In this document: in pieces, positions 1-64,000 of the stretch
How the letters are laid out: the number at the start of each line of letters is the position of its first letter
Numbering within the stretch: position 1 is the first letter of the stretch
Source of the DNA: Lawsonibacter asaccharolyticus
Lineage (GTDB): Bacteria > Bacillota > Clostridia > Oscillospirales > Oscillospiraceae
Assembly (NCBI GenBank): GCA_003112755.1
Contig: BFBT01000001.1
Span: forward strand, 372,001-436,000
DNA: 64,000 nt
Direction: 5' to 3'
Notes under the pieces: model-generated
The model's input: the letters and a program-made list of their open reading frames with translations, nothing else
What the model was told of the DNA's origin: nothing
Database searches by the model: none
Made by a program: the position numbers and the translations under genes

Positions 1-420
1 GATATTGAAAACAACCGCACGAAAGTGGAAGCCGCCCTGATCGAACAGATCAAGGCCAGGATCGCCTTCCACGCCAACGAACACCGGCAGACCTACGAAG
101 TCGGGAAGGGTGTCATGGACTACCTGGCGCGGGACCTCCTGGCCGACTTCCTGGCCGCCGGCGGCGCCCTTCTCCCTGTGAAGCCGAACGGGACGGTCTA
201 TGTGATCCACCGCCGGCGCGTCATGTCGGCGAAGGTCATGTTCGTCGGGACCGGCGCGGACGGCCTGACTTCGTTCAGTGTCCTTCGTGGACGTCTGGGG
301 ACGACGGCCTGGGCGTCCATGCAGTTCACGGAAAACGACATCGGCCGAACGGTCTTTCTGGACCCGAATGACGCCGCCGAAGCCCTGGTGGCGCTGAAAG
401 AGGGCGGCGGCCATGAATAA
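1..420 (+). CDS. Hypothetical phage protein, 5' end cut by the window edge
   Basis: The reading frame is open from base 1 to a stop at 418-420. A GTG at 25 is a possible start, but the frame continues upstream without a stop, so the gene probably begins outside the window. The visible 139 residues start with a charged helical stretch and end in an acidic region. No family is recognised. The gene overlaps the next one by 8 bases, as is usual in this tightly packed early block. Its position upstream of ssb suggests an early or middle phage function, which is inference only. Confidence 0.6.
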   Translation, partial: DIENNRTKVEAALIEQIKARIAFHANEHRQTYEVGKGVMDYLARDLLADFLAAGGALLPVKPNGTVYVIHRRRVMSAKVMFVGTGADGLTSFSVLRGRLGTTAWASMQFTENDIGRTVFLDPNDAAEALVALKEGGGHE

Positions 421-655
421 GGGCGTCACCTGTCGGGACTGTGATCACTTCCGGTCCTGTCTATTCTGCGGCTACGAATCAAGCGAATGTGAGATTCACG
501 GGTCCCTGGACGTGGATCAGCACGAACGACACCCGGACACGACCGCCGCGACCTGTCCAGACTTCACGCCGAAGGTGGAACACCCGCCCAGGAAGCCCTT
601 CGGCGCCGTGGTCGCCCGAATCATAAGGAACGGCCGCCGGGGGTATCGCCCATGA
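413..655 (+). CDS. Small Cys-rich phage protein (probable zinc-binding)
   Basis: An 80-residue protein with seven cysteines: a CRDC pair near residue 8, CLFC near 16, single cysteines near 26, and a CPDF motif near residue 48. Paired CxxC motifs suggest one metal-binding knuckle. The C-terminus is basic and rich in Arg. The next gene shares the pattern CxxC, a lone Cys, then CPD followed by an aromatic residue, so the two may be distant paralogues. The start overlaps the previous gene and the stop overlaps the next ATG by 4 bases, implying translational coupling. Function unknown. Confidence 0.65.
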   Translation: MNKGVTCRDCDHFRSCLFCGYESSECEIHGSLDVDQHERHPDTTAATCPDFTPKVEHPPRKPFGAVVARIIRNGRRGYRP

Positions 656-840
656 AGGAAGAAAAGTTCCTTGATACGATCCGACGGAAAATGACAGACC
701 GGCCGAAAATCTGTGCGACCTGTGGACACCTGGTCCGCCTGGGCGGGACCCTGATCGGCTGTGAAGCCCGTGACAAACTGATCCTTCCAGAATATCCCCC
801 GTATCACGGGGACATGACGTGTCCGGACTGGAAGGCATGA
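652..840 (+). CDS. Small Cys-rich phage protein, related in pattern to its upstream neighbour
   Basis: A 62-residue protein with a CATC pair near residue 21, a lone Cys near 38 and a terminal TCPDW motif. This matches the arrangement of the preceding 80-residue protein (CxxC, Cys, CPD plus aromatic), and suggests a small zinc-binding fold. The ATG overlaps the upstream stop (ATGA). It sits directly before the ATP-pyrophosphatase gene, after a 16-base gap that contains a weak ribosome binding site. No function can be assigned. Confidence 0.62.
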   Translation: MKEEKFLDTIRRKMTDRPKICATCGHLVRLGGTLIGCEARDKLILPEYPPYHGDMTCPDWKA

Positions 841-856
841 AGAAGGTGGATTCAAT

Positions 857-1663
857 ATGAAGTATGTAGTCTGTTATAGCGGCGGCCACGCTTCCGCCCT
901 TTGCGCGGTCGAAGCCGTCCGGCGCTATGGCCGCGAAAATGTTATTCTTCTAAATCATGGGATTTGCGGAAGGGTCGAAGACCCTGATATTCAGCGGTTC
1001 AAGGACGAAGTGGCGGCCTTCCTGGGCCTTCCGATCACGCCGGCCAGCATGGAAGGCTTCGAGGAAAAAGACCAGTTCGACGTCTGCATGGAAATAAAAG
1101 CCTTCAAGTGCGGAAATCAATCGACCGCGCTGTGTACGAACCGGCTAAAAACTGAACCCTTCCGCCTGTGGCTATCAGAGAACTTCCCGGCAAGCCAAGA
1201 GAACCCGCGCGAAGACATTGTTGTTCTGTATGGCTTTTCTGAACAGGAAGTCAACAGAATGAAGCGAAGGACGGAAGTCATGTCTTCTATGGGATATAAG
1301 GTCGACTTTCCCCTTGTAAACTGGGACCGGACAATATTCGCGATTGAAGAAATCGGAATCGCGCGACCGTCGACATACCGTTTCCGGAAACACGCGAATT
1401 GTTCTGGCTGTCTGAAAGGCGGGAAACAGGCGTGGTATGTTACATACTGCACAGACCCGGAAATCTTCGAGAAGGCAAAGAAAGCAGAAGAAAAAATCGG
1501 CCATAGCATTTTGAAGGGCGCCTTCCTTTGCGACATTGAAGCCCTGTTTTACGATATGAAAACCGCTGGCGTGGAGCCGACGGAACTGATACCGCCCGCG
1601 CGATTCTGGGCGGACGCGAAAAAGAAGGTGGCCGAAGCAAGGAAAGAGAGGAAAGCAACATGA
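857..1663 (+). CDS. PAPS-reductase-like ATP pyrophosphatase (adenine nucleotide alpha-hydrolase superfamily)
   Basis: A 268-residue protein that opens with a PP-loop motif, YSGGHAS at residues 8-14, the nucleotide-binding signature of the CysH/DndC/QueC superfamily. Further in are CTNRLK near residue 94 and a NCSGCLKGG motif near residue 182, which resembles the Cys-rich region of phage PAPS-reductase-like proteins. Enzymes of this fold adenylylate a substrate and release pyrophosphate. Many phages carry such genes, and their real substrates are often unknown. The Ser of the usual SGGxDS is kept, but Asp is replaced by Ala. It lies among small Cys-rich proteins and upstream of ssb. A role in sulfur metabolism or in nucleic-acid modification are both possible. 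Confidence 0.8.
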   Translation: MKYVVCYSGGHASALCAVEAVRRYGRENVILLNHGICGRVEDPDIQRFKDEVAAFLGLPITPASMEGFEEKDQFDVCMEIKAFKCGNQSTALCTNRLKTEPFRLWLSENFPASQENPREDIVVLYGFSEQEVNRMKRRTEVMSSMGYKVDFPLVNWDRTIFAIEEIGIARPSTYRFRKHANCSGCLKGGKQAWYVTYCTDPEIFEKAKKAEEKIGHSILKGAFLCDIEALFYDMKTAGVEPTELIPPARFWADAKKKVAEARKERKAT

Positions 1664-2085
1664 AGAACGACCCATTTTTAGAAGCCCTGAAAAAGACTGT
1701 CGCGGTATGCTACATGATACACGCGGCGATCTTTGCCCTGGCGGCCTTCCTGACGGCCCCTGGCGGCCACGGAATCGTCGGCCTGGTGAACTGGCCCGTC
1801 CTGGCCCTTGCGGCCGTCTATGGCGCCCTGGGGGCCTTCCTGTGGATATACCTGACCAGGGAGAAACCGATAGCAATAGCAACAGGAACCGCCCTGGACC
1901 GCCTGGGGACAATCTACGGCCTGACACGAAGGACCAGGAAGACCTTCACCCTTCCCTTCGCGACGATCCGCGTCATGGAGCGGGACAAGGACTTCCGCCG
2001 CCGAATCGCGAGAGCCGTGACACGACACCCCCAGGAAATCGGGACATACATCTTCACACAGGCGCGGAAAGGCGCCCCGTGGTGA
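1660..2085 (+). CDS. Small phage membrane protein
   Basis: A 141-residue protein whose ATG overlaps the upstream stop. Two hydrophobic segments are visible, roughly residues 13-32 and 44-65, followed by a basic cytoplasmic-type tail rich in Arg, Lys and Thr. That suggests two membrane passes with both ends inside. No family is recognised. Membrane proteins in early phage blocks may alter the host envelope or exclude other phages, but nothing here shows that. Confidence 0.6.
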   Translation: MKNDPFLEALKKTVAVCYMIHAAIFALAAFLTAPGGHGIVGLVNWPVLALAAVYGALGAFLWIYLTREKPIAIATGTALDRLGTIYGLTRRTRKTFTLPFATIRVMERDKDFRRRIARAVTRHPQEIGTYIFTQARKGAPW

Positions 2086-2555
2086 AGACCTGTTCCATGT
2101 GCGGCCGCCAGGTGAAGGTGACGGTCGCCTGTCCATATCAGCGAAACGGCCTGGAAACCTGTCCGGACTGTTGCGCGAAGTGCTACCAGTCAGAGCCGTT
2201 CCCCTGTCCGGAGTATGAAAGTAGGAACCGCGAAAGGGGTGACACATTGAAGGAAACAAAGACCGGCAAGGTCCCCGCCGGCGGCGAAAGCGCCGCGAAG
2301 AAATGGGCCGAAGTCCTGGACTTGCCCGAAGACCAGGCGATCCCGTGTGTGGTGGCGTTTGCTTGCCTTCGCTATCATGGGAAATCATTTGTCCGCAAAC
2401 TGGCGACCGGGTCCGGAAGGATCACGACATGGCAATCCCTGAAAATCGGGGTGGCCCTGTTCTTCTGGAAGCTGGCCCAGAAGCGGGACCCCTGGGGCGA
2501 ACTGTACCAGATCACGAAGTTCGCCCAGAAATGGAAGGAAGGTGATTCAATTTGA
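2082..2555 (+). CDS. Phage protein with Cys-rich N-terminus
   Basis: Translation most likely starts at the GTG at 2082, which overlaps the upstream TGA. The first 40 residues contain nine cysteines (CSMC, a lone Cys, CPDCCAKC, then CP), typical of a zinc-ribbon-like fold. A second half of about 100 residues is helical with a hydrophobic stretch (VALFFWKLA). A good Shine-Dalgarno (AAAGGGGTGA) stands just before an in-frame TTG at 2247, so a shorter product without the Cys-rich part may also be made. The stop overlaps the ssb start. Function unknown. Confidence 0.58.
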   Translation: MKTCSMCGRQVKVTVACPYQRNGLETCPDCCAKCYQSEPFPCPEYESRNRERGDTLKETKTGKVPAGGESAAKKWAEVLDLPEDQAIPCVVAFACLRYHGKSFVRKLATGSGRITTWQSLKIGVALFFWKLAQKRDPWGELYQITKFAQKWKEGDSI

Positions 2556-2962
2556 ACAGTGTGAAGCTGTCCGGGCGCCTGACGCGCGATCCGGAACTGA
2601 AACAGACGCCGGCCGGCGTCCCCGTGGCGTCCTTCGCCCTGGCCGTGGACCGGAAGTTCAACCGGGACGAAGCTGACTTCATTCCGATCACCGCCTGGCG
2701 GAAGACGGCGGAGTTCGTGGCGAAGTATTTCCACAAGGGCCAGCGCGTGATCATATCCGAAGGCCGAATCAGGGTGACGCCCTACACGGACCGCGACGGG
2801 AACAAACGGACCCGCTTCGGGGTCGTGGCCGACGAAGTAGAGTTCGGGGAATCCAGGCGCGCCCCGGAAGACCAGGAAGCCGGAAGCGTGGCCGCCGAAT
2901 ACATGACCAACGGACAATTTGAAGAACTGGGAGAGGAAGACCCCGGCGATCTTCCCTTCTGA
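2552..2962 (+). CDS. ssb: Single-stranded DNA-binding protein
   Basis: A 136-residue SSB with an OB fold. It opens with the typical strand NSVKLSGRLTRDPE, contains FIPITAWRKTAEFV near residue 47, and ends in an acidic tail closing with DLPF. This matches the SSB C-terminal peptide that recruits repair and replication proteins. It starts with TTG at 2552, preceded by AGGAAGGTGA and overlapping the previous stop. As a phage protein it coats single-stranded DNA during replication or recombination. Its presence suggests the phage replicates through more than simple transposition, and other replication genes probably lie to the left of the window. Confidence 0.9.
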   Translation: MNSVKLSGRLTRDPELKQTPAGVPVASFALAVDRKFNRDEADFIPITAWRKTAEFVAKYFHKGQRVIISEGRIRVTPYTDRDGNKRTRFGVVADEVEFGESRRAPEDQEAGSVAAEYMTNGQFEELGEEDPGDLPF

Positions 2963-2986
2963 CACCAGGAAAGGGGGTGAAACGAC

Positions 2987-3496
2987 ATGGACGCCAAACA
3001 GACCAAACGGGACAGCGTGGAGAAGACCACCGGCCGCGTTTATGACATCTTGAAGAACCACGACCAGGAAACCCGGACGATCGAAGCCCAGATCGACGCA
3101 GAGCGCGCCGCCCTGGAAGAAGACCTGGCCGAAATCCGGTCCAGAGCATACCCGCGCGGGGTCCGATATGACACGCCGCGCGTCCAGTCGTCCCCTGACC
3201 CTGACGGGATTCTTGTGAAGGTCGCCGCCGCGATCGAGCGCCGGACAGACCGGACGAAAAGAGCCGTCGCCGCCCTGGAAGAACGACAGCGCCAGATCGA
3301 GCGCGTACACGACGCCGTCCTGGACATGGACGCGAAGTCGAAAATCGTCCTTCTGACGCTATACTACCCGCGCCGGACCTACGAACAGGCCGCCGAAGCC
3401 CTGGGCGTCGACGTGTCGACCGTCAGCCGTCAGAGGAAGACCGCCGTCGACCGGTTGACCCGGAAACTGATCCGCCTGTATGGGGAAATCAAATGA
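2987..3496 (+). CDS. ArpU-like phage late transcription regulator (sigma-70 region 4-like HTH)
   Basis: A 169-residue protein preceded by AAAGGGGGTGAAA. The N-terminal two-thirds is charged and strongly helical (likely coiled coil, around residues 25-45 and 75-110). The C-terminal part carries a helix-turn-helix, YEQAAEALGVDVSTVSRQRK, close to sigma-70 region 4. Proteins of this type (ArpU, DUF1492 and similar) stand last in the early operon of many Firmicutes phages and switch on late genes. The position fits: it is the last gene before the late control region and the terminase genes. The repeat array starting 25 bases downstream is a natural target candidate. Confidence 0.82.
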   Translation: MDAKQTKRDSVEKTTGRVYDILKNHDQETRTIEAQIDAERAALEEDLAEIRSRAYPRGVRYDTPRVQSSPDPDGILVKVAAAIERRTDRTKRAVAALEERQRQIERVHDAVLDMDAKSKIVLLTLYYPRRTYEQAAEALGVDVSTVSRQRKTAVDRLTRKLIRLYGEIK

Positions 3497-3520
3497 AGAC
3501 CCCCTGGCGGAAATCTTTTT

Positions 3521-3570
3521 GCACATGATTGCACATCTTTGCAAATGTCTGCATATACTTGCACTTTTAC
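3521..3570 (+). repeat. Five direct repeats of exactly 10 bp (GCAnnnnnTT-like)
   Basis: Five consecutive 10-base units begin at 3521, 3531, 3541, 3551 and 3561. Each begins with GCA, and four end in TT or CT: GCACATGATT, GCACATCTTT, GCAAATGTCT, GCATATACTT, GCACTTTTAC. The 10-base period puts every copy on the same face of the helix, as expected for cooperative binding of a regulator. The region is AT-rich in otherwise GC-rich DNA and lies between the late regulator gene and the terminase. The last copy overlaps the -35 candidate. Binding by the ArpU-like protein is inference. Confidence 0.75.
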
Positions 3571-3586
3571 ACAATGCCCTTATATG
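3559..3586 (+). promoter_or_regulatory. Candidate late promoter upstream of the terminase genes
   Basis: TTGCAC at 3559-3564 and TATATG at 3581-3586 are separated by 16 bases. The -35 element sits inside the fifth 10-bp repeat, so a protein on the array would be placed to touch RNA polymerase. The imperfect -10 and short spacer fit an activator-dependent promoter. No other promoter-like sequence was found before the small terminase gene. Confidence 0.55.
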
Positions 3587-3600
3587 GTATTGTGGTACAT

Positions 3601-3676
3601 GGGAACCTTGTCCCGGTTCCCCCTCCTTTTTCATAGGGGCACAAAGAAGGAACGTCTTCACCGGCGTTCCTTTTTT
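3601..3676 (+). terminator. Leader hairpin followed by a rho-independent terminator ahead of the late genes
   Basis: Two structures lie between the candidate late promoter and the terminase start at 3721. The first is a perfect 7-bp hairpin (GGGAACC at 3601-3607 with GGTTCCC at 3615-3621). The second is an 8-bp stem, AAGGAACG at 3647-3654 with CGTTCCTT at 3665-3672, ending in a run of six T. The second is a standard intrinsic terminator. It could stop early transcription, or act as an attenuator that late transcription must read through. There is no start codon between it and terS. Confidence 0.8.
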
Positions 3677-3720
3677 GTCGCCCTGATACAACCACGGCAC
3701 AGAAAGGAAGGTGAAGAATC

Positions 3721-4254
3721 GTGGCACGACTGACGAAGAAGAATGAAGTCTTCTGTGAAGAATATTTGATCGACCTGAACGCGACCCAGGCCGCGATCCG
3801 CGCCGGCTATTCTGTGGAATCCGCCGGGAGTATCGGAAGTGAATTGTTGAAAAAACCTGAAATCCGCGCGCGCATAGAAACCGCTATGGCCGAACGGTCG
3901 AAGCGGACGGGGATCAACGCCGACCGCGTCCTTCGAGAACTGGGCCGGATCGCCTTCGTTGACCCTTCTGACGTGATCGACCTGAACACGGCGGAAGTGA
4001 AACCCGACGCCAGCAAGGACGACCTGGCCGCGATCGCCGGAATGAAGGTCAAATATGTCCCACACAAGGACTTCGACGAAGACGGCGAACCGATCATCGA
4101 ACAGGCCATTGAACGCGAAGTCAAGCTGTGCGACAAGCTGAAAGCGTTGGAAATGTGCGGCCGTCACCTGGGAATGTTCAAGGACGACCCGGACAGCGCG
4201 GCGCCTGTGACAGTGGTGATCAATTATGACTATGGTCAGCAAGGCGGGAATTGA
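3721..4254 (+). CDS. Terminase small subunit
   Basis: A 177-residue protein that starts with GTG after AAGGAAGGTGAAG. The N-terminal part (LTKKNEVFCEEYLIDLNATQ, residues 4-23) is the DNA-binding helix-turn-helix of the Terminase_2/XtmA family. This subunit recognises the phage packaging site and delivers DNA to the large subunit. The centre is the usual oligomerisation region, and the C-terminus overlaps the start of the large-subunit gene by 29 bases. It is the first late gene. Confidence 0.9.
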   Translation: MARLTKKNEVFCEEYLIDLNATQAAIRAGYSVESAGSIGSELLKKPEIRARIETAMAERSKRTGINADRVLRELGRIAFVDPSDVIDLNTAEVKPDASKDDLAAIAGMKVKYVPHKDFDEDGEPIIEQAIEREVKLCDKLKALEMCGRHLGMFKDDPDSAAPVTVVINYDYGQQGGN

Positions 4255-5503
4255 GATCAGAGCGACGGCCCAGTTTAACCCCGTCTTCCGCCCTGTCAAT
4301 GAGTGGCGCGGCCGATATAGGATTCTGAAAGGGTCCGCCGGTTCCGGGAAGTCGGTCAATATCGCCCAGGACTACGTCGCGAAGCTGTCTGACCCGGCCT
4401 TCCGGGGGGCGAACCTGTTAGTCGTCCGGAAGATCGAGGAAACGAACCGCGACAGCACCTTCGCAGAGTTACAGGCGGCAATATACCGAATGTTCGGGCA
4501 ATACGCCGACCGCTTCTGGAAGGTCAACCTGAACCCCCTGGCCCTGGAATGTCGGACCACGGGGAACCGGATCATTTTCCGGGGTGTGAAGGATCAGCGC
4601 CAGCGTGAGAAGGTGAAGTCAATCACCTTCAAGAACGGGAAACTGGTCTGGATATGGTGTGAGGAAGCGACGGAACTTCTTTCCGAAGACGTCGACATTC
4701 TGGACGACCGTCTTCGCGGCAACCTGGACGACGTCAACCCGAATCTGTTCTACCAGATCACAATGACCTTCAACCCGGTCAGCGCGACACACTGGATCAA
4801 GGCCCGGTATTTTGACAAGGCCGATCCGGACGTCCTGACCCACCATTCGACCTATAAGACGAACCGGTTCATAGACCCCGCCTATTCCCGCCGCATGGAG
4901 CGACGGAAGAAAGAAGACCCGGAAGGTTATCGTGTCTATGGCCTGGGAGAATGGGGCGAACTGGGCGGCCTGATCCTGACGAACTTCGAGGTCCACGACT
5001 TCCCGACCGGGCGCGACTACTTCGACGGCTTCTACTACGGCCAGGACTTCGGCTTCAACCACGCCGACGCGATCCTGGGGATCGGCTGGAAGGACGGCGA
5101 AATCTATGTCACGTCTGAAATATACGTCTTCGAGAAGGACACCGAAGAAATAATCAGCCTTGCCCGTCAGGCCCACGTCGACCCCCGCGTCGAAATGTTC
5201 TGTGATTCAGCAGAGCCGGACCGGATCAGGACATGGCAGAAGGCCGGCTTCCGGGCCTATCCCGTGAAGAAAGAGCCTGGAAGCGTGAAGGCCCAGATCG
5301 ACTTCCTGAAAGGCCGAAAGGTCCACATTCACCCTTCATGCGTGAACACCTTGAAGGAAGTCCAACAGTGGAAATGGAAAAAAGACCCGACCACGGGCCT
5401 TTACATCGACGAACCAGTGGAGTTCATGGACGACGCTATGGCGGCCCTTCGCTATGGCGTGGAGCGTCCGCGCCGTGGATCGTCTATCGAAGTTTTGAAA
5501 TGA
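4226..5503 (+). CDS. Terminase large subunit (PBSX XtmB type)
   Basis: A 425-residue packaging motor. The ATPase has Walker A KGSAGSGKS near residue 37 and Walker B LVWIWCEEATE near residue 138 with a catalytic Glu. The nuclease part includes YYGQDFGFNHADA near residue 265 and FCDSAEPDRI near 325, matching the RNase H-like acidic residues that cut concatemeric DNA. It belongs to the PBSX family of large terminases. The ATG at 4226 lies within the small-subunit gene, and an ATG at 4232 is an alternative. The portal gene follows after 10 bases. Confidence 0.95.
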   Translation: MTMVSKAGIEIRATAQFNPVFRPVNEWRGRYRILKGSAGSGKSVNIAQDYVAKLSDPAFRGANLLVVRKIEETNRDSTFAELQAAIYRMFGQYADRFWKVNLNPLALECRTTGNRIIFRGVKDQRQREKVKSITFKNGKLVWIWCEEATELLSEDVDILDDRLRGNLDDVNPNLFYQITMTFNPVSATHWIKARYFDKADPDVLTHHSTYKTNRFIDPAYSRRMERRKKEDPEGYRVYGLGEWGELGGLILTNFEVHDFPTGRDYFDGFYYGQDFGFNHADAILGIGWKDGEIYVTSEIYVFEKDTEEIISLARQAHVDPRVEMFCDSAEPDRIRTWQKAGFRAYPVKKEPGSVKAQIDFLKGRKVHIHPSCVNTLKEVQQWKWKKDPTTGLYIDEPVEFMDDAMAALRYGVERPRRGSSIEVLK

Positions 5504-5513
5504 GGTGGTATGA

Positions 5514-7019
5514 ATGGAACTGTCCGTCATGGACCGGATCAACATGATCCTGTCGGACCCCGAAAAGGCGCCTATGACCCTGGCCCAGATCGTCAGTGAG
5601 GAAATCAGGGAGTTCAAGGCGTCCGAACAGTACAAGATCATTCTGGAAGCCGAACAGTATTACAGAAACCGGTCGGCCGTCCAGAAGAAGACCGTGGACG
5701 TCGCCAACAGGTCGAACGCCAAGATCGAACGGCCGATCCTGAAAAAACTGGTGGACCAGAAGGCGAACTACCTTCTGGCGAAGCCCTGGACCGTGGACAC
5801 CGAAAGCGAAACCTATGGCGCGGCCCTGAACGAAGTCTTCGACCAGACCTTCCGCCGGAAGATCAAGTCCCTGGGGAAAGGCGCGGTCAAGTCCGGGATC
5901 GCCTGGATTCAGCCCTATTTTGACGACAACGGCCGCCTGGCCTTCATGCGCGTCCCTTCGACAGAGGTCGTCCCCCTGTGGCGGGATTCAGAGCGAACGA
6001 AGCTGGACGCCTTCATTCGCTTCTATGATCAGGTCATTTACATCGGGACCAGGAAGCACACGATCACACACGCCGAGTTTTGGTGGACTGGCGGCGTCAA
6101 GTATTTCAAGACCGACGCCTTCGCCGGGACCGGCGCCGGGGACTTCGCTGTGGACAAGGACCACGGGACAGAGGAAAACGACTGGACTGAACCACACTTC
6201 GTCGTCGACGAAAAGCCCTACAACTGGGAAGAAGTTCCGATCGCGTGGCTGAAATACAACGAAGAAGAACTTCCCCTTTGCTACTTCGTCAAGGACCTGA
6301 TCGACGACATCAACTGGCAAAACAGCGTCACGGCCGACGTCCTTCGGGACGTGGCGAAGTTCATTTATATCCTTCGGAACTACGGCGGAACCGATCTGGC
6401 GGAGTTCTTGAAGGACTTGAAGGAACACATGGCGATCAAGGTGACGTCCGACGGCGGGGTCGACAAATTACAGGCTGATCTGAACATCGACGCCGTCATG
6501 GCCTTCCTGGACAATGAGCGCCGGGACATTTACGACTTCGCGGCCGCCGTGGACACGAAGGACCCGGACCTGGGGAACGCCAGCGGAACGGCGATCAACT
6601 TCCGGTATATGGACCTGGACGCCGACTGTGATTCCCTGGGAACCGAACTTCAAGACACCTTCCACCGGCTGAAACTGTTCATTGACGTCTACTTCCAGAT
6701 CACCGGGAAGGGCGACTTCACCGCTGAAACCTTCGATATTCTGTTCAACATGGACCTTCCGGTCAATGAAACGGACGTGATCAACAACGCCCGGACCAGT
6801 GACGGCCTGATCAGCAAGCGAACGATCCTTCAAAATCACCCCTGGGTGAAGGACGTCGACGAAGAACTGGATCAGCTTGACGCCGAAAAGAAGGCCGCTA
6901 TGGAAGACTTCGGCGCCGGCCTGTTCGACGCTTCACTGGGCGCCGAAAACACGCCCCAGACGGGCCAGCAAGGCCAGGAAGGAGCCGCCGGAAAAGGTGG
7001 TGGCGTAAATGCGGAATAA
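5514..7019 (+). CDS. Portal protein (SPP1 gp6-like)
   Basis: A 501-residue protein of the SPP1 gp6 portal family, which forms the dodecameric ring through which DNA enters and leaves the capsid. Recognisable parts are the RNRSAVQKK region near residue 50, KIERPILKKLVDQKANYLL near 68, and the conserved WIQPYFDDNG near 130. The last 40 residues are Gly/Gln/Ala rich and of low complexity. The start follows GAGGTGG. The end overlaps the next head gene by 11 bases. Confidence 0.93.
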   Translation: MELSVMDRINMILSDPEKAPMTLAQIVSEEIREFKASEQYKIILEAEQYYRNRSAVQKKTVDVANRSNAKIERPILKKLVDQKANYLLAKPWTVDTESETYGAALNEVFDQTFRRKIKSLGKGAVKSGIAWIQPYFDDNGRLAFMRVPSTEVVPLWRDSERTKLDAFIRFYDQVIYIGTRKHTITHAEFWWTGGVKYFKTDAFAGTGAGDFAVDKDHGTEENDWTEPHFVVDEKPYNWEEVPIAWLKYNEEELPLCYFVKDLIDDINWQNSVTADVLRDVAKFIYILRNYGGTDLAEFLKDLKEHMAIKVTSDGGVDKLQADLNIDAVMAFLDNERRDIYDFAAAVDTKDPDLGNASGTAINFRYMDLDADCDSLGTELQDTFHRLKLFIDVYFQITGKGDFTAETFDILFNMDLPVNETDVINNARTSDGLISKRTILQNHPWVKDVDEELDQLDAEKKAAMEDFGAGLFDASLGAENTPQTGQQGQEGAAGKGGGVNAE

Positions 7020-8058
7020 AGAATACTGGATCGCCAGGGCCATTCAGCGCGAAAATGAAGCCTATCTTCGCGGCGTCGGCCTGACGGCGAAAATGTTCCA
7101 GGAATACGACGCGGCCGCGAAGGCGATCCGGAAGGAGATCGGCGACTTCTACGGGAAGTATGCTGGGAAGTATGGCCTGACCTACGAACAGGCCGTCCGC
7201 CTTCTGACCCGGAAGGAGTTCCAGGAGTGGAAGGCAACCCTGGCCGAATACGTCGCCAGGATTGCCCGTGAGCCTGACCCCCGCGTCAAGGCCCTTCTGA
7301 CGGCCCAACTGGACGCCCTGTCCACGAACAGCCGCATTTCCCGCCTTGAAGCCCTTCTGGGCCAGATCGACCTGAAACTGAACGACCTGTTCGATCAGGG
7401 CGTGGCCCAGATGAAGGCAGAGTTCGGCGACGCCTTCCGCGAAGGTTACTACAAGAAGGTCTTTGATATTCAGTCCCGCGCCGGCTTCATAGCAGAGATC
7501 GCGAAGCTGGACGAAGCTGTGGTCGAAGACGTCCTGTCCTATCCCTGGTCCGGGGCTATGTTTTCCGACCGGCTATGGCAGAACAAACAGGCCCTTCTGT
7601 TCCACGTCAGGGAAACGATCACACAAGGCGTCATGCAAGGGAAAAGCGTCGCCGAAATGTCGAAGGTCCTGTCGGCCAGAATGGGCCAGTCCTACAAGGC
7701 CGCCGAACGCCTGATCCGGACCGAAACGAACCATTTCCACGGGGAAGCGGACAAGGCCGCCTATAAGGCCGCCGGCGTCGACGAATATGAATACGTCGCC
7801 ACACTGGACAGCCGGACCTGTGAAACGTGCGCGGCCCTGGACGGGAAACACTTCAAGGTCAAGGACGCCCAAGCCGGCGTCAATTATCCGCCCATGCACC
7901 CGAACGACCGTTGTACTACGGTCGAATACGATCCGGACGACGCCCTGGACTGGTACAATTCCGGCCTGAAAATGCCGGAGAACATGACCTTCGAGGAATG
8001 GGCCGAAATGCAAGGCGTGAAGGACAGTATTCACCCGAAGACAACTGAAATCAACTGA
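7009..8058 (+). CDS. Phage minor head protein (SPP1 gp7 / Mu F-like)
   Basis: A 349-residue minor capsid protein, usually bound to the portal and ejected or needed early in infection. The C-terminal third contains the family signature: RLIRTETNHFHGEADKAAY near residue 235, followed by DSRTCETCAALDGK near 268 and PPMHPNDRCTTVEY near 296. These Cys and His residues are typical of this head-morphogenesis domain. It follows the portal gene directly, as in SPP1 and PBSX-like phages. An intrinsic terminator lies 15 bases after the stop. Confidence 0.92.
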   Translation: MRNKEYWIARAIQRENEAYLRGVGLTAKMFQEYDAAAKAIRKEIGDFYGKYAGKYGLTYEQAVRLLTRKEFQEWKATLAEYVARIAREPDPRVKALLTAQLDALSTNSRISRLEALLGQIDLKLNDLFDQGVAQMKAEFGDAFREGYYKKVFDIQSRAGFIAEIAKLDEAVVEDVLSYPWSGAMFSDRLWQNKQALLFHVRETITQGVMQGKSVAEMSKVLSARMGQSYKAAERLIRTETNHFHGEADKAAYKAAGVDEYEYVATLDSRTCETCAALDGKHFKVKDAQAGVNYPPMHPNDRCTTVEYDPDDALDWYNSGLKMPENMTFEEWAEMQGVKDSIHPKTTEIN

Positions 8059-8072
8059 TAACCGATGATTAG

Positions 8073-8093
8073 ACGCCCTTCTGGGCGTTTTTT
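8073..8093 (+). terminator. Intrinsic terminator between minor head and scaffold genes
   Basis: ACGCCC at 8073-8078 pairs with GGGCGT at 8083-8088 across a TTCT loop, followed by six T. It separates the packaging/portal block from the scaffold and capsid genes. No promoter was recognised between it and the scaffold gene at 8189, so partial read-through may set relative amounts. The GC-rich 95 bases after it hold only the ribosome binding site. Confidence 0.85.
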
Positions 8094-8188
8094 CATACAT
8101 TCAGCCGCCCCCGCCCGGCGAACCGGCGGGACCGCAAAGCGCGTGGAAGTCGCGATATAAACAGCGGGAACAGAAAGGAGAATCCACC

Positions 8189-8782
8189 ATGATCACAGAG
8201 AGCGTCAGAACCATTCTGGGGGAAGACCTGGCGAACCAGGTTGAAACGGCCCTGAAAGGCAAGGGCAAGGACGGAAAGGACGTGGACCTGGTCGTCGGAA
8301 ACGACGGTTCCTTCGTCCCGGCCGAGAAGTTCAACGGCGCGAACAGCGGCAAGACCAGCGCGGAAAACGCCCTGAAAGCCGCCGCCGAAGCCTTGAAGGC
8401 GATCGGAGGGTCCGGCGATCCCGCGAAGATCGCGGACGACGTCAAGACCGCCCAGACCACGATCGACACCCTTCGGACCGACCACCAGAAGGAAATCGCC
8501 AGAATCCAGAAGAACACGGCCCTTCGCCTGGCCCTGTCCGACAAGGCCCACGATCCGGCCGACATCATTTCCCTTCTGGACCTGGACAAGATCGACGTCG
8601 ACGACGCCGGCGGCCTGAAAACAGACCTGGAAGGTCTTCTGAAACCTTTGAAGGAAACGAAGCCGTATCTGTTCAAGGCCCAGGAGCCGTCGAAGGAACC
8701 CGACATCAAGGGCGCGAAGCCCGCTGACCCTGGCGCACGTCAGGAGCCGGCCGCAAAGGTCGACGGTCCTGTCGTGATCTAA
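8189..8782 (+). CDS. Capsid scaffolding protein (GP20 family)
   Basis: A 197-residue protein with the composition of a phage scaffold: acidic, Lys/Ala/Asp rich and largely helical. The central helix around residues 55-115 contains KTAQTTIDTLRTDHQKEIAR, similar to the coiled coil of the phage GP20 family. The C-terminus is disordered (Pro, Ala, Lys). Scaffolds guide capsid assembly and are then lost. It stands directly before the major capsid gene. The start is preceded by AGAAAGGAGAA. Confidence 0.87.
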   Translation: MITESVRTILGEDLANQVETALKGKGKDGKDVDLVVGNDGSFVPAEKFNGANSGKTSAENALKAAAEALKAIGGSGDPAKIADDVKTAQTTIDTLRTDHQKEIARIQKNTALRLALSDKAHDPADIISLLDLDKIDVDDAGGLKTDLEGLLKPLKETKPYLFKAQEPSKEPDIKGAKPADPGARQEPAAKVDGPVVI

Positions 8783-8821
8783 CCAACCAACCCACCAACA
8801 CACGAAAGGAATGATTTTATT

Positions 8822-9673
8822 ATGGCAAGAACCAAAGCGATCAGCCTGATCCAGAACGGGGCGACGAAGGTCGAACTGGCCGAACTGTCCGGTCTGGTGA
8901 TCCAGAACATTCAGAAGGACACCCTGGCGTCCGGTCTGAAATCCCAGTCCTACACCGGCAACCCCGCCAGCGGGTCCGTCGAGTATCGCCGCTTCAAGAA
9001 CAGCGTGTCCCAGGACTACGGGACCGCCAGGGCCGCCGGCAAGGGAACCGCGCTGACCGTTCCCCCGACCACCGTGAACCTGAACACCCACAAGGAGATC
9101 GTGGAGGAAGCCGCGAAGTTCGACCTGGACACCTTCGGCGTCGGAAACATCATGGCCCGGCGCGCTGACAACCACGTCGACACCGTGGCGGCAGAGTTCG
9201 ACACGGCCTTCTTCCAGGCGGCCTTCGACGAAGGGACGGCCTTCACCGCCCCCGCCGGCGCGACCGATCCGGGGAAGATCGTCGAAGCCCTGATCCAGAC
9301 CCTTGAAACCGTCAAGAACGACTTCGTCAGGGGCGTTCCCCGCAACATCATGCGCCTGGTCCTGTCCCCCGCCTTCTATGGCGATATGCGCGACTATCTG
9401 GACAAGACCGTCCACAATGCGAACGTGGACACCGCCGCCGAAGACTTCACCACCTTCCACGGCGTTCGCGTCTATTCCAGTGTCTTCCTTCCCGCGAACG
9501 CGAAGGCGGTCATTATGATCGAAGGCGCGATCGCACAGCCGGCGGTCATTTACCCCTACAAGGACCCGGAGAAGATTCCCCTGTCCAACGACTACGGCGT
9601 GTCCATGTTCTACGACTTCGGAACGAAGGTCCTGACCCCTGACCTGGTCTTCACCTATTCCGTCACAGAGTAA
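8822..9673 (+). CDS. Major capsid protein
   Basis: A 283-residue protein in the usual place after the scaffold gene, with a strong AAAGGAATGA site upstream. It is alanine-rich, contains no cysteine, and ends with a beta-rich stretch (VLTPDLVFTYSV). The region SFEYRRF-like at residues 55-60 and the AEFDTAFFQAAFDEG helix near residue 125 fit the HK97-fold capsid proteins that accompany SPP1-like portals. Assignment rests on position, size and composition more than on a single motif. Confidence 0.88.
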   Translation: MARTKAISLIQNGATKVELAELSGLVIQNIQKDTLASGLKSQSYTGNPASGSVEYRRFKNSVSQDYGTARAAGKGTALTVPPTTVNLNTHKEIVEEAAKFDLDTFGVGNIMARRADNHVDTVAAEFDTAFFQAAFDEGTAFTAPAGATDPGKIVEALIQTLETVKNDFVRGVPRNIMRLVLSPAFYGDMRDYLDKTVHNANVDTAAEDFTTFHGVRVYSSVFLPANAKAVIMIEGAIAQPAVIYPYKDPEKIPLSNDYGVSMFYDFGTKVLTPDLVFTYSVTE

Positions 9674-9686
9674 AGGAGGAACCGAC

Positions 9687-9941
9687 ATGAAGTTCAAGAA
9701 TAAGCAGACCGGCGCGATCCTGGAGCCGAAGAACGAAATGGTCCTGGACCAGCTTCGCAAGAGTGAGGACTACACCCCCTACGACGGCAAGGACGCCGGC
9801 CAGAACGGGCCGAAGCCCCTGTCCAAGATGAACAAGGACGAACTTCTGGCGGCCGCCCAGGCGGCCGGGATCGACGTCCCTGACGGCGCCACGAAGGACG
9901 CTATCATCGAACTGATCCAGGCGAACAGCGGCAACCAGTAA
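9687..9941 (+). CDS. Small head-associated protein with SAP/HeH-like C-terminus
   Basis: An 84-residue protein between capsid and connector genes. The N-terminal 30 residues look like a short beta hairpin (KFKNKQTGAILEPKN). The C-terminal 40 residues, LSKMNKDELLAAAQAAGI and following, resemble the helix-extended-loop-helix seen in many phage head proteins. The small protein at 11246-11440 carries a comparable short helical module. A decoration or connector-associated role is plausible. Confidence 0.65.
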   Translation: MKFKNKQTGAILEPKNEMVLDQLRKSEDYTPYDGKDAGQNGPKPLSKMNKDELLAAAQAAGIDVPDGATKDAIIELIQANSGNQ

Positions 9942-9970
9942 AACGGGGCCGCCGGAAAGGTGGTGGAAAC

Positions 9971-10420
9971 GTGCTTGATCAGATTCTTTCTTCCCTGGAC
10001 GGCCTGACTGACCTTGAACGCGCGGAAGTCCTTCGTGTCCTTATGTCGAAGGACGACCGTCTGGCGAAGGTCAAGGCCCTTCTGGGGATCACCGGGACGG
10101 ACCAGGACGACCTGATCGCCTTCGTGATCGAAACGGTCGAAGCCCTGGTCCTGTCCTACATCAACCAGGACACGCTTCCGGCCCCGCTGGAAAAGCCCCT
10201 GATCGTCATGTGTGTCAGCTACTACAAGGCCGCCGGCCTGGGGACCACCCAGGCGGCCGCCGGTCCGGTCGCGTCTGTGAAGCGCGGGGACGTCCAAACG
10301 TCCTTCGCGAACGCTTCCGGCGCTTCCGGATCGGCGTCGACCTTTAACCTGGGCGCGGACGGAAGCGACTTCTTCGGCTGGCGGACCGTCCTGAACGAAT
10401 ACCGAAAATTAAGGTGGTGA
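9971..10420 (+). CDS. Head-tail connector protein (gp6/gp15-like)
   Basis: A 149-residue protein starting with GTG after AAAGGTGGTGG. The helical core (DDLIAFVIETVEALVLSYIN near residue 45, then EKPLIVMCVSYYKAAGL near residue 75) fits the connector proteins that sit below the portal in Gram-positive phages. It is the first of three small genes between capsid and sheath, where connectors normally lie. The next gene overlaps its end. Confidence 0.72.
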   Translation: MLDQILSSLDGLTDLERAEVLRVLMSKDDRLAKVKALLGITGTDQDDLIAFVIETVEALVLSYINQDTLPAPLEKPLIVMCVSYYKAAGLGTTQAAAGPVASVKRGDVQTSFANASGASGSASTFNLGADGSDFFGWRTVLNEYRKLRW

Positions 10421-10425
10421 TCTAT

Positions 10426-10812
10426 ATGTTCGGAAACCCTGGCGCAGAGCGCGCCGCGATCGAACTGACCTACGAAGACACCGCCACGATCACCAGAACG
10501 ACCCAACAGACGGGGGCGAACAAGATCACGAAGTCCGTCCCTGGCGTGATTTACAGTGAAATCATTTGTGCGCTGTCGTATTCAGGAAGTGACAAAAGCG
10601 AACAGACGAAGGCACAGAACGAAGTCGACTATGACGCCGTGATCTTCGCCGCGCCTGACCTTCTGGTCCTTCCTGGCGACAGTGTGAGCCTGAAACGGTT
10701 CGGACGCGACAACCCTTCCAGTCAGATTCTTCTGTCCTTCCAGGTCGTCGGCCGTCCTTCCCTGTATGCTACCCACCAGGAAATCAAGGTGAAGGAAGGT
10801 GATCTGGCGTGA
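10426..10812 (+). CDS. Head completion / head-tail adaptor protein
   Basis: A 128-residue protein. ATG at 10426 is preferred because AAGGTGGTGAT stands 7 bases upstream; an in-frame GTG at 10414 would overlap the previous gene. The body is beta-rich (DTATITRTTQQTG, then LLVLPGDSVSLKRFGRD), as in the stopper proteins that close the head-tail channel. Position between the connector and tail-terminator genes supports this. The stop overlaps the next start by 4 bases. Confidence 0.65.
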   Translation: MFGNPGAERAAIELTYEDTATITRTTQQTGANKITKSVPGVIYSEIICALSYSGSDKSEQTKAQNEVDYDAVIFAAPDLLVLPGDSVSLKRFGRDNPSSQILLSFQVVGRPSLYATHQEIKVKEGDLA

Positions 10813-11246
10813 CGTTGAATCTGTTTCTGGAAGCGGTCGCCGCGAAGCTGACCGGAATCTGGCCGGACCGGAAGGTCCATGTCGACGAAATCCCGAAGGA
10901 TTCCGACGGCCAGTTCTTCGTCGGGATCATCGAATCGAACCAGGAAAAGCACCTGGACCGGCGCCGGAAACGGTCGATCCAGTTTGAAGTCCTGTACTTC
11001 CTTCGGTCGAAGGACACAATGGACTTCAACGCATGGGCCGAAGAAATGTACGACAATTTTGAAGAACTGACGGTCCAGGAAGCCCCCGGCAAGACAAGGA
11101 CGATCCGTCTGACCGGGCAGAAGGCCAGGCCGGACGGGAACAGCCGCGTCTTCCAGTTCCTTTTCGACGCGGACTTCTTCTTCGTCCTGACGCCGCCGGA
11201 AATCCCGTTCATGGAAGACCTGGAACATACGGAGGTTACGAAGTAA
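10809..11246 (+). CDS. Tail terminator-like protein (DUF6838-like)
   Basis: A 145-residue protein starting with GTG in an overlap with the previous stop. It shows an alternating alpha-beta pattern with a conserved-looking FEVLYFLRSKDTMDFNAWAE at residues 58-77. This fits small proteins that cap the tail tube in contractile phages. The gene directly precedes the tail sheath operon, where PBSX-like phages encode this function. The last base is shared with the next start. Confidence 0.65.
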   Translation: MTLNLFLEAVAAKLTGIWPDRKVHVDEIPKDSDGQFFVGIIESNQEKHLDRRRKRSIQFEVLYFLRSKDTMDFNAWAEEMYDNFEELTVQEAPGKTRTIRLTGQKARPDGNSRVFQFLFDADFFFVLTPPEIPFMEDLEHTEVTK

Positions 11247-11440
11247 TGGCGAAAACGACCAAAAAGGCCGCCGGCACAGACCAGGCGCCGGCCCCGGCCT
11301 TCACAAAGGATCAACTGGTCAAAAGTAAAACCCTGGGCCTTCCCGTGGACGCCGTCATGGCCGTCCTGGAAGACGGGAAGACCTACACGAAGGATCAGGC
11401 CGTCGGCCTGGTCAACGATTTTCTGGAAAGGAAGGTGTGA
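11246..11440 (+). CDS. Small phage protein upstream of the sheath gene
   Basis: A 64-residue protein with a basic N-terminus (KTTKKAAGTD) and a short helical module containing TKDQLVKSKTLGLPVD and TYTKDQAVGLVNDFLE. PBSX-like phages often have a tiny gene in this position, between tail terminator and sheath. It ends 3 bases before the sheath start and shares the AAAGGAAGGTGTGA ribosome binding site region. Function unknown. Confidence 0.6.
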   Translation: MAKTTKKAAGTDQAPAPAFTKDQLVKSKTLGLPVDAVMAVLEDGKTYTKDQAVGLVNDFLERKV

Positions 11441-11443
11441 GTT

Positions 11444-12778
11444 ATGCCTATTGGTGGCGGAACTTTTACCGTTCAAAACAAGATTCTTCCCGGCGCATAC
11501 ATCAACTTTGTGAGCCTGGGAAGCGTCGTGAAAATGGGGACGCGCGGGATCGCGGCCCTTCCCCTGGAACTGAACTGGGGGCCTGAAAACAAGGTCTTTT
11601 CCATGTATGCGGAAGACTTCAACAAAACCGCCCTGAACGTGTTCGGCTACGACCCGACGGACCCCGCCGTCCTTCTGGTCCGTGAAGCCCTGAAACGCGC
11701 CAGGGCCGTTCTGATCTATCGTGTCAATTCCGGCGGCGACAAGGCCACGGCCACGATCGGCGGAATGACCGTCACGGCCGCCTGGGGCGGAACGCGCGGA
11801 AACGACGTCGCCGTCGCTGTCCTGGCGAACGCTGACGACGCGACGAAGGTCGACGTCGTGACCTACCTTGACGGAATGGTCGTGGACACCCAGACCGTCG
11901 TCAAGACCGAAGGATCGGCCGGCCTGAAAGCGAATGACTTCGTGACCTTCGGGTCCGCTTCCACCCTGGAAGTGGCCGTCGCGACGAAGCTGACCGGCGG
12001 CACGAACGGGACCGTCAACGGCGGCGCCCACACGGCCGCCCTGAACGGCTTCGAGGTCGAAACCTTCAGCGTGATCGGCTATCCCGGAACCGACGCCACG
12101 ATCAAGGCCCTGTATGCGGCCTTCGTGAAGCGCCTTCGCGACGATGAAGGGAAGAAGATCGTCGGCGTCCTGTACCAGTACGCCGGGGACAACATCGGCC
12201 TGATCAACGTCAAAAACGGCGTCGTCCTGTCCGACGGGACCACCGTGACCGGCGACAAGGCGGTCGCCTGGGTGGCCGGCGCTTCCGCTGGGGCGGAGAT
12301 CAACGAAAGCCTGACGAACGACACCTATGACGACGCCGTGGACGTGGACATCAAATATACGAAGTCCCAGTTTGAAGCGGCGATTCAGGCTGGCGAGTTC
12401 GTTTTCTATGCGGACAACGGCGCGGCCCGTGTCCTGACCGACATCAACAGCCTGACCACCTTCGGGGGCGGCGTGACGGAAGACTGGACGTCGAACCGCG
12501 TGATCCGCGTCCTGGACGGCTGGGCGAACGACGTCGCCCGTATCTTCGGCGATTCCTACATCGGCCGCGTGACCAACAGCGACACCGGCCGCCAGCTTTT
12601 CAAGGCCGACCTTGTGTCCCTGGCCTTACAGTATCAGGGGATCGACGCGATCAGCGACTTCAAGTCCGAAGACATCACCATTCAGCAGGGCAACGGGAAA
12701 CGCGACGTCGCCGTCGATTCCGCCCTGAAACCGAACGACAGTATGGAAAAGCTGTATATGACGACTGTCGTCAACTAA
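11444..12778 (+). CDS. Tail sheath protein (XkdK-like)
   Basis: A 444-residue contractile tail sheath. It opens with PGAYINFVS at residues 16-24, the typical start of the sheath N-terminal linker, and contains WGGTRGN near residue 127. The C-terminal domain (ARIFGDSYIGRVTNSDTG near 375) includes the region that connects neighbouring subunits and contracts during infection. Its presence with a tube gene directly downstream makes the phage a myovirus. Confidence 0.94.
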   Translation: MPIGGGTFTVQNKILPGAYINFVSLGSVVKMGTRGIAALPLELNWGPENKVFSMYAEDFNKTALNVFGYDPTDPAVLLVREALKRARAVLIYRVNSGGDKATATIGGMTVTAAWGGTRGNDVAVAVLANADDATKVDVVTYLDGMVVDTQTVVKTEGSAGLKANDFVTFGSASTLEVAVATKLTGGTNGTVNGGAHTAALNGFEVETFSVIGYPGTDATIKALYAAFVKRLRDDEGKKIVGVLYQYAGDNIGLINVKNGVVLSDGTTVTGDKAVAWVAGASAGAEINESLTNDTYDDAVDVDIKYTKSQFEAAIQAGEFVFYADNGAARVLTDINSLTTFGGGVTEDWTSNRVIRVLDGWANDVARIFGDSYIGRVTNSDTGRQLFKADLVSLALQYQGIDAISDFKSEDITIQQGNGKRDVAVDSALKPNDSMEKLYMTTVVN

Positions 12779-12796
12779 CGGAAGGAGTGAACCAGA

Positions 12797-13255
12797 ATGA
12801 GAACCCTGAACGCGCCGGACACCATTTCCGGCAAGGAAGGCCGCGCCTATGCGAAGATCAACGGCAACAACGAAGACCTTTTCATGGCGAAGAACATCGA
12901 ATCCACCGTTGAGAAGGCGAAGTCCGAAGTCAAGGCGATCGGGAAGCGCATGACCGGCCACAAGACCACCGGCGGCAACGGAACCGGGTCCATGACCCTT
13001 TACTACCTGACGCCTCTGTTCCGCGACATGATCAAACAGTGGAAGGAAACCGGCGTCGACGTCTACTTCGACATGGTCGTCGAGAATGACGACCCCGAAT
13101 CTTCCGCCGGGAAACAGTCGGTCCTTCTGATCGGGTGTAACCTGGATTCCACGGTCCTGGCGAAGCTGGACGGCGACAGTGACGACCCCCTGGACGAAGA
13201 CGTCGACTTCACCTTTGAGGACTTCGACATCTTGACCCCCTTCACCCAGTTCTAA
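12797..13255 (+). CDS. Tail tube protein (XkdM-like)
   Basis: A 152-residue protein of the phage tail tube family. It opens with TISGKEGRAYAKINGNNEDL (residues 9-28), typical for PBSX XkdM, and ends in an acidic strand region (DEDVDFTFEDFDIL). Tube proteins stack as hexamers inside the sheath and form the channel for DNA. Preceded by GGAAGGAGTGA. Order sheath, tube, chaperone, tape measure is conserved in this phage class. Confidence 0.93.
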   Translation: MRTLNAPDTISGKEGRAYAKINGNNEDLFMAKNIESTVEKAKSEVKAIGKRMTGHKTTGGNGTGSMTLYYLTPLFRDMIKQWKETGVDVYFDMVVENDDPESSAGKQSVLLIGCNLDSTVLAKLDGDSDDPLDEDVDFTFEDFDILTPFTQF

Positions 13256-13276
13256 ACAGAAAGCGAGGAAACGAAA

Positions 13277-13684
13277 ATGGGAAAACTGCAAGATTTTCTT
13301 ATGGAACAGGACGTCGCGGCCCAGGCCCAGGTCGAAGTCACAATCGCGCCCTTTCCCTTCCCCTTCGTGGTGAAGTCTATCACCGAAGCGGAGAATAAGG
13401 CAATCCGGAAGACCTGTCAGAAGATCAGCTTCGACAAGAAGACCCGCCAGAAGCAGATCGAAACCGACACCGACCTTTACAACAGCCGCCTTGTGGTGGC
13501 CTGTTGCGTCGAACCCAACTTCAAGGACGCCGCCCTTCAAGAGAAATACGGCGTTCGTGGAGCCGAAGACCTGATCGACCGCCTTTTGAAGCCCGGCCAG
13601 TACACCGACCTTCTGATCGCGGTCCAGGAGATCAACGGCTTCGCTGACGACGTGAACGATTTGAGGGACGAAGCAAAAAACTAA
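13277..13684 (+). CDS. Tail assembly chaperone, short form (XkdN-like, gpG equivalent)
   Basis: A 135-residue protein in the conserved place between tube and tape measure genes. It resembles XkdN: FPFPFVVKSITEAENKAIR near residue 26 and LLKPGQYTDLLIAVQEINGF near residue 97. Tail chaperones bind the tape measure protein while the tube polymerises. The last codons read GCA AAA AAC TAA. They contain a perfect -1 slippery heptamer A AAA AAC at 13675-13681, so a fraction of ribosomes should continue into a longer product (next entry). Confidence 0.92.
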   Translation: MGKLQDFLMEQDVAAQAQVEVTIAPFPFPFVVKSITEAENKAIRKTCQKISFDKKTRQKQIETDTDLYNSRLVVACCVEPNFKDAALQEKYGVRGAEDLIDRLLKPGQYTDLLIAVQEINGFADDVNDLRDEAKN

Positions 13685-13890
13685 TCACGGGGGGCGGAAA
13701 TGACGCGGACGCCGACGGCGAATCGGTCTACGCTCATTACGCCCTCCACCGGCTGAAAATCCTTCCGGGACAACTTCTGGCCCTTCCCAGACGGGAAAGG
13801 GCCTTCATTTATGCTTCCATTGACCTTCAAATAGAGAAGGAGAAAAAGGAAGCGGCGAAGGCGAAACGGAAGGGCAAGAAAGGCAGGTGA
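13675..13890 (+). CDS. -1 frameshift extension of the tail assembly chaperone (gpG-T equivalent)
   Basis: The slippery heptamer A AAA AAC lies at 13675-13681, in the right phase with the upstream frame. After a -1 shift the next codon is CTA at 13681, and the frame stays open for about 70 residues to TGA at 13888-13890. The extension includes YAHYALHRLKILPGQLLALP and ends in a Lys-rich tail. It has no good start of its own, so it is best read as the T part of a fused G-T chaperone. The full frameshifted product would span 13277-13890. Programmed -1 shifts at this gene are widespread in tailed phages. The GGGGGGCGG stretch just after the site may help stall the ribosome. Confidence 0.88.
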   Translation, partial: KKLITGGGNDADADGESVYAHYALHRLKILPGQLLALPRRERAFIYASIDLQIEKEKKEAAKAKRKGKKGR

Positions 13891-13894
13891 TAAC

Positions 13895-15811
13895 GTGGCC
13901 GGAGTAAACACACAATTCACGATCCAGGACCGCATGACGTCCCGCCTGAACACCATGATCAACGCTTCGGAACGTCTGAACCGGTCCCTGGACGCCACGG
14001 ACGCCCTGACCGAAACCGTCGATCCGGGGGCGCCCTTCGAGAGAAGCGCGGCCCCGATCGCGGCGGCCGGTCGCCAGGTCGACAACTTCAACGAACGCCA
14101 GGAACGCGCCGAACAGGGCGCGAACCGGGTGAAAAGTGTCTGGTCCAAAATGGGCGGCCTGATCCGATCCGCTATGGCGGCGTTCAGCGCGAAGAAGATC
14201 GTGGAACTGGCGGACAGCATGACCACCACCCGCGCCCGTCTGGACCTGATGAACGACGGCCTTCAAACGACGGCCGAACTTCAAGATATGATCATGGCGT
14301 CCGCGAACCGGTCGCGCGCTTCCTACCAGGCCACGGCCGACGCCGTTTCCAAAATGGGAATTATGGCGAAGGACGCCTTCAACAGCAACGAAGAACTGAT
14401 CGCCTTTTCCGAACTGATCAACAAACAGTTCACGATCGCCGGCACGTCGGCCGCCGGAATCGACGCGGCCATGTTGCAACTTACACAGGCCATGTCGTCC
14501 GGCGTCCTTCGCGGCGAGGAATTGAACAGCGTCTTTGAACAGGCGCCGACCATTATCCAGACGATCGCCGACTATCTGGGGGTCCCTATCGGGAAAATCC
14601 GGGAAATGGCCGCCGAAGGCCAGATCACGTCGAAGATCGTGAAAAATGCCATGTTGGCGTCGGCGGACGAAATCAACGCGAAGTTTGAACAAATGCCTAT
14701 GACCTTTTCCCAGGTCTGGACGATCGCGAAGAATACGATCCTGGAAGCCTTCACCCCCGTCCTGACCATGATCGGCCAGGGCGCACAGTGGATTTACGAC
14801 AACTGGTCCACGATCGCCCCGATCTTCTGGGGCCTGGCGGCCGCCGTCCTGGGCTATGCCCTGGCCCTGGGAATCCAGACGGCCGCGACATGGATCGCGA
14901 CCGGCGCCGCCCAGGCGTTCTTCACGACGCTTCTGACGAACCCCCTGTTCTGGATCGCCCTGGCGATCGGCGTCGTCGTGGCCGCGATCTATAAGTGGGT
15001 CCAGTCCGTCGGCGGGATTAAAGTCGCCTGGCTGATTGCCTGTAACGCGATCCTGACGGCCTGGTCCTGGGTGAAAATTGGCTTTATGACCGGCGTTTAC
15101 TGGGTGATGAACCTGTTCAACCGGTTACAACTGACCTTCGCCACGGTCAGCATGAATATTCAGAACTTCTGTGGCGATATGAAGGCCGGCGTCCTGATGA
15201 TCCTTCAAAACATGGTCAACGGGGCAATCGACATTATAAACGGCTTTATCAACACCCTGAACAAAATCCCCGGCGTGAACATCGGTCTGATCGACCAGGT
15301 CACTTTCGGGACCACGGCACAGCTTGAAAACGAAGCCGCGAAACAGGCCAGAGCCGCCGACCTTGCGGCCTATCAGGATCAGATCAATCAGCAGATCGCA
15401 GACCGGGACGCGGCCCTGGATTCCATGAAGGCCCAGGCGCGCGCGGAAACGGCACAGCGGGAAGCGGAGATCGCCGCCGCAAAGGCCGAATCGGCCGCCG
15501 CCGGAAGCAAAAGCACCGAACCGGACTGGGCGGCCTACGCTACCGGAGCCGGCCCCGGCGACATTGGAAACGTGGACCATGTCGGTTCCGTCGGTTCCGT
15601 GGACGAAGACGTCAACATAGCCGAAGAAGACTTGAAGTTCCTTCGGGACGTCGCCGAAATGCGCTATGTCCAGAACTTCGTGACCCTGACCCCGACCGTG
15701 GCCGTGGACGCGAAGATCAGCGAAAAGGTGGACGTCGACGAAGTAGTCGGCCGGATCGAAGCGAAACTGGAAGATGAATTTGCCGCGGCCGCCGAGGGGG
15801 TGTACGCATGA
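13895..15811 (+). CDS. Tape measure protein
   Basis: A 638-residue protein starting with GTG after AAAGGCAGGTGA. Residues about 90-280 form the conserved tape-measure domain (AMSSGVLRGEELNSVFEQAP near 205, then LGVPIGKIREMAAEGQ near 230). Residues about 310-370 are strongly hydrophobic with several possible membrane segments. The C-terminal part holds a coiled-coil Ala/Glu/Lys region near 480-540. Tape measures set tail length, and 638 residues predict a tail near 90-100 nm by the usual 0.15 nm per residue rule. The stop overlaps the next start. Confidence 0.93.
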   Translation: MAGVNTQFTIQDRMTSRLNTMINASERLNRSLDATDALTETVDPGAPFERSAAPIAAAGRQVDNFNERQERAEQGANRVKSVWSKMGGLIRSAMAAFSAKKIVELADSMTTTRARLDLMNDGLQTTAELQDMIMASANRSRASYQATADAVSKMGIMAKDAFNSNEELIAFSELINKQFTIAGTSAAGIDAAMLQLTQAMSSGVLRGEELNSVFEQAPTIIQTIADYLGVPIGKIREMAAEGQITSKIVKNAMLASADEINAKFEQMPMTFSQVWTIAKNTILEAFTPVLTMIGQGAQWIYDNWSTIAPIFWGLAAAVLGYALALGIQTAATWIATGAAQAFFTTLLTNPLFWIALAIGVVVAAIYKWVQSVGGIKVAWLIACNAILTAWSWVKIGFMTGVYWVMNLFNRLQLTFATVSMNIQNFCGDMKAGVLMILQNMVNGAIDIINGFINTLNKIPGVNIGLIDQVTFGTTAQLENEAAKQARAADLAAYQDQINQQIADRDAALDSMKAQARAETAQREAEIAAAKAESAAAGSKSTEPDWAAYATGAGPGDIGNVDHVGSVGSVDEDVNIAEEDLKFLRDVAEMRYVQNFVTLTPTVAVDAKISEKVDVDEVVGRIEAKLEDEFAAAAEGVYA

Positions 15812-16467
15812 CGAACTATGGAATGGCCCTGATCATAGAGGGACGGGAAGTCAGTCTTCCCGTCCTTCCCGCTAAATTGAAGGTAACGTCGCCCGGCAAG
15901 AACGAAACAACGACCGTTCTTGAACTGGGCGAAATCCTTCGCCTTCGGAAGAAGGGCCTTCGGACTGTGGCCTGGGACTGTTTCTTCCCGGTCCATGACG
16001 CCCCCTATGTGACGGGGCAGATTAGGGACCCGGTCGAGATCGTCCAGGCCATTCAGGCCGCGCGGGACACCCTGACGCCGATCCGTCTTCTGATCACAGG
16101 AACGGACCTGGACATTAACGTCCGAATGGGGATCGAAACCTTCGACTATGAAGAACGATCCGGCGAACTGGGCGACCTTTACTATTCGATCAAGCTGTCG
16201 GAATGGAAGGACTATTCCCCCCGGAAGATCGTCCTTCCGGCAGAGCCGAAGAAGCCGGCGAAGGCGAAGGAGCCTGAACGGACCGGCAAGCCGAAGGCCG
16301 CCGCGAAGAAGACCTACACCGTGAAGCCTGGGGACTGTCTGTGGAATATCGCGAAGAAGTTCTACGGCAAGGGAAGCGACTACACCAAAATCTATAACGC
16401 GAACAAGGGGACGATCGGGTCGAACCCGAATCTGATCTACGCGGGACAGGTTTTGACGATCCCATGA
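15808..16467 (+). CDS. Tail protein with C-terminal LysM domain (XkdP-like)
   Basis: A 219-residue protein. The first 140 residues match the XkdP-type tail protein (WDCFFPVHDAPYVTG near 65, IETFDYEERSGELGDLYYSI near 110). A Lys/Pro/Ala linker follows, then a LysM domain at about residues 168-219 (TYTVKPGDCLWNIAKKFYGK). LysM here probably links the baseplate to peptidoglycan or fixes the hub. Gene overlaps of 4 bases on both sides show coupled translation with tape measure and hub genes. Confidence 0.9.
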   Translation: MTNYGMALIIEGREVSLPVLPAKLKVTSPGKNETTTVLELGEILRLRKKGLRTVAWDCFFPVHDAPYVTGQIRDPVEIVQAIQAARDTLTPIRLLITGTDLDINVRMGIETFDYEERSGELGDLYYSIKLSEWKDYSPRKIVLPAEPKKPAKAKEPERTGKPKAAAKKTYTVKPGDCLWNIAKKFYGKGSDYTKIYNANKGTIGSNPNLIYAGQVLTIP

Positions 16468-17420
16468 GCATTTCTATTTTGTACCAGAACAACGAAAGCG
16501 GCGACGCCTTCGACGTGACCACGTTGACGTCCGCCGCGAAGTGGTCGACGAAACGGTCCGGTTCCCCCGCTTCCCTGGAACTGACCGTCGTCGCCGACGA
16601 TTCCGTGGTATGGACCCACGGCGGGATCGTCGTCCTGAAAAACGGGTCCACCGGCCTTTTCTATGGCTATGTCGTGAAGATCAGCTATGACGAAAAGGAA
16701 CAGGTCAAGGTCACAGCCTACGACCAGACCTGGCATTTGAAGAAGAACAAGGAAACCTATGTTTTCAACGGCAAACGCGCCGACCAGATTTTAACCCAGA
16801 TCGCCGCCGACTTCGGTCTGAAATGCGGCGCCCTGGAAAATACCGGCTACGCGATCCCGTCCATGATCGAGGACGGCCAGACCCTTTTCGACATCGTCTT
16901 GAAGGCCCTGGACCACACCCTGATCAACACAGGGAAAATGTTCGTCCTGTGGGACGACTTCGGGTCCCTTCGGATCACCGACGTCGCGAAGTCGAAGCTG
17001 GACCTGTTCGTCGGCGATTCCAGTCTGGCGACGGGCTACACCTACGAATCGGACATCGACGCCGAAGCCTACAACAAGATCAAGCTGGTGAAGGACAACA
17101 AGACCACCGGGAAACGGGACGTCTACATCTTCCAGGATTCAAAGAACATGAAACTGTGGGGCGTCCTTCAAAACTATGAAGTCGTCGACGAAAGCATGAA
17201 CGAAGCCCAGATCAAAGAACGCGGCGGTCAAATGCTGGCCCTTTACAACCGGCCGAAGAAGTCGTTTGAAGTGAAGGTGATCATGGACCTGTCGGTCCGC
17301 GCCGGCCGCGCCCTGTATATCGGGATCAAGAGAATCGGCGTCAGCGCCTTTTTCATAGTCGAGGAAACAAGCGTCGATCTGTTGAAGGAAACTATGACTT
17401 TGAAGTTAAAGGTGGTGTGA
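16464..17420 (+). CDS. Baseplate hub protein (XkdQ / gpD-like)
   Basis: A 318-residue protein that matches the XkdQ family of tail hub proteins. Signs are SLELTVVADDSVVW near residue 36, YGYVVKISYDEKEQVKVTAY near 71 and a late-control-D-like region (NGKRADQILTQIAADFGL). The hub sits at the tube tip and holds the membrane-piercing spike. The start overlaps the upstream stop, and the next gene begins one base after its own stop. Confidence 0.88.
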   Translation: MSISILYQNNESGDAFDVTTLTSAAKWSTKRSGSPASLELTVVADDSVVWTHGGIVVLKNGSTGLFYGYVVKISYDEKEQVKVTAYDQTWHLKKNKETYVFNGKRADQILTQIAADFGLKCGALENTGYAIPSMIEDGQTLFDIVLKALDHTLINTGKMFVLWDDFGSLRITDVAKSKLDLFVGDSSLATGYTYESDIDAEAYNKIKLVKDNKTTGKRDVYIFQDSKNMKLWGVLQNYEVVDESMNEAQIKERGGQMLALYNRPKKSFEVKVIMDLSVRAGRALYIGIKRIGVSAFFIVEETSVDLLKETMTLKLKVV

Positions 17421-17421
17421 T

Positions 17422-17826
17422 ATGAGCCTATTAGACACTATGAAACAGGTCGCCGGACAGACGCAGAACGCGAACGTCCCGGCGGCCTTTCTGTTTGGCA
17501 CAGTGACGAAGAAGTCGCCGCTGACGATCCGCGTCGACAACCGGTTCGACATTTCCGGGGACGCGATCGTCCTGATGAAAGAGTTCAAGGCCGGCGCCTA
17601 TCCGACCCACACCCACACGATCGACCCCCATGACCACGTCGTCCCTTCCCATTCGACCCAGGCCGCCGGCGAAGGGCCGCACACCCACGGCGTCAGCGCG
17701 TTCCACACGCAGACGACCGGCCTGACGACGAACCCGGAAGTTTACTTCGGTTTGGCCGAGGGCGACCGGGTGGTCCTTCTTCGGAATCAGGGCGGACAGT
17801 CGTTCCTTGTGCTGGGAAGGGTGTGA
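17422..17826 (+). CDS. Baseplate protein XkdR-like (DUF2577)
   Basis: A 134-residue protein with an OB-fold-like centre (KSPLTIRVDNRFDISGDAIV near residue 31) and a His-rich stretch from residue 60 (THTHTIDPHDH and following). The last part, YFGLAEGDRVVLLRNQGGQ, is typical of the DUF2577 family. Clustered histidines suggest metal binding, as in phage spike proteins that coordinate iron at the tip. It lies between hub and gp25-like genes. Confidence 0.88.
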   Translation: MSLLDTMKQVAGQTQNANVPAAFLFGTVTKKSPLTIRVDNRFDISGDAIVLMKEFKAGAYPTHTHTIDPHDHVVPSHSTQAAGEGPHTHGVSAFHTQTTGLTTNPEVYFGLAEGDRVVLLRNQGGQSFLVLGRV

Positions 17827-17830
17827 TCTT

Positions 17831-18259
17831 ATGGCCTTGATACCGACACAGGACACGGTCACGATCGGCCAGGACGTCGAGATCGTCCAGCCGGCCGACC
17901 AGACCACCAGAACCTATAAACTGGACATTGAAGCCGGCCGCGTGGCCGGCTTTGTTGACGAAACGGAAGCCATGAAACAGGCGATCCTGAAAATCCTTCT
18001 GACGGAACGGTTCGACTACCTGATCTATTCCTGGAACTATGGAATCGAACTGAACGACATCGTCGGGAAAAGTTTTCAAGTGCTATCAAGTGAAATCAAG
18101 CGCGTGATCCGCGAAGCCCTTCTGGCGGACAGTCGGATCACGGACGTCACCGACTTCATCGTGGAGCAGATCGACAAAAGGACCGTTCACGTCAGCTTCA
18201 CCGCCGAAACAATCTTCGGCGAAATCCCTGTTGAAAGGAGGGTGACAACTGGTGTTTGA
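17831..18259 (+). CDS. Baseplate wedge protein XkdS-like (DUF2634, gp25-like)
   Basis: A 142-residue protein starting at ATG 17831 with a weak ribosome binding site. It matches the XkdS/gp25 family: ILKILLTERFDYLIYSWNYG near residue 57 contains the conserved ER of the gp25 LysM-like wedge fold. The C-terminal half (IKRVIREALLADSRITDV) is typical of this family. gp25 proteins anchor the first sheath ring to the baseplate. It overlaps the baseplate J gene by 8 bases. Confidence 0.9.
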   Translation: MALIPTQDTVTIGQDVEIVQPADQTTRTYKLDIEAGRVAGFVDETEAMKQAILKILLTERFDYLIYSWNYGIELNDIVGKSFQVLSSEIKRVIREALLADSRITDVTDFIVEQIDKRTVHVSFTAETIFGEIPVERRVTTGV

Positions 18260-19331
18260 GAATATGACCTTTGAAAACATCATGGACCGCTGTCTGGCCC
18301 GTGTGTCTTCTTCCGTGGACAAGCGCGAAGGGTCGATCGTCTATGACGCGATCGCCCCGGCGGCGGCCGAACTGGCGATCCTTTACATCGAACTTGCCTA
18401 TCTTATGGACCGGGCCTTCCCTGACACCGAAACCGGCGACGACCTGACGAAGAAGTGTCAGGAACGAAGCGTCTTCCGGAACGACGCGAAGTTCGCGATC
18501 CGGAAGGGCTACTTCGAGAAGGGGGACGGTTCCGCCTGTGAAGTGGAGATCGGAACCCGCTTTTCTGGCGGCGACATTAACTTCGTTGTCACCGAGCGGG
18601 TGGCCGCCGGCCAGTACAGACTGACGTCCGAAACCGCCGGCGCCGTCGGGAATGAATATGTCGGGGGCCTTTTCCCGATCGACTACGTCCCGGACCTGGC
18701 GGCGGCGCGCCTGGCCGACATCTTGATTCCAGGCGAAGACGAAGAAAGCGACGACAGCCTTCGGACGCGCTATTTTGCGTCCCTTGTGTCCCAGGCGTTC
18801 GGCGGGAATATCGCCGACTATAAGGGCAAGGTTGAACAGCTTCAAGGCGTGGGCGCCGTGAAGGTGTTTCCTGTCTGGAATGGCGGCGGGACCGTGAAGG
18901 TCGTGGTCGTGGACAGCGAATGGACCGTCCCTTCGGCCGACCTGGTCCAGAGCGTCCAGGAAGCAGTCGACCCTGTCGGGACCCAGGGGACCGGCGTCGG
19001 CCTGGCCCCGATCGGCCACGTCGTCACTGTCACCGGCGTCCGTGGGACGACGATTAACGTGTCTTTCAGCCTGACCTTTGACGCCGGCGCGTCCTGGGCC
19101 AGCGTTCAGACCGCCGTGAAGGCGGCGATCCAGTCCTACTTCGACGAACTGACCCACACCTGGGCCGACACGGACGGCCTGATCGTCCGCGTCAGCCAGA
19201 TCGAAACGAAGGTCTTGAACGTGCCCGGCGTCATTGACATCACCGGAACGAAGATCAACGGGCAGACCGCGAATATTTCCCTGGACGCTGACGCGATCCC
19301 GGTCCTGGGGGTGGTCACAAATGGAACTTAA
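18252..19331 (+). CDS. Baseplate J family protein (XkdT-like)
   Basis: A 359-residue protein starting with GTG after AAAGGAGGGTGA. It belongs to the baseplate J family (P2 gpJ, Mu gp47, PBSX XkdT). Recognisable parts are REGSIVYDAIAPAAAELAI near residue 23 and DSLRTRYFASLVSQAFGGN near 170, followed by AVKVFPVWNGGGTVKVVV near residue 202. These proteins form the wedge arms that trigger sheath contraction. The end overlaps the next gene by 11 bases. Confidence 0.93.
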   Translation: MFENMTFENIMDRCLARVSSSVDKREGSIVYDAIAPAAAELAILYIELAYLMDRAFPDTETGDDLTKKCQERSVFRNDAKFAIRKGYFEKGDGSACEVEIGTRFSGGDINFVVTERVAAGQYRLTSETAGAVGNEYVGGLFPIDYVPDLAAARLADILIPGEDEESDDSLRTRYFASLVSQAFGGNIADYKGKVEQLQGVGAVKVFPVWNGGGTVKVVVVDSEWTVPSADLVQSVQEAVDPVGTQGTGVGLAPIGHVVTVTGVRGTTINVSFSLTFDAGASWASVQTAVKAAIQSYFDELTHTWADTDGLIVRVSQIETKVLNVPGVIDITGTKINGQTANISLDADAIPVLGVVTNGT

Positions 19332-19869
19332 AGCATACTGGCCGCTTTTCCTTCAAGACGTGGTCGAGTTCGACCAGATCGCCGGCGCCGAACAGCCGGA
19401 GTTCCAGAAGGCCGTCCAGGACGTCAGAAACGCCGCTGACGACTTTTTCCTGGTGAGCCTGTCCGAATATGGGTGTTCCCGTTGGGAAGCCATTCTGGGC
19501 CTTTCTGTGGCCCCTGGTGACACCCTGGACCAACGCCGCGAAAGAATCCGGATCAGATACCTTGACCGGCTTCCCTACACATACAGGGCGCTTCTGTCCT
19601 ATCTGTCGACCGTCAGCAAAGACTTCACGGTCCGCCTGGATAACGACGCCTATGAACTTTTTGTCCGAATCACCTTGAGCGGCTACACACAGCGCGACGC
19701 GCTGATCGCCGTCCTGAAACAGATGATTCCGGCGAACCTGGTCCTTCTGACCCAGACCGCGATCCCCCAGGACGTCGCCCGGCCGGCTTGCGTCGCGGGC
19801 GCGGCAACGGTCAGCCTGGTCAGGCATGAACACCAACCCGAAGGAGGAAACCCGAATGGCACGATTTAA
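19321..19869 (+). CDS. Baseplate protein XkdU-like (DUF2313, Mu gp48-like)
   Basis: A 182-residue protein that starts at ATG 19321 inside the end of the J gene. It matches XkdU: YGCSRWEAILGLSVAPGDTL near residue 45, followed by QRRERIRIRYLDRLPYTYR. These proteins complete the wedge and hold tail fibres. The last 14 bases overlap the tail-fibre gene, whose AAGGAGG site lies inside this frame. Confidence 0.92.
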   Translation: MELKAYWPLFLQDVVEFDQIAGAEQPEFQKAVQDVRNAADDFFLVSLSEYGCSRWEAILGLSVAPGDTLDQRRERIRIRYLDRLPYTYRALLSYLSTVSKDFTVRLDNDAYELFVRITLSGYTQRDALIAVLKQMIPANLVLLTQTAIPQDVARPACVAGAATVSLVRHEHQPEGGNPNGTI

Positions 19870-20620
19870 GTCAACGATCACCGACAAGGGGGCCGAAGTG
19901 CTGACCCGCTTCCTGGCGCAAGGCCGCCAGGTCGCCCTGATCCGCGCCGCCGTGGGCGACGGCGTGGCGGAAGTCAGCCCGAACACCCTGTTCGACCTGG
20001 TGAACCCCGTCCCGCTGGACGCCCAGATCGGCGAAAAGACCTTCATCGAAGGCGACGTGTCCTATATGAAAATCCCTGTCCAGGTGACGAACGCCGGCCT
20101 GGAAGCGGCCCAGTACGTCCGCGAGGTCGCGACGTATGCCCTGGACGAAAACGGCGCGGCCTTCATGTTCACCTATTCCTGGATCGACGGCCCGGACAGC
20201 GACAACATTCTTCCGGCCTGTTCCTTCCTGGACACCCCGTCAATGGCAGACGAAGGCGACACCGTCCACGTCCACGACGTCGCCGTGGTGGTGACGAATC
20301 AGGAAAACAGCGCGGTCACGGTCCAGGTGACAGCCGGGTCCTATGTGACCCGCGCGCAAATGACCGCCTACGCGGCGCCGCTTCTCCACGTCCACGCCGC
20401 TTCGGACGTGAACGAGAGCAACGGCGACAGCGTCGAAACGGTTCAGCGCCGCCAGGACTTCGATATTTCCGCGATCAAGGAACAACTGGACACCGGCTTC
20501 ACGGGGACCACCGTGACCCACACCTTCGCGCCGGCACAACTGGCCCAGTGGAAAGGCTACGACGGGACCGGGCTTCCCGAAGGAATCCTGGACACCGCCG
20601 CGAATCGGCTTTATTTATGA
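19856..20620 (+). CDS. Tail fibre protein (phage tail-collar N-terminal type)
   Basis: A 254-residue protein starting at ATG 19856, 8 bases after AAGGAGG. The N-terminal domain (ARFKSTITDKGAEVLTRFLA at residues 2-21, then VPLDAQIGEKTFIEGD) is the conserved baseplate-attachment part of Firmicutes tail fibres (gpH-like). The rest is beta-rich. It is short compared with many fibres. The diversified protein encoded 2 kb further on may be the actual receptor-binding tip. Confidence 0.87.
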   Translation: MARFKSTITDKGAEVLTRFLAQGRQVALIRAAVGDGVAEVSPNTLFDLVNPVPLDAQIGEKTFIEGDVSYMKIPVQVTNAGLEAAQYVREVATYALDENGAAFMFTYSWIDGPDSDNILPACSFLDTPSMADEGDTVHVHDVAVVVTNQENSAVTVQVTAGSYVTRAQMTAYAAPLLHVHAASDVNESNGDSVETVQRRQDFDISAIKEQLDTGFTGTTVTHTFAPAQLAQWKGYDGTGLPEGILDTAANRLYL

Positions 20621-20880
20621 CCCCGTTCGCCTGTACGCCGTCGGAAACGTCGTGTCTGTTATCTAACCTATTCACCGAACTTCGGCCCGTGTGCGGTCGC
20701 TGTGAGGGCGACAGCGTCGTTATTTGCGGCCTGACCTATGAGGGGGAGGAACAGACCGTCGTCCTTCGGGACTACGGCTTCGACTATTCCGGCCGGCGCG
20801 AAACCGTTGACCTGATCAGAAAGCGAAGGTGTATCTATGGGAACAAGGCGCAATTTCCAGCGCAAAACGAACGGGACTGA
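20617..20880 (+). CDS. Small hypothetical protein between tail fibre and avd
   Basis: An 87-residue protein whose ATG overlaps the fibre stop (ATGA). It has five cysteines within the first 40 residues (CTPSETSC, then CGRC) and another near residue 74. The middle (GEEQTVVLRDYGFDYSGRRE) is beta-rich. The stop lies 41 bases inside the avd gene. The strict coupling to both neighbours suggests it belongs to the tail or retroelement operon. No family is recognised. Confidence 0.6.
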   Translation: MTPFACTPSETSCLLSNLFTELRPVCGRCEGDSVVICGLTYEGEEQTVVLRDYGFDYSGRRETVDLIRKRRCIYGNKAQFPAQNERD

Positions 20881-21313
20881 AAGCCCGCTTCACGTCCTTC
20901 CTGTGGCGTCGAAGCTGATCGACTACACCCTGGAACTGACCGACAACACGAAGCACTTCCCGAAGAAGGTCCGCTTCTCCATTGTGAACCGGATTCAGGA
21001 TCGTGTTCTGGCGATCCGCGACGACCTGGTGGACGCGAATGAAATCTTTCCGATCCTGGACGAACAGGACAAGATCGACCGACTGAAACTTCAACGCCGC
21101 GCGCTGACAGGGTGCAAGAAACTTCTGTATCTGATCGAACTGTCGAAGAAGCGCGGCTACATCGACACGGGGACCTTCGACTATTGGACGAAGCTGACCC
21201 TGGACGTCAAGTTTATGACCGCCGCCTGGTATAAGGCCGAAACAGAGCCGAAGGAGCCGACCGAAAAGGCCGACGCCGAAGCCCCGGAGCCGGCCGCGCC
21301 GGCGGAAGGTTAA
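20837..21313 (+). CDS. avd: Avd-like accessory variability determinant of a diversity-generating retroelement
   Basis: A 158-residue, highly basic, helical protein with four predicted helices. The first is around residues 18-35 (LPVASKLIDYTLELTDNT). The others contain FSIVNRIQDRVLAIRDDLVD near residue 46, LKLQRRALTGCKKLLYLIEL near 83, and FDYWTKLTLDVKFMTAAWYK near 114. This matches the four-helix-bundle family that includes Avd, the pentameric partner of DGR reverse transcriptases that binds template RNA. About 25 residues of acidic Pro/Ala/Glu tail extend past the usual length. The template repeat begins 27 bases after the stop, which strongly supports the call. Confidence 0.9.
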   Translation: MGTRRNFQRKTNGTESPLHVLPVASKLIDYTLELTDNTKHFPKKVRFSIVNRIQDRVLAIRDDLVDANEIFPILDEQDKIDRLKLQRRALTGCKKLLYLIELSKKRGYIDTGTFDYWTKLTLDVKFMTAAWYKAETEPKEPTEKADAEAPEPAAPAEG

Positions 21314-21340
21314 TTGAATATTAGGGTACGGCCTGACCCC

Positions 21341-21441
21341 CGAACGCCGGCAACGCGAACAACGCGCGGAATGTCAACACCGACGGCGGTCTGAACAACA
21401 ACAACGCCTGGAATGGCAACAACGGCGTCCGGCCGGATTTG
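21341..21441 (+). repeat. DGR template repeat (TR)
   Basis: This stretch aligns without gaps to 23325-23425 (constant offset 1984). Of 101 positions, 86 are identical. All 15 differences fall on TR adenines (9 A to T, 5 A to G, 1 A to C), and none of the 72 non-A positions differs. The TR holds 29 adenines, mostly in AAC or AAT triplets in the frame of the target, the design used by DGRs to spread codons widely without making stops. The 5' edge is at 21341, where the TR has one extra C compared with the VR; the 8 bases before it (CTGACCCC) also match. It is non-coding and lies between avd and the reverse transcriptase. Confidence 0.97.
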
Positions 21442-21606
21442 GTGGAAAACGCGACCGAGTAGGGCGACGAACCCGAAAGCAGAGGACCCCAACAAAGGAG
21501 GCCGTATCCTTCCCGACGCCGGAAAGGCCAGGGTAAACACATGACCGTCGACGCGAGGGCTTCGGCTACGACGCCCGGACTACAAGCGGCGGGGAGGTTT
21601 TTTATT
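21442..21606 (+). other. DGR spacer between template repeat and reverse transcriptase
   Basis: This 165-base stretch has no gene of its own. In the well-studied Bordetella phage DGR, the RNA downstream of the TR is needed for cDNA priming by the RT-Avd complex, so this segment is the likely equivalent. An in-frame ATG at 21541 would lengthen the reverse transcriptase by 22 residues, but it lacks a good ribosome binding site. GGGGAGG at 21591-21597 serves the ATG at 21607. The function as part of the template RNA is inference from the known system. Confidence 0.6.
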
Positions 21607-22737
21607 ATGAAAAGCGAAGTCACACAGATCCCGCCTTCCGACTTCGCCGTCATGTCCGACTTCAACAACCTGTATCAGTCCTATCTGGACGCCCGGAAGG
21701 GGAAACGCTGGAAAATGGCGGTCGTCCGCTATGAAGTGAACGCGCTGGAAAACACCATGTTCCTTCACTATATGCTGACGTCGAAGAAATACCGCCCTTC
21801 TCCATACAACACGTTCCTGATCCATGAGCCGAAGGAAAGGGTGATCATGTATAACGGATTTAAGGACAAGATCGTCCAGCATAGCCTGTGCGACTATGTC
21901 CTGGGACCCGCGCTGTCGAAGTCGTTCATATATGACAACTACGCCAGTCAGGAAGGCAAGGGAACACACTTCGGCCTGGACCGCCTGAAATACTTCATGC
22001 AGAGGTATTACAGGCAGAACGGGCCGGCCGGCTGGGTATTGAAATGCGATATAACGAAGTATTTCTACCGTATCAATCACGACGTTTTGAAGTCACAGCT
22101 TCGTCGGCTGATCCACGATCCCGACGTCCTGTGGCTTCTTGATTTGATCATAGATTCCACCGAAGGGCCGGGAATCCCGATCGGGAATCACACTTCACAG
22201 TGGTTCGCGGTCCTGTACCTGTCCGGAATGGACCACATGATCAAGGAACGCCTGGGAATCAAGTTCTACGGCCGCTACATGGACGACTTCTATTTGATCC
22301 ACCAGGACAAGGACTATTTGATCTATTGCCTGGAAGAAATCAAGAAGTATCTGGTCCCCCTGGGCCTGGAACTAAATCACAAGACGGCAATCTTCCCGCT
22401 GTCCCAGGGGATCGACTTCCTGGGATTCAGGACGTACATGACGGACAGCGGGAAGGTCGTCCGCAAAATACGCCGCGACAGCAAGAACCGGATCAGGCGG
22501 AAATTGAAGAAGTTCCGTCACCTTCTGGACGAAGGCCGGATCACCTTCGACACAGTGGTCCAGTCTTATTCGTCATGGACCGGTCACGCCGGTCACGGCA
22601 ACAGTCACCATTTGATCAGGCAGACGGACGAACTGTTCTTCGACCTGTTCAAAAAAGAATTGGAGGAATACCATGTCAAAACGAATGTCGACGTTACCCG
22701 TTGGCGCGATCGTGAAGTCGGTCAATACGAAGTATAA
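21607..22737 (+). CDS. DGR reverse transcriptase
   Basis: A 376-residue retroelement-type reverse transcriptase. The catalytic motif is YMDD at residues 224-227, with the first catalytic Asp in KCDITKYFYRI at residue 148. PIGNHTSQWF at 191-200 contains the GxxxSQ motif typical of DGR enzymes. There is no maturase, endonuclease or RNase H domain. With Avd it copies the TR RNA and misincorporates opposite adenine, giving cDNA that replaces the VR. The start at ATG 21607 follows GGGGAGG. The end overlaps the target gene by 65 bases, so the two are translationally coupled. Confidence 0.97.
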   Translation: MKSEVTQIPPSDFAVMSDFNNLYQSYLDARKGKRWKMAVVRYEVNALENTMFLHYMLTSKKYRPSPYNTFLIHEPKERVIMYNGFKDKIVQHSLCDYVLGPALSKSFIYDNYASQEGKGTHFGLDRLKYFMQRYYRQNGPAGWVLKCDITKYFYRINHDVLKSQLRRLIHDPDVLWLLDLIIDSTEGPGIPIGNHTSQWFAVLYLSGMDHMIKERLGIKFYGRYMDDFYLIHQDKDYLIYCLEEIKKYLVPLGLELNHKTAIFPLSQGIDFLGFRTYMTDSGKVVRKIRRDSKNRIRRKLKKFRHLLDEGRITFDTVVQSYSSWTGHAGHGNSHHLIRQTDELFFDLFKKELEEYHVKTNVDVTRWRDREVGQYEV

Positions 22738-24379
22738 CGGCGCTGTGATCCGCTTCGTCATTGGCCGCCAGGCTTCCGACCGCGTCGGCCTGGTGACTGA
22801 AAAGATCATCACCTTGAAGTGTTTCGACGCGAAGGAGCCTTCAAACACCAACAGCGACCGGAAGAACTACGGCAACAACCGCGCCAGCGTGGCGAACCTT
22901 CTTCAATGGCTGAACAGCGCGGCGGCCGCCGGCGGCTGGTATAAGGCACAGCACAGCGCCGACGCCCCGCCTTCGGCCGCGAACGTCTGGTCCGGCTATA
23001 ACGAATACGACCAGGAAGCCGGCTTCCTGTCCTTCTTTGAAGCGGACTTTCGGAACGCCCTTCTGGACGACACGATCACCGTCGCGAAGAACACCGTCAC
23101 CGACGGCGGCGGGTCCGAACAGATCACGCGGAAGGTCCGCCTTCTGACCCGAACCGAAGTCTTCGGGGACACCGAAAACGGAATCACAGAAGGGACCCAG
23201 TGGCCCCTATTCACCGACGCGAACAGCCGGAAGGCATACCCGACGGCCGAAGCTGTCAGCAAGTCCGAATATACCAATTCGAGCCTGAACGCTTCGTCCC
23301 CCTGGTGGTGGTGGCTTCTGACCCCGTACGCCGGCTACGCGTACAACGCGCGGGGTGTCTACGCCGACGGCGGTCTGAGCTACTACAGCGCCTGGTATGG
23401 CTACTACGGCGTCCGGCCGGCTTTGTTTTTGGCCCCTGATACTCTGGTATCTGATACAACGGACACAGACGGAGCCTATATTATTCAGTGGAATCAACCG
23501 CCGACCACCCCTTCGAGCATTTCCCACGCGACCCCCCAGGCGGGAAAGTCCCTGACGATCACGACCGGCGGGTCCACCGACCCGGAGGGGAACGCGATCA
23601 AATATGTGTGGGAACGCCGGGTCGATTCCGGGAACTATGTCCAGATCGGGATCACCACGGCGAAGTCGATCACTGACACCGTCCCGACGTCCGGGACGAA
23701 CTACCAGGTCCGGGTGAAGGCCGTTGACGCGAACGGCGCGGAATCGGCGTATAAAACCGGGACGGCCACGGCCATTTCCTACAACACCGCCCCCGTGATC
23801 AGCGGAAGCAATCAGAACGTCGGCGCGAAGACCGCCCCCCTGACCTACAAATACACCGTCACCGACGCCGAAGCGTCGTCCCAGACCTTGACCGTCACGG
23901 AAACCCTGACCAACGGGTCCGAAACGATCACCCTTCGCCAGTACAGGGCCACAAGCGGCGCCCAGAACACGGCGGACCTGACGTCTGTGTGGCTTCGCCT
24001 TCTGGCCGGGACCCACGTCCTGAAAATCACCGCCAGCGACGGCGCCGGCGGGACGGCCACGCGACAAATCACATTCAGCCGAACCGTGACCAGGATCGCC
24101 GCGTCCCGCGCGATCAGTACCGACGCTATGGTGACGAAGGTCTTCCTGTCCCTGTACCCGGCGGACATTCCGGCCGACGCGGTCCTTCACTGTGAGGTCA
24201 CGAACAACCCGTTCGACACGACCCCCGTCTGGGAAGACATTTCTTCCAAAGTCGGCCGCTTCGTTCACATTTTCCAGAACACCACCGCCGCGAAGGGCTA
24301 CGGCCTGGCCTACCGCTTCACGATCACGAAGGGCGGCCAGACGGTCGAGGTCGTCCAGGCGACGGTCCGGTTCGCGTAA
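22673..24379 (+). CDS. DGR target protein, putative diversified tail adhesin (DUF6273-like domain plus Ig/Fn3-like domains)
   Basis: A 568-residue protein preceded by TTGGAGGAATACC. Residues about 10-260 look like a DUF6273-type domain ending in WWWWLLTP, the variable segment, then GVRPALFLAP. The VR covers residues 218-251, and at least 14 codons in it match TR codons changed at adenines; most changed Asn codons now read Tyr or Ser. Residues about 275-370 look Fn3-like (TDPEGNAIKYVWERRVD). Residues about 372-470 look like a second Ig-like domain, and the last 100 residues form a further beta-rich domain. Location after tail genes and before the lysis genes points to a receptor-binding tail protein. 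The VR is in the middle of the protein, whereas many DGR targets carry it at the C-terminus. Confidence 0.9.
   Translation: MSKRMSTLPVGAIVKSVNTKYNGAVIRFVIGRQASDRVGLVTEKIITLKCFDAKEPSNTNSDRKNYGNNRASVANLLQWLNSAAAAGGWYKAQHSADAPPSAANVWSGYNEYDQEAGFLSFFEADFRNALLDDTITVAKNTVTDGGGSEQITRKVRLLTRTEVFGDTENGITEGTQWPLFTDANSRKAYPTAEAVSKSEYTNSSLNASSPWWWWLLTPYAGYAYNARGVYADGGLSYYSAWYGYYGVRPALFLAPDTLVSDTTDTDGAYIIQWNQPPTTPSSISHATPQAGKSLTITTGGSTDPEGNAIKYVWERRVDSGNYVQIGITTAKSITDTVPTSGTNYQVRVKAVDANGAESAYKTGTATAISYNTAPVISGSNQNVGAKTAPLTYKYTVTDAEASSQTLTVTETLTNGSETITLRQYRATSGAQNTADLTSVWLRLLAGTHVLKITASDGAGGTATRQITFSRTVTRIAASRAISTDAMVTKVFLSLYPADIPADAVLHCEVTNNPFDTTPVWEDISSKVGRFVHIFQNTTAAKGYGLAYRFTITKGGQTVEVVQATVRFA
23325..23425 (+). 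repeat. DGR variable repeat (VR) inside the target gene
   Basis: This segment matches the template repeat at 21341-21441 except at 15 template adenines. The last 15 matching bases before the final change (GGCGTCCGGCCGG region, 23408-23420) hold no variable site and are GC-rich, as expected for the initiation-of-homology segment at the VR 3' end. Thirteen bases after the VR, GATAC at 23438-23442 can pair with GTATC at 23447-23451 across a TCTG loop. It is a small hairpin in the place where other DGRs carry a cruciform needed for efficient retrohoming. The variable codons give a Tyr-rich surface: ten of the substituted or kept Asn positions read Tyr or Ser. Confidence 0.96.
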
Positions 24380-24393
24380 AGGAGGGATTCACC

Positions 24394-24861
24394 ATGTTCA
24401 ACCCTGAAACCTGTGACCACGTCAGCATGAAGGACGCCCAGGAACAGGAACGACAGAACCCGGCGGCCCAGGCCGCCAGGGCCGCGTCGATCGCCTTCGT
24501 GTCCCTGGCCGAAGCCGGCCAGATCGACGACGTCACGGCCGCCGAAAACGTCAGTCAGTTCAGCCCGTGGGCCTACCCTGTCGCCTACAAGGCCGGAAAT
24601 ATCCGGAAGTTCGGCGGCGAACTGTTCCGCTGTGTCCAGGAACACACGTCACAAGCGGACTGGACGCCGCCGGCGGCCGCGTCCCTGTGGACGAAGATCG
24701 GGGACCCCGGCGAGGAATGGCCGGCCTGGTCACAGCCGATCGGCGCACACGACGCCTACAACATCGGCGACAAAGTGTCCCATAACGGGAAACACTGGAC
24801 GTCTGACACCGACGGGAACGTCTGGGAACCCGGCGTCTACGGCTGGACCGAACAGAACTAA
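24394..24861 (+). CDS. Phage tail-associated protein with carbohydrate-binding (CBM5/12-like) module
   Basis: A 155-residue protein preceded by AAAGGAGGGAT. The N-terminal third is helical and Ala/Gln rich. Two beta-rich repeats follow: one near residues 60-95 (GNIRKFGGELFRCVQEHTSQ) and one near residues 118-150 (HDAYNIGDKVSHNGKHWTSD). Both resemble the chitin-binding CBM5/12 fold, with conserved Trp and Tyr. Such modules bind cell-wall sugars, so the protein probably helps adsorption alongside the diversified protein encoded just upstream. Confidence 0.72.
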   Translation: MFNPETCDHVSMKDAQEQERQNPAAQAARAASIAFVSLAEAGQIDDVTAAENVSQFSPWAYPVAYKAGNIRKFGGELFRCVQEHTSQADWTPPAAASLWTKIGDPGEEWPAWSQPIGAHDAYNIGDKVSHNGKHWTSDTDGNVWEPGVYGWTEQN

Positions 24862-24866
24862 ATCAC

Positions 24867-24894
24867 GAAGGGCGGGGAGAAATCCCCGCCCTTC
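24867..24894 (+). terminator. Strong GNRA-loop hairpin before the lysis genes
   Basis: A perfect 12-bp stem (GAAGGGCGGGGA at 24867-24878 with its complement at 24883-24894) closed by a GAAA tetraloop. There is no T run after it, so it is a poor intrinsic terminator. It may protect the upstream mRNA end or slow transcription into the lysis cassette. A similar GCAA-loop hairpin follows the holin gene at 26887-26908. Confidence 0.65.
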
Positions 24895-24921
24895 TCCATG
24901 TCCAGGAAGGAGCGAAAAACA

Positions 24922-26346
24922 ATGATGAAAAGTAAAACCTTCGTCGACAAGCTGATCGACGTCGCGAAGAATCACAAGACCCTGTATGTCATGGGGTGCT
25001 TCGGCGCGCCCCTGACCGGGAAGAACGTGACCCGCTACTGTACGAATCACGACTACAACAAACAGAGCGCCCGGACCGCTATGATCAGGGCGGCCGCCGA
25101 TCAGGCCCCGCCTGTCTTCGGCTTCGACTGTGTCTGTTTGATCAAGGGCGTCCTGTGGGGGTGGACTGGCGACGCGGCCCGAACCTATGGCGGCGCCGGC
25201 TACGCCGTGAACGGCGTCCCAGACATCGGGGCGGACAGTATGATCGCGAAGTGTCCCGGCGGCGGGTCGAAGACCGGCTGGGCCGACATGGTCCCCGGCG
25301 AAGTCGTGTGGCTGGAAGGCCACATCGGCGTCTATATCGGCGGCGGCCTGGCCGTGGAGTGTTCCCCGAAATGGGAAAACAAGGTCCAGATCACGGCCGT
25401 CGAAAACATCGGCCAGAAGGCCGGCTATAACGCCCGGAAGTGGACCAAACATGGCCGCCTTCCCTATGTTGACTATTCCGACGCGGCCCAGGTGGAGCCG
25501 ACCCACCCGACGGCCACGAATGGAACTGCCGACCAGAAGTCCTTCATCAACAAGATCGGCCCCCTGGCGGCCGCCGACATGAAGAAGAACGGGATTCTGG
25601 CGTCCCTGACGATCGCCCAGGCGATCCTTGAATCCGGCTGGGGGAAATCTGGCCTGACCACGGCCGCGAACAACCTGTTCGGGATCAAGGGGACCTATAA
25701 CGGCCAGGGCTACACTTGCAAGACCCAGGAATGGGACGGGAAGAAATATGTGACCGTGGACGCCACGTTCCGGAAATACCCGTCCTGGGCGGAATCCCTG
25801 GCGGATCATTCCGCCCTGTTCAACCGCCTGGACCGTTACAAAAACCTTCGCGGCCTGACCGACTATAAACTGGCCTGTCAGTATGTCCGCGAAGACGGCT
25901 ACGCCACGGACCCGAACTATACGGCGAAGCTGGTCAGCCTGATCGAAACCTATGACCTGACAATCTGGGACGGCGCCGGCGCGGCCGCCGGCGGGAAGCC
26001 CCAGGGAACCGGCCAGGCGTCCGGCGAAAAGACCTACACCGTGAAGGCCGGCGACACCCTGTCCGGGATCGCGGCGAAGTACGGGACCACCTACCAGGCA
26101 ATCGCCGCCTATAACGGGATCAAGAACCCGAACCTGATCTTCGTCGGCCAGAAAATCAAGATTCCGGCCGGCAACGCCAGCGCCCAGAAGGCGCAGAAAA
26201 TCTACACTGTGAAAAAGGGGGGCAGTCTGTGGGCGATCGCGGCTTCGCAACTTGGAAACGGTTCGCGCTGGCCGGAAATCCAAAAGCTGAACGGCCTGAC
26301 GTCCACGACTATCTACGCGGGGCAAAAATTAAAGATTCCGGACTGA
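24922..26346 (+). CDS. Modular endolysin: NlpC/P60-like domain, glucosaminidase, two LysM domains
   Basis: A 474-residue peptidoglycan hydrolase; the start at 24922 follows AGGAAGGAGCG. Residues about 1-180 form an NlpC/P60-like cysteine peptidase domain, with a probable nucleophile Cys70 in [10 protein letters not shown] and His134 in [11 protein letters not shown]. Residues about 205-345 are a glucosaminidase domain with catalytic Glu237 in [11 protein letters not shown]. LysM domains lie at 371-416 and 427-473. The two catalytic domains would cut the peptide and the sugar backbone of the wall. There is no signal peptide, so release depends on the holin encoded next. The second LysM has KKGGSLW where KPGDSLW is usual. 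Confidence 0.92.
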
Positions 26347-26369
26347 TCCGGAAGGAAAGCAGGTGCAAA

Positions 26370-26867
26370 ATGGATCATATCAACACTTTGAAGGCGTCCG
26401 TCGTGGCGTTCTTCGGCGCGCTGACGGCGGCCTTCGGCTGGTTCGGCTGGCTGGTGATCATGTTCTTCCTGTGCATGGTGATCGACTACCTGACCGGGTC
26501 GGCGGCCGCTATGCAGAAAGGCGAATGGTCTTCGGCGGTCGCCAGGGCCGGCCTGTGGCACAAATGCGGATCGCTGATCGCGGTCATTGTGTCCGGGCTG
26601 GCCGACATCGTCGTCGGCCTGGTGGTCAACAATATCCCGGCGATCACCCTTCCCTTCGACTATACGGTCTTAATTTGCCCGATCGTGGTCGTGTGGTACA
26701 TTCTGACGGAACTGGGAAGCATTACGGAGAACGCCGGCGCCCTGGGCGCCCCTGTCCCGAAGTTCCTGAAACAGATGATCAAAGTCTTCAAGGACGTCAC
26801 CGACGCCACAGGCGACAAGCTGTCCAGCGACGGTCGCGACGACCAGGAAGACACCGGCCAGGAATAA
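26370..26867 (+). CDS. Holin (phage_holin_4 / toxin-secretion type)
   Basis: A 165-residue membrane protein, start ATG 26370 after GGAAAGCAGGTG. Three hydrophobic segments are visible, about residues 12-40, 62-85 and 94-112. DYLTGSAAAMQKGEWSS near residue 41 and WHKCGSLIAVIV near 66 match the holin_4 family. It forms the membrane lesion that lets the endolysin reach the wall. The last 30 residues are charged and cytoplasmic. It directly follows the endolysin gene, giving a compact lysis cassette. Confidence 0.92.
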   Translation: MDHINTLKASVVAFFGALTAAFGWFGWLVIMFFLCMVIDYLTGSAAAMQKGEWSSAVARAGLWHKCGSLIAVIVSGLADIVVGLVVNNIPAITLPFDYTVLICPIVVVWYILTELGSITENAGALGAPVPKFLKQMIKVFKDVTDATGDKLSSDGRDDQEDTGQE

Positions 26868-26886
26868 ACCCCAGAAACAGCGCAAA

Positions 26887-26908
26887 GGGGGCGGGGCAAC
26901 CCGCCCCC
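26887..26908 (+). terminator. GNRA-loop hairpin after the holin gene
   Basis: A perfect 9-bp GC stem (GGGGGCGGG at 26887-26895 with CCCGCCCCC at 26900-26908) with a GCAA tetraloop and no T run. It separates the lysis genes from the gp10-like gene. Without U residues it is more likely an mRNA end stabiliser or pause site than a full terminator. Confidence 0.6.
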
Positions 26909-26935
26909 AGTCCTACCGGAAAGGGGTGACGAACT

Positions 26936-27421
26936 ATGGCGGTTCACAAAAAGGACCTGGCCCTGTTCACGGCCCAACTTCAAGCCCTGAAAGATGATAT
27001 TCCGGAGATCATGGACACGATCGCCGTCGGCGAAGGCGTCTACGCCGTAAAACAGGCCCGGCTGATCTGCAAAAACGATTCCCCCGACATCGTCAATACT
27101 GGCGACTATCGGCGGAACTGGAAAAGCGACAGGCGGGCGCGCCGGAGCGGGAAGAAGTACATCGTCCGGTTTTATAATCCGCTGGACTACGCCGGACACC
27201 TGGAACACGGATTCCGAAGTCACTTCGTCCCCGGTCACTGGGAAGGATTCACCTTCGTATATAACCGGGACGACCCGGAAGGCGGAATGTTCGTCGGCCC
27301 GAAGGGCGGCTATGTGCGCGGTCATTTCACCATGAAAAGGGCCGTCAAGCGGACCCTGAACACCCAACAGGCCAGAGTGACCCGGAAGATCGACAGGGCC
27401 ATAAACAACCGCATGAAATGA
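26936..27421 (+). CDS. HK97 gp10-like head-tail protein, displaced downstream of the lysis cassette
   Basis: A 161-residue protein similar to the HK97 gp10 / XkdI family that closes the head-tail joint. Supporting parts are ARLICKNDSPDIVNTGDYRRN near residue 41 (shortened here), YNPLDYAGHLEHGFRSHFVP near 79 and FTMKRAVKRTL near 131. The pattern DYAxHLEHG is characteristic. In related phages the gene lies between connector and sheath genes, but here that place holds no such gene. The copy sits after the holin, between a hairpin and a strong terminator. It has its own AAAGGGGTGA ribosome binding site. Confidence 0.8.
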   Translation: MAVHKKDLALFTAQLQALKDDIPEIMDTIAVGEGVYAVKQARLICKNDSPDIVNTGDYRRNWKSDRRARRSGKKYIVRFYNPLDYAGHLEHGFRSHFVPGHWEGFTFVYNRDDPEGGMFVGPKGGYVRGHFTMKRAVKRTLNTQQARVTRKIDRAINNRMK

Positions 27422-27423
27422 AG

Positions 27424-27457
27424 AAGGCGGACGGGAAAACCCGTCCGCCTTTTTTTA
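27424..27457 (+). terminator. Terminator of the phage late transcript
   Basis: A perfect 12-bp stem, AAGGCGGACGGG at 27424-27435 with CCCGTCCGCCTT at 27440-27451, an AAAA loop and a run of T to 27456. It ends the rightward late transcript exactly where the leftward membrane-protein gene stops (27455), so it separates converging genes. Confidence 0.92.
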
Positions 27458-28111
27458 TTTTCTGACGACCATGTCAAGGGCCTTCGCGAAGTGTCCCTGG
27501 CGTTCCACGGTCAGGCGATAAGTCTTCGCCCCGGCCTGGATCATAAGCCGATCGCCTTCCGGCGTGATCGCCGAAATGGCGTCCAGTTTACAGTCGAAGC
27601 CGTTCTGTTTCGACAGGAAAACGATCCGCCTGTTTGTCAGGATCACCTGGCCGACGAAGGAATCCGTGACGTCATTGTAAACCGTCTGACTGGCCCCGCC
27701 GCCGGTCCGAAGCGACACGCCCTTCGCCACGCGGACGCTGACGCTGCCGCCCGATCCGGTCCGGCCGACCGCCTTCGTCTTTGTGATATAGCGCCGCGCC
27801 GGTCCGAAGAAATGGGCGACTTCGCCTTCACCCAGGACCACCGGGACGCCAGGCAGAACCGGAAGAACGCCGGCCTGAATCTGTTCAAGTTCCTGATCTG
27901 TCATAAATGCCTGTTGCGCGGCGGCGCGTTTCGCCTTCTTCCTGGCGCCGGCCTTCGCACCGCGCCAGAAGCACAAAACCGCCAGAAGGACGAAAATCAG
28001 GGTGATCACCCATTCGATCCCCGTCTTATATTCGGCCGCCGTGGTCAACGTGATCAGCGCGGCCAGGCCGGCCAGGATCGCAGAAAGGACCCCGCCTATT
28101 TTCCACCCCAT
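27455..28111 (-). CDS. Membrane protein with PH-like domain in the lysogeny block
   Basis: A 218-residue protein with two N-terminal membrane segments (about residues 5-26 and 33-49), a basic stretch (KAGARKKAKRAAAQQ), then a C-terminal beta-rich domain. VILTNRRIVFLSKQNGF near residue 157 is typical of bacterial PH-like/GRAM domains. It is the only leftward gene of the visible prophage and has its own consensus promoter (28161-28190) and RBS (GGGAGG). Being expressed divergently from the regulators suggests a gene active in the lysogen. Superinfection exclusion is a plausible but unproven role. Confidence 0.7.
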   Translation of the reverse strand: MGWKIGGVLSAILAGLAALITLTTAAEYKTGIEWVITLIFVLLAVLCFWRGAKAGARKKAKRAAAQQAFMTDQELEQIQAGVLPVLPGVPVVLGEGEVAHFFGPARRYITKTKAVGRTGSGGSVSVRVAKGVSLRTGGGASQTVYNDVTDSFVGQVILTNRRIVFLSKQNGFDCKLDAISAITPEGDRLMIQAGAKTYRLTVERQGHFAKALDMVVRK

Positions 28112-28160
28112 GTATTAACCTCCCGTCTGAATTATTTTGAATCTATGGTTCATATCCATG

Positions 28161-28190
28161 ATTATAATTCGCCTTTCATGGTAATGTCAA
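28161..28190 (-). promoter_or_regulatory. Leftward consensus promoter, with a dyad across its -10
   Basis: On the minus strand TTGACA (28190-28185) and TATAAT (28166-28161) are separated by 18 bases, a near-ideal sigma-A promoter for the membrane-protein gene. An inverted repeat CCATG (28156-28160) and CATGG (28177-28181) spans the -10, a possible operator. ATTATAAT at 28161-28168 reads as a -10 on both strands, so a rightward promoter for the XRE gene may overlap it; its -35 (TTGAAT at 28137) is 20 bases away and weak. Confidence 0.8.
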
Positions 28191-28210
28191 GTAAACTACT
28201 GAATAAACCC

Positions 28211-28477
28211 ATGAAAGAAGGCGGAAAAGTGAAGAAGCTGGAATACCTGGGCCGGCGGAATATCTGTGGGGAGCGCGTCAGGAAGGAACGTGTCACCCGG
28301 CGCATATCACAGGAACGCCTGGCCGCTAAAATGCAAATGCGCGGCGTCGAGATAGAACAGGACGCAATCAGCCGAATTGAATCCGGCGATCGGCTGGTCA
28401 CGGACTACGAACTTCGCGCCTTCGCGGCGCTTTTTGAAGTCCCGATTGAAAGTCTTTTGGAGCCGGAAGACACATAA
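28211..28477 (+). CDS. XRE-family transcriptional regulator (candidate phage repressor)
   Basis: An 88-residue protein from ATG 28211; a GTG at 28229 after AAAGAAGGCGG is an alternative start. A helix-turn-helix spans about residues 22-65: RRISQERLAAKMQMRGVEI, then QDAISRIESGDRLVTDYELR, with the classical recognition-helix Ser-Arg-Ile-Glu and a following hydrophobic helix. There is no peptidase or dimerisation domain, so a RecA-cleavable repressor is unlikely. It starts in the divergent promoter region and ends in an intrinsic terminator. It probably controls the leftward gene and its own. Confidence 0.83.
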   Translation: MKEGGKVKKLEYLGRRNICGERVRKERVTRRISQERLAAKMQMRGVEIEQDAISRIESGDRLVTDYELRAFAALFEVPIESLLEPEDT

Positions 28478-28510
28478 TCCCACGGACAGGAAAGTTCGTG
28501 GGATTTTTTT
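28476..28510 (+). terminator. Intrinsic terminator after the first XRE gene
   Basis: AATCCCACG at 28476-28484 pairs with CGTGGGATT at 28497-28505, followed by a run of T to 28510. The stem begins in the stop codon of the XRE gene. It isolates the first regulator from the promoter of the second, which starts 12 bases later. Confidence 0.9.
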
Positions 28511-28521
28511 CATTTTCCCCC

Positions 28522-28550
28522 TTGACATTACGCCCCAAAAGGCGTAATAT
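28522..28550 (+). promoter_or_regulatory. Promoter with a palindromic operator filling its spacer
   Basis: TTGACA at 28522-28527 and TAATAT at 28545-28550 are exactly 17 bases apart, a strong sigma-A promoter. A perfect 8-bp inverted repeat, ATTACGCC (28527-28534) and GGCGTAAT (28541-28548), occupies the spacer and both hexamer edges. A dimer bound here would block RNA polymerase. The gene 31 bases downstream is a small XRE regulator, so autoregulation or control by its neighbour is expected. Confidence 0.88.
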
Positions 28551-28581
28551 AAGAGCAGAAAACAGGAAGGCGGCGATCAAC

Positions 28582-28794
28582 ATGAAATCAGGAAGCACGA
28601 AGAACACGACCAAAGTCGCGCGTTTGCGTTGTGAAAGGGGGCTGACGCAAGCCGCCCTTGCGAAAGGAACCGGCGTCAATATCCGGACGATCCAGAAGTT
28701 CGAGAACGGCGAACGCGGGATCGAAACCGCGTCCCTGGCCGTGGCCCTTCGGATAGCTGACTTCCTGGGCGTTCACCCGCGCGAACTGATCTGA
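28582..28794 (+). CDS. Small XRE-family regulator upstream of the transposase
   Basis: A 70-residue helix-turn-helix protein; the start ATG 28582 follows GGAAGGCGGCG. VARLRCERGLTQAALAKGTG near residue 12 and INIRTIQKFENGERG-like sequence near residue 33 are standard XRE features. It is barely longer than the domain itself. Its promoter contains a palindromic operator. Because the transposase gene comes next, this regulator could limit transposition, as repressors do in transposable phages. A terminator separates the two genes. Confidence 0.85.
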   Translation: MKSGSTKNTTKVARLRCERGLTQAALAKGTGVNIRTIQKFENGERGIETASLAVALRIADFLGVHPRELI

Positions 28795-28806
28795 CAACGC
28801 AACGAA

Positions 28807-28847
28807 GCCCCCGTCCCTTGCCAAAAGGCAAAGGCGGGGGCCTTTTT
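28807..28847 (+). terminator. Intrinsic terminator between the small XRE gene and the transposase
   Basis: GCCCCCG at 28807-28813 pairs with CGGGGGC at 28835-28841. An inner arm (CCTTGCC with GGCAAAGG) is closed by an A-rich loop, and five T follow. The transposase start lies 23 bases beyond, and no promoter is visible between, so the enzyme may depend on read-through. That would keep its expression low. Confidence 0.87.
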
Positions 28848-28869
28848 CTGTTCTATGGGAGGAATTACA

Positions 28870-29916
28870 ATGAAACGACGCAGATTCAAACATTTATCCT
28901 GGGACGACCGTCTGAAAATCGAATCCGGCCTGAAACACGGCGATCCCGTCCAGAAGATCGCGGACGACATCGGCGTCCACCGGAACACGATCTATAACGA
29001 GATCAAGCGCGGCCAGTACGAACACCTTAATTCCGACTTGACCACCGAAACCCGGTACAGTCCAGAGATAGCCGACGCCGCGTACAGGGCAAACCTGGCG
29101 GCAAAGGGGCCGGACCTGAAAATCGGGTCCGACCGACGTCTGGCGGAACACATCGAAAGCCGCATTGTAAACGACGGCTATTCCCCGGCGGCTGTCCTGG
29201 GCGAAATCAAGGCCCAGGGGATCGAGTTCGACACGACGATCTGTGAAGCGACATTGTATTCCTACATCAAGAAAGGCGTCTTCCTGAACCTGGAACAGTG
29301 TCACCTTCCCCGCAAGGGGAAGAAGAAGCGGCCCTATACCCGCGTTCAGAAGAAGGCGGCCAGGGCGTCAGCGGGGACCAGTATCGAAAAGCGGCCCCCA
29401 GAGATCGACGACCGCGCTGAACTGGGCGACTGGGAAATGGACTGTGTCGTCGGGAAGAAGCGGACGAAGGAAACCCTTCTGGTCCTGTCAGAGCGGAAAA
29501 GCCGGAAGGAAATAATCATCAAAATGAAGGATAAGACCACCGACAGCGTCGTCCGCGCCCTGGATCGCCTTGAACGCCGCTACGGGGCCACGTTCAGCAA
29601 AGTTTTTCGCTCGATCACCGTCGACAACGGGACAGAGTTTTCCGACGTGGAGGGCCTGGAACGGTCCTGTCTTCACAAGGGCCAGAGCCGGACAAAGGTC
29701 TACTACTGCCACCCCTATTCTTCCTATGAGCGGGGAACGAACGAAAATATAAACGGAATGATCCGCCGCTGGTTCCCGAAAGGGACCGACTTCGGGAAAG
29801 TGACGGCGAAGGCGATCAAGGCCGTCGAAGACTGGATCAACACCTATCCGCGCGGAATCCTGGGCTTCTTCACGGCGGACGACATCTTCCTTCCCTGGGT
29901 CGCTTCCCTGGCCTGA
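28870..29916 (+). CDS. IS30-family DDE transposase, probable phage mobility enzyme
   Basis: A 348-residue protein; the start ATG 28870 follows GGGAGGAATT. The N-terminal helix-turn-helix (LSWDDRLKIESGLKHGD, then IADDIGVHRNTIYNEIKRG) binds the element ends. The catalytic core has Asp in GDWEMDCVVGKKRTKETL, Asp in ITVDNGTEFSD, and Glu in ERGTNENINGMIRRWFPKG, all typical of IS30 enzymes. No inverted repeats of an ordinary IS were found right around the gene. The gene is the last of the prophage, following the regulators, and matches their codon usage. It is therefore probably the phage's own integration enzyme and not a passenger insertion. Confidence 0.9.
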   Translation: MKRRRFKHLSWDDRLKIESGLKHGDPVQKIADDIGVHRNTIYNEIKRGQYEHLNSDLTTETRYSPEIADAAYRANLAAKGPDLKIGSDRRLAEHIESRIVNDGYSPAAVLGEIKAQGIEFDTTICEATLYSYIKKGVFLNLEQCHLPRKGKKKRPYTRVQKKAARASAGTSIEKRPPEIDDRAELGDWEMDCVVGKKRTKETLLVLSERKSRKEIIIKMKDKTTDSVVRALDRLERRYGATFSKVFRSITVDNGTEFSDVEGLERSCLHKGQSRTKVYYCHPYSSYERGTNENINGMIRRWFPKGTDFGKVTAKAIKAVEDWINTYPRGILGFFTADDIFLPWVASLA

Positions 29917-29936
29917 AAACTTTTTTCAGGTTTTTT
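29912..29936 (+). terminator. Intrinsic terminator overlapping the transposase stop
   Basis: CCTGAAAA at 29912-29919 pairs with TTTTCAGG at 29923-29930 and is followed by six T. The stem includes the TGA stop. It ends phage transcription before the converging host gene ftsQ. Confidence 0.85.
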
Positions 29937-29989
29937 ACAATTTAATCTTGACTTTTGCGGATTTTTCGCAAACTTTCCAGTAATTCTCT
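29937..29989. other. Prophage-host junction region (right end)
   Basis: These 53 AT-rich bases separate the phage terminator from the ftsQ stop codon. They contain an inverted repeat, TTTGCG and CGCAAA, around GATTTTT (29955-29973), which could be part of the transposase end sequence. The exact right end and any target duplication cannot be fixed, because the left end is outside the window. Confidence 0.5.
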
Positions 29990-30826
29990 TCATCCGGGGC
30001 TGAAGACCACATCATAGTCCTGTCGGGTCAGGTCCATTGTCCCGGTCTCATAGCTCTCCCGCTTCTCCACCACCGCCTCCAGTGCCCGCAGCTTGTGAAT
30101 AAAATCGCCGCTGATGGGCAGCTTCACATCGAACCGGCCGTCGTAGCGCAGGAGGATCTCCGTCCCCGCAGACAGGTCGATGGAGGACACCTTCTCCAGG
30201 GTCCCCCGCTCCTCCAGGGCAGCGAGCAGGGCCATCAGGCCCTGGCGCCGTGTCTCCTCCGCCTGAGGCACCGCCATCTGGGTCCCTGCCTGGGGGGAGA
30301 GGACGGTCAGGCCAGTGACGGTCAGCGCTGTGCTGTCCTCCGGAGCGGGCTCCAGCAGACGGCCGCCCACGCTGATGAGCCAAGCTTCCCCGGCCGCCGT
30401 CCCGGTCTCTTCGGGCAATTCAGTGTCCTCTGCCTCCTCCGCCGCTGGTGCCTCCGCCGTTGAAGTCCCGCTGGAGGGCAGGATGCTGGCCACCGCGTCC
30501 CACTCCCGGATCTCGATGGCAATGGTGCTGGGCAGGTGCCGGACGATGGTCAGCTCCTCCACATAGGGCAGCTTTCGCCGGATATCCTCTGAGATCTGCC
30601 CCTTGTTCAGCCGGAACAGGTTGTCGCCCAGCTGGATGCCGGACGCCTCTTCCACCTCCTGGGCGGTGTAGCGGCTGTTCCCAGCGATCAGGATGTGCTC
30701 CACCTGGAAGAAGACGGTGGCCCCGAAGGTCAGGGCAGCCACCAGTGCCGCTCCGGCCAGCAGCTTGAACAGCAGGCTGAAGCGGCCCCGGTTTCTCCTT
30801 CTCCCTCGTTTGCTTCTGGATGACAT
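29990..30826 (-). CDS. ftsQ: Cell division protein FtsQ/DivIB
   Basis: A 278-residue bitopic membrane protein of the divisome. It has a basic cytoplasmic tail (SKRGRRRNRGR), one membrane segment at about residues 15-38, then a POTRA domain (VEHILIAGNSRYTAQEVEEA near 42). A linker of about 35 residues is rich in Ala, Glu and Thr. The start at 30826 is preferred over an upstream in-frame ATG at 30934 because GGAGG lies close before it. The C-terminus looks complete, ending in DYDVVFSPG, but the prophage begins right after the stop. It is the last gene of the leftward dcw cluster. Confidence 0.88.
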   Translation of the reverse strand: MSSRSKRGRRRNRGRFSLLFKLLAGAALVAALTFGATVFFQVEHILIAGNSRYTAQEVEEASGIQLGDNLFRLNKGQISEDIRRKLPYVEELTIVRHLPSTIAIEIREWDAVASILPSSGTSTAEAPAAEEAEDTELPEETGTAAGEAWLISVGGRLLEPAPEDSTALTVTGLTVLSPQAGTQMAVPQAEETRRQGLMALLAALEERGTLEKVSSIDLSAGTEILLRYDGRFDVKLPISGDFIHKLRALEAVVEKRESYETGTMDLTRQDYDVVFSPG

Positions 30827-30875
30827 GGGTCTCTCCGTTCCTCCGGGCCCTCCGCAGCGGGTGCCCGGCCTTCTC

Positions 30876-32129
30876 TTACAAAATCGTGGTGATCTCCGCC
30901 CCCAGGGCGCGCAGGGCGGTATCCAGTCCGTCATAGCCCCGCCGGATGTACTTCAGCCCCGAGATTCGGGAGGTCCCCTCCGCCCCCAAGGCGGCCACTA
31001 CCAGCGCAGCGCCGCCCCGCAGGTCACAGCCCCGGACGCGTGCCCCGTGGAGCCTGCGCCCGTTGACCACTGCCACCCGGCCGGCTACCTGGATGTCAGC
31101 CCCCATACGGGACAGCTCATCTACATGGTGGTAACGGCTGGAAAAGATGTTCTCCACAAACATAGTGCTCCCAGTCCCGCCGGCCAGGGCGGCCATGAGG
31201 ATGGCCTGGGCATCGGTGGGGAAGCCCGGGTGGGGGGCGGTGCGCACTGGGCGGATAGCCCTCAAGGGGCTGTAGCAGGTCAGACGGATCTCCCCCGCCC
31301 CGGTCTCCACCCGGCAGCCCGCCTCCTGGAGTGCGCAGAGCACCGCTGTCAGGTGGTCCGGGTCCACTCCCGTGGTCACGATCTCGCCCCCCGCGGCTCC
31401 TACTGCGCACAGATAGGTCGCAGCGGCAATTCGGTCTCCGATTACGGTATGTTCCGCGGGGTGGAGGGGCAGTCCGCCCTCTATGGAGATGACCGGCGTC
31501 CCCGCCCCCTCCACCTGTGCACCCATGGCCCTCAGGAACTCCTGAAGGTCTACGATCTCCGGCTCCTGGGCGGCCCCCACCAGAGTGGTCCGGCCAGGAC
31601 AGCCACAGGCGGCCAGCAGGATGTTCTCTGTGGCCCCCACGCTGGGCAGGGAGAGGCACAGCTCCCGCCCCCGCATCTCCTTTCCCCGCCGGCACAGGAG
31701 GCTGCCCCCCTCCTCCCGGATCTCCGCCCCCAGCTGGCGCAGCGCGCCCAGATGGAGGTCGATGGGCCGTGGGCCCAGTTCGCAGCCCCCAGGGTAGGAC
31801 AGCTCCACCTCCCCCATCCGGGTCAGCAGCGCCCCCAGGAAGATCACAGAGGACCGCAGCTCCCCCATCAGGGAAGCGGGGATCACCGTCCCATCCAGCT
31901 CCCTCGCGTCCAGCGCGACGGTGTCCCCCTCCCTGCTCACCCCGCAGCCCAGCAGGCGCAGGATGTCCAGGGTAGCGGTCACGTCGGACAGGTCCGGACA
32001 GTTGTGGATCACGCTCTCTCCGGGGGCCAGCAGGGCGGCGGCCAGGATGGGCAGCACACTGTTCTTGGCCCCTTGAACAGCGAGCCGCCCCCGCAGGGGG
32101 GTTCCGCCGTTGATTTGATAACAGCTCAT
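30876..32129 (-). CDS. murA: UDP-N-acetylglucosamine 1-carboxyvinyltransferase
   Basis: A 417-residue enzyme that transfers enolpyruvate to UDP-GlcNAc, the first committed step of peptidoglycan synthesis. QGAKNSVLPILAAALL at residues 19-34 is the substrate-binding start of the EPSP/MurA fold. The reactive cysteine is Cys116 in GGCELGPRPIDLHLG, so fosfomycin could bind. Length and order fit MurA. The gene lies in the dcw cluster between murG and ftsQ. Confidence 0.96.
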   Translation of the reverse strand: MSCYQINGGTPLRGRLAVQGAKNSVLPILAAALLAPGESVIHNCPDLSDVTATLDILRLLGCGVSREGDTVALDARELDGTVIPASLMGELRSSVIFLGALLTRMGEVELSYPGGCELGPRPIDLHLGALRQLGAEIREEGGSLLCRRGKEMRGRELCLSLPSVGATENILLAACGCPGRTTLVGAAQEPEIVDLQEFLRAMGAQVEGAGTPVISIEGGLPLHPAEHTVIGDRIAAATYLCAVGAAGGEIVTTGVDPDHLTAVLCALQEAGCRVETGAGEIRLTCYSPLRAIRPVRTAPHPGFPTDAQAILMAALAGGTGSTMFVENIFSSRYHHVDELSRMGADIQVAGRVAVVNGRRLHGARVRGCDLRGGAALVVAALGAEGTSRISGLKYIRRGYDGLDTALRALGAEITTIL

Positions 32130-32187
32130 GGAATGGCCTCCAATCCTTTTGGATTCAGGTCATTCTATGGAAAAAAGCGGATCTTGG

Positions 32188-33306
32188 TTACTTCATCAGG
32201 GCCCGGAGGGTCCAGTAGATCTTCTCCCCTGCGTCGGGCACCGCCATAGCCGTCAGTGCCCGGACCATGTCATCCCGGCGGCGGCGGTCCCGCAGCAGAT
32301 GGTCCGCTGCGTCATAGAGGGTGTTCTCCACACAGTCCCGCTCCAGCAGCAGCACCGCGGCCCCCTGGTCGGCCAGCACCCGGGCGTTCTTCTCCTGGTG
32401 GTTGGCGGTGACGTTGGGGGAGGGGACCAGAATAGAGGGCTTGGCGATGGCGGTGAGCTCCGAGATGGTGGAGGCGCCTGCCCGACACAGCACCACATCG
32501 GCGGCGGCCATCACCAGGGGCATATCATAGATGTACTCCCGAACCTCGATGCCCGTGCCCTCCAGAGCCAGGCCCCGGCGGCCGATCTCCTCCTGCATCC
32601 AGCCGTAGTCCCGCCCGGCCCCGTGGATGTGGTGGAAGGGGGCTCCGTCATAGCATTCACGGGCAATGAACTCGCTCATCTTCCGGTTCATCACCTCCGC
32701 CCCCAGGGAACCCCAGTAGGACAGCAGAAGAGGCCGCTCATCGGTCAACCCCAGCTTTTCCCTGGCCTCCTGCCGGGTATAGCGGAAAAAGTCGCCCCGC
32801 ACCGGGGTTCCGGTGACCACCACCTTCTCCGGGTGGTCATAGTGGCTCCGGCTCTCCTCAAAGCCCACCATCACCCGGTCCACCACCTTGGACAATCCCT
32901 TGGTGGTCAGGCCGGGCACGGCGTTGGACTCGTGGATGGCGGTGGGGATGTGCCGCCGGGCGGCCTCCTTCACTACGGGGTAGGAGGCGTAGCCCCCGGT
33001 ACCCACCACCAGATCCGGCTGAAATTCGTCCAGGATGCGGGCCGCCTGCTGCTTGGATCGGACCATGTTCCGCACCGTGCCCAGGTTGTGGGCGATATCC
33101 GCCGGCGCGAAGGAGCGGTGAAAATTGGTGATGGTCACCGAGCGGATCTCATAGCCCTCTTTGGGGACCAGGTGGTTTTCCATCCCGCCATCCGCTCCCA
33201 CGAACAGGACCTTGCAGTCCGGATTCCGCTCCTGGAAGATCCGGGCCAGCGCCACCGCCGGATTGACATGTCCCGCCGTGCCGCCGCAGGTAAAAAGGAT
33301 ATTCAT
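32188..33306 (-). CDS. murG: UDP-GlcNAc:lipid I N-acetylglucosaminyltransferase
   Basis: A 372-residue GT-B glycosyltransferase that makes lipid II on the inner face of the membrane. CGGTAGHVNPAVALA at residues 7-21 is the membrane/acceptor loop. GTGGYASYPVVKEAA near 105 and HESNAVPGLTTKGLS near 127 are MurG signatures. CRAGASTISELTA near 276 binds the UDP-sugar. It has a normal length and a good ribosome binding site (GTGGAGTGA). It sits between ftsW and murA. Confidence 0.96.
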   Translation of the reverse strand: MNILFTCGGTAGHVNPAVALARIFQERNPDCKVLFVGADGGMENHLVPKEGYEIRSVTITNFHRSFAPADIAHNLGTVRNMVRSKQQAARILDEFQPDLVVGTGGYASYPVVKEAARRHIPTAIHESNAVPGLTTKGLSKVVDRVMVGFEESRSHYDHPEKVVVTGTPVRGDFFRYTRQEAREKLGLTDERPLLLSYWGSLGAEVMNRKMSEFIARECYDGAPFHHIHGAGRDYGWMQEEIGRRGLALEGTGIEVREYIYDMPLVMAAADVVLCRAGASTISELTAIAKPSILVPSPNVTANHQEKNARVLADQGAAVLLLERDCVENTLYDAADHLLRDRRRRDDMVRALTAMAVPDAGEKIYWTLRALMK

Positions 33307-33383
33307 GGTATCACTCCACTCTCTCGTTTAGGCCGAAGGCGCGCGCTCCGACGGGGCTGCCCCGCCGCCTGTCTTCCTCCGGA

Positions 33384-34592
33384 TCAGTCATTTTTGGGTG
33401 CAGGGATCTGTCTGGATATGCTCAATACGATCCCCATCTCCGCCAGCTGGATCATCAGCGCTGTTCCTCCGTAGCTGAAGAAGGGGAGGGAGATTCCGGT
33501 GTTGGGGATCAGATTGGTGACCACGCCCACGTTCAGGAAAACTTGGACCGCCAGCAGGGTGATAATGCCCACGATGGTCAGTGCTCCGAATTTGTCCCGT
33601 GCGTGGAGTGCCAGCCAGTACCCCCGCATGATCAGCAGGGAGAACAGGAGCAGCACCACCACCGCCCCGATGAATCCCAGCTCTTCCGCCACGATGGGGA
33701 ATACAAAGTCGTTTTCCGGCTCGGGGACATAGAGGAATTTCTGTCGGCTCTTGCCCAGCCCCAGGCCCAGCAGGCCGCCGGAGCCGATGGCCAGCAGGGA
33801 CTGCACCGTCTGAAAGCCGTCCCCCTGCCGCTGGGCCCATGGGTCCAGCCACAGATTGATGCGGGCCGTCATATAGGGGGTCTGGGTGATGATGAACCAC
33901 ATGGCTCCCGCCACCAGGGTCCCGCCGGCGGCGAACCAGCCCAGGCTGATCCCGGCAGCGAAGAGGACCGAGGCTCCCCCCGCCAGCACTAGGATGGTGC
34001 CCGACATGTGGGGCTCCATCAGCATCAGCAGGGCGATCACCATCAGGATGGCCCCATAGGGCACCAGCTCCAGAAAGCCGATGCGGTCCAGCCGCTCCAG
34101 CGTCCGGCCGGTGAGGGTGCGGCGGCTCCACTTCTTCTTTTTCTCTGTGTCCCGCTTGGACAGGCGGGTGGCAAAAAACAGGATCACCGCCACCTTGGCC
34201 ACCTCCGAGGGCTGGAACTGGATAGGGCCGATGCGCACCCAGCGCTTCACCTCATTGAGCTCCACTCCCAGGGGACTGAGGGCCAGCACCAGCAGGAGGA
34301 TAGCGGCCACGATGCCAGGTACGGACAGCAGTCGGAAAGTCTGGTAGTTGATCTTGGAGACAAGGAACATGACCACTACCCCAGCCGCGGCATAGACCGC
34401 CTGGTTTTTGATATATACCAGCGGGTCGCCGTCGTTGTAATAGGCCGTGGCAAAGGAGGCGGAGAACATCATGATGAGTCCCACGCCCAATAGAAGCATG
34501 GTCAGCATGAGAAAGGGCAGATCCAGCGGCCCCCGGGCCAGCTGTTCCTCCACCGTGAGGTCGCGCTTTGGTTTTCGGGCCACGAGGACCAC
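33384..34592 (-). CDS. ftsW: SEDS peptidoglycan polymerase FtsW/SpoVE
   Basis: A 402-residue integral membrane protein with about ten hydrophobic segments. It shows the SEDS features MMFSASFATAYYNDGDP near residue 41, RWVRIGPIQFQPSEVAKVA near 118 and LLGLGLGKSRQKFLYVPEPE near 270. FtsW/SpoVE polymerises glycan strands with a class B PBP. The SpoVD-type PBP of the same cluster is its natural partner. Start is GTG at 34592, and a second in-frame GTG at 34583 has better spacing to the GGGGG site. Confidence 0.93.
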   Translation of the reverse strand: MVLVARKPKRDLTVEEQLARGPLDLPFLMLTMLLLGVGLIMMFSASFATAYYNDGDPLVYIKNQAVYAAAGVVVMFLVSKINYQTFRLLSVPGIVAAILLLVLALSPLGVELNEVKRWVRIGPIQFQPSEVAKVAVILFFATRLSKRDTEKKKKWSRRTLTGRTLERLDRIGFLELVPYGAILMVIALLMLMEPHMSGTILVLAGGASVLFAAGISLGWFAAGGTLVAGAMWFIITQTPYMTARINLWLDPWAQRQGDGFQTVQSLLAIGSGGLLGLGLGKSRQKFLYVPEPENDFVFPIVAEELGFIGAVVVLLLFSLLIMRGYWLALHARDKFGALTIVGIITLLAVQVFLNVGVVTNLIPNTGISLPFFSYGGTALMIQLAEMGIVLSISRQIPAPKND

Positions 34593-34653
34593 CCCCTGTT
34601 CTGAGATACTGTGACAGTGACCCGCCGGAGAGAAAAGCGCTCCGCCCCGCCCG

Positions 34654-35640
34654 TCACATGGGATATCGGTTCATGACGCCCAGGAAGGCCAGCACGCAGA
34701 GGACCAGGGTGGCGCCGGAGAAAACGCAGAACAGCTTGGTCTCGCTCCAGCCCCCCAGCTCCAGGTGGTGATGAAGGGGCGCCATCCGGAAAAAGCGTTT
34801 GCCGTGGGTCGCTTTGAAGTAGATCACCTGGATGATATCAGAGAGAGTCTCCAGCACATAGATCAGTCCCACCAGAGGGATAACCAGGGGGACGTCCAGG
34901 GCAAAGGCCAGACCGCACACCGCCCCCCCCAGGAACAGGGAGCCGGTGTCCCCCATGAACACCTTGGCTGGATGGAAGTTATAGATCAGAAAGGCGGACA
35001 GGCCGCCCGCCAGGGCCGCAGACACCACCGTCAGGTCGCTGCGGTTGAACCAGGCAGACACCGCCACATAGAAGAGGGCGACGGGGATGGTGACCCCGGT
35101 GGCCAGCCCGTCGATGCCGTCCGTCAGGTTCACTGCGTTGACGGTAGCCACCATGACGAAGGCGGCGAAGATCATATAGACCACCCATGGCATGGCCAGC
35201 TCCACATTAAAAAAGGGGATGTACAGACTCGGGGTCAGATATCCGTAGTTGCGCAGCAGCACGGTGAACGCCACCGCCGCCGCCAGCTGGAGAAGAAATT
35301 TCTGCAGGGCCGTCAGCCCCTCGTTGGCGTGATGGCGCAGCTTTTGAAAGTCATCCACAAAGCCAATGGCTCCAAACACCAGAGCGAAGAGGTACACGAA
35401 GAGATAGATAAAGTTCCCCCGCTGGATCTCTTCCCAGCCCGCGGTCACAATGGCCACCCCGATCCCCAGGATAAACATCAGTCCGCCCATGGTGGGCGTT
35501 CCCTGCTTGGACATGTGCCAGGTGGGTCCGTCCTCCCGGATGCTCTGCCCCGCTTTCCACTTGCGCAGCAGGGGGACCAAGATCTGTCCCGCAATAAAGG
35601 TCACTCCAAAGGCCACGATAAAGCTGAGAATATATGACAT
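34654..35640 (-). CDS. mraY: Phospho-N-acetylmuramoyl-pentapeptide transferase
   Basis: A 328-residue membrane enzyme that joins UDP-MurNAc-pentapeptide to undecaprenyl phosphate, giving lipid I. GPTWHMSKQGTPTMGGLMF near residue 39 and VNLTDGIDGLATG near 170 are the MraY signatures. FMGDTGSLFLGGAVCGLA near 230 holds another catalytic Asp, and MAPLHHHLELGGWSE near 293 closes the active site. The start at 35640 follows GGAGGGTGG. murF, usually just upstream, is missing. Confidence 0.96.
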   Translation of the reverse strand: MSYILSFIVAFGVTFIAGQILVPLLRKWKAGQSIREDGPTWHMSKQGTPTMGGLMFILGIGVAIVTAGWEEIQRGNFIYLFVYLFALVFGAIGFVDDFQKLRHHANEGLTALQKFLLQLAAAVAFTVLLRNYGYLTPSLYIPFFNVELAMPWVVYMIFAAFVMVATVNAVNLTDGIDGLATGVTIPVALFYVAVSAWFNRSDLTVVSAALAGGLSAFLIYNFHPAKVFMGDTGSLFLGGAVCGLAFALDVPLVIPLVGLIYVLETLSDIIQVIYFKATHGKRFFRMAPLHHHLELGGWSETKLFCVFSGATLVLCVLAFLGVMNRYPM

Positions 35641-35704
35641 AGCTGCCACCCTCCAGGCATTCTTTCTCTTGGGTATCACACACAGGTCTGTGCTCAATGG
35701 CGTA

Positions 35705-37219
35705 TTATTTTACCACATACGCAGGGACTTTTCCACCGTTTTCTGTCCCCTGTCCCTGCTTTTTTCCCGCGCCTTCCCGCTGGCCGCGGAAATAGCCGGC
35801 CACGACTTCCCGTTCGTCCAGGTGGTACTGGACGCCGTTGATCTCCTGATAGGTCTCATGCCCCTTTCCAGCCAGCACGACCACGTCCCCCGGGCGCGCC
35901 TGGGACAGGGCCCAGCAGATGGCCTCCGGACGGTCGGGCTCCACGTGGCACTGGGTGTCCATCCCCTCCATGCCCGGCAGGATATCCTCGATGATATCCT
36001 CCGGCCCCTCGGTGCGTGGGTTGTCAGAGGTGACCACCACCAGGTCAGCCAGCTCGGCGGCCACCGCCCCCATGAGGGGGCGCTTGCCCCGGTCCCGGTC
36101 TCCGCCGCAGCCGAACACACAGATCAGCCGGCCCGCAGTGAAGTCCCGGGCGGTGGTAAGGATGTTCTCCAGGGCATCCGGCGTGTGGGCATAGTCGATG
36201 ATGACGGTGTAGGCCGTGGGGACAGGCACCACCTCCACCCGGCCCTTCACCCCCCGCACCGCACGCAGGGGGGCGGCCGCCTTGTCCAGCGGGATGTCCA
36301 GGCAGAGCCCGCATGCCAGTGCCGCCAGGGCGTTGTAGATGGTAAAGCCGCCGGGGATGGGCAGATGGACCCGGGTGATCTGCCCCCGGGCCACCGCCTC
36401 GAACTCCACGTGGCCGGGAAAGAGGCGGATGTTCTTAGCGGTCAGGTCCGCCGTGTCCTTGTTCTCAGAGTAGGTCAGGGAGGGGCAGGCGATCCGCTCC
36501 CGGTACCACCGGCCCGCCTCGTCGTCCAGGTTGAGCACCGCACGCTCCGACTGGCGGAACAGCCTCCCCTTAGCCCGCCGGTAGGCCTCCATGGTCCCGT
36601 GGTAGTCCAGATGGTCCTGGGTCAGGTTGGTGAACACCCCCGCCTGGAAGGTCAGTCCCTCCACCCGGCTCTGGGCCAGGGCGTGGGAGGAGACCTCCAT
36701 CACCACATGGGTGCATCCCGCGTCTGCCATGCGCCGTAGCAGCGCCTGGAGCTCATAGGGCTCCGGTGTAGTGCGGTGGGCGGGCAGCTCCAGGGCACCG
36801 ATTAGATTCCGGTTGGTGCCGATCAGGCCCACACGGGTCTTCAGCGCCCCTTCCAGCATGGCCTTGATAAGATAGGTGGTGGTGGTCTTCCCGTTGGTGC
36901 CGGTGACCCCGATCAGGGTCATCTCCTCCCCCGGGTATCCGAACCAAGCGGCGGACACCCGGGCCAGGGCGGTCCTGGGGTCTGGAGTGGAGAGCCAGCT
37001 CCCTGTCCGGGGCGGCTCCCGGCACAGGATGGCGGCGGCGCCCTTTTCCAGCGCCTGGGCCACATACCGGTGTCCGTCTGTCTTGGACCCTGAGAGCGTC
37101 ACAAACAGGGCGCCCGGCTCCAGGGTCCGGCTGTCATACGATATGGAATTTATTTCCATATTCAGGTCGGCGTTGCCCCCCGTGAGGGGGACGCCGGCGA
37201 GCAGATCTCGCAGCTTCAT
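35705..37219 (-). CDS. murE: UDP-MurNAc-tripeptide synthetase, meso-diaminopimelate type
   Basis: A 504-residue Mur ligase that adds the third stem-peptide residue. The P-loop is GVTGTNGKTTTTYLIKAM near residue 109. VSSHALAQSRVEGLTF near 180 and DYAHTPDALENIL near 345 are family motifs. DNPRTEGPEDII near residue 402 contains the DNPR signature of enzymes that add meso-diaminopimelate, predicting an A1gamma-type wall. Start at 37219 after GAGGGGTGA. It is upstream of mraY in the same operon, 64 bases apart. Confidence 0.95.
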   Translation of the reverse strand: MKLRDLLAGVPLTGGNADLNMEINSISYDSRTLEPGALFVTLSGSKTDGHRYVAQALEKGAAAILCREPPRTGSWLSTPDPRTALARVSAAWFGYPGEEMTLIGVTGTNGKTTTTYLIKAMLEGALKTRVGLIGTNRNLIGALELPAHRTTPEPYELQALLRRMADAGCTHVVMEVSSHALAQSRVEGLTFQAGVFTNLTQDHLDYHGTMEAYRRAKGRLFRQSERAVLNLDDEAGRWYRERIACPSLTYSENKDTADLTAKNIRLFPGHVEFEAVARGQITRVHLPIPGGFTIYNALAALACGLCLDIPLDKAAAPLRAVRGVKGRVEVVPVPTAYTVIIDYAHTPDALENILTTARDFTAGRLICVFGCGGDRDRGKRPLMGAVAAELADLVVVTSDNPRTEGPEDIIEDILPGMEGMDTQCHVEPDRPEAICWALSQARPGDVVVLAGKGHETYQEINGVQYHLDEREVVAGYFRGQREGAGKKQGQGTENGGKVPAYVVK

Positions 37220-37316
37220 GGTGTCACCCCTCAAGGGTGGGTTTCATTTTCTTTAAGAGGTGCCAAATAAGGAAAGACCGCCGCAAAAAATCAGGTCTTT
37301 CTCCGCCTGTGTCTTC

Positions 37317-39755
37317 TTATCCGTCGTAGAGGTATCCGTCCTCCACCTGAGGTGTGCTGAACGTGACGTCTACGATGGTGCCGATGGCCGCAGTCTCTCC
37401 GCCGGCCACGCTCTGGCCCTGAGCCTTGCTGGAGGAGCCCAGATAGGTGGCCGCTCCCGCTGCCCGCATGAAGAACCCGGCAGACTCCAGCTTGGAGCGG
37501 GCCGCTGTGAAGCTCATCCCGGTGACGTCGGGCACGGTGCCCGTCTCCTCCGGCTCCGCGCCGCCCAGATAGAGGATCACGGTGCTCTCACCGGGGATGA
37601 CGGAGCCGGCCGCGGGCACCTGGGCGGTGACTGTCTCGCCCTCACCCACGGTGCGGGAGTCCAGCCCCTTCTTTTCCAGGGCAGCCTCCGCGTCGGCGGG
37701 GGTCATCCCGGTGACCTTGGGAGTCTGGAGGTCGGCCAGGGCCGCCTCGTCGGCGGTGTACTCCTTCTCCACTCCCAGATAGTCCAGGATCTCGCCGATC
37801 AGCTTGCCCGCCATGGGGGCACCCATGTTGCCGCCGCTGATGTAAGTACCGGTGGTGCCGATGCTGCTCCCCTCCGCAGACCGGGCTGGGGTGTTGTAGG
37901 CCAGCAGGACCAGGATCTGGGGGTCGTCGGCGGGGGCGAAGCCCATGAAGGACACCACCACCTCGCCGGGGACGGTGGTCTCCGAGGTGCCCGTCTTGCC
38001 GCCGATGGTGTAGCCCGCCTGGCGGGCATTCTTGCCGGTGCCCTTCTCGGCCATCACCACGCTGGTGAGGATCTCCCGGCACTTGTCGCTGGTCTCCTGG
38101 CTGACCACCTGCCGCACCACGGTGGGCTCCGTGTTCTCCACCACCGTGCCGTCGGCGGCCGTCACCGTTTGGACCACATAGGGCTGGAGCAGCTTGCCGC
38201 CGTTGATGGTAGCGGCGAAGGCTGTGATCATCTGGATGGGGGTGACGGTGAATCGCTGACCGAAGGAGCCTACCGCCAGGTCCACGCCGGTCATGTCAAT
38301 TTTCTCCCAGATATTCCCATCCTCTTCTCCATTCAAATCGATATTTGTAGGCTCCTTCAGTCCGAAAGCCTCGAAATACTCATAAAACTTTTCGATGCCC
38401 AGCCGCTGGCCGATCTGCATAAAGGCCGGGTTGCAGGAGTTCTGCACCGCCTCGGCCAGGGTCTGGGTGCCGTGGCCCGGCGCCTTTTTGGAGCAGCTGA
38501 TAGGCTTTGGCCAGCCCTCCACCATGTAATAGCCGGGGCAGTAGAAGGTATCGCTCTCTGACACCACGCCTTCCTCCAGTGCTGCGGCCAGCACCAGGGC
38601 CTTGAAGGTGGAGCCCGGCTCGTAGGTGTCGTTCACCGCCTGGCTCCTCCACTGCTTGTTCTGGGCCGTGCCTGTGGCGGCGTTCACCGCCTCCTGGTAG
38701 ATCTCCTCGTCGGTCTTGCCCTCCGCCTTTTCGCCCTGCCGCTTCTCCAGCTCGGCCTGCACATCGGCCTCCACCTGGGCCCGCAGGCTCTCATCCCGGA
38801 TGGTCCCGTACTGGTTGGGGTCGTAGTCCGGGGAGCTGGCCATGGCCAGCACTGCCCCGGTCTGGGGGTCCAGCACGATGCACCAGCCGCCCCGCTGCAC
38901 GTCATAGGCCTTGATCCCCTCCTCCAGGATGCGCTCGGCATAGGACTGGATGGTGGTGTCGATGGTCAGGGTCAGATCGCAGCCGTCCTCTGCGTCCACA
39001 TACTCGGAGTAACTGTCGTACATCTCCACGCCGGTCCCGGTGCGGGTGGTGACTACCCGGCCCACCGTGCCCTCCAGCACATCGTTGTAGATGGCCTCTA
39101 CACCGTAGGCGCCTCCCTCGCTGTTGCAGAAGCCCAGCACATGGGCCGCCAAGTCGCCGTAGGGGTAATACCGCTTGGTGGTGGGGGTGAGGTACAGGAA
39201 ATGAGACAGCTTGTTTTCCGTGATAAAGGCGCGCAGCTGTTCCGCCTGCTCCTTCTCGATGTTGGTCTTCAGGACCTCATACTGGGAGTAGGTCCGCTCC
39301 AATCGGTCCGCCAGAGCCTCCCGGTCCAGGTCCAGCACGGCCAGCACGCCGTCCAGCACCAGGTCCTTCTTGGCCTGGAGGGCCGCCTGATAGGCTGTCA
39401 GGTCCGCATTGCCCTCCTCATCCTTGTATTTGGACTCGTCCACGCTGGCCTCCAGGTCCCTGGGAGACAGGATCAGGTTGTAGACGGTGGCTGACATGGC
39501 CAGCACGTCTCCGCTGCTGTCGTAGATGCTCCCCCGGAAAGCAGCTACCTCCACATCCCGTGTCTGCTGCTCCACCGCCTCAGCCTGATACTCCTCATGG
39601 TGGACGATGGCGATGTTCCACAGCTGGCCGATCAGCGGGATGAACAGACCCACGCCGCACACCAGCATCAGAAAGACCGTGCGACGGAATATCTTGCGCT
39701 TGGAGCCGCTCTCCCGTCCACTGCGGCCGGTATTTCGTTCTCTGCGATCGTCCAT
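37317..39755 (-). CDS. spoVD: Class B penicillin-binding protein with PASTA domains (SpoVD/PBP2B type)
   Basis: An 812-residue transpeptidase. A basic tail and one membrane segment (about residues 25-45) lead to the dimerisation domain. The active-site serine is Ser382 in PGSTFKAL, and KTGT begins at Lys587. SCNPAFMQ marks the SxN region. Two PASTA repeats lie at about 675-740 and 745-805. It cross-links peptidoglycan together with the SEDS polymerase. In spore formers the PASTA-bearing protein at this place acts in cortex or division. The last residues are acidic and tyrosine-rich. Confidence 0.93.
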   Translation of the reverse strand: MDDRRERNTGRSGRESGSKRKIFRRTVFLMLVCGVGLFIPLIGQLWNIAIVHHEEYQAEAVEQQTRDVEVAAFRGSIYDSSGDVLAMSATVYNLILSPRDLEASVDESKYKDEEGNADLTAYQAALQAKKDLVLDGVLAVLDLDREALADRLERTYSQYEVLKTNIEKEQAEQLRAFITENKLSHFLYLTPTTKRYYPYGDLAAHVLGFCNSEGGAYGVEAIYNDVLEGTVGRVVTTRTGTGVEMYDSYSEYVDAEDGCDLTLTIDTTIQSYAERILEEGIKAYDVQRGGWCIVLDPQTGAVLAMASSPDYDPNQYGTIRDESLRAQVEADVQAELEKRQGEKAEGKTDEEIYQEAVNAATGTAQNKQWRSQAVNDTYEPGSTFKALVLAAALEEGVVSESDTFYCPGYYMVEGWPKPISCSKKAPGHGTQTLAEAVQNSCNPAFMQIGQRLGIEKFYEYFEAFGLKEPTNIDLNGEEDGNIWEKIDMTGVDLAVGSFGQRFTVTPIQMITAFAATINGGKLLQPYVVQTVTAADGTVVENTEPTVVRQVVSQETSDKCREILTSVVMAEKGTGKNARQAGYTIGGKTGTSETTVPGEVVVSFMGFAPADDPQILVLLAYNTPARSAEGSSIGTTGTYISGGNMGAPMAGKLIGEILDYLGVEKEYTADEAALADLQTPKVTGMTPADAEAALEKKGLDSRTVGEGETVTAQVPAAGSVIPGESTVILYLGGAEPEETGTVPDVTGMSFTAARSKLESAGFFMRAAGAATYLGSSSKAQGQSVAGGETAAIGTIVDVTFSTPQVEDGYLYDG

Positions 39756-39937
39756 CCTGGGGTCTCCTCCTCTGGGTCCGTTTCCCTGCTTTGCCGTGCG
39801 TTCCGCTGCTCTGCCTTGATAATCTGAGGCGCAAGAAAAGCTCTCTTTTCTTGCGCCCCCTTGCTCCGGGCGCGGGGGGAGCCCCTTCCGCCCGGTCTAT
39901 CTCTTTCGTCCACCCATGGATCACTATATGCGGCGGG

Positions 39938-40492
39938 TCACCGGAAATATTCGATCAGACTGGAGATGATCTCCTCCAGCCCCGCCAGCAGGCCCGGGAT
40001 GCCGGTCTTGGCGTCCTCCTGCCCGTACACCACCACGCTGTCAGGCTCGGACAGATCGATATACTCCACCTGGTCACCGGTGGGCCGGATCATGGTATCT
40101 CCCACAGCCGCCTGGATCCGCTCCATGTCAAATACCTTCTCATACTCTGCGCTGAGCGTAGCGTTCTCCGTCTGGAGGGTGGTCAGTTCACTGCGCAGGG
40201 TCACCACCTGGTCAGTCAGCACGGCGCACTGGGTGTAGCTCAGCAGCAGCAGGGCGGCGAACACCCCCACTGCCAAAAAGCCGATCACCGCGAATACCGA
40301 GGCCTGCCCCGCCTCTCGGACCTGGACCTGGGTACGGGTGAGGACCCGCTCCCTGGGGCGGACCCGGGGCTTGGGACGGAGCACCTCCTCCCGCCTCGGC
40401 GCCCGGACAGCGGTGCCGTCATAGGCGGGGGCGTAGGCCACACTGCCATAGGTTCGGTATGAGCTTAGCTGACTGCGCCGGCGGGTGGCCAT
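39938..40492 (-). CDS. ftsL: FtsL-like cell division protein
   Basis: A 184-residue bitopic protein with a long basic cytoplasmic region (about 75 residues with RPKPRVRPRERVLTR). One membrane segment, ASVFAVIGFLAVGVFAALLL, is followed by a coiled coil (VVTLRSELTTLQTENATLSA). This is the architecture of FtsL, which bridges FtsQ/DivIC and FtsW-PBP. The sequence is poorly conserved across bacteria, so the call relies on structure and position between rsmH and spoVD. ATG at 40492 is preferred over 40501 by spacing to GGAG. Confidence 0.82.
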   Translation of the reverse strand: MATRRRSQLSSYRTYGSVAYAPAYDGTAVRAPRREEVLRPKPRVRPRERVLTRTQVQVREAGQASVFAVIGFLAVGVFAALLLLSYTQCAVLTDQVVTLRSELTTLQTENATLSAEYEKVFDMERIQAAVGDTMIRPTGDQVEYIDLSEPDSVVVYGQEDAKTGIPGLLAGLEEIISSLIEYFR

Positions 40493-40561
40493 GGCATTCA
40501 CTCCATTTCTCTTCAGTATCCTTTATAACACACATATCACAGACGACCGCAGAGTCGTTTT

Positions 40562-41500
40562 TTACAGCTTTTCCGCTGCCCGGAGCTTGGCGCTGCGGGC
40601 CCGGGGATTGTCCCGGACCTCCTCCTCCGAGGGCAGGATCGGCTTGCGGCTCACCAACCGGATCTGGGGTTTTTTCCCGCATACGCATACCGGAAAATCG
40701 GGTGGGCAGGTACAGCCCCGGGCGAACTCCGCAAGGCCGGTCTTGACGATCCGATCCTCCAGGGAGTGGAAGGTGATAACGGCCAGCCGTCCCCCCGGAT
40801 TCAGCCGGGGCACAGCCGCCTGGAGCATCCGGTCCACCGAGGCGAGCTCGTCGTTGACCGCGATGCGGATGGCCTGGAAAGACCGCTTGGCCGGGTGCTG
40901 CTTCTCCTTCAGTGCCCGGGCAGGCATGGCCTCCCGGACGATCTGCGCCAGCTCCATGGTGGTCTGGATGGGCCTGTCCTGCCGACGCCGGACGATAGCG
41001 GCGGCGATCTGGGGGGCATACCGCTCCTCTCCATACTGGTACAGGATGCGCCGCAGCTCCTCCTGCGGCCACTGGTTGACCACCTCTGCGGCGGTCATCC
41101 CGCCGCTCTGGTCCATCCGCATGTCCAGGGGCGCGTCCGCCATGTAGGAGAATCCTCTCGTGCTGTCATCCAGCTGGGGCGAGGACACCCCCAGGTCAAA
41201 GAGCATCCCATCCGCGCCGGACAGGGACAGCTCGTTCAAGATCCTATCGATCTGGTCGAAATTGCTGTGGACCAGGGTCACCCGGTCCCGCCATTGGGCC
41301 AGCCGCTCCTCCGCTGCCTCCAGGGCGGCCTGGTCCCGGTCCACGCAGATCAGCCGTCCGGTGGTCAGCCGCCGGGCGATCTCCCGGCTGTGTCCTGCCC
41401 GGCCCAGGGTCCCGTCCACATAGACGCCCTCCGGGCGGATGTTCAGCGCCTGGATGCACTCATTCAGCAGCACCGGGCGGTGGGTAAAGGTCTCACTCAT
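40562..41500 (-). CDS. rsmH: 16S rRNA (cytosine1402-N4)-methyltransferase
   Basis: A 312-residue SAM-dependent methyltransferase. THRPVLLNECIQALNIRP at residues 6-23 and GTLGRAGHSREIARRL near 30 form the SAM pocket. DLGVSSPQLDDSTRGFSY near 101 and RIAVNDELASVD near 218 are RsmH signatures. HSLEDRIVKTGL near 246 is also typical. It methylates C1402 of 16S rRNA at the decoding site. It is the second gene of the dcw operon, 4 bases after mraZ. Confidence 0.96.
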   Translation of the reverse strand: MSETFTHRPVLLNECIQALNIRPEGVYVDGTLGRAGHSREIARRLTTGRLICVDRDQAALEAAEERLAQWRDRVTLVHSNFDQIDRILNELSLSGADGMLFDLGVSSPQLDDSTRGFSYMADAPLDMRMDQSGGMTAAEVVNQWPQEELRRILYQYGEERYAPQIAAAIVRRRQDRPIQTTMELAQIVREAMPARALKEKQHPAKRSFQAIRIAVNDELASVDRMLQAAVPRLNPGGRLAVITFHSLEDRIVKTGLAEFARGCTCPPDFPVCVCGKKPQIRLVSRKPILPSEEEVRDNPRARSAKLRAAEKL

Positions 41501-41504
41501 TTCG

Positions 41505-41921
41505 TCAGAACCCCAGTGCGGCCAGACAGGCCTTCATCTTCTCCGGGGTCATCTCCTCCTCTTCCCGGGCATTCCAAGTCTCAGCGCTCCAGATCTCGGC
41601 CCGGTCGTTGACGCCGATGATGACGGCGTCCTTCTCCAAGCCCGCGTATTTTCTCAGCTTCTGGGGGATGACGATGCGGCCCTGGCTGTCCAGCTCGCAT
41701 TTCGAGGCGTTGGCAAACAGGGGGCGCATGGCGGCCGACTGGCTCATGGGCAGGGAGGCAAATTTTTCCGTAAAGCGGTTCCAGGTCTCCTGGGGGTAGA
41801 TGGCCAGACACTCGTCCACTCCCATGGCCAGGTAGAAGGTCACGCCCAGTTCCTCACGGAGCTTGGCAGGGATAAAGAGACGGCCCTTGGCATCGATGCT
41901 GTGTTCATAGGTGCCGGTCAT
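41505..41921 (-). CDS. mraZ: Transcriptional regulator MraZ
   Basis: A 138-residue protein with two AbrB-like SpoVT folds. The motifs are SIDAKGRLFIPAKLREELG (residues 8-26) and LDSQGRIVIPQKLRKYAG (77-94), each with the conserved DxxGR. MraZ binds repeats of TGGGN upstream of its own gene and represses the dcw operon. Two such boxes are visible 10 bases apart at 41963-41978. It is the first gene of the cluster. Confidence 0.95.
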   Translation of the reverse strand: MTGTYEHSIDAKGRLFIPAKLREELGVTFYLAMGVDECLAIYPQETWNRFTEKFASLPMSQSAAMRPLFANASKCELDSQGRIVIPQKLRKYAGLEKDAVIIGVNDRAEIWSAETWNAREEEEMTPEKMKACLAALGF

Positions 41922-41962
41922 CGCTCTCCCTCCCCACTTTGATGGATCTCAGCGGGATTTTA

Positions 41963-41978
41963 CTCCACTTTGCCCCAC
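41963..41978 (-). promoter_or_regulatory. MraZ-box candidates upstream of mraZ
   Basis: On the minus strand GTGGGGCAAAGTGGAG contains TGGGG and TGGAG at an exact 10-base spacing. The published MraZ target is a set of TGGGN boxes separated by 5 bases, so this fits. A further GTGGGG lies closer to the gene (41930-41936). The boxes fall just after the predicted transcription start, a good position for repression. Confidence 0.68.
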
Positions 41979-41988
41979 TCTGCCTTTT

Positions 41989-42017
41989 AGTATAAAAGCA
42001 CTTTACATAAAATGCAA
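41989..42017 (-). promoter_or_regulatory. Promoter of the mraZ/dcw operon
   Basis: Minus-strand TTGCAT (42017-42012) and TATACT (41994-41989) are 17 bases apart, a good sigma-A promoter. The predicted start is near 41982, directly before the MraZ boxes. It is the only strong promoter found upstream of the ten-gene leftward cluster. Confidence 0.82.
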
Positions 42018-42042
42018 GACTTTTTTTCAATTTGCCACAGAA

Positions 42043-42078
42043 AAAAACCGCTGATTTTTCAGAAAATCAGCGGTTTTT
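42043..42078. terminator. Bidirectional terminator between gatB and mraZ
   Basis: A perfect 16-bp stem (42043-42058 with 42063-42078) built from AAAAACCGCTGATTTT and its complement, with a 4-base loop and A/T runs on both outer sides. It can end leftward transcripts from gatB before the mraZ promoter. A second small hairpin (CGGAAAC...GTTTCCG) lies close by at 42082-42098. The remaining bases up to gatB at 42231 show no gene. Confidence 0.85.
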
Positions 42079-42230
42079 CGGCACGGAAACTGTGTTTCCG
42101 CCGCCCGATTTTGGTTTACATCTTTTGACCCATGCAAGGCGTTGTATAGACCGGTTTTCAGCGCACAATATGTGGCACCGCCCCTCCGTTCAGGATACAC
42201 CGGGCTTTCTTTCCTTTCCGGGGCACTCTT

Positions 42231-43679
42231 TTATCCCCCCTCCGATCCTCCTGTCTCCAGGCGGCTCTTCAGCAGAGCGTTTACCGCCCCCGGGTCCGCC
42301 TTGCCCTTCAGCTCCTTCATCACCCGGCCCATGAGAAAACCAAGGGCCTTCTCCTTGCCCGCCCGATAATCCGCCGCAGACTGGGGATGCTCCTCCAGGA
42401 CCCAGGCCACCGCGCCGGCAATGACCCTTTCGTCCCGGATCTGCTCCAGGCCGTGGACCGTCACCCACTCCTCCGGGTCCAGGTCCTCCGCGAAAATGCC
42501 CCGGAACACCTTGGATGCGGTGTTTCGGTTGATCCGTCCCGCTTGGACCATCCCGATCAGCTTGACCAGGGTGGCGGGGGTCAGCCTCATGTCCTTTGGC
42601 TCCAGCTCCTCCTCCTTCAGGCGGCGCATCATGTCCCCCAGCATCCAGTTGGCCGCCTCCTTGGCCGGCACCCCCAGGGCCGTCACCTCCTCGAAGAAGT
42701 CCACCAGGGCCTTCTGCCCGGTGATGATGCCGGCGTCGTACTCCGGCAGGCCCAGCTGGGTCTGATACCGCCGCTTCCGCTCCTCCGCCATCTCGGGCTG
42801 CTCCGCCCGCAGCCCCTCCAGGTACTCCTCCGACAGCTCCAGAGGCGGGATGTCCGGTTCCGGGAAGTAGCGGTAGTCCTGGGCGTCCTCCTTGGAGCGC
42901 ATGGAGAAGGTGGCGTCCTTGTTGTCATCCCAGCGCCGGGTCTCCTGGACCACGCGCCCGCCCTCCTCCAGCAGCTCTGCCTGGCGGCGGACCTCGTAGG
43001 CGATGGCCCGGGCAATGGCCTTGAAGGAGTTCAGGTTCTTCATCTCCGTCCGGGTCCCAAGCTCCCGGGAGCCCGCCGGCCGGACGGAGAGGTTCACGTC
43101 ACAGCGCAGGGAGCCCTCCTGCATCTTGCAGTCCGAGATCCCCAGATACTCCAGGATGGACTTCAGCTTCTCCAGATAGGCGATCACCTCCTCAGCGGAG
43201 CGGAAGTCGGGCTCGGTGACGATCTCGACCAGCGGCACGCCGCAGCGGTTATAGTCCGCCCGGGTCTGGTCCAGCCAGGGGTCGTGGACCAGCTTGCCCG
43301 CGTCCTCCTCCATGTGCAGCTCGTGGATGCGGACCACCTTCTCCCCCGCCGCCGTGGCGATGCTCACACGCCCGTTCCGGGCAATGGGGAGGTAGAGCTG
43401 GGACACTTGGTACGCCTTGGGCAGGTCGGGATAGAAGTAGTTTTTCCGGTCGAACCGGCTGCGCCGGGTGATCTCGCAGTTCAGCGCCAGCCCGGCACGG
43501 CAGGCGTACTCCACCACCTTTCGGTTCACCATGGGCAGGGTCCCCGGCATTCCAGTGCAGATGGGGCAGCAGTGGGTGTTGGGCTCTCCCCCGAACCGGG
43601 TGGTGCAGGAGCAGAATATCTTGGTGCGGGTGGCCAGCTCCGCGTGGGTCTCCAGCCCGATCACAGTTTCCCAGGTCAT
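42231..43679 (-). CDS. gatB: Asp/Glu-tRNA amidotransferase subunit B
   Basis: A 482-residue GatB, the kinase/transamidase subunit. It has IGLETHAELATRTKIFCSC at residues 7-25, CCPICTGMPGTLP near 37, and FDRKNYFYPDLPKAYQVSQ near 75. The C-terminal YqeY-like tail domain begins near residue 330. It phosphorylates the misacylated Asp- or Glu-tRNA. ATG 43679 with GGAGG is preferred; a TTG at 43688 is in frame. The gene follows gatA without a gap. Confidence 0.97.
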   Translation of the reverse strand: MTWETVIGLETHAELATRTKIFCSCTTRFGGEPNTHCCPICTGMPGTLPMVNRKVVEYACRAGLALNCEITRRSRFDRKNYFYPDLPKAYQVSQLYLPIARNGRVSIATAAGEKVVRIHELHMEEDAGKLVHDPWLDQTRADYNRCGVPLVEIVTEPDFRSAEEVIAYLEKLKSILEYLGISDCKMQEGSLRCDVNLSVRPAGSRELGTRTEMKNLNSFKAIARAIAYEVRRQAELLEEGGRVVQETRRWDDNKDATFSMRSKEDAQDYRYFPEPDIPPLELSEEYLEGLRAEQPEMAEERKRRYQTQLGLPEYDAGIITGQKALVDFFEEVTALGVPAKEAANWMLGDMMRRLKEEELEPKDMRLTPATLVKLIGMVQAGRINRNTASKVFRGIFAEDLDPEEWVTVHGLEQIRDERVIAGAVAWVLEEHPQSAADYRAGKEKALGFLMGRVMKELKGKADPGAVNALLKSRLETGGSEGG

Positions 43680-43680
43680 G

Positions 43681-45153
43681 TCATCCAACCTCCTTTTCCG
43701 CCGGAGCCCGCGTATGCCAGTCTGTCTCCATCTGGAAGGCGTGGGCGGCGTTCAGCACGTTCTTCTCCCCCAGCGGAGGGCCGATGAGCTGGGCGCCCAC
43801 CGGCAGCCCTGTCTCGTCAAAGCCGCAGGGCATAGACAGCCCCGGCAGCCCCGCCAGGTTCACCGGCACGGTGTCGATGTCGCTCAGGTACATCCGCAAG
43901 GGGTCGGACAGGCTCTCCCCCAGCCGGGGGGCCGCGGCAGGAGCGGTGGGAGTGAGCATCACATCACACTGACAGAATGCCTCGTCGAAGGCCCTCTTGA
44001 TCATCCCCTTTGCTCGCAGAGCCTTCAGATAGTAGGCGTCGTAGTAGCCGGAGGAGAGCACGAAGGTGCCCAGCAGGATCCGCCGCCGGACCTCGGGGCC
44101 GAAGCCCTCGGTGCGGGTCTGCTGATACAGCTCCCGCAGGTCCCCGTACCCCTCCGCCCGCCAGCCATACTTCACCCCGTCGAACCGTGACAGGTTTGAG
44201 GACGCCTCCGCGCAGGCAATGATATAATAGGTCGGGATGACATACTCCATCATGGGGAAGGACAGGGGCACCAGCTCTGCCCCCCGGTCCCGCAGCACGT
44301 CCGCCGCCGCCAGGACGCAGGCTCGCACCGCACTGTCCAGCCCCTCCCCGAAGCACTCCCGGGGCAGCCCGATCCGCAGGCCCCTCACGTCTCCGGTCAG
44401 GGCGGCCAGCAGCCCCCCAGCGGGCACATCCAGAGAGGTGCCGTCCCTCGGGTCGCGGCCCATCACCAGGTCCAGCACGGCAGCACAGTCGGCCGCGTCC
44501 CGGGCCAGGGGACCCATCTGGTCCAGGGAGGAGGCGTAGGCGATCAGCCCGTACCGGGACACGGTCCCGTAGGTGGGCTTGATCCCGGTGACGCCGCAGA
44601 ATGCGGCTGGCTGGCGGATGGAGCCGCCGGTGTCCGACCCGATGGCGTACCAGCTGGAGCGGGCGGCCACCGCCGCCGCGGCACCGCCGGAGGAGCCGCC
44701 GGGAACCCGCTTCCGGTCCCAGGGGTTGCGCACCGGCCCCAGGAAAGAGGTCTCGCTGGTGGACCCCATGGCGAACTCGTCCATGTTCAGCTTGCCTAGG
44801 GAGACGGCCCCCGCCCCCTCCAGCCGCTCTACCAAGGTGGCGTCATAAGGGGGGCGGAACCCGGCCAGGATCCGGGAGGCGCAGGTAGTGGACACCCCTC
44901 TGGTGCAGATGTTGTCCTTGAGGGCCATGGGGACCCCCGCCAGGGGGCCCGCCAGCCGTCCCGCCGCCAGCTCCTTTTCCGCCCAGGCGGCCCGCTCCAG
45001 GGCCCGCTCCGCCGTAATTTCAGTAAAGGCGTTGTCCCCCGCCGTCTCCTCAATGCGCTCCAGCGCCGCCTTCACCGCCTCCGTGGGGCTGACCTCGCCC
45101 CGCCTGATGGCCGCCCCCAGCTGGAGCGCGGTGAGTTTCATGATCTCCTGCAT
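43681..45153 (-). CDS. gatA: Asp/Glu-tRNA amidotransferase subunit A
   Basis: A 490-residue amidase-signature protein that releases ammonia from glutamine. The Lys of the Ser-Ser-Lys triad is in VPMALKDNICTRG near residue 78, and the serines are in PGGSSGGAAAAVAA and SDTGGSIRQPAAFCG near 150-180. The C-terminal half is normal for GatA. It lies between gatC and gatB in one operon with aspS. Start ATG 45153 after GGAGGGAAGG. Confidence 0.97.
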   Translation of the reverse strand: MQEIMKLTALQLGAAIRRGEVSPTEAVKAALERIEETAGDNAFTEITAERALERAAWAEKELAAGRLAGPLAGVPMALKDNICTRGVSTTCASRILAGFRPPYDATLVERLEGAGAVSLGKLNMDEFAMGSTSETSFLGPVRNPWDRKRVPGGSSGGAAAAVAARSSWYAIGSDTGGSIRQPAAFCGVTGIKPTYGTVSRYGLIAYASSLDQMGPLARDAADCAAVLDLVMGRDPRDGTSLDVPAGGLLAALTGDVRGLRIGLPRECFGEGLDSAVRACVLAAADVLRDRGAELVPLSFPMMEYVIPTYYIIACAEASSNLSRFDGVKYGWRAEGYGDLRELYQQTRTEGFGPEVRRRILLGTFVLSSGYYDAYYLKALRAKGMIKRAFDEAFCQCDVMLTPTAPAAAPRLGESLSDPLRMYLSDIDTVPVNLAGLPGLSMPCGFDETGLPVGAQLIGPPLGEKNVLNAAHAFQMETDWHTRAPAEKEVG

Positions 45154-45165
45154 CGTCCTTCCCTC

Positions 45166-45450
45166 CTATTCCACGGCCTTTGGGACCAGGAAGGTCCCTC
45201 CGTCGGTGGCCGGCGCGTTCTTCAGCAGCTCCCCCCGGTCCATGGAGGGGGCTGTCTCATCCTCCCGCAGCACGTTCTTCAGGGGGACGATGTGGCTCAT
45301 GGGCTCCGCCCCGCTGGTGTCCAGGCCGTCCAGCACGTCCATATAGGAGAGGATCTGTTCCAGCTCCCCCGCCATCCGCCCGGCCTCCTCCGACAGCTTC
45401 AGCCGGGAGAGGGCGGCGATATGGGCCGCCATTTCCGTTGTGATCTTCAT
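45166..45450 (-). CDS. gatC: Asp/Glu-tRNA amidotransferase subunit C
   Basis: A 94-residue GatC, the small belt protein that holds GatA and GatB together. KITTEMAAHIAALSRLKLSE at the start and SYMDVLDGLDTSGAEPMSH near 50 are typical. REDETAPSMDRGELLKNAP near 72 is the conserved C-terminal part. It stands between aspS and gatA, with gaps of 30 and 12 bases. Confidence 0.95.
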   Translation of the reverse strand: MKITTEMAAHIAALSRLKLSEEAGRMAGELEQILSYMDVLDGLDTSGAEPMSHIVPLKNVLREDETAPSMDRGELLKNAPATDGGTFLVPKAVE

Positions 45451-45480
45451 TCTGTTTCACCTCTCTGCATGTTTTCAAAC

Positions 45481-46800
45481 TCACGGCTCCAGGCGGCTCT
45501 GGTCCCGGGGGAACAGGCTGGCCTCCCGCACGTTCTCCAGGCCGCACAGCTTCATGGTCAGCCGCTCCAGGCCGATGCCCAGGCCGCCGTGGGGCGGCAT
45601 GCCGTGCTGGTGGATGGTGAGGAAGTCCCGGAACTCCTCCGGGTGCATCCCCCGGGCCTCCATCTTGGCCACCTGGGCCTGGTAGTCGTGGACCCGCTGG
45701 CCGCCGGTGGTCACCTCCATCCCCCGGAACAGCAGGTCGAAGGACAGGGTGCAGCGTGGGTCCTCCGGGTCGTCCATGGCGTAGAAGGGGCGCTTCTTGC
45801 TGGGGTAGTGGGTGACAAAGACGAAGTCCGCCCCATACTCCTCCTGGAAATAGCGTCCGATGTTGGCCTCCTCCTCCGGCTCCAGGTCAAAGGGGTCCCG
45901 GATGGGGCGGCCATACTTCTCCGCGGCCAGCCGCTTGGCCTCATCGAACCGCACGCAGGGGATACGGTCCACCCGGGGCAGTTCCACCTCCAGCCGCTTC
46001 AGGTCCTCGCTGTACTCCCGCGCCAGCAGCTCCATGCAGTATTTCAAAAACCCGGCCTCCACCTCCATCACATCGTAGAAGGAGTCGATGAAGCCCATCT
46101 CCAGGTCCAGGCCGGTGTACTCATTCAGGTGCCGGGGGGTGGAGTGCTTCTCCGCCCGGAAGACGGGACCGATCTCAAAGACCCGCTGGAAGGAGCCCAC
46201 CATAGTCTGCTTATAGAACTGGGGGGACTGGGCGAGAAATGCCTTGCGCCCGAAGTAGTCCAGCCGGAAGATGTTGCTGCCCCCCTCGGCCCCGGCGTGG
46301 ACGATCTTGGGGGTGTGGATCTCGGTGAAGCCCTGGGCGGTGAGGTACTCCCGGAAGGCCCGGCTGATCCCCTCCTGCACCTTGAAGACGGAGCGGGTGC
46401 GCAGGCTGCGCAGCACAAGGGGCCTCAGGGACAGCTCCGTGTCCAGGTTCAGCCTCAGCCGCCGCTTGGAGACGGCCACCGGCATGGGCGCGGCGGGCCG
46501 GGACAGCACCCGCACCTCCTCCGCCGCCAGCTCCCGGCCCCCGGGGGCCCGTTCCTCCCGCCGCACCGTCCCGGTGACCACCGCGGCACACTCCTCGCAC
46601 AGCCCCTCCGGCAGCTCCTCCGGCCGGCACACGCACTGGACCGCCCCGTCCCGCACCCGCAGGGCAAGGAAGGTGATCCCGCCCATGGCCCGCAGGCTGT
46701 GGACCGCCCCCTTCAGGGTGACGGCCTGCTCGTCCAGCGCTCCTCCCGCGATTTCCCCGAACCCCAGGGGGACGTGCTTTGTTTCCGTGACATACTTCAT
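45481..46800 (-). CDS. aspS: Aspartyl-tRNA synthetase, archaeal-type (likely non-discriminating)
   Basis: A 439-residue class IIb synthetase without the large bacterial insertion domain, so it is of the short archaeal/eukaryotic type. The N-terminal 100 residues are the anticodon-binding OB fold. Motif 2 is GPVFRAEKHSTPRHLNEYTG near 215, and motif 3 is GIGLERLTMKLCGLENVRE near 410. Its place directly before gatCAB suggests that it charges both tRNA-Asp and tRNA-Asn with Asp, after which GatCAB amidates Asp-tRNA-Asn. The non-discriminating role is inference from context. Confidence 0.92.
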   Translation of the reverse strand: MKYVTETKHVPLGFGEIAGGALDEQAVTLKGAVHSLRAMGGITFLALRVRDGAVQCVCRPEELPEGLCEECAAVVTGTVRREERAPGGRELAAEEVRVLSRPAAPMPVAVSKRRLRLNLDTELSLRPLVLRSLRTRSVFKVQEGISRAFREYLTAQGFTEIHTPKIVHAGAEGGSNIFRLDYFGRKAFLAQSPQFYKQTMVGSFQRVFEIGPVFRAEKHSTPRHLNEYTGLDLEMGFIDSFYDVMEVEAGFLKYCMELLAREYSEDLKRLEVELPRVDRIPCVRFDEAKRLAAEKYGRPIRDPFDLEPEEEANIGRYFQEEYGADFVFVTHYPSKKRPFYAMDDPEDPRCTLSFDLLFRGMEVTTGGQRVHDYQAQVAKMEARGMHPEEFRDFLTIHQHGMPPHGGLGIGLERLTMKLCGLENVREASLFPRDQSRLEP

Positions 46801-46841
46801 GCTGATCTCATCCTTTCCTGATCGATCTTTCCGGAGGAACG

Positions 46842-47127
46842 CAAAAATCCCGGGCCGTATCTAAAAATGATACGACCCGGGGCGGAATTTCAAATCATTC
46901 CGCGGTGCCACCCGCGTTGCTCCTCCAACAAGGAACCTCTTTCGAGCCCCGCTAACGTGGGGAATACGTGCGGCCCTCAGCCGGATCTCTCCGGTTCGAA
47001 CCGCCAGCTCAGAAGTGTTGCGCAGCTCCGTCTTTCCCAACCAGGCTTTCAGTCGGTGACCCGGTCTCTCTGTTGGACGCCTTGGAGCGCGGTCTTCATC
47101 AGCGCTTTTGCCATATGGATTTTTTAT
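46842..47127 (-). promoter_or_regulatory. T-box riboswitch controlling aspS-gatCAB
   Basis: On the minus strand the leader contains the T-box core GGGTGGCACCGCGG (46913-46900). A terminator hairpin, CCCGGGCCGTATC with GATACGACCCGGG (46849-46881), follows, with a U run. A long upstream stem I region lies around 46990-47120, and the antiterminator would pair around 46895-46915. Uncharged tRNA would favour read-through. The genes downstream make Asp- and Asn-tRNA, so the specifier should be GAC or AAC. Both triplets occur in the 3' part of stem I and I could not decide between them. Confidence 0.93.
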
Positions 47128-47133
47128 GGTCGG

Positions 47134-47163
47134 ATTATACGCTTCTTCACTTTTCCCTGTCAA
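47134..47163 (-). promoter_or_regulatory. Promoter of the aspS-gatCAB leader
   Basis: Minus-strand TTGACA (47163-47158) and TATAAT (47139-47134) are perfect hexamers with an 18-base spacer. The predicted start lies near 47127, about 325 bases before aspS, so the whole T-box is in the leader. Confidence 0.9.
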
Positions 47164-47199
47164 TGGTCATTTTATACAGAATCCGTGTCCGATTTTTGG

Positions 47200-47228
47200 T
47201 TGCACACGAGGAAATTTTATGCTAGACT
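47200..47228 (+). promoter_or_regulatory. Candidate promoter of the uracil-DNA glycosylase gene
   Basis: TTGCAC at 47200-47205 and TAGACT at 47223-47228 with a 17-base spacer. It diverges from the aspS promoter. A GGGGGCC/GGCCCCC-like hairpin (47241-47254) lies in the leader before the start at 47285. Confidence 0.65.
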
Positions 47229-47284
47229 GGCACAAAGGAGGGGGCCGCGCCCCCGGACCCGGATCATTTGGAGTGAGGTTTTTC

Positions 47285-47857
47285 ATGATGCTGAATTGGA
47301 ACGAGCTGGAGGCCCAGTGCCTCTCCTGTCAGAAGTGCGCCCTGGCGGATAAACGCACCAATGTGGTGTTCGGCGTAGGCCCCCGGGACGCCGAGGTCAT
47401 GTTCATCGGTGAGGGCCCCGGCGAGAACGAGGACCTTCAGGGCGAGCCCTTTGTGGGCCGGGGGGGCAAGCTGCTGGACGACATGCTGGAGCTCATCGAC
47501 CTGGACCGGCATAAGAACGTCTACATTGCCAACATCGTCAAGTGCCGTCCGCCTCAGAACCGGGACCCCCTGAATACGGAGCAGGATGCCTGCATCGGCT
47601 ATCTCCGCAATCAGGCGGCCCTGATCCGCCCCAAGATCATCGTATGTCTGGGCCGCATCGCCGCCATGCGCATCATCAAGGAGGATTTCAAGATCACCAA
47701 GGAACACGGCCAGTGGTTCGAGAAGTCCGGCGTCCAGATGATGGCCCTGTTCCACCCCGCCGCCATCCTCCGGGACCCCCGGCGCAGGCCCGAGACCTTT
47801 GAGGACCTGAAAAAGCTCCAGGCCAAGATCCAGGAGCTGTGCACCCACACCTATTGA
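47285..47857 (+). CDS. Type 4 (Fe-S) uracil-DNA glycosylase
   Basis: A 190-residue glycosylase that removes uracil from DNA. Cysteines in CLSCQKC (residues 12-18), KCRPPQNRDP near 82 and IVCLGR near 110 fit the four ligands of the [4Fe-4S] cluster. Motif A is GEGPGENEDLQGEPFVGRGG near 43, and the leucine-intercalation loop is FHPAAILRDPRRRPE near 153. ATG 47285 or 47288 may start it. It is a standard host repair gene. Confidence 0.93.
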   Translation: MMLNWNELEAQCLSCQKCALADKRTNVVFGVGPRDAEVMFIGEGPGENEDLQGEPFVGRGGKLLDDMLELIDLDRHKNVYIANIVKCRPPQNRDPLNTEQDACIGYLRNQAALIRPKIIVCLGRIAAMRIIKEDFKITKEHGQWFEKSGVQMMALFHPAAILRDPRRRPETFEDLKKLQAKIQELCTHTY

Positions 47858-48141
47858 GAACGCCCCGCCGGCGGGCGCGGACTCTGCGAGGTTTTTCCAA
47901 AAGCTGGAGCGGGCGCCGGAAACTGTCGAAAAAGCGGCTTTGCCGCTTTTTCGAGAAAGATGCAGTCTGCCGCGCGCAGGGTTTGTCCGCCGCAGGCGGA
48001 CAAGCCCCACACCTGCAGCCTGAGAAGTGTTTTCCCTGACGCACATGCCGCCGGGGAAAACACTTCTCAACTTGATCCGCGCCTGCGGGCGCGAATTTTG
48101 GCAAATTGAAGCGGGCGCCGGAGATCCCGGCGCCCGCTGTT
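47858..48141. other. Intergenic region packed with perfect hairpins
   Basis: No gene is visible. At least five perfect inverted repeats follow each other: GAAAAAGCGGC...GCCGCTTTTTC; TTGTCCGCC...GGCGGACAA; GAGAAGTGTTTTCC with its complement across 17 bases (48020-48069); CGCGCC...GGCGCG; and GCGGGCGCCGG...CCGGCGCCCGC (48112-48138). The last one stands right behind the leftward RHH gene, the first behind udg. Two may be terminators. The density exceeds what two genes need. Confidence 0.7.
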
Positions 48142-48333
48142 TTATGTCTCTCTTTCCTGCTCTGACTCCTGCTCCTTCAGGCAGTATTCGATCATGCTGA
48201 CCACCACGTTGCTGAAGCTGGTGTCGTTCTCTGCCGCAATTTTCAACACCTTGTCATGGACTTCTTTGCTCAAATAAATAGAACGGTTTACGGATTCCTT
48301 TTTCCTCTTTGTTGGTTTTATCGTAAAGGCCAT
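48142..48333 (-). CDS. Ribbon-helix-helix-like small DNA-binding protein
   Basis: A 63-residue protein with the RHH pattern: a basic strand (VNRSIYLSKEVHDKVLKIAA at residues 15-34), a turn (ENDTSFSNVVVSMIE), then a helix and an acidic tail. Such Arc/CopG-like dimers bind operators. It diverges from the next gene (48457), and the 120 AT-rich bases between could be its target. It has no toxin partner next to it. Function unknown. Confidence 0.75.
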   Translation of the reverse strand: MAFTIKPTKRKKESVNRSIYLSKEVHDKVLKIAAENDTSFSNVVVSMIEYCLKEQESEQERET

Positions 48334-48456
48334 TGCACTTTCTCCTCACTATTCTATGAGGAAATTATATTTTGTTCTTTTGATGTTTAATATAATCAAA
48401 ATTACAACTTGTTTTTTCTAATTGTTTTTGGTATGTTAGGAGTTGAGGTGAGTGTT

Positions 48457-48732
48457 ATGACATTGGAAGAATTCCAAACATATCTGAAACGACCCGCCAC
48501 AATGGAGGAGGCGGGGGAGATCGTGGACATTTTGGGCTCCACCATCCTGTCCGCCGTCAAGATGCTCCCGAATACCGAGGAGAACAAAGAGGTCAGTCTT
48601 TTCCTGTCCATGGGGTTCGGCGTGGCCTTCTACCGCCGCTTTAAATCCATCATGCCTCCAGAGGAATTTTTCCGCCACCTGCAGGAGATGATGGACAGCC
48701 GAAATGCTGAAAACGCCCAGGACCCTGCCTGA
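48457..48732 (+). CDS. Hypothetical protein, small helical
   Basis: A 91-residue protein; the start ATG 48457 follows TTGAGGTGAGTG. It is mostly helical: MTLEEFQTYLKRPATMEEAG at the N-terminus and PPEEFFRHLQEMMDSRNAEN near 70. The middle contains FLSMGFGVAFYRRF. No family is recognised. The AT-rich upstream region separates it from the RHH gene. Confidence 0.65.
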   Translation: MTLEEFQTYLKRPATMEEAGEIVDILGSTILSAVKMLPNTEENKEVSLFLSMGFGVAFYRRFKSIMPPEEFFRHLQEMMDSRNAENAQDPA

Positions 48733-49224
48733 GCGTTTCAATGCCCCCGAATCCGCCCTACACCAAAACCAGGAGAAATGCCCGCCATGCAGGGCCCGAT
48801 GCCCCCATCGGACCCTGCACCTCAAGGATCACGCAAAGGGCGGAGATACCCCGCAGGGGCGGCCCCCAGAGCCGCCCCCCAAAGCCTTCCCCCCTCCGGG
48901 GGGAAGGTGGCACGGCGAAGCCGTGACGGATGAGGGGTGTCCTTCCGCCGGCATCGGCGGAAGGGGCGGGTCTGGGACTCGCCCCTACGCTACGCCGCAA
49001 ATCCAGGAACTGCGGGCGGGGGCAGGCCCCGCCCCTGCAAAGGACTGAGGGAGAACTGTGCACCATACAGGGCCCCATCACCCATCGGGCCGCACACCCA
49101 GACGGGGCAGGGCACCGTTCCCCATGTAGTACAGAGACCCGGCCCCGCTCCCCATCATATCCATCCCCTCAAAACTGCCAGCAGGCGGAGGGCTCACGCC
49201 CTCCGCCTGCCTCTCTTTTTCCCA
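48733..49224. repeat. GC-rich intergenic repeat region (REP-like)
   Basis: Nearly 500 bases without a convincing gene. Between about 48850 and 49050 there are several GC-rich inverted repeats: GGGCGGC/GCCGCCC, CCTTCCCCCC/GGGGGGAAGG, CACGGC/GCCGTG, CCTTCCGCC/GGCGGAAGG, and GGGGC...GCCCC. The block GGTGGCACGGCGAAGCCGTG followed by ACGGATGAGGGG resembles interspersed repeats seen in many gut Clostridia genomes, from memory and unconfirmed here. A later inverted repeat, GGCGGAGGGC / GCCCTCCGCC (49184-49208), fits a terminator for the leftward gene at 49225. Confidence 0.6.
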
Positions 49225-49524
49225 TCACATGGGCATGTCGGTGCACCGCCGGTCACAGCACCACTGATGGATCAGCTTGACCACCTTCTGGTGCTCCGGG
49301 TGGTCCCGGTAGACCACCAGATTTTCCTCCTTGTCGATCTCCGTGTACATGCACAGGTCGCAGTTGCTCAGACCGATGGGGGGCTGAAACACCTCCAGCC
49401 TCTCCACGCAGGGCACCAGATCCCGCAGTGCGGTCATCCGGGCCACCAGGGTCTCCGCCGCCGCCCTGCGCTCCTCCTCACTCAGCTCGGGCTTGAAATT
49501 CCAGGACACGATATGACGTACCAT
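49225..49524 (-). CDS. Dabb-domain (stress-responsive A/B barrel) protein
   Basis: A 99-residue protein that begins MVRHIVSWNFKPELSEEERR, the hallmark of the Dabb family. PCVERLEVFQPPIGLSNCDL near 38 and VVYRDHPEHQKVVKLIHQ near 70 are also typical. These dimeric ferredoxin-like barrels have unclear roles in bacteria. The start at 49524 follows GAGGAGGCGG. It runs leftwards next to the barrel-like gene at 49582. Confidence 0.88.
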   Translation of the reverse strand: MVRHIVSWNFKPELSEEERRAAAETLVARMTALRDLVPCVERLEVFQPPIGLSNCDLCMYTEIDKEENLVVYRDHPEHQKVVKLIHQWCCDRRCTDMPM

Positions 49525-49581
49525 TGGGGCCGCCTCCTCACAGTTGTTGTACCCCAATTTTACTCCCTGGCCCCCCTGCCG

Positions 49582-50361
49582 TCAATTCCGAATTCCCAGC
49601 TCCCCCGCCGCGTCCAGCACCTCAGGCAGCGCCGCCACCGCCGAAGTGATGCCCAGCTCTTGGGCCACCTCCAGCTTCTTGCGCAGGGTGTCCCTGTCGT
49701 CAAAGAGGACGAAGTGGGCCCCGCTCTCCCGGCTCATGTAGGTGAAGTAGCGGGCGCACAGCTCATGGGAGAAGAACACCGAGGGGTGCAGCTGCTCCAG
49801 CTTCTCCTCCAGCTCCCGCCGGCTCAGGGGCACCCCGCTCCCTGTGGGGGAGGGCAGAAAAAAGTCCTCCGCCACCCGCTGCACCGCCAGGGTCACCCGC
49901 TCCCGGCCGAAGCGCTCCGCCGCCTCCTCCAGACGCCGGGACAGCGAGCCTCCGGACAGGGCCGACGGGATCATCACCCGGGCCCGGGGAGAACTGTGTC
50001 CATAGGGCTCCGTCACATACAACGTCCAGCCCCGGCGGGCGAAGCCCTCCCCCAGCCGCCGCACCACCTGATCCAGCAGCGGCACCCCGCCCTGCTCAAA
50101 GTCGCACACCGCACCCCGGAAGCCCCTGGCGGCGCACTCCCGCACCACCTCATCACACAGGGGAGCGGCCTCCCCTCTGCCGTCAAAGCCCACGCAGTCC
50201 AGGGCCATCAGTCCGCCCTGAGGGACCGGCCCCGCCGCCGCCCGGAAGAGGTGGGGCCCCCGGCCGATCCGGTAGCCCTGGTGGGCCGGCACGGCCCGCA
50301 GCCCCCTCAGCTCCCCGATCCGGGCCGGCGGGACGGTGACGATCAGCGGTTCCATGCTCAT
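49582..50361 (-). CDS. Hypothetical protein, possible TIM-barrel/glycosidase-like fold
   Basis: A 259-residue cytosolic protein without signal peptide. Alternating strands and helices (GGLMALDCVGFDGRG, then FRGAVCDFEQGG, TLYVTEPYGHSSP, SVFFSHELCARYF, HFVLFDDRDTLRKKL) suggest a TIM barrel, and the order resembles GH18-like proteins. The usual DxxDxDxE catalytic motif is absent, so enzymatic activity as a chitinase is unlikely. ATG 50361 is preferred by its spacing to GGGGGAG. The promoter region is shared with the divergent operon to the right. Confidence 0.55.
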   Translation of the reverse strand: MSMEPLIVTVPPARIGELRGLRAVPAHQGYRIGRGPHLFRAAAGPVPQGGLMALDCVGFDGRGEAAPLCDEVVRECAARGFRGAVCDFEQGGVPLLDQVVRRLGEGFARRGWTLYVTEPYGHSSPRARVMIPSALSGGSLSRRLEEAAERFGRERVTLAVQRVAEDFFLPSPTGSGVPLSRRELEEKLEQLHPSVFFSHELCARYFTYMSRESGAHFVLFDDRDTLRKKLEVAQELGITSAVAALPEVLDAAGELGIRN

Positions 50362-50374
50362 ATCTAGCTCCCCC

Positions 50375-50403
50375 TTGTCCATTTTCTTTGGAAATGATAT
50401 AAT
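50375..50403 (+). promoter_or_regulatory. Promoter of the yqeG operon
   Basis: TTGTCC at 50375-50380 and a perfect TATAAT at 50398-50403 with a 17-base spacer. The first gene starts at 50525, leaving a leader of about 115 bases with no evident structure beyond GC-rich stretches. Confidence 0.8.
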
Positions 50404-50524
50404 GATATGATCTCAACCTCAACGGAGCGGTCCGGCCCGGGCTTCCGCCCGGCCCCGCCGCCTCACACCCCCACTCTATGCCGTCCCGCTCCATCCTAGA
50501 ACACCGACAGGAGGACGACCTTCA

Positions 50525-51031
50525 TTGCGATTCTCACCCATTCCCCGGGGGGTCTACCCCGGTTTTTCCGCCCTGGACCCAGAGGCCCTGGCCGCCAGGG
50601 GCATCCGGCTGGTGCTGGCTGACCTGGACAACACTCTGGTCCCCTACCGGGTCGCCCAGCCCTCCCCCCAGCTGACCGCCTGGCGGGACGCCCTGGCCGC
50701 CCAGGGCATCGCCCTGTTCATCCTCTCCAACAGCCGCAAGCCGGGCCGGGCCCAGAACTTCGCCCAGGCCCTGGGTGTGCCCTTTCAGGGCCGCTCAGGC
50801 AAGCCCCGCCGCCGGGGGTATCTTCAGGCCATGGAGCGCATGGGCTGCACCCCCGCTCAGACGGTGATGGTGGGCGACCAGATCTTCACCGACACTCTGG
50901 GGGCCAACAACGCCGGAGTTACCCCTTTGCTGGTGGAACCCATCCAGCTGGCGGGCAACCCGGGGCGCTATCTCCGCTACGCGGCGGAGACCCCCTTCCG
51001 CCTGCTGGGCAAAAGGAGGCCCTTCCTATGA
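50525..51031 (+). CDS. YqeG-family HAD-type phosphatase
   Basis: A 168-residue HAD III A phosphatase. The nucleophile motif is LADLDNTLVPYR near residue 31, LFILSNSRKPGRAQ near 64 is motif 2, and VMVGDQIFTDTLGAN near 113 is the acidic motif. It starts with TTG at 50525 after AGGAGGACG. YqeG enzymes are common in Firmicutes, often near aroD/aroE or ribosome genes; the substrate is uncertain. The stop overlaps the next ATG. Confidence 0.88.
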   Translation: MRFSPIPRGVYPGFSALDPEALAARGIRLVLADLDNTLVPYRVAQPSPQLTAWRDALAAQGIALFILSNSRKPGRAQNFAQALGVPFQGRSGKPRRRGYLQAMERMGCTPAQTVMVGDQIFTDTLGANNAGVTPLLVEPIQLAGNPGRYLRYAAETPFRLLGKRRPFL

Positions 51032-51894
51032 GTGCCAAATTCGGGCCCGCCGGCAACAGCGACGCTTTCTCCGCCGTCCACAAGTCCTCCCTGGCCGCCC
51101 CCCAGTGGATCGCGGAGCAGGGGCTGGACTGCTACGAATATCAATGCGGCAAGGGGGTCCATGTGGGGGAGGACACCGCCCGGAGGGTAGGGGAGAACGC
51201 CCGGAAGCACGGGATCTCCCTCTCTCTCCACGCCCCTTATTTCATCAATCTGGCCAACCCGGACCCGGACAGCCTGCAAAAGACCATCGGCTATATCACC
51301 TCCGCCTGCCTGGTGGCCAGTCAGATGGGGGCCTCCCGGGTTGTGATCCACTCCGGCGCCCTGATGAAGCGCACCCGTCGGGAGGCGCTGGACACAGCCC
51401 TCCGCTCCCTGAGGGAGGTGATCCGGACCTGCGACGGCCAGGGCTTCGGCCACATCGCCCTGTGTCCCGAGACCATGGGCAAGATCAACCAACTGGGGGA
51501 TCTGGAGGAGGTGCTGGAGCTGTGCACCCTGGACGAGCGCTTGATCCCCTGCATCGACTTCGGCCACCTGTACGCCCGCTCCCTGGGGGCGGATGACGGA
51601 GCGGAGGCCTTCGGGCGGATGCTGGACCGGGTGGAGTCCGTTCTGGGGCAGTCCAGGGCCAGCGTCTTTCACAGCCATTTCTCCCACATCCAGTTCACCC
51701 CCGGCGGGGGAGAAAAGTGCCACCGCACCTTTGATGACGACGACGGATACGGCCCTGACTGGGCTCCGCTGGCCCGGGCGATCGCCCGCCGGGGCTGGTC
51801 CCCCACTTTCATCTGCGAGAGCGCCGGCACGCAGGCCAAAGATGCCCTTACCATGAAGCGCATCTACCAGGAGGTCCTGACTGCACAGGGATAA
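51028..51894 (+). CDS. Endonuclease IV-like TIM-barrel protein
   Basis: A 288-residue protein of the AP-endonuclease 2 family. SLHAPYFINLANPD near residue 66 is a typical metal-binding start. Others are ASRVVIHSGALMKR near 105, ALCPETMGKINQLGD near 147, PCIDFGHLYARSLG near 172, and FHSHFSHIQFTPGG near 216. The Zn ligands of Nfo (His, Glu, Asp, His) are visible. Repair of abasic sites is likely. ATGA overlap with yqeG. Confidence 0.85.
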   Translation: MSAKFGPAGNSDAFSAVHKSSLAAPQWIAEQGLDCYEYQCGKGVHVGEDTARRVGENARKHGISLSLHAPYFINLANPDPDSLQKTIGYITSACLVASQMGASRVVIHSGALMKRTRREALDTALRSLREVIRTCDGQGFGHIALCPETMGKINQLGDLEEVLELCTLDERLIPCIDFGHLYARSLGADDGAEAFGRMLDRVESVLGQSRASVFHSHFSHIQFTPGGGEKCHRTFDDDDGYGPDWAPLARAIARRGWSPTFICESAGTQAKDALTMKRIYQEVLTAQG

Positions 51895-51949
51895 GGACGC
51901 TCCCGGGACCCCGATCTCAAACATCTTTATATTTTCAGGAGAGACCCAT

Positions 51950-52378
51950 ATGCACCATACGCAGGAACGGGAACAAAAGATCCGCCTCTGGCTGGACATG
52001 TGGCTGCGGCGGGAAGACCTGGGTATTCTGGAGCTCTTTGCTCCTGATGCCGTTTATCTTGAAAGCTGGGGCCCCGAGTACCACGGCGCCGCCGCCATCC
52101 GTCACTGGTTCCAGGAGTGGAACACCCGGGGCCGGGTGGAGGTCTGGGACAGCGGCCGCTTCTTCCACCGGGAGGACGCCACCATTGTGGAGTGGCGCTT
52201 CCGCTGTGTGATGAACGACGGCGCGGTCCAGACCTTTGACGGCCTCTCTCTGGTGGAGTGGACCCAGGAGGGCACCATCCGCCGTCTCCAGGAGTTCGGC
52301 TGCAACCTGGACACCTATGACCCCTACCGGAACGGAGATCCGCCCATGTTCCGGGAGGAAAGGGCCCTCTGGTTCTGA
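51950..52378 (+). CDS. NTF2-like (SnoaL-type) protein
   Basis: A 142-residue protein with the cone-shaped NTF2 fold: REQKIRLWLDMWLRREDLGI at the start, LFAPDAVYLESWGPEYHG near 29, and IVEWRFRCVMNDG near 78. Proteins of this fold act as enzymes or binding proteins, and no specific role can be read from the sequence. The gap to the upstream gene is 55 bases, and the downstream gene follows after 39 bases. Confidence 0.8.
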   Translation: MHHTQEREQKIRLWLDMWLRREDLGILELFAPDAVYLESWGPEYHGAAAIRHWFQEWNTRGRVEVWDSGRFFHREDATIVEWRFRCVMNDGAVQTFDGLSLVEWTQEGTIRRLQEFGCNLDTYDPYRNGDPPMFREERALWF

Positions 52379-52417
52379 GGGACCCATGCCTGATCACACT
52401 GAGAAACGAGGTTCACC

Positions 52418-54430
52418 ATGGAACTTGACCGCGATCTTTTTCTCCCGGTCTCCCGGGAGGACATGGCCCGCCGGGGCTGGGACTTTTACGACTTTCTCCT
52501 CATCACCGGGGATGCCTATGTGGATCACCCCTCCTTCGGCCCCGCCATCATCGGCCGGGTACTGGAGGCGGAGGGCTACCGGGTGGCCGTTCTCTCCCAG
52601 CCCGACTGGCGGCGGCCGGAGGCCTTCTCCGCCCTGGGACGCCCCCGGCTGGGGGTGCTGATCTCCGGCGGGAACCTGGACTCCATGGTGGCCCACTATA
52701 CGGCGGCGAAAAAGCGCCGCCACGATGACGCCTACTCTCCCGGCCGGAAGGCGGGCCTGCGCCCTGACCGGGCCACTATCGTCTACTCCAACCGGGTGCG
52801 GGAGGTGTTCGGCGACATCCCCATCGTCATCGGTGGGCTGGAGGCCAGCCTGCGCCGCTTCGCCCACTACGACTACTGGGAAGACAAGGTGCGCCGCTCC
52901 ATCCTCTTCGATGCCCAGGCGGACCTTCTCACCTACGGCATGGGGGAGACCGCCTCCCGGGAGATCGCCGCCCGGCTGGCCTCCGGCACACCGGTGGGGG
53001 AGATCACCGATGTTCGCGGCACATGCGCCGCCGTCCCCCACCCCGGCGCATGTGCCTACCCCTTCGTGGAGGTCCCCTCCTTTGAGGAGGTGTCCGCCTC
53101 CAAGGAGGCCTACGCCCGGGCCAACATGGTGGAATATGACGAGCACGACCCCTTCGTGGGAAAGGCCATCCTTCAGAAGCACGGGCGCCAGTTCCTGCTG
53201 GTCAATCCCCCCGCCTATCCCCTGACCACGGCGGAGCTGGATGCGGTGGCCGAGCTTCCCTATGTACGGGAGCCCCATCCCATGTACGACTCCATGGGGG
53301 GCGTCCCCGCCATTGAGGAGGTGCGCTTCTCCATCACCCACAACCGGGGGTGCTTTGGGGCGTGCAGCTTCTGCTCCCTGGCCTTTCACCAGGGGCGCAC
53401 CATCTCCGCCCGCAGCCACCAGTCTGTTCTCCGGGAGGCAGAGGCCCTCACCCGCCACCCCGGCTTCAAGGGCTATATCCACGACGTGGGCGGCCCCTCT
53501 GCCACCTTCCGCCGTCCCTCCTGCCAGAAACAGCTCAAGCATGGTATGTGCAGGAACCGGGCCTGTCTGGCGCCGGAGCCCTGCCCCAACCTGGACGCCG
53601 ACCACACTGACTATATGATGCTCCTGCGCAAGCTGCGGCAGCTCCCCAAGGTAAAAAAGGTCTTCATCCGTTCCGGCATCCGGTTCGATTTTCTGATGAA
53701 GGACCCCAGCGGCGAGTTCTTCACCGACCTGATCCAGCACCACATCTCCGGCCAGCTGAAGGTAGCGCCCGAGCACTGCTCCGCCCACACCCTGGACTAT
53801 ATGGGTAAACCACACATCCAGGTCTATGAAAAGTTCCGGGAGAAGTACTTCAAGCTCAACCGCCGCTACGGCAAGGACCAGTACCTGGTCCCCTACCTCA
53901 TCTCCTCCCACCCCGGCTGCACCCTGGAGGATGCGGTCCAGCTGGCGGAGTGGCTCAACCGGCAGGGACACATGCCGGAGCAGGTGCAGGACTTCTATCC
54001 CACCCCCGGCACCCTGTCCACCTGCATGTGGTACACCGGCCTGGACCCCCGCACCATGCAGCCGGTCTTCGTCCCCCGCACGCCCCACGACAAGGCCCTC
54101 CAGCGGGCACTGATGCAGTGGCGCAAGCCCCTAAACCGGAAGCTGGTGTTGGAGGCTCTCCACCGCACGGGCCGTGAGGATCTGATCGGTTATGGGAAGC
54201 GGTGCCTGATCCGTCCGGATGCCCCCGCCTCCGGGGCGGGGAGCCGTCAGGGACGCCGGGGGGATGCCCCCGCCAAGCAGGCCCGGGGCAGCTCCGGCCG
54301 GAAGGAGAACCGGCAAGGCAGGCAGGCCCCACGGAAGGGCCGCCCGGCCCCGGCAGCCGGTGGCCGCGCCTCCCATACCGGCCGCCGGGCAAAGCCGGCG
54401 CACCAGCGGGGCAAGCGGCCTCCAAAGTAA
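52418..54430 (+). CDS. YgiQ-family radical SAM protein
   Basis: A 670-residue protein of the UPF0313/YgiQ family. A B12-like N-terminal part (residues about 15-190) includes [15 protein letters not shown] near 83 and [18 protein letters not shown] near 136. The radical SAM cluster motif is [12 protein letters not shown] near residue 310. [12 protein letters not shown] near 448 is typical. The last 70 residues are a basic, Gly/Arg/Pro-rich tail ([15 protein letters not shown]), probably disordered and possibly RNA-binding. The substrate of the family is unknown. A strong terminator follows. Confidence 0.92.
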
Positions 54431-54466
54431 AAGACCGCGCGGAGAGTGATCTCCGCGCGGTCTTTT
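54431..54466. terminator. Terminator between converging genes
   Basis: A perfect 14-bp stem, AAGACCGCGCGGAG at 54431-54444 with its complement at 54451-54464, then TTTT. It directly follows the ygiQ stop and separates it from the leftward lipoprotein gene ending at 54483. Confidence 0.92.
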
Positions 54467-54482
54467 CTCAGCGTTTTATGGG

Positions 54483-54893
54483 TCACATGTCCCGGTCAGC
54501 CGCGTTTTTCACTGCCTGGCCGGCATCCCGCAGACCGTTCCCGGCGTCGCGTACCACGTCGCCCACGCCGTTCACCAAGTCCCGGGTCCCGTCAGCCACG
54601 CCTTTTCCCACTCGGTCCATGTCCTGGGCCGCATTGCCCCGGCCCGGTGCCACTCTGCCGTCGGGGAAGGCGGTATAGCGGCCGTCATAGGTGTAGCCAT
54701 GGCCGCCGGCGGTCCCGTTCATCCCGTAGCGGGTAGACCGGGGATAGGCAGTCCCGGCGGCGCTGCCGGTAGTACTGCCGGTAGCGCCGCTGCCGGCGCT
54801 CCCCTTATTCTGGTCCGCCGGCGTGCTGCTGCACGCGGTCAGGGTCCCCACCAGGGCCAGAGCCGCCCCCAGGGCGATCAGCTCTTTTTTCAT
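54483..54893 (-). CDS. Lipoprotein with low-complexity tail
   Basis: A 136-residue protein with a lipoprotein signal peptide (KKELIALGAALALVGTLTAC; lipobox LTAC, Cys21). The rest is Gly/Ala/Thr/Asp rich with no fold visible beyond a helical C-terminal half (VGKGVADGTRDLVNGVGDVV, then RDAGNGLRDAGQAVKNAAD). The tail repeats a GxxD pattern with period near 11, like amphipathic coat helices. ATG 54893 follows GGGAGG. Function unknown. Confidence 0.8.
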   Translation of the reverse strand: MKKELIALGAALALVGTLTACSSTPADQNKGSAGSGATGSTTGSAAGTAYPRSTRYGMNGTAGGHGYTYDGRYTAFPDGRVAPGRGNAAQDMDRVGKGVADGTRDLVNGVGDVVRDAGNGLRDAGQAVKNAADRDM

Positions 54894-55078
54894 TCCAAAT
54901 CCTCCCGTTTTCCGTTCCAGCCCGGCCGGTCCGGCCGGGGCTGTCAGGTCCCGCCTGGCACACGTTCCAGACGGGACCTGATCCCACACTTTTCTCATAC
55001 GGAAGTTCCATCCGAGCTTTATTGTGCCCACAGCGTTGCCCTTTACTGCCGGTAAATCGGGGCAGACATGGCTGTGTT

Positions 55079-55804
55079 TTACAATTTTTTTGCGCAGATG
55101 AGCAGCATCATGGGGCGGCGCAGCTCGTCTGCCATGCCGGGCAGATCTATCATCTCCTCCGGCGGCTGAGGCTCTGCCAGATCCGTGATCTGAAACCCGC
55201 TCTCCAGCAGTCCCCGGACCAGTGTTGTCAGGGTATGGTGCTGTTTCTTTACCCGCTCCCCCAAAAAGACGGCGTCCCGCTCCCCCTCCTCAAAATACCG
55301 GTCCACCGGCCAGCAGAGAATCTCCCCCGCCGGGCCGTACATCCACTCCTGCTCCCCATAGGCCGTAAAGACGGGGTGCTCGATAGAAAAGACGAAGTCC
55401 CCGCCCCGGACCAAGGTGCGGGCCGCCTTCTGGCACACATCGGAGAAGTCTTTCACATAGTGCAGGGCCAGCGAGCTGAGGACCACGTCGAAAGCCCCCT
55501 CCGGGTATTCGTACTCCTCCAGCTCCATCTGCCGGTACTCCACCGCCGTCTCTCGGGTCTGCTCCCGGGCACGGCGGAGCATGTTCTCTGAGCGGTCCAG
55601 CCCCAGCACGCGGACCGCCCCGTGCCGCGCTGCGTAGACGCAGTGCCATCCGAAGCCGCACCCCAGGTCCAACACCCGCTTTCCTGAGAAATCGGGGAGC
55701 ATGCGCTCCAGTGTCCTCCACTCCCCAGCTCCCTCCAGTCCCAGGCGGGAACGGGACATCTGACTGTATTTTTCAAAAAAGCGCCGGTCATCGTAGATGT
55801 TCAT
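55079..55804 (-). CDS. Class I SAM-dependent methyltransferase
   Basis: A 241-residue methyltransferase. VLDLGCGFGWHCVYAA near residue 44 is the glycine-rich motif I, and VLGLDRSENMLRRA near 66 is motif II. FDVVLSSLALHYVKDF near 105 follows. The N-terminus (IYDDRRFFEKYSQMSRSRLG) is typical of the UbiE/BioC-like small group. The substrate cannot be predicted. It lies 38 bases after aroD in the leftward direction and may share its transcript. Confidence 0.88.
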   Translation of the reverse strand: MNIYDDRRFFEKYSQMSRSRLGLEGAGEWRTLERMLPDFSGKRVLDLGCGFGWHCVYAARHGAVRVLGLDRSENMLRRAREQTRETAVEYRQMELEEYEYPEGAFDVVLSSLALHYVKDFSDVCQKAARTLVRGGDFVFSIEHPVFTAYGEQEWMYGPAGEILCWPVDRYFEEGERDAVFLGERVKKQHHTLTTLVRGLLESGFQITDLAEPQPPEEMIDLPGMADELRRPMMLLICAKKL

Positions 55805-55842
55805 GCTCTATTCTCCCCCTTGTTCAGACAAAATATCAGGGC

Positions 55843-56610
55843 TCACAGCGCTCTGTGGAGGATCTCCAGCACCTGTTCCAGTTGATCCGCCGGGATCTGG
55901 CCGGGGGCTGAGCCCTGGCCCACCATGCCGAAGGTGGCGGCGGAGCCGAACACCTCGCCGCACAGGCGGCTGATGACGCCGTCCGACGCCATGGACATGG
56001 TCAGCAGCGGCCGCTGGGCGTACAGCCGATACATCTCCTCGGTGGCGGAGAGCAGGGTCAGCACGTCAGCCTTGTTCTGGGGCATCACAGCCACCTTCAG
56101 GATGTCGGCCCCCATATCCTGCATCTTCCGCAGCCGGTAGATGAGCTCGGCGTGCTCCGGTGTCCGGTGGAATTCATGGCTGGACCCCACCACCGCCGCG
56201 CCGGCATCATGGATGGCGGAGATGTTCTTGCGCACCACCTCGTCACCGGAAAAAATCTCCACATCCACCGCGTCCACATAGCTCGACTGGGCGACGGCCC
56301 GGTTCAAAGCGGTGTAGTCCTCCATACCGATCTCCTTTTCGCCGCCCTCCCGCTTGGTGCGGAAAGTGAAGAGGATGGGGATCTCCCCCAGTGCCTCGTT
56401 CAGCTGTCTGGCGGTATCCACCACCCGCTGGACGTCGCCCACGCCCTGGAAGTAGTCCACCCGCCATTCCACCACATCGGGCTTGGCCTGGACCAGCTGG
56501 GCGGCTTTGTCTAGGATCTCCTGCTCCGTCTTCCCTACGATGGGGACGATGATCTTCGGTCTGCCCGCGCCGATCTCCACCCCGCGCAGCAGTACGGTCT
56601 TTGTCTTCAT
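55843..56610 (-). CDS. aroD: Type I 3-dehydroquinate dehydratase
   Basis: A 255-residue enzyme of the shikimate pathway. VVEWRVDYFQG near residue 46 holds the conserved Glu-Trp-Arg. SSHEFHRTPEH near 142 holds the catalytic His, and DILKVAVMPQNKAD near 168 holds the Schiff-base Lys. SAATFGMVGQGSAPGQIPA near 224 closes the barrel. It belongs to the type I (AroD) class. Start ATG 56610, GGAGCGGGTGA upstream. Confidence 0.96.
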   Translation of the reverse strand: MKTKTVLLRGVEIGAGRPKIIVPIVGKTEQEILDKAAQLVQAKPDVVEWRVDYFQGVGDVQRVVDTARQLNEALGEIPILFTFRTKREGGEKEIGMEDYTALNRAVAQSSYVDAVDVEIFSGDEVVRKNISAIHDAGAAVVGSSHEFHRTPEHAELIYRLRKMQDMGADILKVAVMPQNKADVLTLLSATEEMYRLYAQRPLLTMSMASDGVISRLCGEVFGSAATFGMVGQGSAPGQIPADQLEQVLEILHRAL

Positions 56611-56741
56611 CGGTTCTCACCCGCTCCTTCTTCTGAATCGGCCAACCCCACCGGGGGCCGCTCTTTTGGATCAACAGGTGCATTATAGCAGAGCGCCAGT
56701 CGGCCGTCCACCCCCCGCACGGGAGAGGGGACAGATTTTTC

Positions 56742-56770
56742 TTGACATTCCCACCTTTTACATGCAAAAT
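56742..56770 (+). promoter_or_regulatory. Candidate promoter of the AbrB-glycosyltransferase pair
   Basis: TTGACA at 56742-56747 with a weak -10, CAAAAT at 56765-56770, 17 bases apart. The upstream TG (56763) may help. AbrB proteins often control their own promoter; the AT-rich tract down to 56812 could be the target. The gene starts 43 bases further on. Confidence 0.65.
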
Positions 56771-56812
56771 TAGTTATACAAGTATTACTTCAAGGAAATT
56801 GGGGGGATCAAG

Positions 56813-57109
56813 ATGTCTGACAATGAGAAGTATATGAGCTCCGTCAAGGTGGGACCGAAAGGCCAAATCGTCATTCCTAAGGAGATCCGGGACATGTTCC
56901 AGATCAGCCCCGGGGACACCCTGCTGATCCTGGCCGACGCACAACGGGGCATCGCCCTGGAGCGCTACCAGGTCTTTGAGCAGATCGCCGAGTCCATCTT
57001 CCAGGGGCGGGGCCGGGATATCTATCCTGACCACAGCGAGTCGGAGTCCAGGGCTTTTGCCCAGGCCATCCGGCAGCTGAGCACACCGGAAGAGCCTGAG
57101 GAACGGTAA
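56813..57109 (+). CDS. AbrB/SpoVT-family transcriptional regulator
   Basis: A 98-residue protein with the swapped-hairpin fold: SSVKVGPKGQIVIPKEIRDM (residues 9-28) and PGDTLLILADAQRGIALERY near 33. Only the N-terminal half is the DNA-binding domain; the acidic C-terminus is unknown. It stands 35 bases before a glycosyltransferase gene and may regulate it. Antitoxin-type AbrB proteins look similar, but there is no toxin gene next to it. Confidence 0.87.
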   Translation: MSDNEKYMSSVKVGPKGQIVIPKEIRDMFQISPGDTLLILADAQRGIALERYQVFEQIAESIFQGRGRDIYPDHSESESRAFAQAIRQLSTPEEPEER

Positions 57110-57144
57110 GCTCTGCCAGGGAAAGGAGGGGACTTCATGTATTC

Positions 57145-58332
57145 ATGTACCGAATCGCCTTTTTCTCCATCTATGCTCACGGGCACACCAATCCCACTCT
57201 TCCGGTGGTACGGGAGCTGACCTGCCGTGGGCACCAGGTCCGCTATTACTCCTTCGCCCCCTTTCGGGAGAAGATCCAGGCCGCCGGCGCCCAATTCGTC
57301 CCCTGCGACTCCTATCTGCCTCCGGCGCCTCCGGATCTGGAGCGAAGGGTGGGCCGCGACTTCGCCGCCCTGGTGGAGATGATCACCCAAACCCTCCTGG
57401 CCATGGATGGCCCCGTGGGCCGGGATCTGGCCCAATTCCAGCCCCACTGCGTGGTATCCGACTCCTTGTGCTTCTGGGGAAAGCTGTGGGCCGCCAAGCT
57501 GGCCTGCCCCTATGTCTGCTCCACCACCACCTTCGCCTTCAACCGCCATACCGCCAAGCTGATGAAGCAGACGCCGGGGCAGTTCCTGCGGCTGCTTACG
57601 GGTCGGGGCCGCATCCGCCGCTGCATGGCCCAGCTGTGCCAGGCGGGCTATCCGATGAAGGGACTGCTCTCCCTCATTGAGAACGACGGACACACCGACA
57701 CCATCGTCTACACTTCCTGGGAATTCCAGCCCCTGGCCGACACCTTTTCCAGCCGGTATGCCTTTATCGGGCCCTCGGTGCCCGAGCTGACTCACGCCCC
57801 ACGCTCCGGCGGGGACAGGCAGATCTACATCTCCCTGGGGACTGTCAACAACCGCAGCCGCTCCTTTTATCGCGCCTGCCTGGAGGCCCTGCGGAGCTGG
57901 GAGGGGGTGCGGGCCGTTCTCTCTCTGGGCGGTGGGTGCAGGCCGGAAGAGCTGGGAGATGTTCCGCCCAATGTCCAGGTCTTTCCCCAGGTAGACCAGC
58001 TGGCCGTCCTGTCTCAGTCCGACGCCTTTCTCTCCCACTGCGGCATGAACAGCGTCAGCGAGAGCCTCTACCTGGGGGTCCCCCTGGTCCTCTTCCCCCA
58101 GCAGGAGGAGCAGGGCATGGTGGCCCGCCGGGTCCAGGAGCTGGGGGCGGGCATCCCGCTGCCCGCTCCCACCCCCGCCGCCATCCATCAGGCCCTCTCC
58201 CTCGTCCTGGCTGATCCTGCCTTTCAGCACAGCGCCCAGCACATCTCTGAAGGGTTCCGCGCCGCCGGCGGCTACCGGCGGGGAGCGGATAATATCCTGG
58301 AAGCGGCCATGGGCAGTGCTCCCCTGCCCTGA
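57145..58332 (+). CDS. MGT/UGT-type glycosyltransferase (GT1-like)
   Basis: A 395-residue GT-B glycosyltransferase. It opens with FFSIYAHGHTNPTLPVVREL (residues 6-25), the acceptor-binding start of macrolide-type enzymes. VYISLGTVNN-like near 228 and FLSHCGMNSVSESLYLGVPL near 303 form the UDP-sugar signature. Related proteins glycosylate macrolides or lipids. The start at 57145 is 16 bases after AAAGGAGG. A palindromic terminator candidate follows 30 bases after the stop. Confidence 0.87.
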   Translation: MYRIAFFSIYAHGHTNPTLPVVRELTCRGHQVRYYSFAPFREKIQAAGAQFVPCDSYLPPAPPDLERRVGRDFAALVEMITQTLLAMDGPVGRDLAQFQPHCVVSDSLCFWGKLWAAKLACPYVCSTTTFAFNRHTAKLMKQTPGQFLRLLTGRGRIRRCMAQLCQAGYPMKGLLSLIENDGHTDTIVYTSWEFQPLADTFSSRYAFIGPSVPELTHAPRSGGDRQIYISLGTVNNRSRSFYRACLEALRSWEGVRAVLSLGGGCRPEELGDVPPNVQVFPQVDQLAVLSQSDAFLSHCGMNSVSESLYLGVPLVLFPQQEEQGMVARRVQELGAGIPLPAPTPAAIHQALSLVLADPAFQHSAQHISEGFRAAGGYRRGADNILEAAMGSAPLP

Positions 58333-58362
58333 ACACCTGTTCGGCGGGGCGGAGAGAAAAAC

Positions 58363-58390
58363 AGCGGCGTGACGAAATCGTCACGCCGCT
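58363..58390. repeat. 28-bp palindrome, copy 1
   Basis: A 12-bp perfect stem (AGCGGCGTGACG with CGTCACGCCGCT) around AAAT. It stands 30 bases after the glycosyltransferase stop. An identical copy lies at 58608-58635. It could work as a terminator stem, but no T run follows on this strand. Confidence 0.85.
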
Positions 58391-58607
58391 CAGGCTGTGG
58401 AAAAAGTCCTGAAGTGCTTTTTTCACAGCCTGCTTCCCGTTACTTTCCCGCCCCAAAAGGGGCGGGAAAGTCCTCGCTCTGCTCGCCTCAGCCCTTGCCA
58501 CGCAAGGGCTGAGAGGGATGTGATCCCATTCGAGGCGGGCTGCCGCCCCCTCGAGCTCCCCCTGATCTTAAAATACCTGTCTCCGAAAAAATCTCTTGGA
58601 CAATTTA
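58391..58607. other. Hairpin-rich non-coding segment between the two identical palindromes
   Basis: No gene is visible. Three further inverted repeats occur: GGCTGTG/CACAGCC with A/T-rich inner arms (58394-58431), TTTCCCGCCCC/GGGGCGGGAAA (58444-58469) and CAGCCCTTG/CAAGGGCTG (58490-58512). Flanked by identical 28-bp palindromes, the whole 273-base stretch looks like a small structured element. The last 60 bases before the second palindrome are AT-richer and plain. Confidence 0.6.
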
Positions 58608-58635
58608 AGCGGCGTGACGAAATCGTCACGCCGCT
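58608..58635. repeat. 28-bp palindrome, copy 2
   Basis: Identical to the copy at 58363-58390 at all 28 positions. It is followed on the plus strand by GTTTTGTG and lies 23 bases before the end of the leftward zinc-ribbon gene, so it may end that transcript. Identity of both copies suggests recent duplication or selection. Confidence 0.85.
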
Positions 58636-58658
58636 GTTTTGTGCTTTCGGGCAGGGAG

Positions 58659-59048
58659 TTACTCCTCGTCTCCCTCCACCGTGTCATCCGACAGGTCCAG
58701 AGAGAACTTGGTCTGGCAGTTGGGGCACTCTACTTCCCCCTCCGCCAGCGCCTTGTCATCGATGACGATGGGTTCCTCGCAATTGGGGCACTCAACCTCA
58801 AAGTAGTCGTCCTCATCCTCGTCCTCACCGTAGACCACGGACTCCACATCCGCCAGGTCGTCGGAAATGGTGTCGATCTCCTCCCCGAGGGCCAGAGCGT
58901 TCTCTTCCAGGTCCTCGATGGACAGCCCCACTTCCTCCAGGATGCCGATCATCACGGAGATGAGCTTGCCCTCCTTGGACTTCTCCACATCCAGGTTCAG
59001 GCCCTCAGCCAGCCCCTTCAGATAAGCAACTTTCTCAGAAATAGTCAT
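58659..59048 (-). CDS. CD1247-type domain protein with zinc ribbon
   Basis: A 129-residue protein. The N-terminal 70 residues (TISEKVAYLKGLAEGLNLDV, later GLSIEDLEENALALGEEID) form the helical domain found in Clostridia proteins of the CD1247 type. The C-terminus has two CPNC pairs (VECPNCEEPIVID near 84 and ECPNCQTKFSLDL near 106), which form a zinc ribbon. The protein is very acidic. Function unknown. Start ATG 59048, AAAGGGAAA upstream. Confidence 0.85.
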   Translation of the reverse strand: MTISEKVAYLKGLAEGLNLDVEKSKEGKLISVMIGILEEVGLSIEDLEENALALGEEIDTISDDLADVESVVYGEDEDEDDYFEVECPNCEEPIVIDDKALAEGEVECPNCQTKFSLDLSDDTVEGDEE

Positions 59049-59204
59049 AGCAGTTTCCCTTTCTGAGGCTAAGCCTCCTTCAATTCTGTGTCGTACCCTC
59101 TGCCCCAGTGTCTCTCCCGGCCTGATTTTGTTCTTTTCAGCCTCTGCAGGACCTCATCGATACCCATCCCCGCTCTCTGCGGGGCCGGACATCTGTCTCT
59201 GCCA

Positions 59205-59774
59205 TCAGCCCTTGCAGCGCTCCAGGTACTCTCCGGTGCGGGTGTCGATCTTGATCTTGTCACCAGGGTTGATGAACAGGGGCACCTTGATCTCGGCGCC
59301 GGTCTCCAGGGTGGCGGGCTTGGTCACGTTGGTGGCGGTGTCGCCCTTGAAGCCGGGATCGGTCTCGGTGACCTCCAGCTCCACGAAGTTGGGGGGCTCC
59401 ACACCGAAGACGCTGCCCTTGTAGGACATGACCTTGCAGCTCATGTTCTCCTTCACGAACTTGAAGGCGTCGCCCAGCATATCCTTGCTGATGGGCAGCA
59501 TGTCGTAGGTCTCCATGTCCATGAAATAGTACAGATCGCCGTCGTTGTAGCTGTACTCCATGTCCTTGCGCTCCACGAAAGCCTGTTCAAACTTGGCGGT
59601 GGGGTTGAAGGAGGTCTCGGTCACACCGCCGGTGATGATGTTCTTCATCTTGGTGCGGACAAAGGCGGCGCCCTTGCCGGGCTTGACGTGCTGGAACTCG
59701 ACGACCTGCATGACCTTGCCGTCCATCTCAAAGGTCACGCCGTTGCGGAAATCACTGGCGGAAATCATTGCCAT
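59205..59774 (-). CDS. efp: Elongation factor P
   Basis: A 189-residue [21 protein letters not shown] at the start and [20 protein letters not shown] near 23 are typical; the Lys of PGKGAAF is the residue modified in many bacteria. [18 protein letters not shown] near 80 and [20 protein letters not shown] near 167 are the family signatures. It relieves ribosome stalling at polyproline. ATG 59774 is chosen over 59783 by spacing to GGAGG. Confidence 0.97.
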
Positions 59775-59810
59775 AGGAATCATCCTCCAAATGTTTTTAT
59801 GAACTGATAT

Positions 59811-59839
59811 ATTCTACCCTTTTTTTCTGGATTTGACAA
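59811..59839 (-). promoter_or_regulatory. Promoter of efp
   Basis: Minus-strand TTGTCA (59839-59834) and TAGAAT (59816-59811) with a 17-base spacer. It lies between pepP and efp, so efp can be transcribed separately from the upstream gene. Confidence 0.8.
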
Positions 59840-59855
59840 GAGGTTTTCTGTAAAA

Positions 59856-60920
59856 TCACAGGACGATCAGCTCTTTTGGCGACTTTGTCAGGTCACGGCA
59901 TCCCGTTTCCGACAGGACGATCACGTCCTCGATGCGCACGCCAAAACGCCCGGGCAGATAGATGCCCGGCTCGGCGGAGACCACTGCCCCCACGGGCATG
60001 ATCCGTTCCTCCCCCGGCGCGGCATTGGGGGACTCGTGGATCTCCAGTCCCAGGGAGTGGCCGAAGCTGTGGGAAAATGCCTCCCCATACCCCGCCGCCT
60101 GGATCACCGTCCGGCCTGCGGCATCGATCTCCCGCCCGGCCAGCCCGGCCCGGGCGGCGGCGATGCCAGCCTGCTGGGCCTCCAGCACCACCTGATATAC
60201 CCGCTCCATCTCCGGTGCGGGCTTTCCCACCGCCACGGTGCGGGTCATGTCGGAGCAGTAGCCCCTCCACACACAGCCGAAATCCATGGTGACGAACATC
60301 CCAGGCTGGATCACCGTGTCTCCGGGGACGGCATGGGGTTTGGAGCCATTGGCGCCGGCGGCCACGATAGGGTCGAAGGAGACCCGCTCCCCGCCCCGGC
60401 GCAGCAGCTCATACACCAGCCGGGCGGCCACCTCCCGCTCCGTCTGCCCCGGGCGGATAAAATTCAAAATCGCCTGAAATGCCTCGTCGGTGATGCGCTG
60501 GGCCTTCTCCATGGCGGCCAGCTCCTCTCCGTCCTTGGACGCCCGCAGGCCGTCCGGCAGGTCCTGAGCCGGGACCAGGGTGCAGGGCAGGGCCCTCTCA
60601 TACCGGGCCAGGGCGTCCACACTCACGGCCCCGCTCTCAAAGCCCACCCGCTTCAGGCCGCGCTCCTGGAGATAGCCGGCGGCCAGGGCCAGATGGCCCC
60701 GCTCCCGGGTCACCAGCTCCACCTGAGCCCCCTGCACCTCCTGCCGGGCCGCCTCGATGTAGCGGCTGTCGGTGGAATAGTGGGCCCCCTCCCGGGTCAC
60801 CAGCACCAGGCCCTCCCCGTGGAAGCCCACGGCGTACCGCTCCCCGGCCTGACTGGCGAGCAGCATGGCGTCCAGCTGATGGTCCGCCAGTTTTCCTGCG
60901 ATCTGGGCAATATGGTCCAT
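59856..60920 (-). CDS. Xaa-Pro aminopeptidase (M24 family)
   Basis: A 354-residue metallopeptidase. The N-terminal creatinase-like domain covers residues 1-130. The metal ligands are visible in MDFGCVWRGYCSDMTRTVAV (two Asp, near 212), HSFGHSLGLEIHESP (His, near 283), SAEPGIYLPG (Glu, near 315) and VRIEDVIVL (Glu, near 330). It removes N-terminal residues before proline. It is often encoded next to efp in Clostridia, as here. Confidence 0.94.
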   Translation of the reverse strand: MDHIAQIAGKLADHQLDAMLLASQAGERYAVGFHGEGLVLVTREGAHYSTDSRYIEAARQEVQGAQVELVTRERGHLALAAGYLQERGLKRVGFESGAVSVDALARYERALPCTLVPAQDLPDGLRASKDGEELAAMEKAQRITDEAFQAILNFIRPGQTEREVAARLVYELLRRGGERVSFDPIVAAGANGSKPHAVPGDTVIQPGMFVTMDFGCVWRGYCSDMTRTVAVGKPAPEMERVYQVVLEAQQAGIAAARAGLAGREIDAAGRTVIQAAGYGEAFSHSFGHSLGLEIHESPNAAPGEERIMPVGAVVSAEPGIYLPGRFGVRIEDVIVLSETGCRDLTKSPKELIVL

Positions 60921-60950
60921 CCCATGTCCCTCCTTTTGAACGGCCGCAGC

Positions 60951-62105
60951 TCAGCGGTCATAGCCGATGTACTTCTCCAGGATATCCAGCGGCACCCGGC
61001 TCCCCTGCTCCTCGCCGATCTTATAGAAGCCGTACCGCTGATAAAAGTGCTGGGCGGGGGTGTTGTAGCTGGCACAGCGCAGGCGCAGATACTGCCGCCC
61101 CAGGGGGCGGTAGAAGGACACCGCCTGCCCGATGAGCTGCACCCCCAGCCCCTGGGCCCGCAGCTGGGGCACAATGTAGCAGAATGGGATATAGCCGGCC
61201 CCGTCCTTGGCATACCGCTCTGGGTCCAGCTGGATCAGCCCCGCCATCCGGTCCCCCGCCATGGCGCAGGTCACCCCCCATGGGGTGCGGCCGCAGTGAA
61301 GGCGGGCATCCTGAAGAAAGCTCTCCCCATCAAAGGGGGTGTCCTCTCCGTGGACGGTGATCCATGCCTCCCGCCGGGCCTCGTAATAGGTCTGGCTCTC
61401 CCGCTCCAAGTTCAGGGGCCGGAACCACAGGTTCACGTCCTCCGCCCGCTTCCCGTCCCTCCGCCACCAGGACTGGCGGGCCAGTGTGGAGATAGCGGGG
61501 TCCAGGTGGGAGTTGTCCCCCTCGAAGGCCAGCTGGAACGCCGCTCCGTCCCACTTCAGGCAGGAGACGGCGGTGTTGTCACTGTGGCGCAGGCCGTGCC
61601 ACTCCTCCGGCGGGATGCCCTTGATCCGCGCCAGAGCCTGCCGGATGGCGGTGCCGTGGCTGAACACCGCCACCGTCTGGTCCGGGTGGGCGGCGGCGAT
61701 GCGGCGCAGGGCCCGCTCCACCCGCTCCCCCAGCTCCCCCAGCCCCTCTCCACGGGGGGCCGTCCAGGTGGGGTCGCTGCGGTTGAAGCGGTCCAGCTCC
61801 CCGGGCTGGGTGCGGCGCACCTGGCCCCAGGTCTGGTCCTCCCAGTCCCCCATGTTCAGCTCCCGCAGCTCCGGGTCGGTACGCAGTTCCAGGCCCCTGG
61901 GCTCATAGACAGCCCGGGCCGTGGTGCAGGTACGGTACAGGTCGCTGGACCACACCGCGTCGAAGTGCTCCCCCTGGAAGCGCTGCTCCAGGGCCTGGAT
62001 CTGCCTGAGACCGTTCTCGGTCACCAGGGCGTCGTACCAGCCGTGGATGCGGCGGTACAGGTTTCCCTCCGCCTCAGCGTGGCGGATCAGATAGATGGTC
62101 GTCAT
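60951..62105 (-). CDS. Fusion of histidine phosphatase and GNAT acetyltransferase
   Basis: A 384-residue protein with two domains. Residues 1-200 are a histidine phosphatase: IYLIRHAEAEGN at residues 4-15 with the phospho-accepting His, then WSSDLYRTCTTAR near 51 and VAVFSHGTAIRQAL near 147 with the second His. Residues about 215-384 are a GNAT domain: IPFCYIVPQLRAQGLGVQLI near 305 has the acetyl-CoA loop, and TPAQHFYQRYGFYKIGEE near 350 closes the fold. Start at 62105. The combination would link phosphoester hydrolysis with acetyl transfer; the substrate is unknown. Confidence 0.88.
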   Translation of the reverse strand: MTTIYLIRHAEAEGNLYRRIHGWYDALVTENGLRQIQALEQRFQGEHFDAVWSSDLYRTCTTARAVYEPRGLELRTDPELRELNMGDWEDQTWGQVRRTQPGELDRFNRSDPTWTAPRGEGLGELGERVERALRRIAAAHPDQTVAVFSHGTAIRQALARIKGIPPEEWHGLRHSDNTAVSCLKWDGAAFQLAFEGDNSHLDPAISTLARQSWWRRDGKRAEDVNLWFRPLNLERESQTYYEARREAWITVHGEDTPFDGESFLQDARLHCGRTPWGVTCAMAGDRMAGLIQLDPERYAKDGAGYIPFCYIVPQLRAQGLGVQLIGQAVSFYRPLGRQYLRLRCASYNTPAQHFYQRYGFYKIGEEQGSRVPLDILEKYIGYDR

Positions 62106-62169
62106 ATTCGGTATTCCTTCTTTTGAGTTTCGCGGCACGCCCCACCGGGGCTCCGCCTGCCGCGTATCC

Positions 62170-63090
62170 TTACCAGGGCTTCACTCCGCCGATGAGCTCC
62201 GCCGCCCGTTCCAGGCCCTGGCCGGCCGCCAGGGCGGCCAGCTCGTCCCGCACCCGGATGGGGGCGTAGGGGTCAGCGAAGAGGGCGGTGCCCACCGCCA
62301 CGGCGGAGGCCCCGGCCAGCATCATCTGGGCCGCGTCCTCCCCCTTGGACACCCCGCCCATCCCCAGGATGGGCAGGTCCACCGCCTGGGCCACCTCCCA
62401 GACCATCCGCACCGCCACAGGCAGGACGGCGGGGCCGGACAGGCCGCCGGTGTTCATCTTCAGCACAGGGTGCCGGGTGTTCACGTCGATGCGCATCCCC
62501 CGCAGGGTGTTGATGAGCGAGAGAGCGTCCGCCCCCGCCCCGGCCACCGCCCGGGCGATCTCCGTGATGTCCGTCACATTGGGTGAGAGCTTCACCATCA
62601 CTGGGACCGAGCCGGCGTGAGCCTTGGCCACCTGGGTGACTTCGGCGGCCAGTTCCGGCCTGGTGCCGTAGGCCAGTCCCCCCGCCTTCACATTGGGGCA
62701 GGAGATGTTCACCTCGATCAGGTCCACCCCGGCCTGGGCCAGCTTTTCACACATGATGCCGTATTCCTCGGGGGTGTTCCCAGAGATGTTGGCGATCACC
62801 TTCACGTCATACTGCCGCAGGAAGGGGAGCTCCGTCTCCACAAAGGCGTCCACCCCCGGGTTCTGGAGGCCCACCGAGTTGAGAATGCCCATGGGAGTCT
62901 CTGCGATTCGGGGGCCCGGGTTGCCCTCCCGGCGGTGGAGGGTCAGGCCCTTGGCGCAGATGGCGCCCAGTTCGCCCAGGTCATAGAACGCCCCGTACTC
63001 CCGGCCGAAGCCGAAGGTCCCAGAGGCCACGCACACCGGGTTTTTCAGAGTCACCCCAGCCAGCTCCACCCTCATATCCACATCAGGCAT
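62170..63090 (-). CDS. pyrD: Dihydroorotate dehydrogenase catalytic subunit, class 1B
   Basis: A 306-residue FMN enzyme of pyrimidine synthesis. It has NPVCVASGTFGFGREYG near residue 17 and PMGILNSVGLQNPGVD near 66. VNISCPNVKAGG near 127 holds the active-site Cys of class 1 enzymes, and GMGGVSKGEDAAQMMLAGAS near 249 binds FMN phosphate. ATG 63090 is preferred, after GGGAGGTGG. It overlaps pyrK by 8 bases; both form the NAD-dependent 1B complex. Confidence 0.95.
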   Translation of the reverse strand: MPDVDMRVELAGVTLKNPVCVASGTFGFGREYGAFYDLGELGAICAKGLTLHRREGNPGPRIAETPMGILNSVGLQNPGVDAFVETELPFLRQYDVKVIANISGNTPEEYGIMCEKLAQAGVDLIEVNISCPNVKAGGLAYGTRPELAAEVTQVAKAHAGSVPVMVKLSPNVTDITEIARAVAGAGADALSLINTLRGMRIDVNTRHPVLKMNTGGLSGPAVLPVAVRMVWEVAQAVDLPILGMGGVSKGEDAAQMMLAGASAVAVGTALFADPYAPIRVRDELAALAAGQGLERAAELIGGVKPW

Positions 63091-63868
63091 CCCAATCCAC
63101 CTCCCTGGCGTCAAAGACGGGTCCGTCCTTGCACACATGTTTCCGGCTGCCGTCCGCCATGTCGCAGGCACAGACCAGGCAGGCGCCTACGCCGCAGCCC
63201 ATCCGCTCCTCCATAGACACCAGGCAGCGCACGCCGAAGTCCTCCGCCGCCCGGGCCACGTTTCTCAGCATGGGCCGGGGGCCGCAGGCCAGCACCGCGT
63301 CATAGCCCCGGTCTCCCTCCAGCTCCCGCCGCACCAGCGCATCCACATAGCCGTGGAAGCCGTAGGAGCCGTCATCTGTGGCCACCTGCACCTGGGAGCA
63401 CACGGAGCGGAACTGCTCCTCCAGCATCACCCTGTCCCCGGAGCGGAACCCCAGGATGGCGGTGCACCGCCCGGGGGCATACTGGGCGCAGCCCAGCATG
63501 GGGGGCACGCCGATGCCGCCCCCCACCAGCAGATAGCGGCCCTCCCGCTTCATGGGGAAGCCGTTGCCCAGCAGGCCCATCACGTCCAGGCTCTGTCCCT
63601 CACGGCGGCCGGCCAGCCAGGCGGTCCCCTCTCCCCGGACCTCAAAGACTACGGTCAGCCGGTCGGGGGCGTCCCCTTCCCCCGCCTGACAGGAGCAGAC
63701 GGAGATGGGCCGGCGGAGCAGCCGGGAATGTCCGCACTTGATGTGGACGAACTGCCCCGGGGCCCGGAAGGCGGTCCGGACCATGTCCCCCGCCTCCAGA
63801 GTGAGGCTGATGGCGGCGTCATTGAGCATCGTCCTGCTGATGATGCCGCATTTCTGTTCTACTTTCAT
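63083..63868 (-). CDS. pyrK: Dihydroorotate dehydrogenase electron transfer subunit
   Basis: A 261-residue PyrK with FAD and NAD domains (RRPISVCSCQ near 52, LLVGGGIGVPPMLG near 113). The [2Fe-2S] cluster ligands are in ERMGCGVGACLVCACD near residue 222 and KHVCKDGPVF near 243. It passes electrons from PyrD to NAD. Start ATG 63868. The gene leads the pyrK-pyrD pair in the leftward direction. Confidence 0.96.
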   Translation of the reverse strand: MKVEQKCGIISRTMLNDAAISLTLEAGDMVRTAFRAPGQFVHIKCGHSRLLRRPISVCSCQAGEGDAPDRLTVVFEVRGEGTAWLAGRREGQSLDVMGLLGNGFPMKREGRYLLVGGGIGVPPMLGCAQYAPGRCTAILGFRSGDRVMLEEQFRSVCSQVQVATDDGSYGFHGYVDALVRRELEGDRGYDAVLACGPRPMLRNVARAAEDFGVRCLVSMEERMGCGVGACLVCACDMADGSRKHVCKDGPVFDAREVDWDA

Positions 63869-63927
63869 AATGGCGTCACACCCTCTGTGGAAAGTTTAGT
63901 GTCTCGCGGGCACACCTGGGGCGGCCC

Positions 63928-64000
63928 TTATTGGACCCATTCCGGGTCAAAAAATTTCAGCCGGCCGCAGACCTCGCAGCGGAACACCGCCATTTTCATG
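63928..64000 (-). CDS. C-terminal end of a zinc-ribbon-like protein (cut by window edge)
   Basis: The minus-strand frame is open from the window edge to TAA at 63930-63928. The visible residues, MAVFRCEVCGRLKFFDPEW, contain a CxxC pair and look like the end of a small zinc-ribbon protein. An in-frame ATG at 63999 exists but is too close to the edge to be judged. The 59 bases to pyrK hold no promoter that I can see. Confidence 0.5.
   Translation of the reverse strand, partial: MKMAVFRCEVCGRLKFFDPEWVQ

Follow-up and report, generated by a model that had tools for sequence, protein, structure and literature searches.

A single diversity-generating retroelement (DGR) in a contractile-tail prophage is predicted to rewrite two variable repeats (VRs), one in the tentaclin-type gene next to its reverse transcriptase (RT) and one in a small DUF6273 gene upstream, and the product of the second gene is likely intracellular; we hold this reading with moderate confidence. 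Phage DGRs are mostly read as receptor-switching tools. Here, adhesin switching as the sole role appears incomplete, because the same template repeat (TR) also matches a gene among replication genes. Below, the window is the whole stretch of 64,000 nucleotides that was analyzed, and all window features are on the forward strand.

The DGR cassette and its prophage

The cassette consists of the accessory variability determinant gene avd (20837..21313; 158 aa), the TR (21338..21441), which pairs with VR1 in the window and with VR2 outside it, the RT gene (21607..22737; 376 aa), and target gene 1 (22673..24379; 568 aa), which contains VR1 (23322..23425). Coordinates, profile matches, and a repeat search confirm the original prediction that avd, TR, RT, and a target gene with its VR lie in a row. 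The avd product matches phrog_3206, "Avd protein of DGR" (E 4.3e-26), and the NCBIfam model DivGenRetAVD at E 3.6e-7, which is below that model's cut-off; it has no Pfam match. The RT frame is open from 21541, with a likely start at 21607, and its product matches RVT_1 (E 2.6e-16) and phrog_1423 (E 7.6e-134). RT, Avd, and the DUF6273 target 1 are all intact. No Rfam or tRNA match was found in the window.

The ungapped alignment of TR and VR1 spans 104 bp and contains 15 differences (9 A>T, 5 A>G, and 1 A>C), all of them among the 29 template adenines, with no difference at the 75 other positions (hypergeometric p 1.6e-10). The number and types of the differences are as originally predicted; the aligned length, given there as 101 positions, and with it the count of non-adenine positions, had to be corrected. 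Since the pair is also recovered by a repeat finder without base preference and by ungapped BLASTN, this p value and the unbiased search rule out a chance repeat. One of the 15 differences, the A>C at TR position 100, was rejected as a product of mutagenesis: because VR2 also has C and the codon is Ala in all 51 target-2 alleles and all 121 tentaclin alleles among the best-listed homologues, it appears to be a fixed difference at the TR/VR boundary (IMH*/IMH), which would leave 14 mutagenized sites. A hairpin just downstream of the VR is a feature of the BPP-1 DGR but is not universal. Such a hairpin was not enriched among 24 VRs (stem of at least 5 in 3, against 2.39 expected); VR1 has one (p 0.047), and VR2 lacks any stem of 5.

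The RT contains the expected YMDD and GNHTSQ motifs, the latter within IGNHTSQ. Its best PDB match is 8ub7 (E 5.8e-42), which we take to be the BPP-1 RT, and the next PDB entries follow at E 1.6e-10. In a tree of 21 of 23 sequences, with long branches and moderate support, 17 DGR RTs are split from 3 retron-like RTs by a branch of 84/77 (98% of bootstraps), and a group II-like sequence falls outside the DGR RTs at 80/57. A phylogeny had been proposed as a check on the RT, and it places the enzyme with DGR RTs, away from both other groups; the PDB match and the tree reject a retron or defense RT. The top NCBIfam match, however, is the group II model, at a score well short of its cut-off, and many RT models appear in the PADLOC listing.

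The prophage is 36.9 kb long, comprising window positions 1-29974 and about 6.9 kb upstream of the window. A 16-bp direct repeat (29959..29974) marks its right end, and the other copy, with the same sequence, lies before the window at C1:365066-365081. A search of 30 congeners found no exact match to this 16-bp core, and no empty site was seen. The cassette, together with genes for a tail sheath (11444..12778; four Phage_sheath/Gp18 families), a tape measure protein (13895..15811; TMP_3, E 1.9e-49), and a baseplate J-like protein (18252..19331; E 1.6e-52), supports the prediction of a complete adenine-specific DGR in a contractile-tail prophage. No tyrosine or serine integrase was found inside the prophage, and an IS30-family transposase (28855..29916; NF033563, E 1.8e-72), kept in relatives, is a candidate for its integration enzyme. 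We do not present this as a novelty, given that the available part of PMC5883640 already reports an IS30 integrase in phage Lagaffe.

In target 1, a DUF6273 domain (PF19789, E 6.3e-29; aa 40-254) holds VR1 (aa 218-251) and is followed by an Ig-like part (Big_9, E 7.3e-4, below its Pfam cut-off). The protein matches phrog_10993, "Hoc-like head decoration," over its full length (E 1.8e-202), as it does the nd4 and nd12 tentaclins in tblastn (42-43% identity). It has the N-terminal DUF6273/C-lec domain with an internal VR that is one of the features of tentaclins, the others being C-terminal Ig-like domains and a C-terminal consensus of seven residues (PMC10743442). We class it as a "tentaclin," and it likely serves in binding on the virus particle.

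A second variable repeat, here and in other DGRs

VR2 lies at C1:370788-370890 (L004:15788-15890), 1.2 kb before the window and 22.5 kb upstream of the TR. All 12 differences between TR and VR2 fall at TR adenines, and none of the 74 non-adenine positions differs (ungapped BLASTN). The repeat is inside a 227-aa DUF6273 gene (target 2) located between RusA and a DNA methyltransferase, with replication initiation and DnaC genes also among its neighbors. Target 2 has the features of the nd4_tgt2/nd12_tgt2 family (phrog_9958), namely a small single-domain DUF6273 protein with a VR near the C-terminus that is matched by the tentaclin's TR. A fold search of target 2 against BFVD gave four matches (E 0.001 or better), of which two carry the name DUF6273; Foldseek against PDB gave nothing at E 0.001, and no PADLOC family matches. 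The viral_contigs scan confirmed no close relative, and a 56% relative on an IMG/VR contig (G203) was found by another route.

The alleles of both targets were compared at the protein level among the best-listed homologues. For target 2, 51 alleles of otherwise near-identical proteins carry 49 different VR peptides, and 9 backbones each occur with two or more of them. Variability is 0.51 at A-codons, 0.020 at other VR codons, and 0.019 outside the VR; the corresponding values for 121 tentaclin alleles are 0.617, 0.063, and 0.099. The expectation that VRs in relatives would vary only at TR adenines therefore holds in the main for both targets, where variation is concentrated at A-codons, but not to the letter, since other codons show low variability. 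Neither of the two outcomes named beforehand as refuting the original prediction, one on the VR and one on the RT, was seen.

A distant second VR was found in 15 of the 18 DGRs that could be checked. Outside this count are G200 (the same locus as L007), G202 (the same as L009), and L011-L016, whose contigs are too short or are truncated before a distant target could be reached, as well as L019, L021, and L023 (RT matches seen as 3-4 kb stretches only), and G176, whose DUF6273 target is beside the RT. The scans covered 50,000 of 53,400 bases of Lelie and 50,000 of 54,725 bases of Toutatis. Because the adenine-favoring scan trims non-adenine mismatches, adenine fractions were taken from ungapped BLASTN, which favors no base; for the second VR of Brigit (4373-4449 of 61,716 bases), the BLASTN-delimited stretch was used. 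TR adenines account for 171 of 174 differences in the second VRs of 15 DGRs and for 217 of 222 in the first VRs of 15 DGRs. In G070, which has four different TRs, each TR has one matching second VR with zero non-adenine differences, and the cross-pairings listed have 6-11. The two-VR layout is kept in nd4, Brigit, Lelie, Toutatis, Shimadzu, and Lagaffe, whose RTs are 33-48% identical to that of the present prophage; BPP-1, VP58.5, and BalMu-1 each have a single VR. In every one of the 10 phages whose neighboring genes are annotated, the second target is surrounded by genes for replication, recombination, or DNA metabolism.

Possible roles of the second target

In DGR biology, as established for BPP-1, cDNA is made from TR RNA with adenine-specific errors and then takes the place of the VR. 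By analogy, the TR RNA of the present element would be copied in the same error-prone way, and the element is predicted to alter VR1 as well as VR2 through its RT and Avd. The tentaclin, judging from its domain make-up, would be carried on the virion and bind a variable surface ligand. Target 2, judging from gene order, would be made together with the replication genes and would bind some variable partner within the cell; the most plausible one is a defense factor, whether the host's or a rival element's.

We read target 2 as an early intracellular binder because of its gene position, the lack of a membrane or signal segment (hydropathy shows no membrane-like segment in 14 of 14 second targets), and the domains fused in frame to some relatives, namely Lar (restriction alleviation; E 3.9e-8) and DUF3310 (E 2.5e-16). 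Among the 120 homologues listed, 2 have the Lar fusion and 20 the DUF3310 fusion; these belong to the nd12/G070-C8 branch, and target 2 itself is unfused. In the fused relatives, an unfused form may be produced as well, from an internal start that is preceded by a ribosome site. Target 2 is thus likely an early protein inside the cell, possibly acting in counter-defense, rather than a receptor-binding protein.

Receptor binding looks like the less likely role for target 2. The corresponding alternative, in which both targets are receptor-binding proteins of the virion and target 2 is an Mtd-like tip protein encoded away from the tail genes, nevertheless deserves weight as an unlikely but serious one: target 2 has the same DUF6273 domain and VR hairpin as the tentaclin, and in some phages virion parts are encoded outside the late region. 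Moreover, an Mtd-like target 2 is supposed for nd4 and nd12 (PMC10743442), and the second target of Lagaffe is itself FGE/Mtd-like (our analysis; available part of PMC11792537). This alternative is opposed by the DNA-metabolism surroundings in 10 of 10 phages, the Lar and DUF3310 fusions of relatives, and the absence from target 2 of any Ig or other virion-anchor domain in Pfam. Less probable still, and in our judgment rather doubtful, is a role early in the lysogen or infection in blocking superinfection or sensing rival phages instead of countering host defense; early position and high diversity would suit any contest with rivals, and putative antigen sensors diversified by DGRs have been published for multicellular bacteria (available part of PMC10907252), but a surface-blocking role, though not that of an intracellular sensor, is made less likely by the lack of a secretion or membrane signal. 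Finally, that VR2 is a relic of old copying in a gene no longer served by the DGR has a very small chance of being correct: the flanks of VR1 and VR2 are unalike, and the available part of PMC11792537 has no variation peak in read data at the VRs of Lelie (nor of Lagaffe_CP or CP11), but VR2 is unchanged at every non-adenine position, the layout persists in phages with diverged RTs, and the diversity of VR peptides on shared backbones suggests that this reading is nearly refuted.

Returning to the early intracellular binder, its extension to Clostridia phages in general is tentative, at somewhat less than an even chance. One DGR would serve two stages of infection, with a virion lectin and an early, cytoplasmic, antibody-like binder for counter-defense or against competitors; with the same reserve, this lectin-fold binder may sometimes be fused to restriction-alleviation or nucleotide-metabolism domains. 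If virion targets regularly have a second target encoded in the replication region as a partner, the hypermutation machinery is also used in an intracellular contest. The purpose of the second, functionally different target, called "unclear" in PMC10743442, would then become a testable question, namely whether it is on the virion and what it binds.

Comparison with known systems

The closest known systems are the two-target tentaclin DGRs of nd4 and nd12 (OR777945 and OR777946), published in 2023 (PMC10743442). They have the same order of avd, TR, RT, and tentaclin, an internal tentaclin VR, adenine-only VRs, and a second small DUF6273 target with a VR near its 3' end; they differ in RT sequence, with 46% and 59% identity to the present enzyme, and our target 2 carries no fusion. 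PMC10743442 nowhere uses the words early, replication, intracellular, or cytoplasm. The BPP-1 DGR (mtd-avd-TR-brt) is alike in its RT, Avd, TR, and adenine-only VR (17 of 17 differences at TR adenines over 119 bp in our scan), but its target precedes avd, its VR is at the 3' end, and only one VR matches the TR.

Among Faecalibacterium phages, Lelie and CP11 have a large and a small DUF6273 target, and Lagaffe_CP has two VRs, according to the available part of PMC11792537; Lagaffe differs in its FGE/Mtd-like second target. The available part of PMC5883640 names a single target for Toutatis and a single one for Brigit, and in our scans Lelie, Toutatis, Brigit, and Lagaffe each show two VRs. For Quimbyviridae, a phage DGR target that is non-structural was published in 2021. 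As described in the available part of PMC8008677, on which this comparison is based, it is similarly a second target away from structural genes, near methyltransferases, with a proposed role in phage-host conflict; the differences are that these are Bacteroidetes phages, that their RT is split over several frames, and that the neighborhood is another one. Both the two-target tentaclin DGR and the non-structural DGR target were therefore already known, and what is added here is the early intracellular reading of target 2.

The cassette and its prophage

The pairing of template repeat (TR, 21338-21441) with the variable repeat of the first target, a tentaclin (VR1, 23322-23425), is genuine and was also recovered by a repeat finder that has no base preference. 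The original observation of adenine-only differences also stood (15/15 at TR adenines, 0/75 at other positions), although the aligned length is 104 bp rather than 101 bp; this alignment contains 29 TR adenines. As proposed, the diversity-generating retroelement (DGR) is complete, with avd, TR, the reverse transcriptase (RT) gene and the target in that order and all frames intact, and the prophage is of the contractile-tail type, with sheath, tape measure and baseplate genes.

The expected placement of the RT was borne out by a tree of 21 RTs: despite long branches, the prophage enzyme lies among 17 DGR RTs, set apart from three retron-like RTs with support of 84/77 (98% of bootstraps) and from a single group II-like RT with 80/57. 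Among solved structures, its best sequence match is 8ub7 (E = 5.8e-42), the next entries being at 1.6e-10. Separately, at G000:C3:63708-64316 (L091), an RVT_1 match falls in the middle of a 948-aa protein whose N-terminus resembles exonuclease III and whose C-terminal part is rich in Cys and His, both judged by eye.

The two ends of the prophage are marked by identical 16-bp direct repeats at C1:365066 (365066-365081; C1 denotes the contig's own numbering) and C1:401959, a repeat-to-repeat distance of 36,893 bp. The insertion site is a cell-division cluster: an FtsQ-type gene adjoins the prophage, with FtsW, MraY and Mur ligase genes beyond it (window 29990-37234), and the other flank, read by eye, is presumably the start of ftsZ. 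No tyrosine or serine integrase match was found within the prophage. An IS30-family transposase gene (window 28855-29916) lies 43 bp from one prophage end and is kept in relatives; an IS30-type enzyme has already been reported as the integrase of phage Lagaffe, with flanking direct repeats (PMC5883640).

A second target among replication genes

Searching the whole genome with TR gives three matches: TR itself, VR1 and a second variable repeat, VR2 (C1:370788-370890), 1.2 kb before the window, in which 12/12 differences over 103 bp fall on TR adenines. It belongs to target 2 (C1:370361-371044), a frame of 227 codons that has a plausible ribosome site and whose product matches DUF6273 at its VR end and phrog_9958 (function unknown) over its full length (E = 5.7e-41). 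At five of the 29 TR adenines, VR1 and VR2 both depart from the template. One of these, TR position 100, has C in each VR, and its codon specifies Ala in 51/51 target-2 and 121/121 tentaclin alleles, so we read it as a fixed TR/VR difference.

According to PHROGs, the gene order is Mu Gam-like end protection, Erf-like annealing, replication initiation, DnaC loader, RusA and target 2, followed by an 89-aa protein, a DNA methyltransferase and, farther off, a PAPS-reductase-like protein. The gene for the last (L004:17857-18663, in the same early region) also matches SspD of PADLOC (E = 1.1e-12) and is perhaps a DNA-modification gene.

DNA-metabolism genes neighbour the second target in 10/10 phages with annotated neighbours; Lelie, where the neighbours are unannotated, is outside this count. 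The related genomes G201 and G203 retain replication initiation, DnaC, RusA and target 2; a pyrophosphatase lies 5' of target 2 in G070-C1 and phage nd12, and a polymerase exonuclease subunit 3' of it in phage nd4. The second target lies between a DNA methyltransferase and Erf/SSB in Shimadzu, between methyltransferases and a replication protein in Toutatis (with unannotated genes intervening), immediately 5' of exonuclease, Gam, ERF and SSB in Lagaffe, and immediately 5' of an exonuclease in Brigit, with RecT, replisome organiser, DnaI and RusA after it. In Lagaffe (L104, 31798-33060), the second VR is in an FGE/Mtd-like rather than a DUF6273-like gene, and thus the early position is common to different target families.

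Natural alleles of both targets

Target 2 has 2141 relatives in about 5.8 billion proteins, of which the best 120 were examined. Among these, 52 have 227 residues; 51 were used, including that of the prophage; P0076 was dropped because it is out of register and diverges further. The 51 combine 30 backbones with 49 VR peptides. The tentaclin set (120 listed proteins plus that of the prophage, 80-95% identical to it) has 118 VR peptides in 121 alleles.

The VRs had been expected to vary only at TR adenines. In these protein alleles, variability is indeed concentrated at codons holding a TR adenine, with means for target 2 of 0.51 at 16 such codons, 0.020 at 18 other VR codons and 0.019 at 193 positions outside, and for tentaclin of 0.617, 0.063 and 0.099, respectively; 52/1734 and 250/4114 VR cells, respectively, are unreachable from the prophage TR via adenine changes. 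For target 2, 43 of these are at one GGT codon (most of them Ser, a pattern that a TR polymorphism could explain), six at the last codon and three elsewhere. For tentaclin, 238 are at four codons; because the set spans such a range of identity, other TRs are probably mixed into it. The share of Tyr at AAN codons is 0.370 in target 2 versus 0.246 in tentaclin (chi-square p = 4e-7); since the cells are not independent, this contrast gives no more than a hint of selection for different partners in the two proteins.

Distant second repeats in other DGRs

A distant second VR is present in 15/18 checkable DGRs: that of the prophage, G201, G203, all four of G070, nd4, nd12, Lelie, Toutatis, Shimadzu, Lagaffe, Brigit and G022. 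None was found in BPP-1, VP58.5 or BalMu-1. In ungapped BLASTN alignments, 171/174 differences in second VRs and 217/222 in first VRs are at TR adenines (12 and 13 DGRs, respectively, plus Lagaffe and G022, with Brigit's second VR added).

In three of G070's four DGRs, a different stretch or contig holds the second VR, which was paired by its TR match: the four TRs differ, and each matches one second VR with no non-adenine differences, against 6-11 in the cross-pairings listed. G022 served as a test by prediction, in that its RT and a target-2 profile match about 22 kb away were known first; the second VR was then found at the predicted target, with 11/11 differences at TR adenines. In 200 family genomes, including that of the prophage, RT matches occur in 7, target-2 profile matches in 11 and both in 4 (Fisher p = 1.6e-4).

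Two records deserve comment. In Brigit (L106), to which one target is attributed in PMC5883640, a 203-aa gene (3948-4559) holds the second VR, whose 77 bp show seven A changes and a single C>T. In the BPP-1 record (L102), a segment of bbp36 (33229-33558) close to an exonuclease gene carries the annotation "variable region 2"; since the BPP-1 TR does not match it significantly, it is not a TR-matching VR.

Tentaclins and the two-target DGRs of nd4 and nd12 have been described, target 2 being supposed Mtd-like (PMC10743442). Second VRs have been reported in Lelie, CP11 and Lagaffe_CP, and in the latter two both VRs vary among cognate genomes (PMC11792537); for Quimbyviridae, a non-structural, conflict-linked second target has been proposed (PMC8008677). 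None of the titles and abstract openings searched describes a family of early-gene targets in these phages of Clostridia, an absence that is not proof. The cassette of the prophage is thus of the known DGR kind, and the part that is worth testing is the reading of target 2 as an early, intracellular target.
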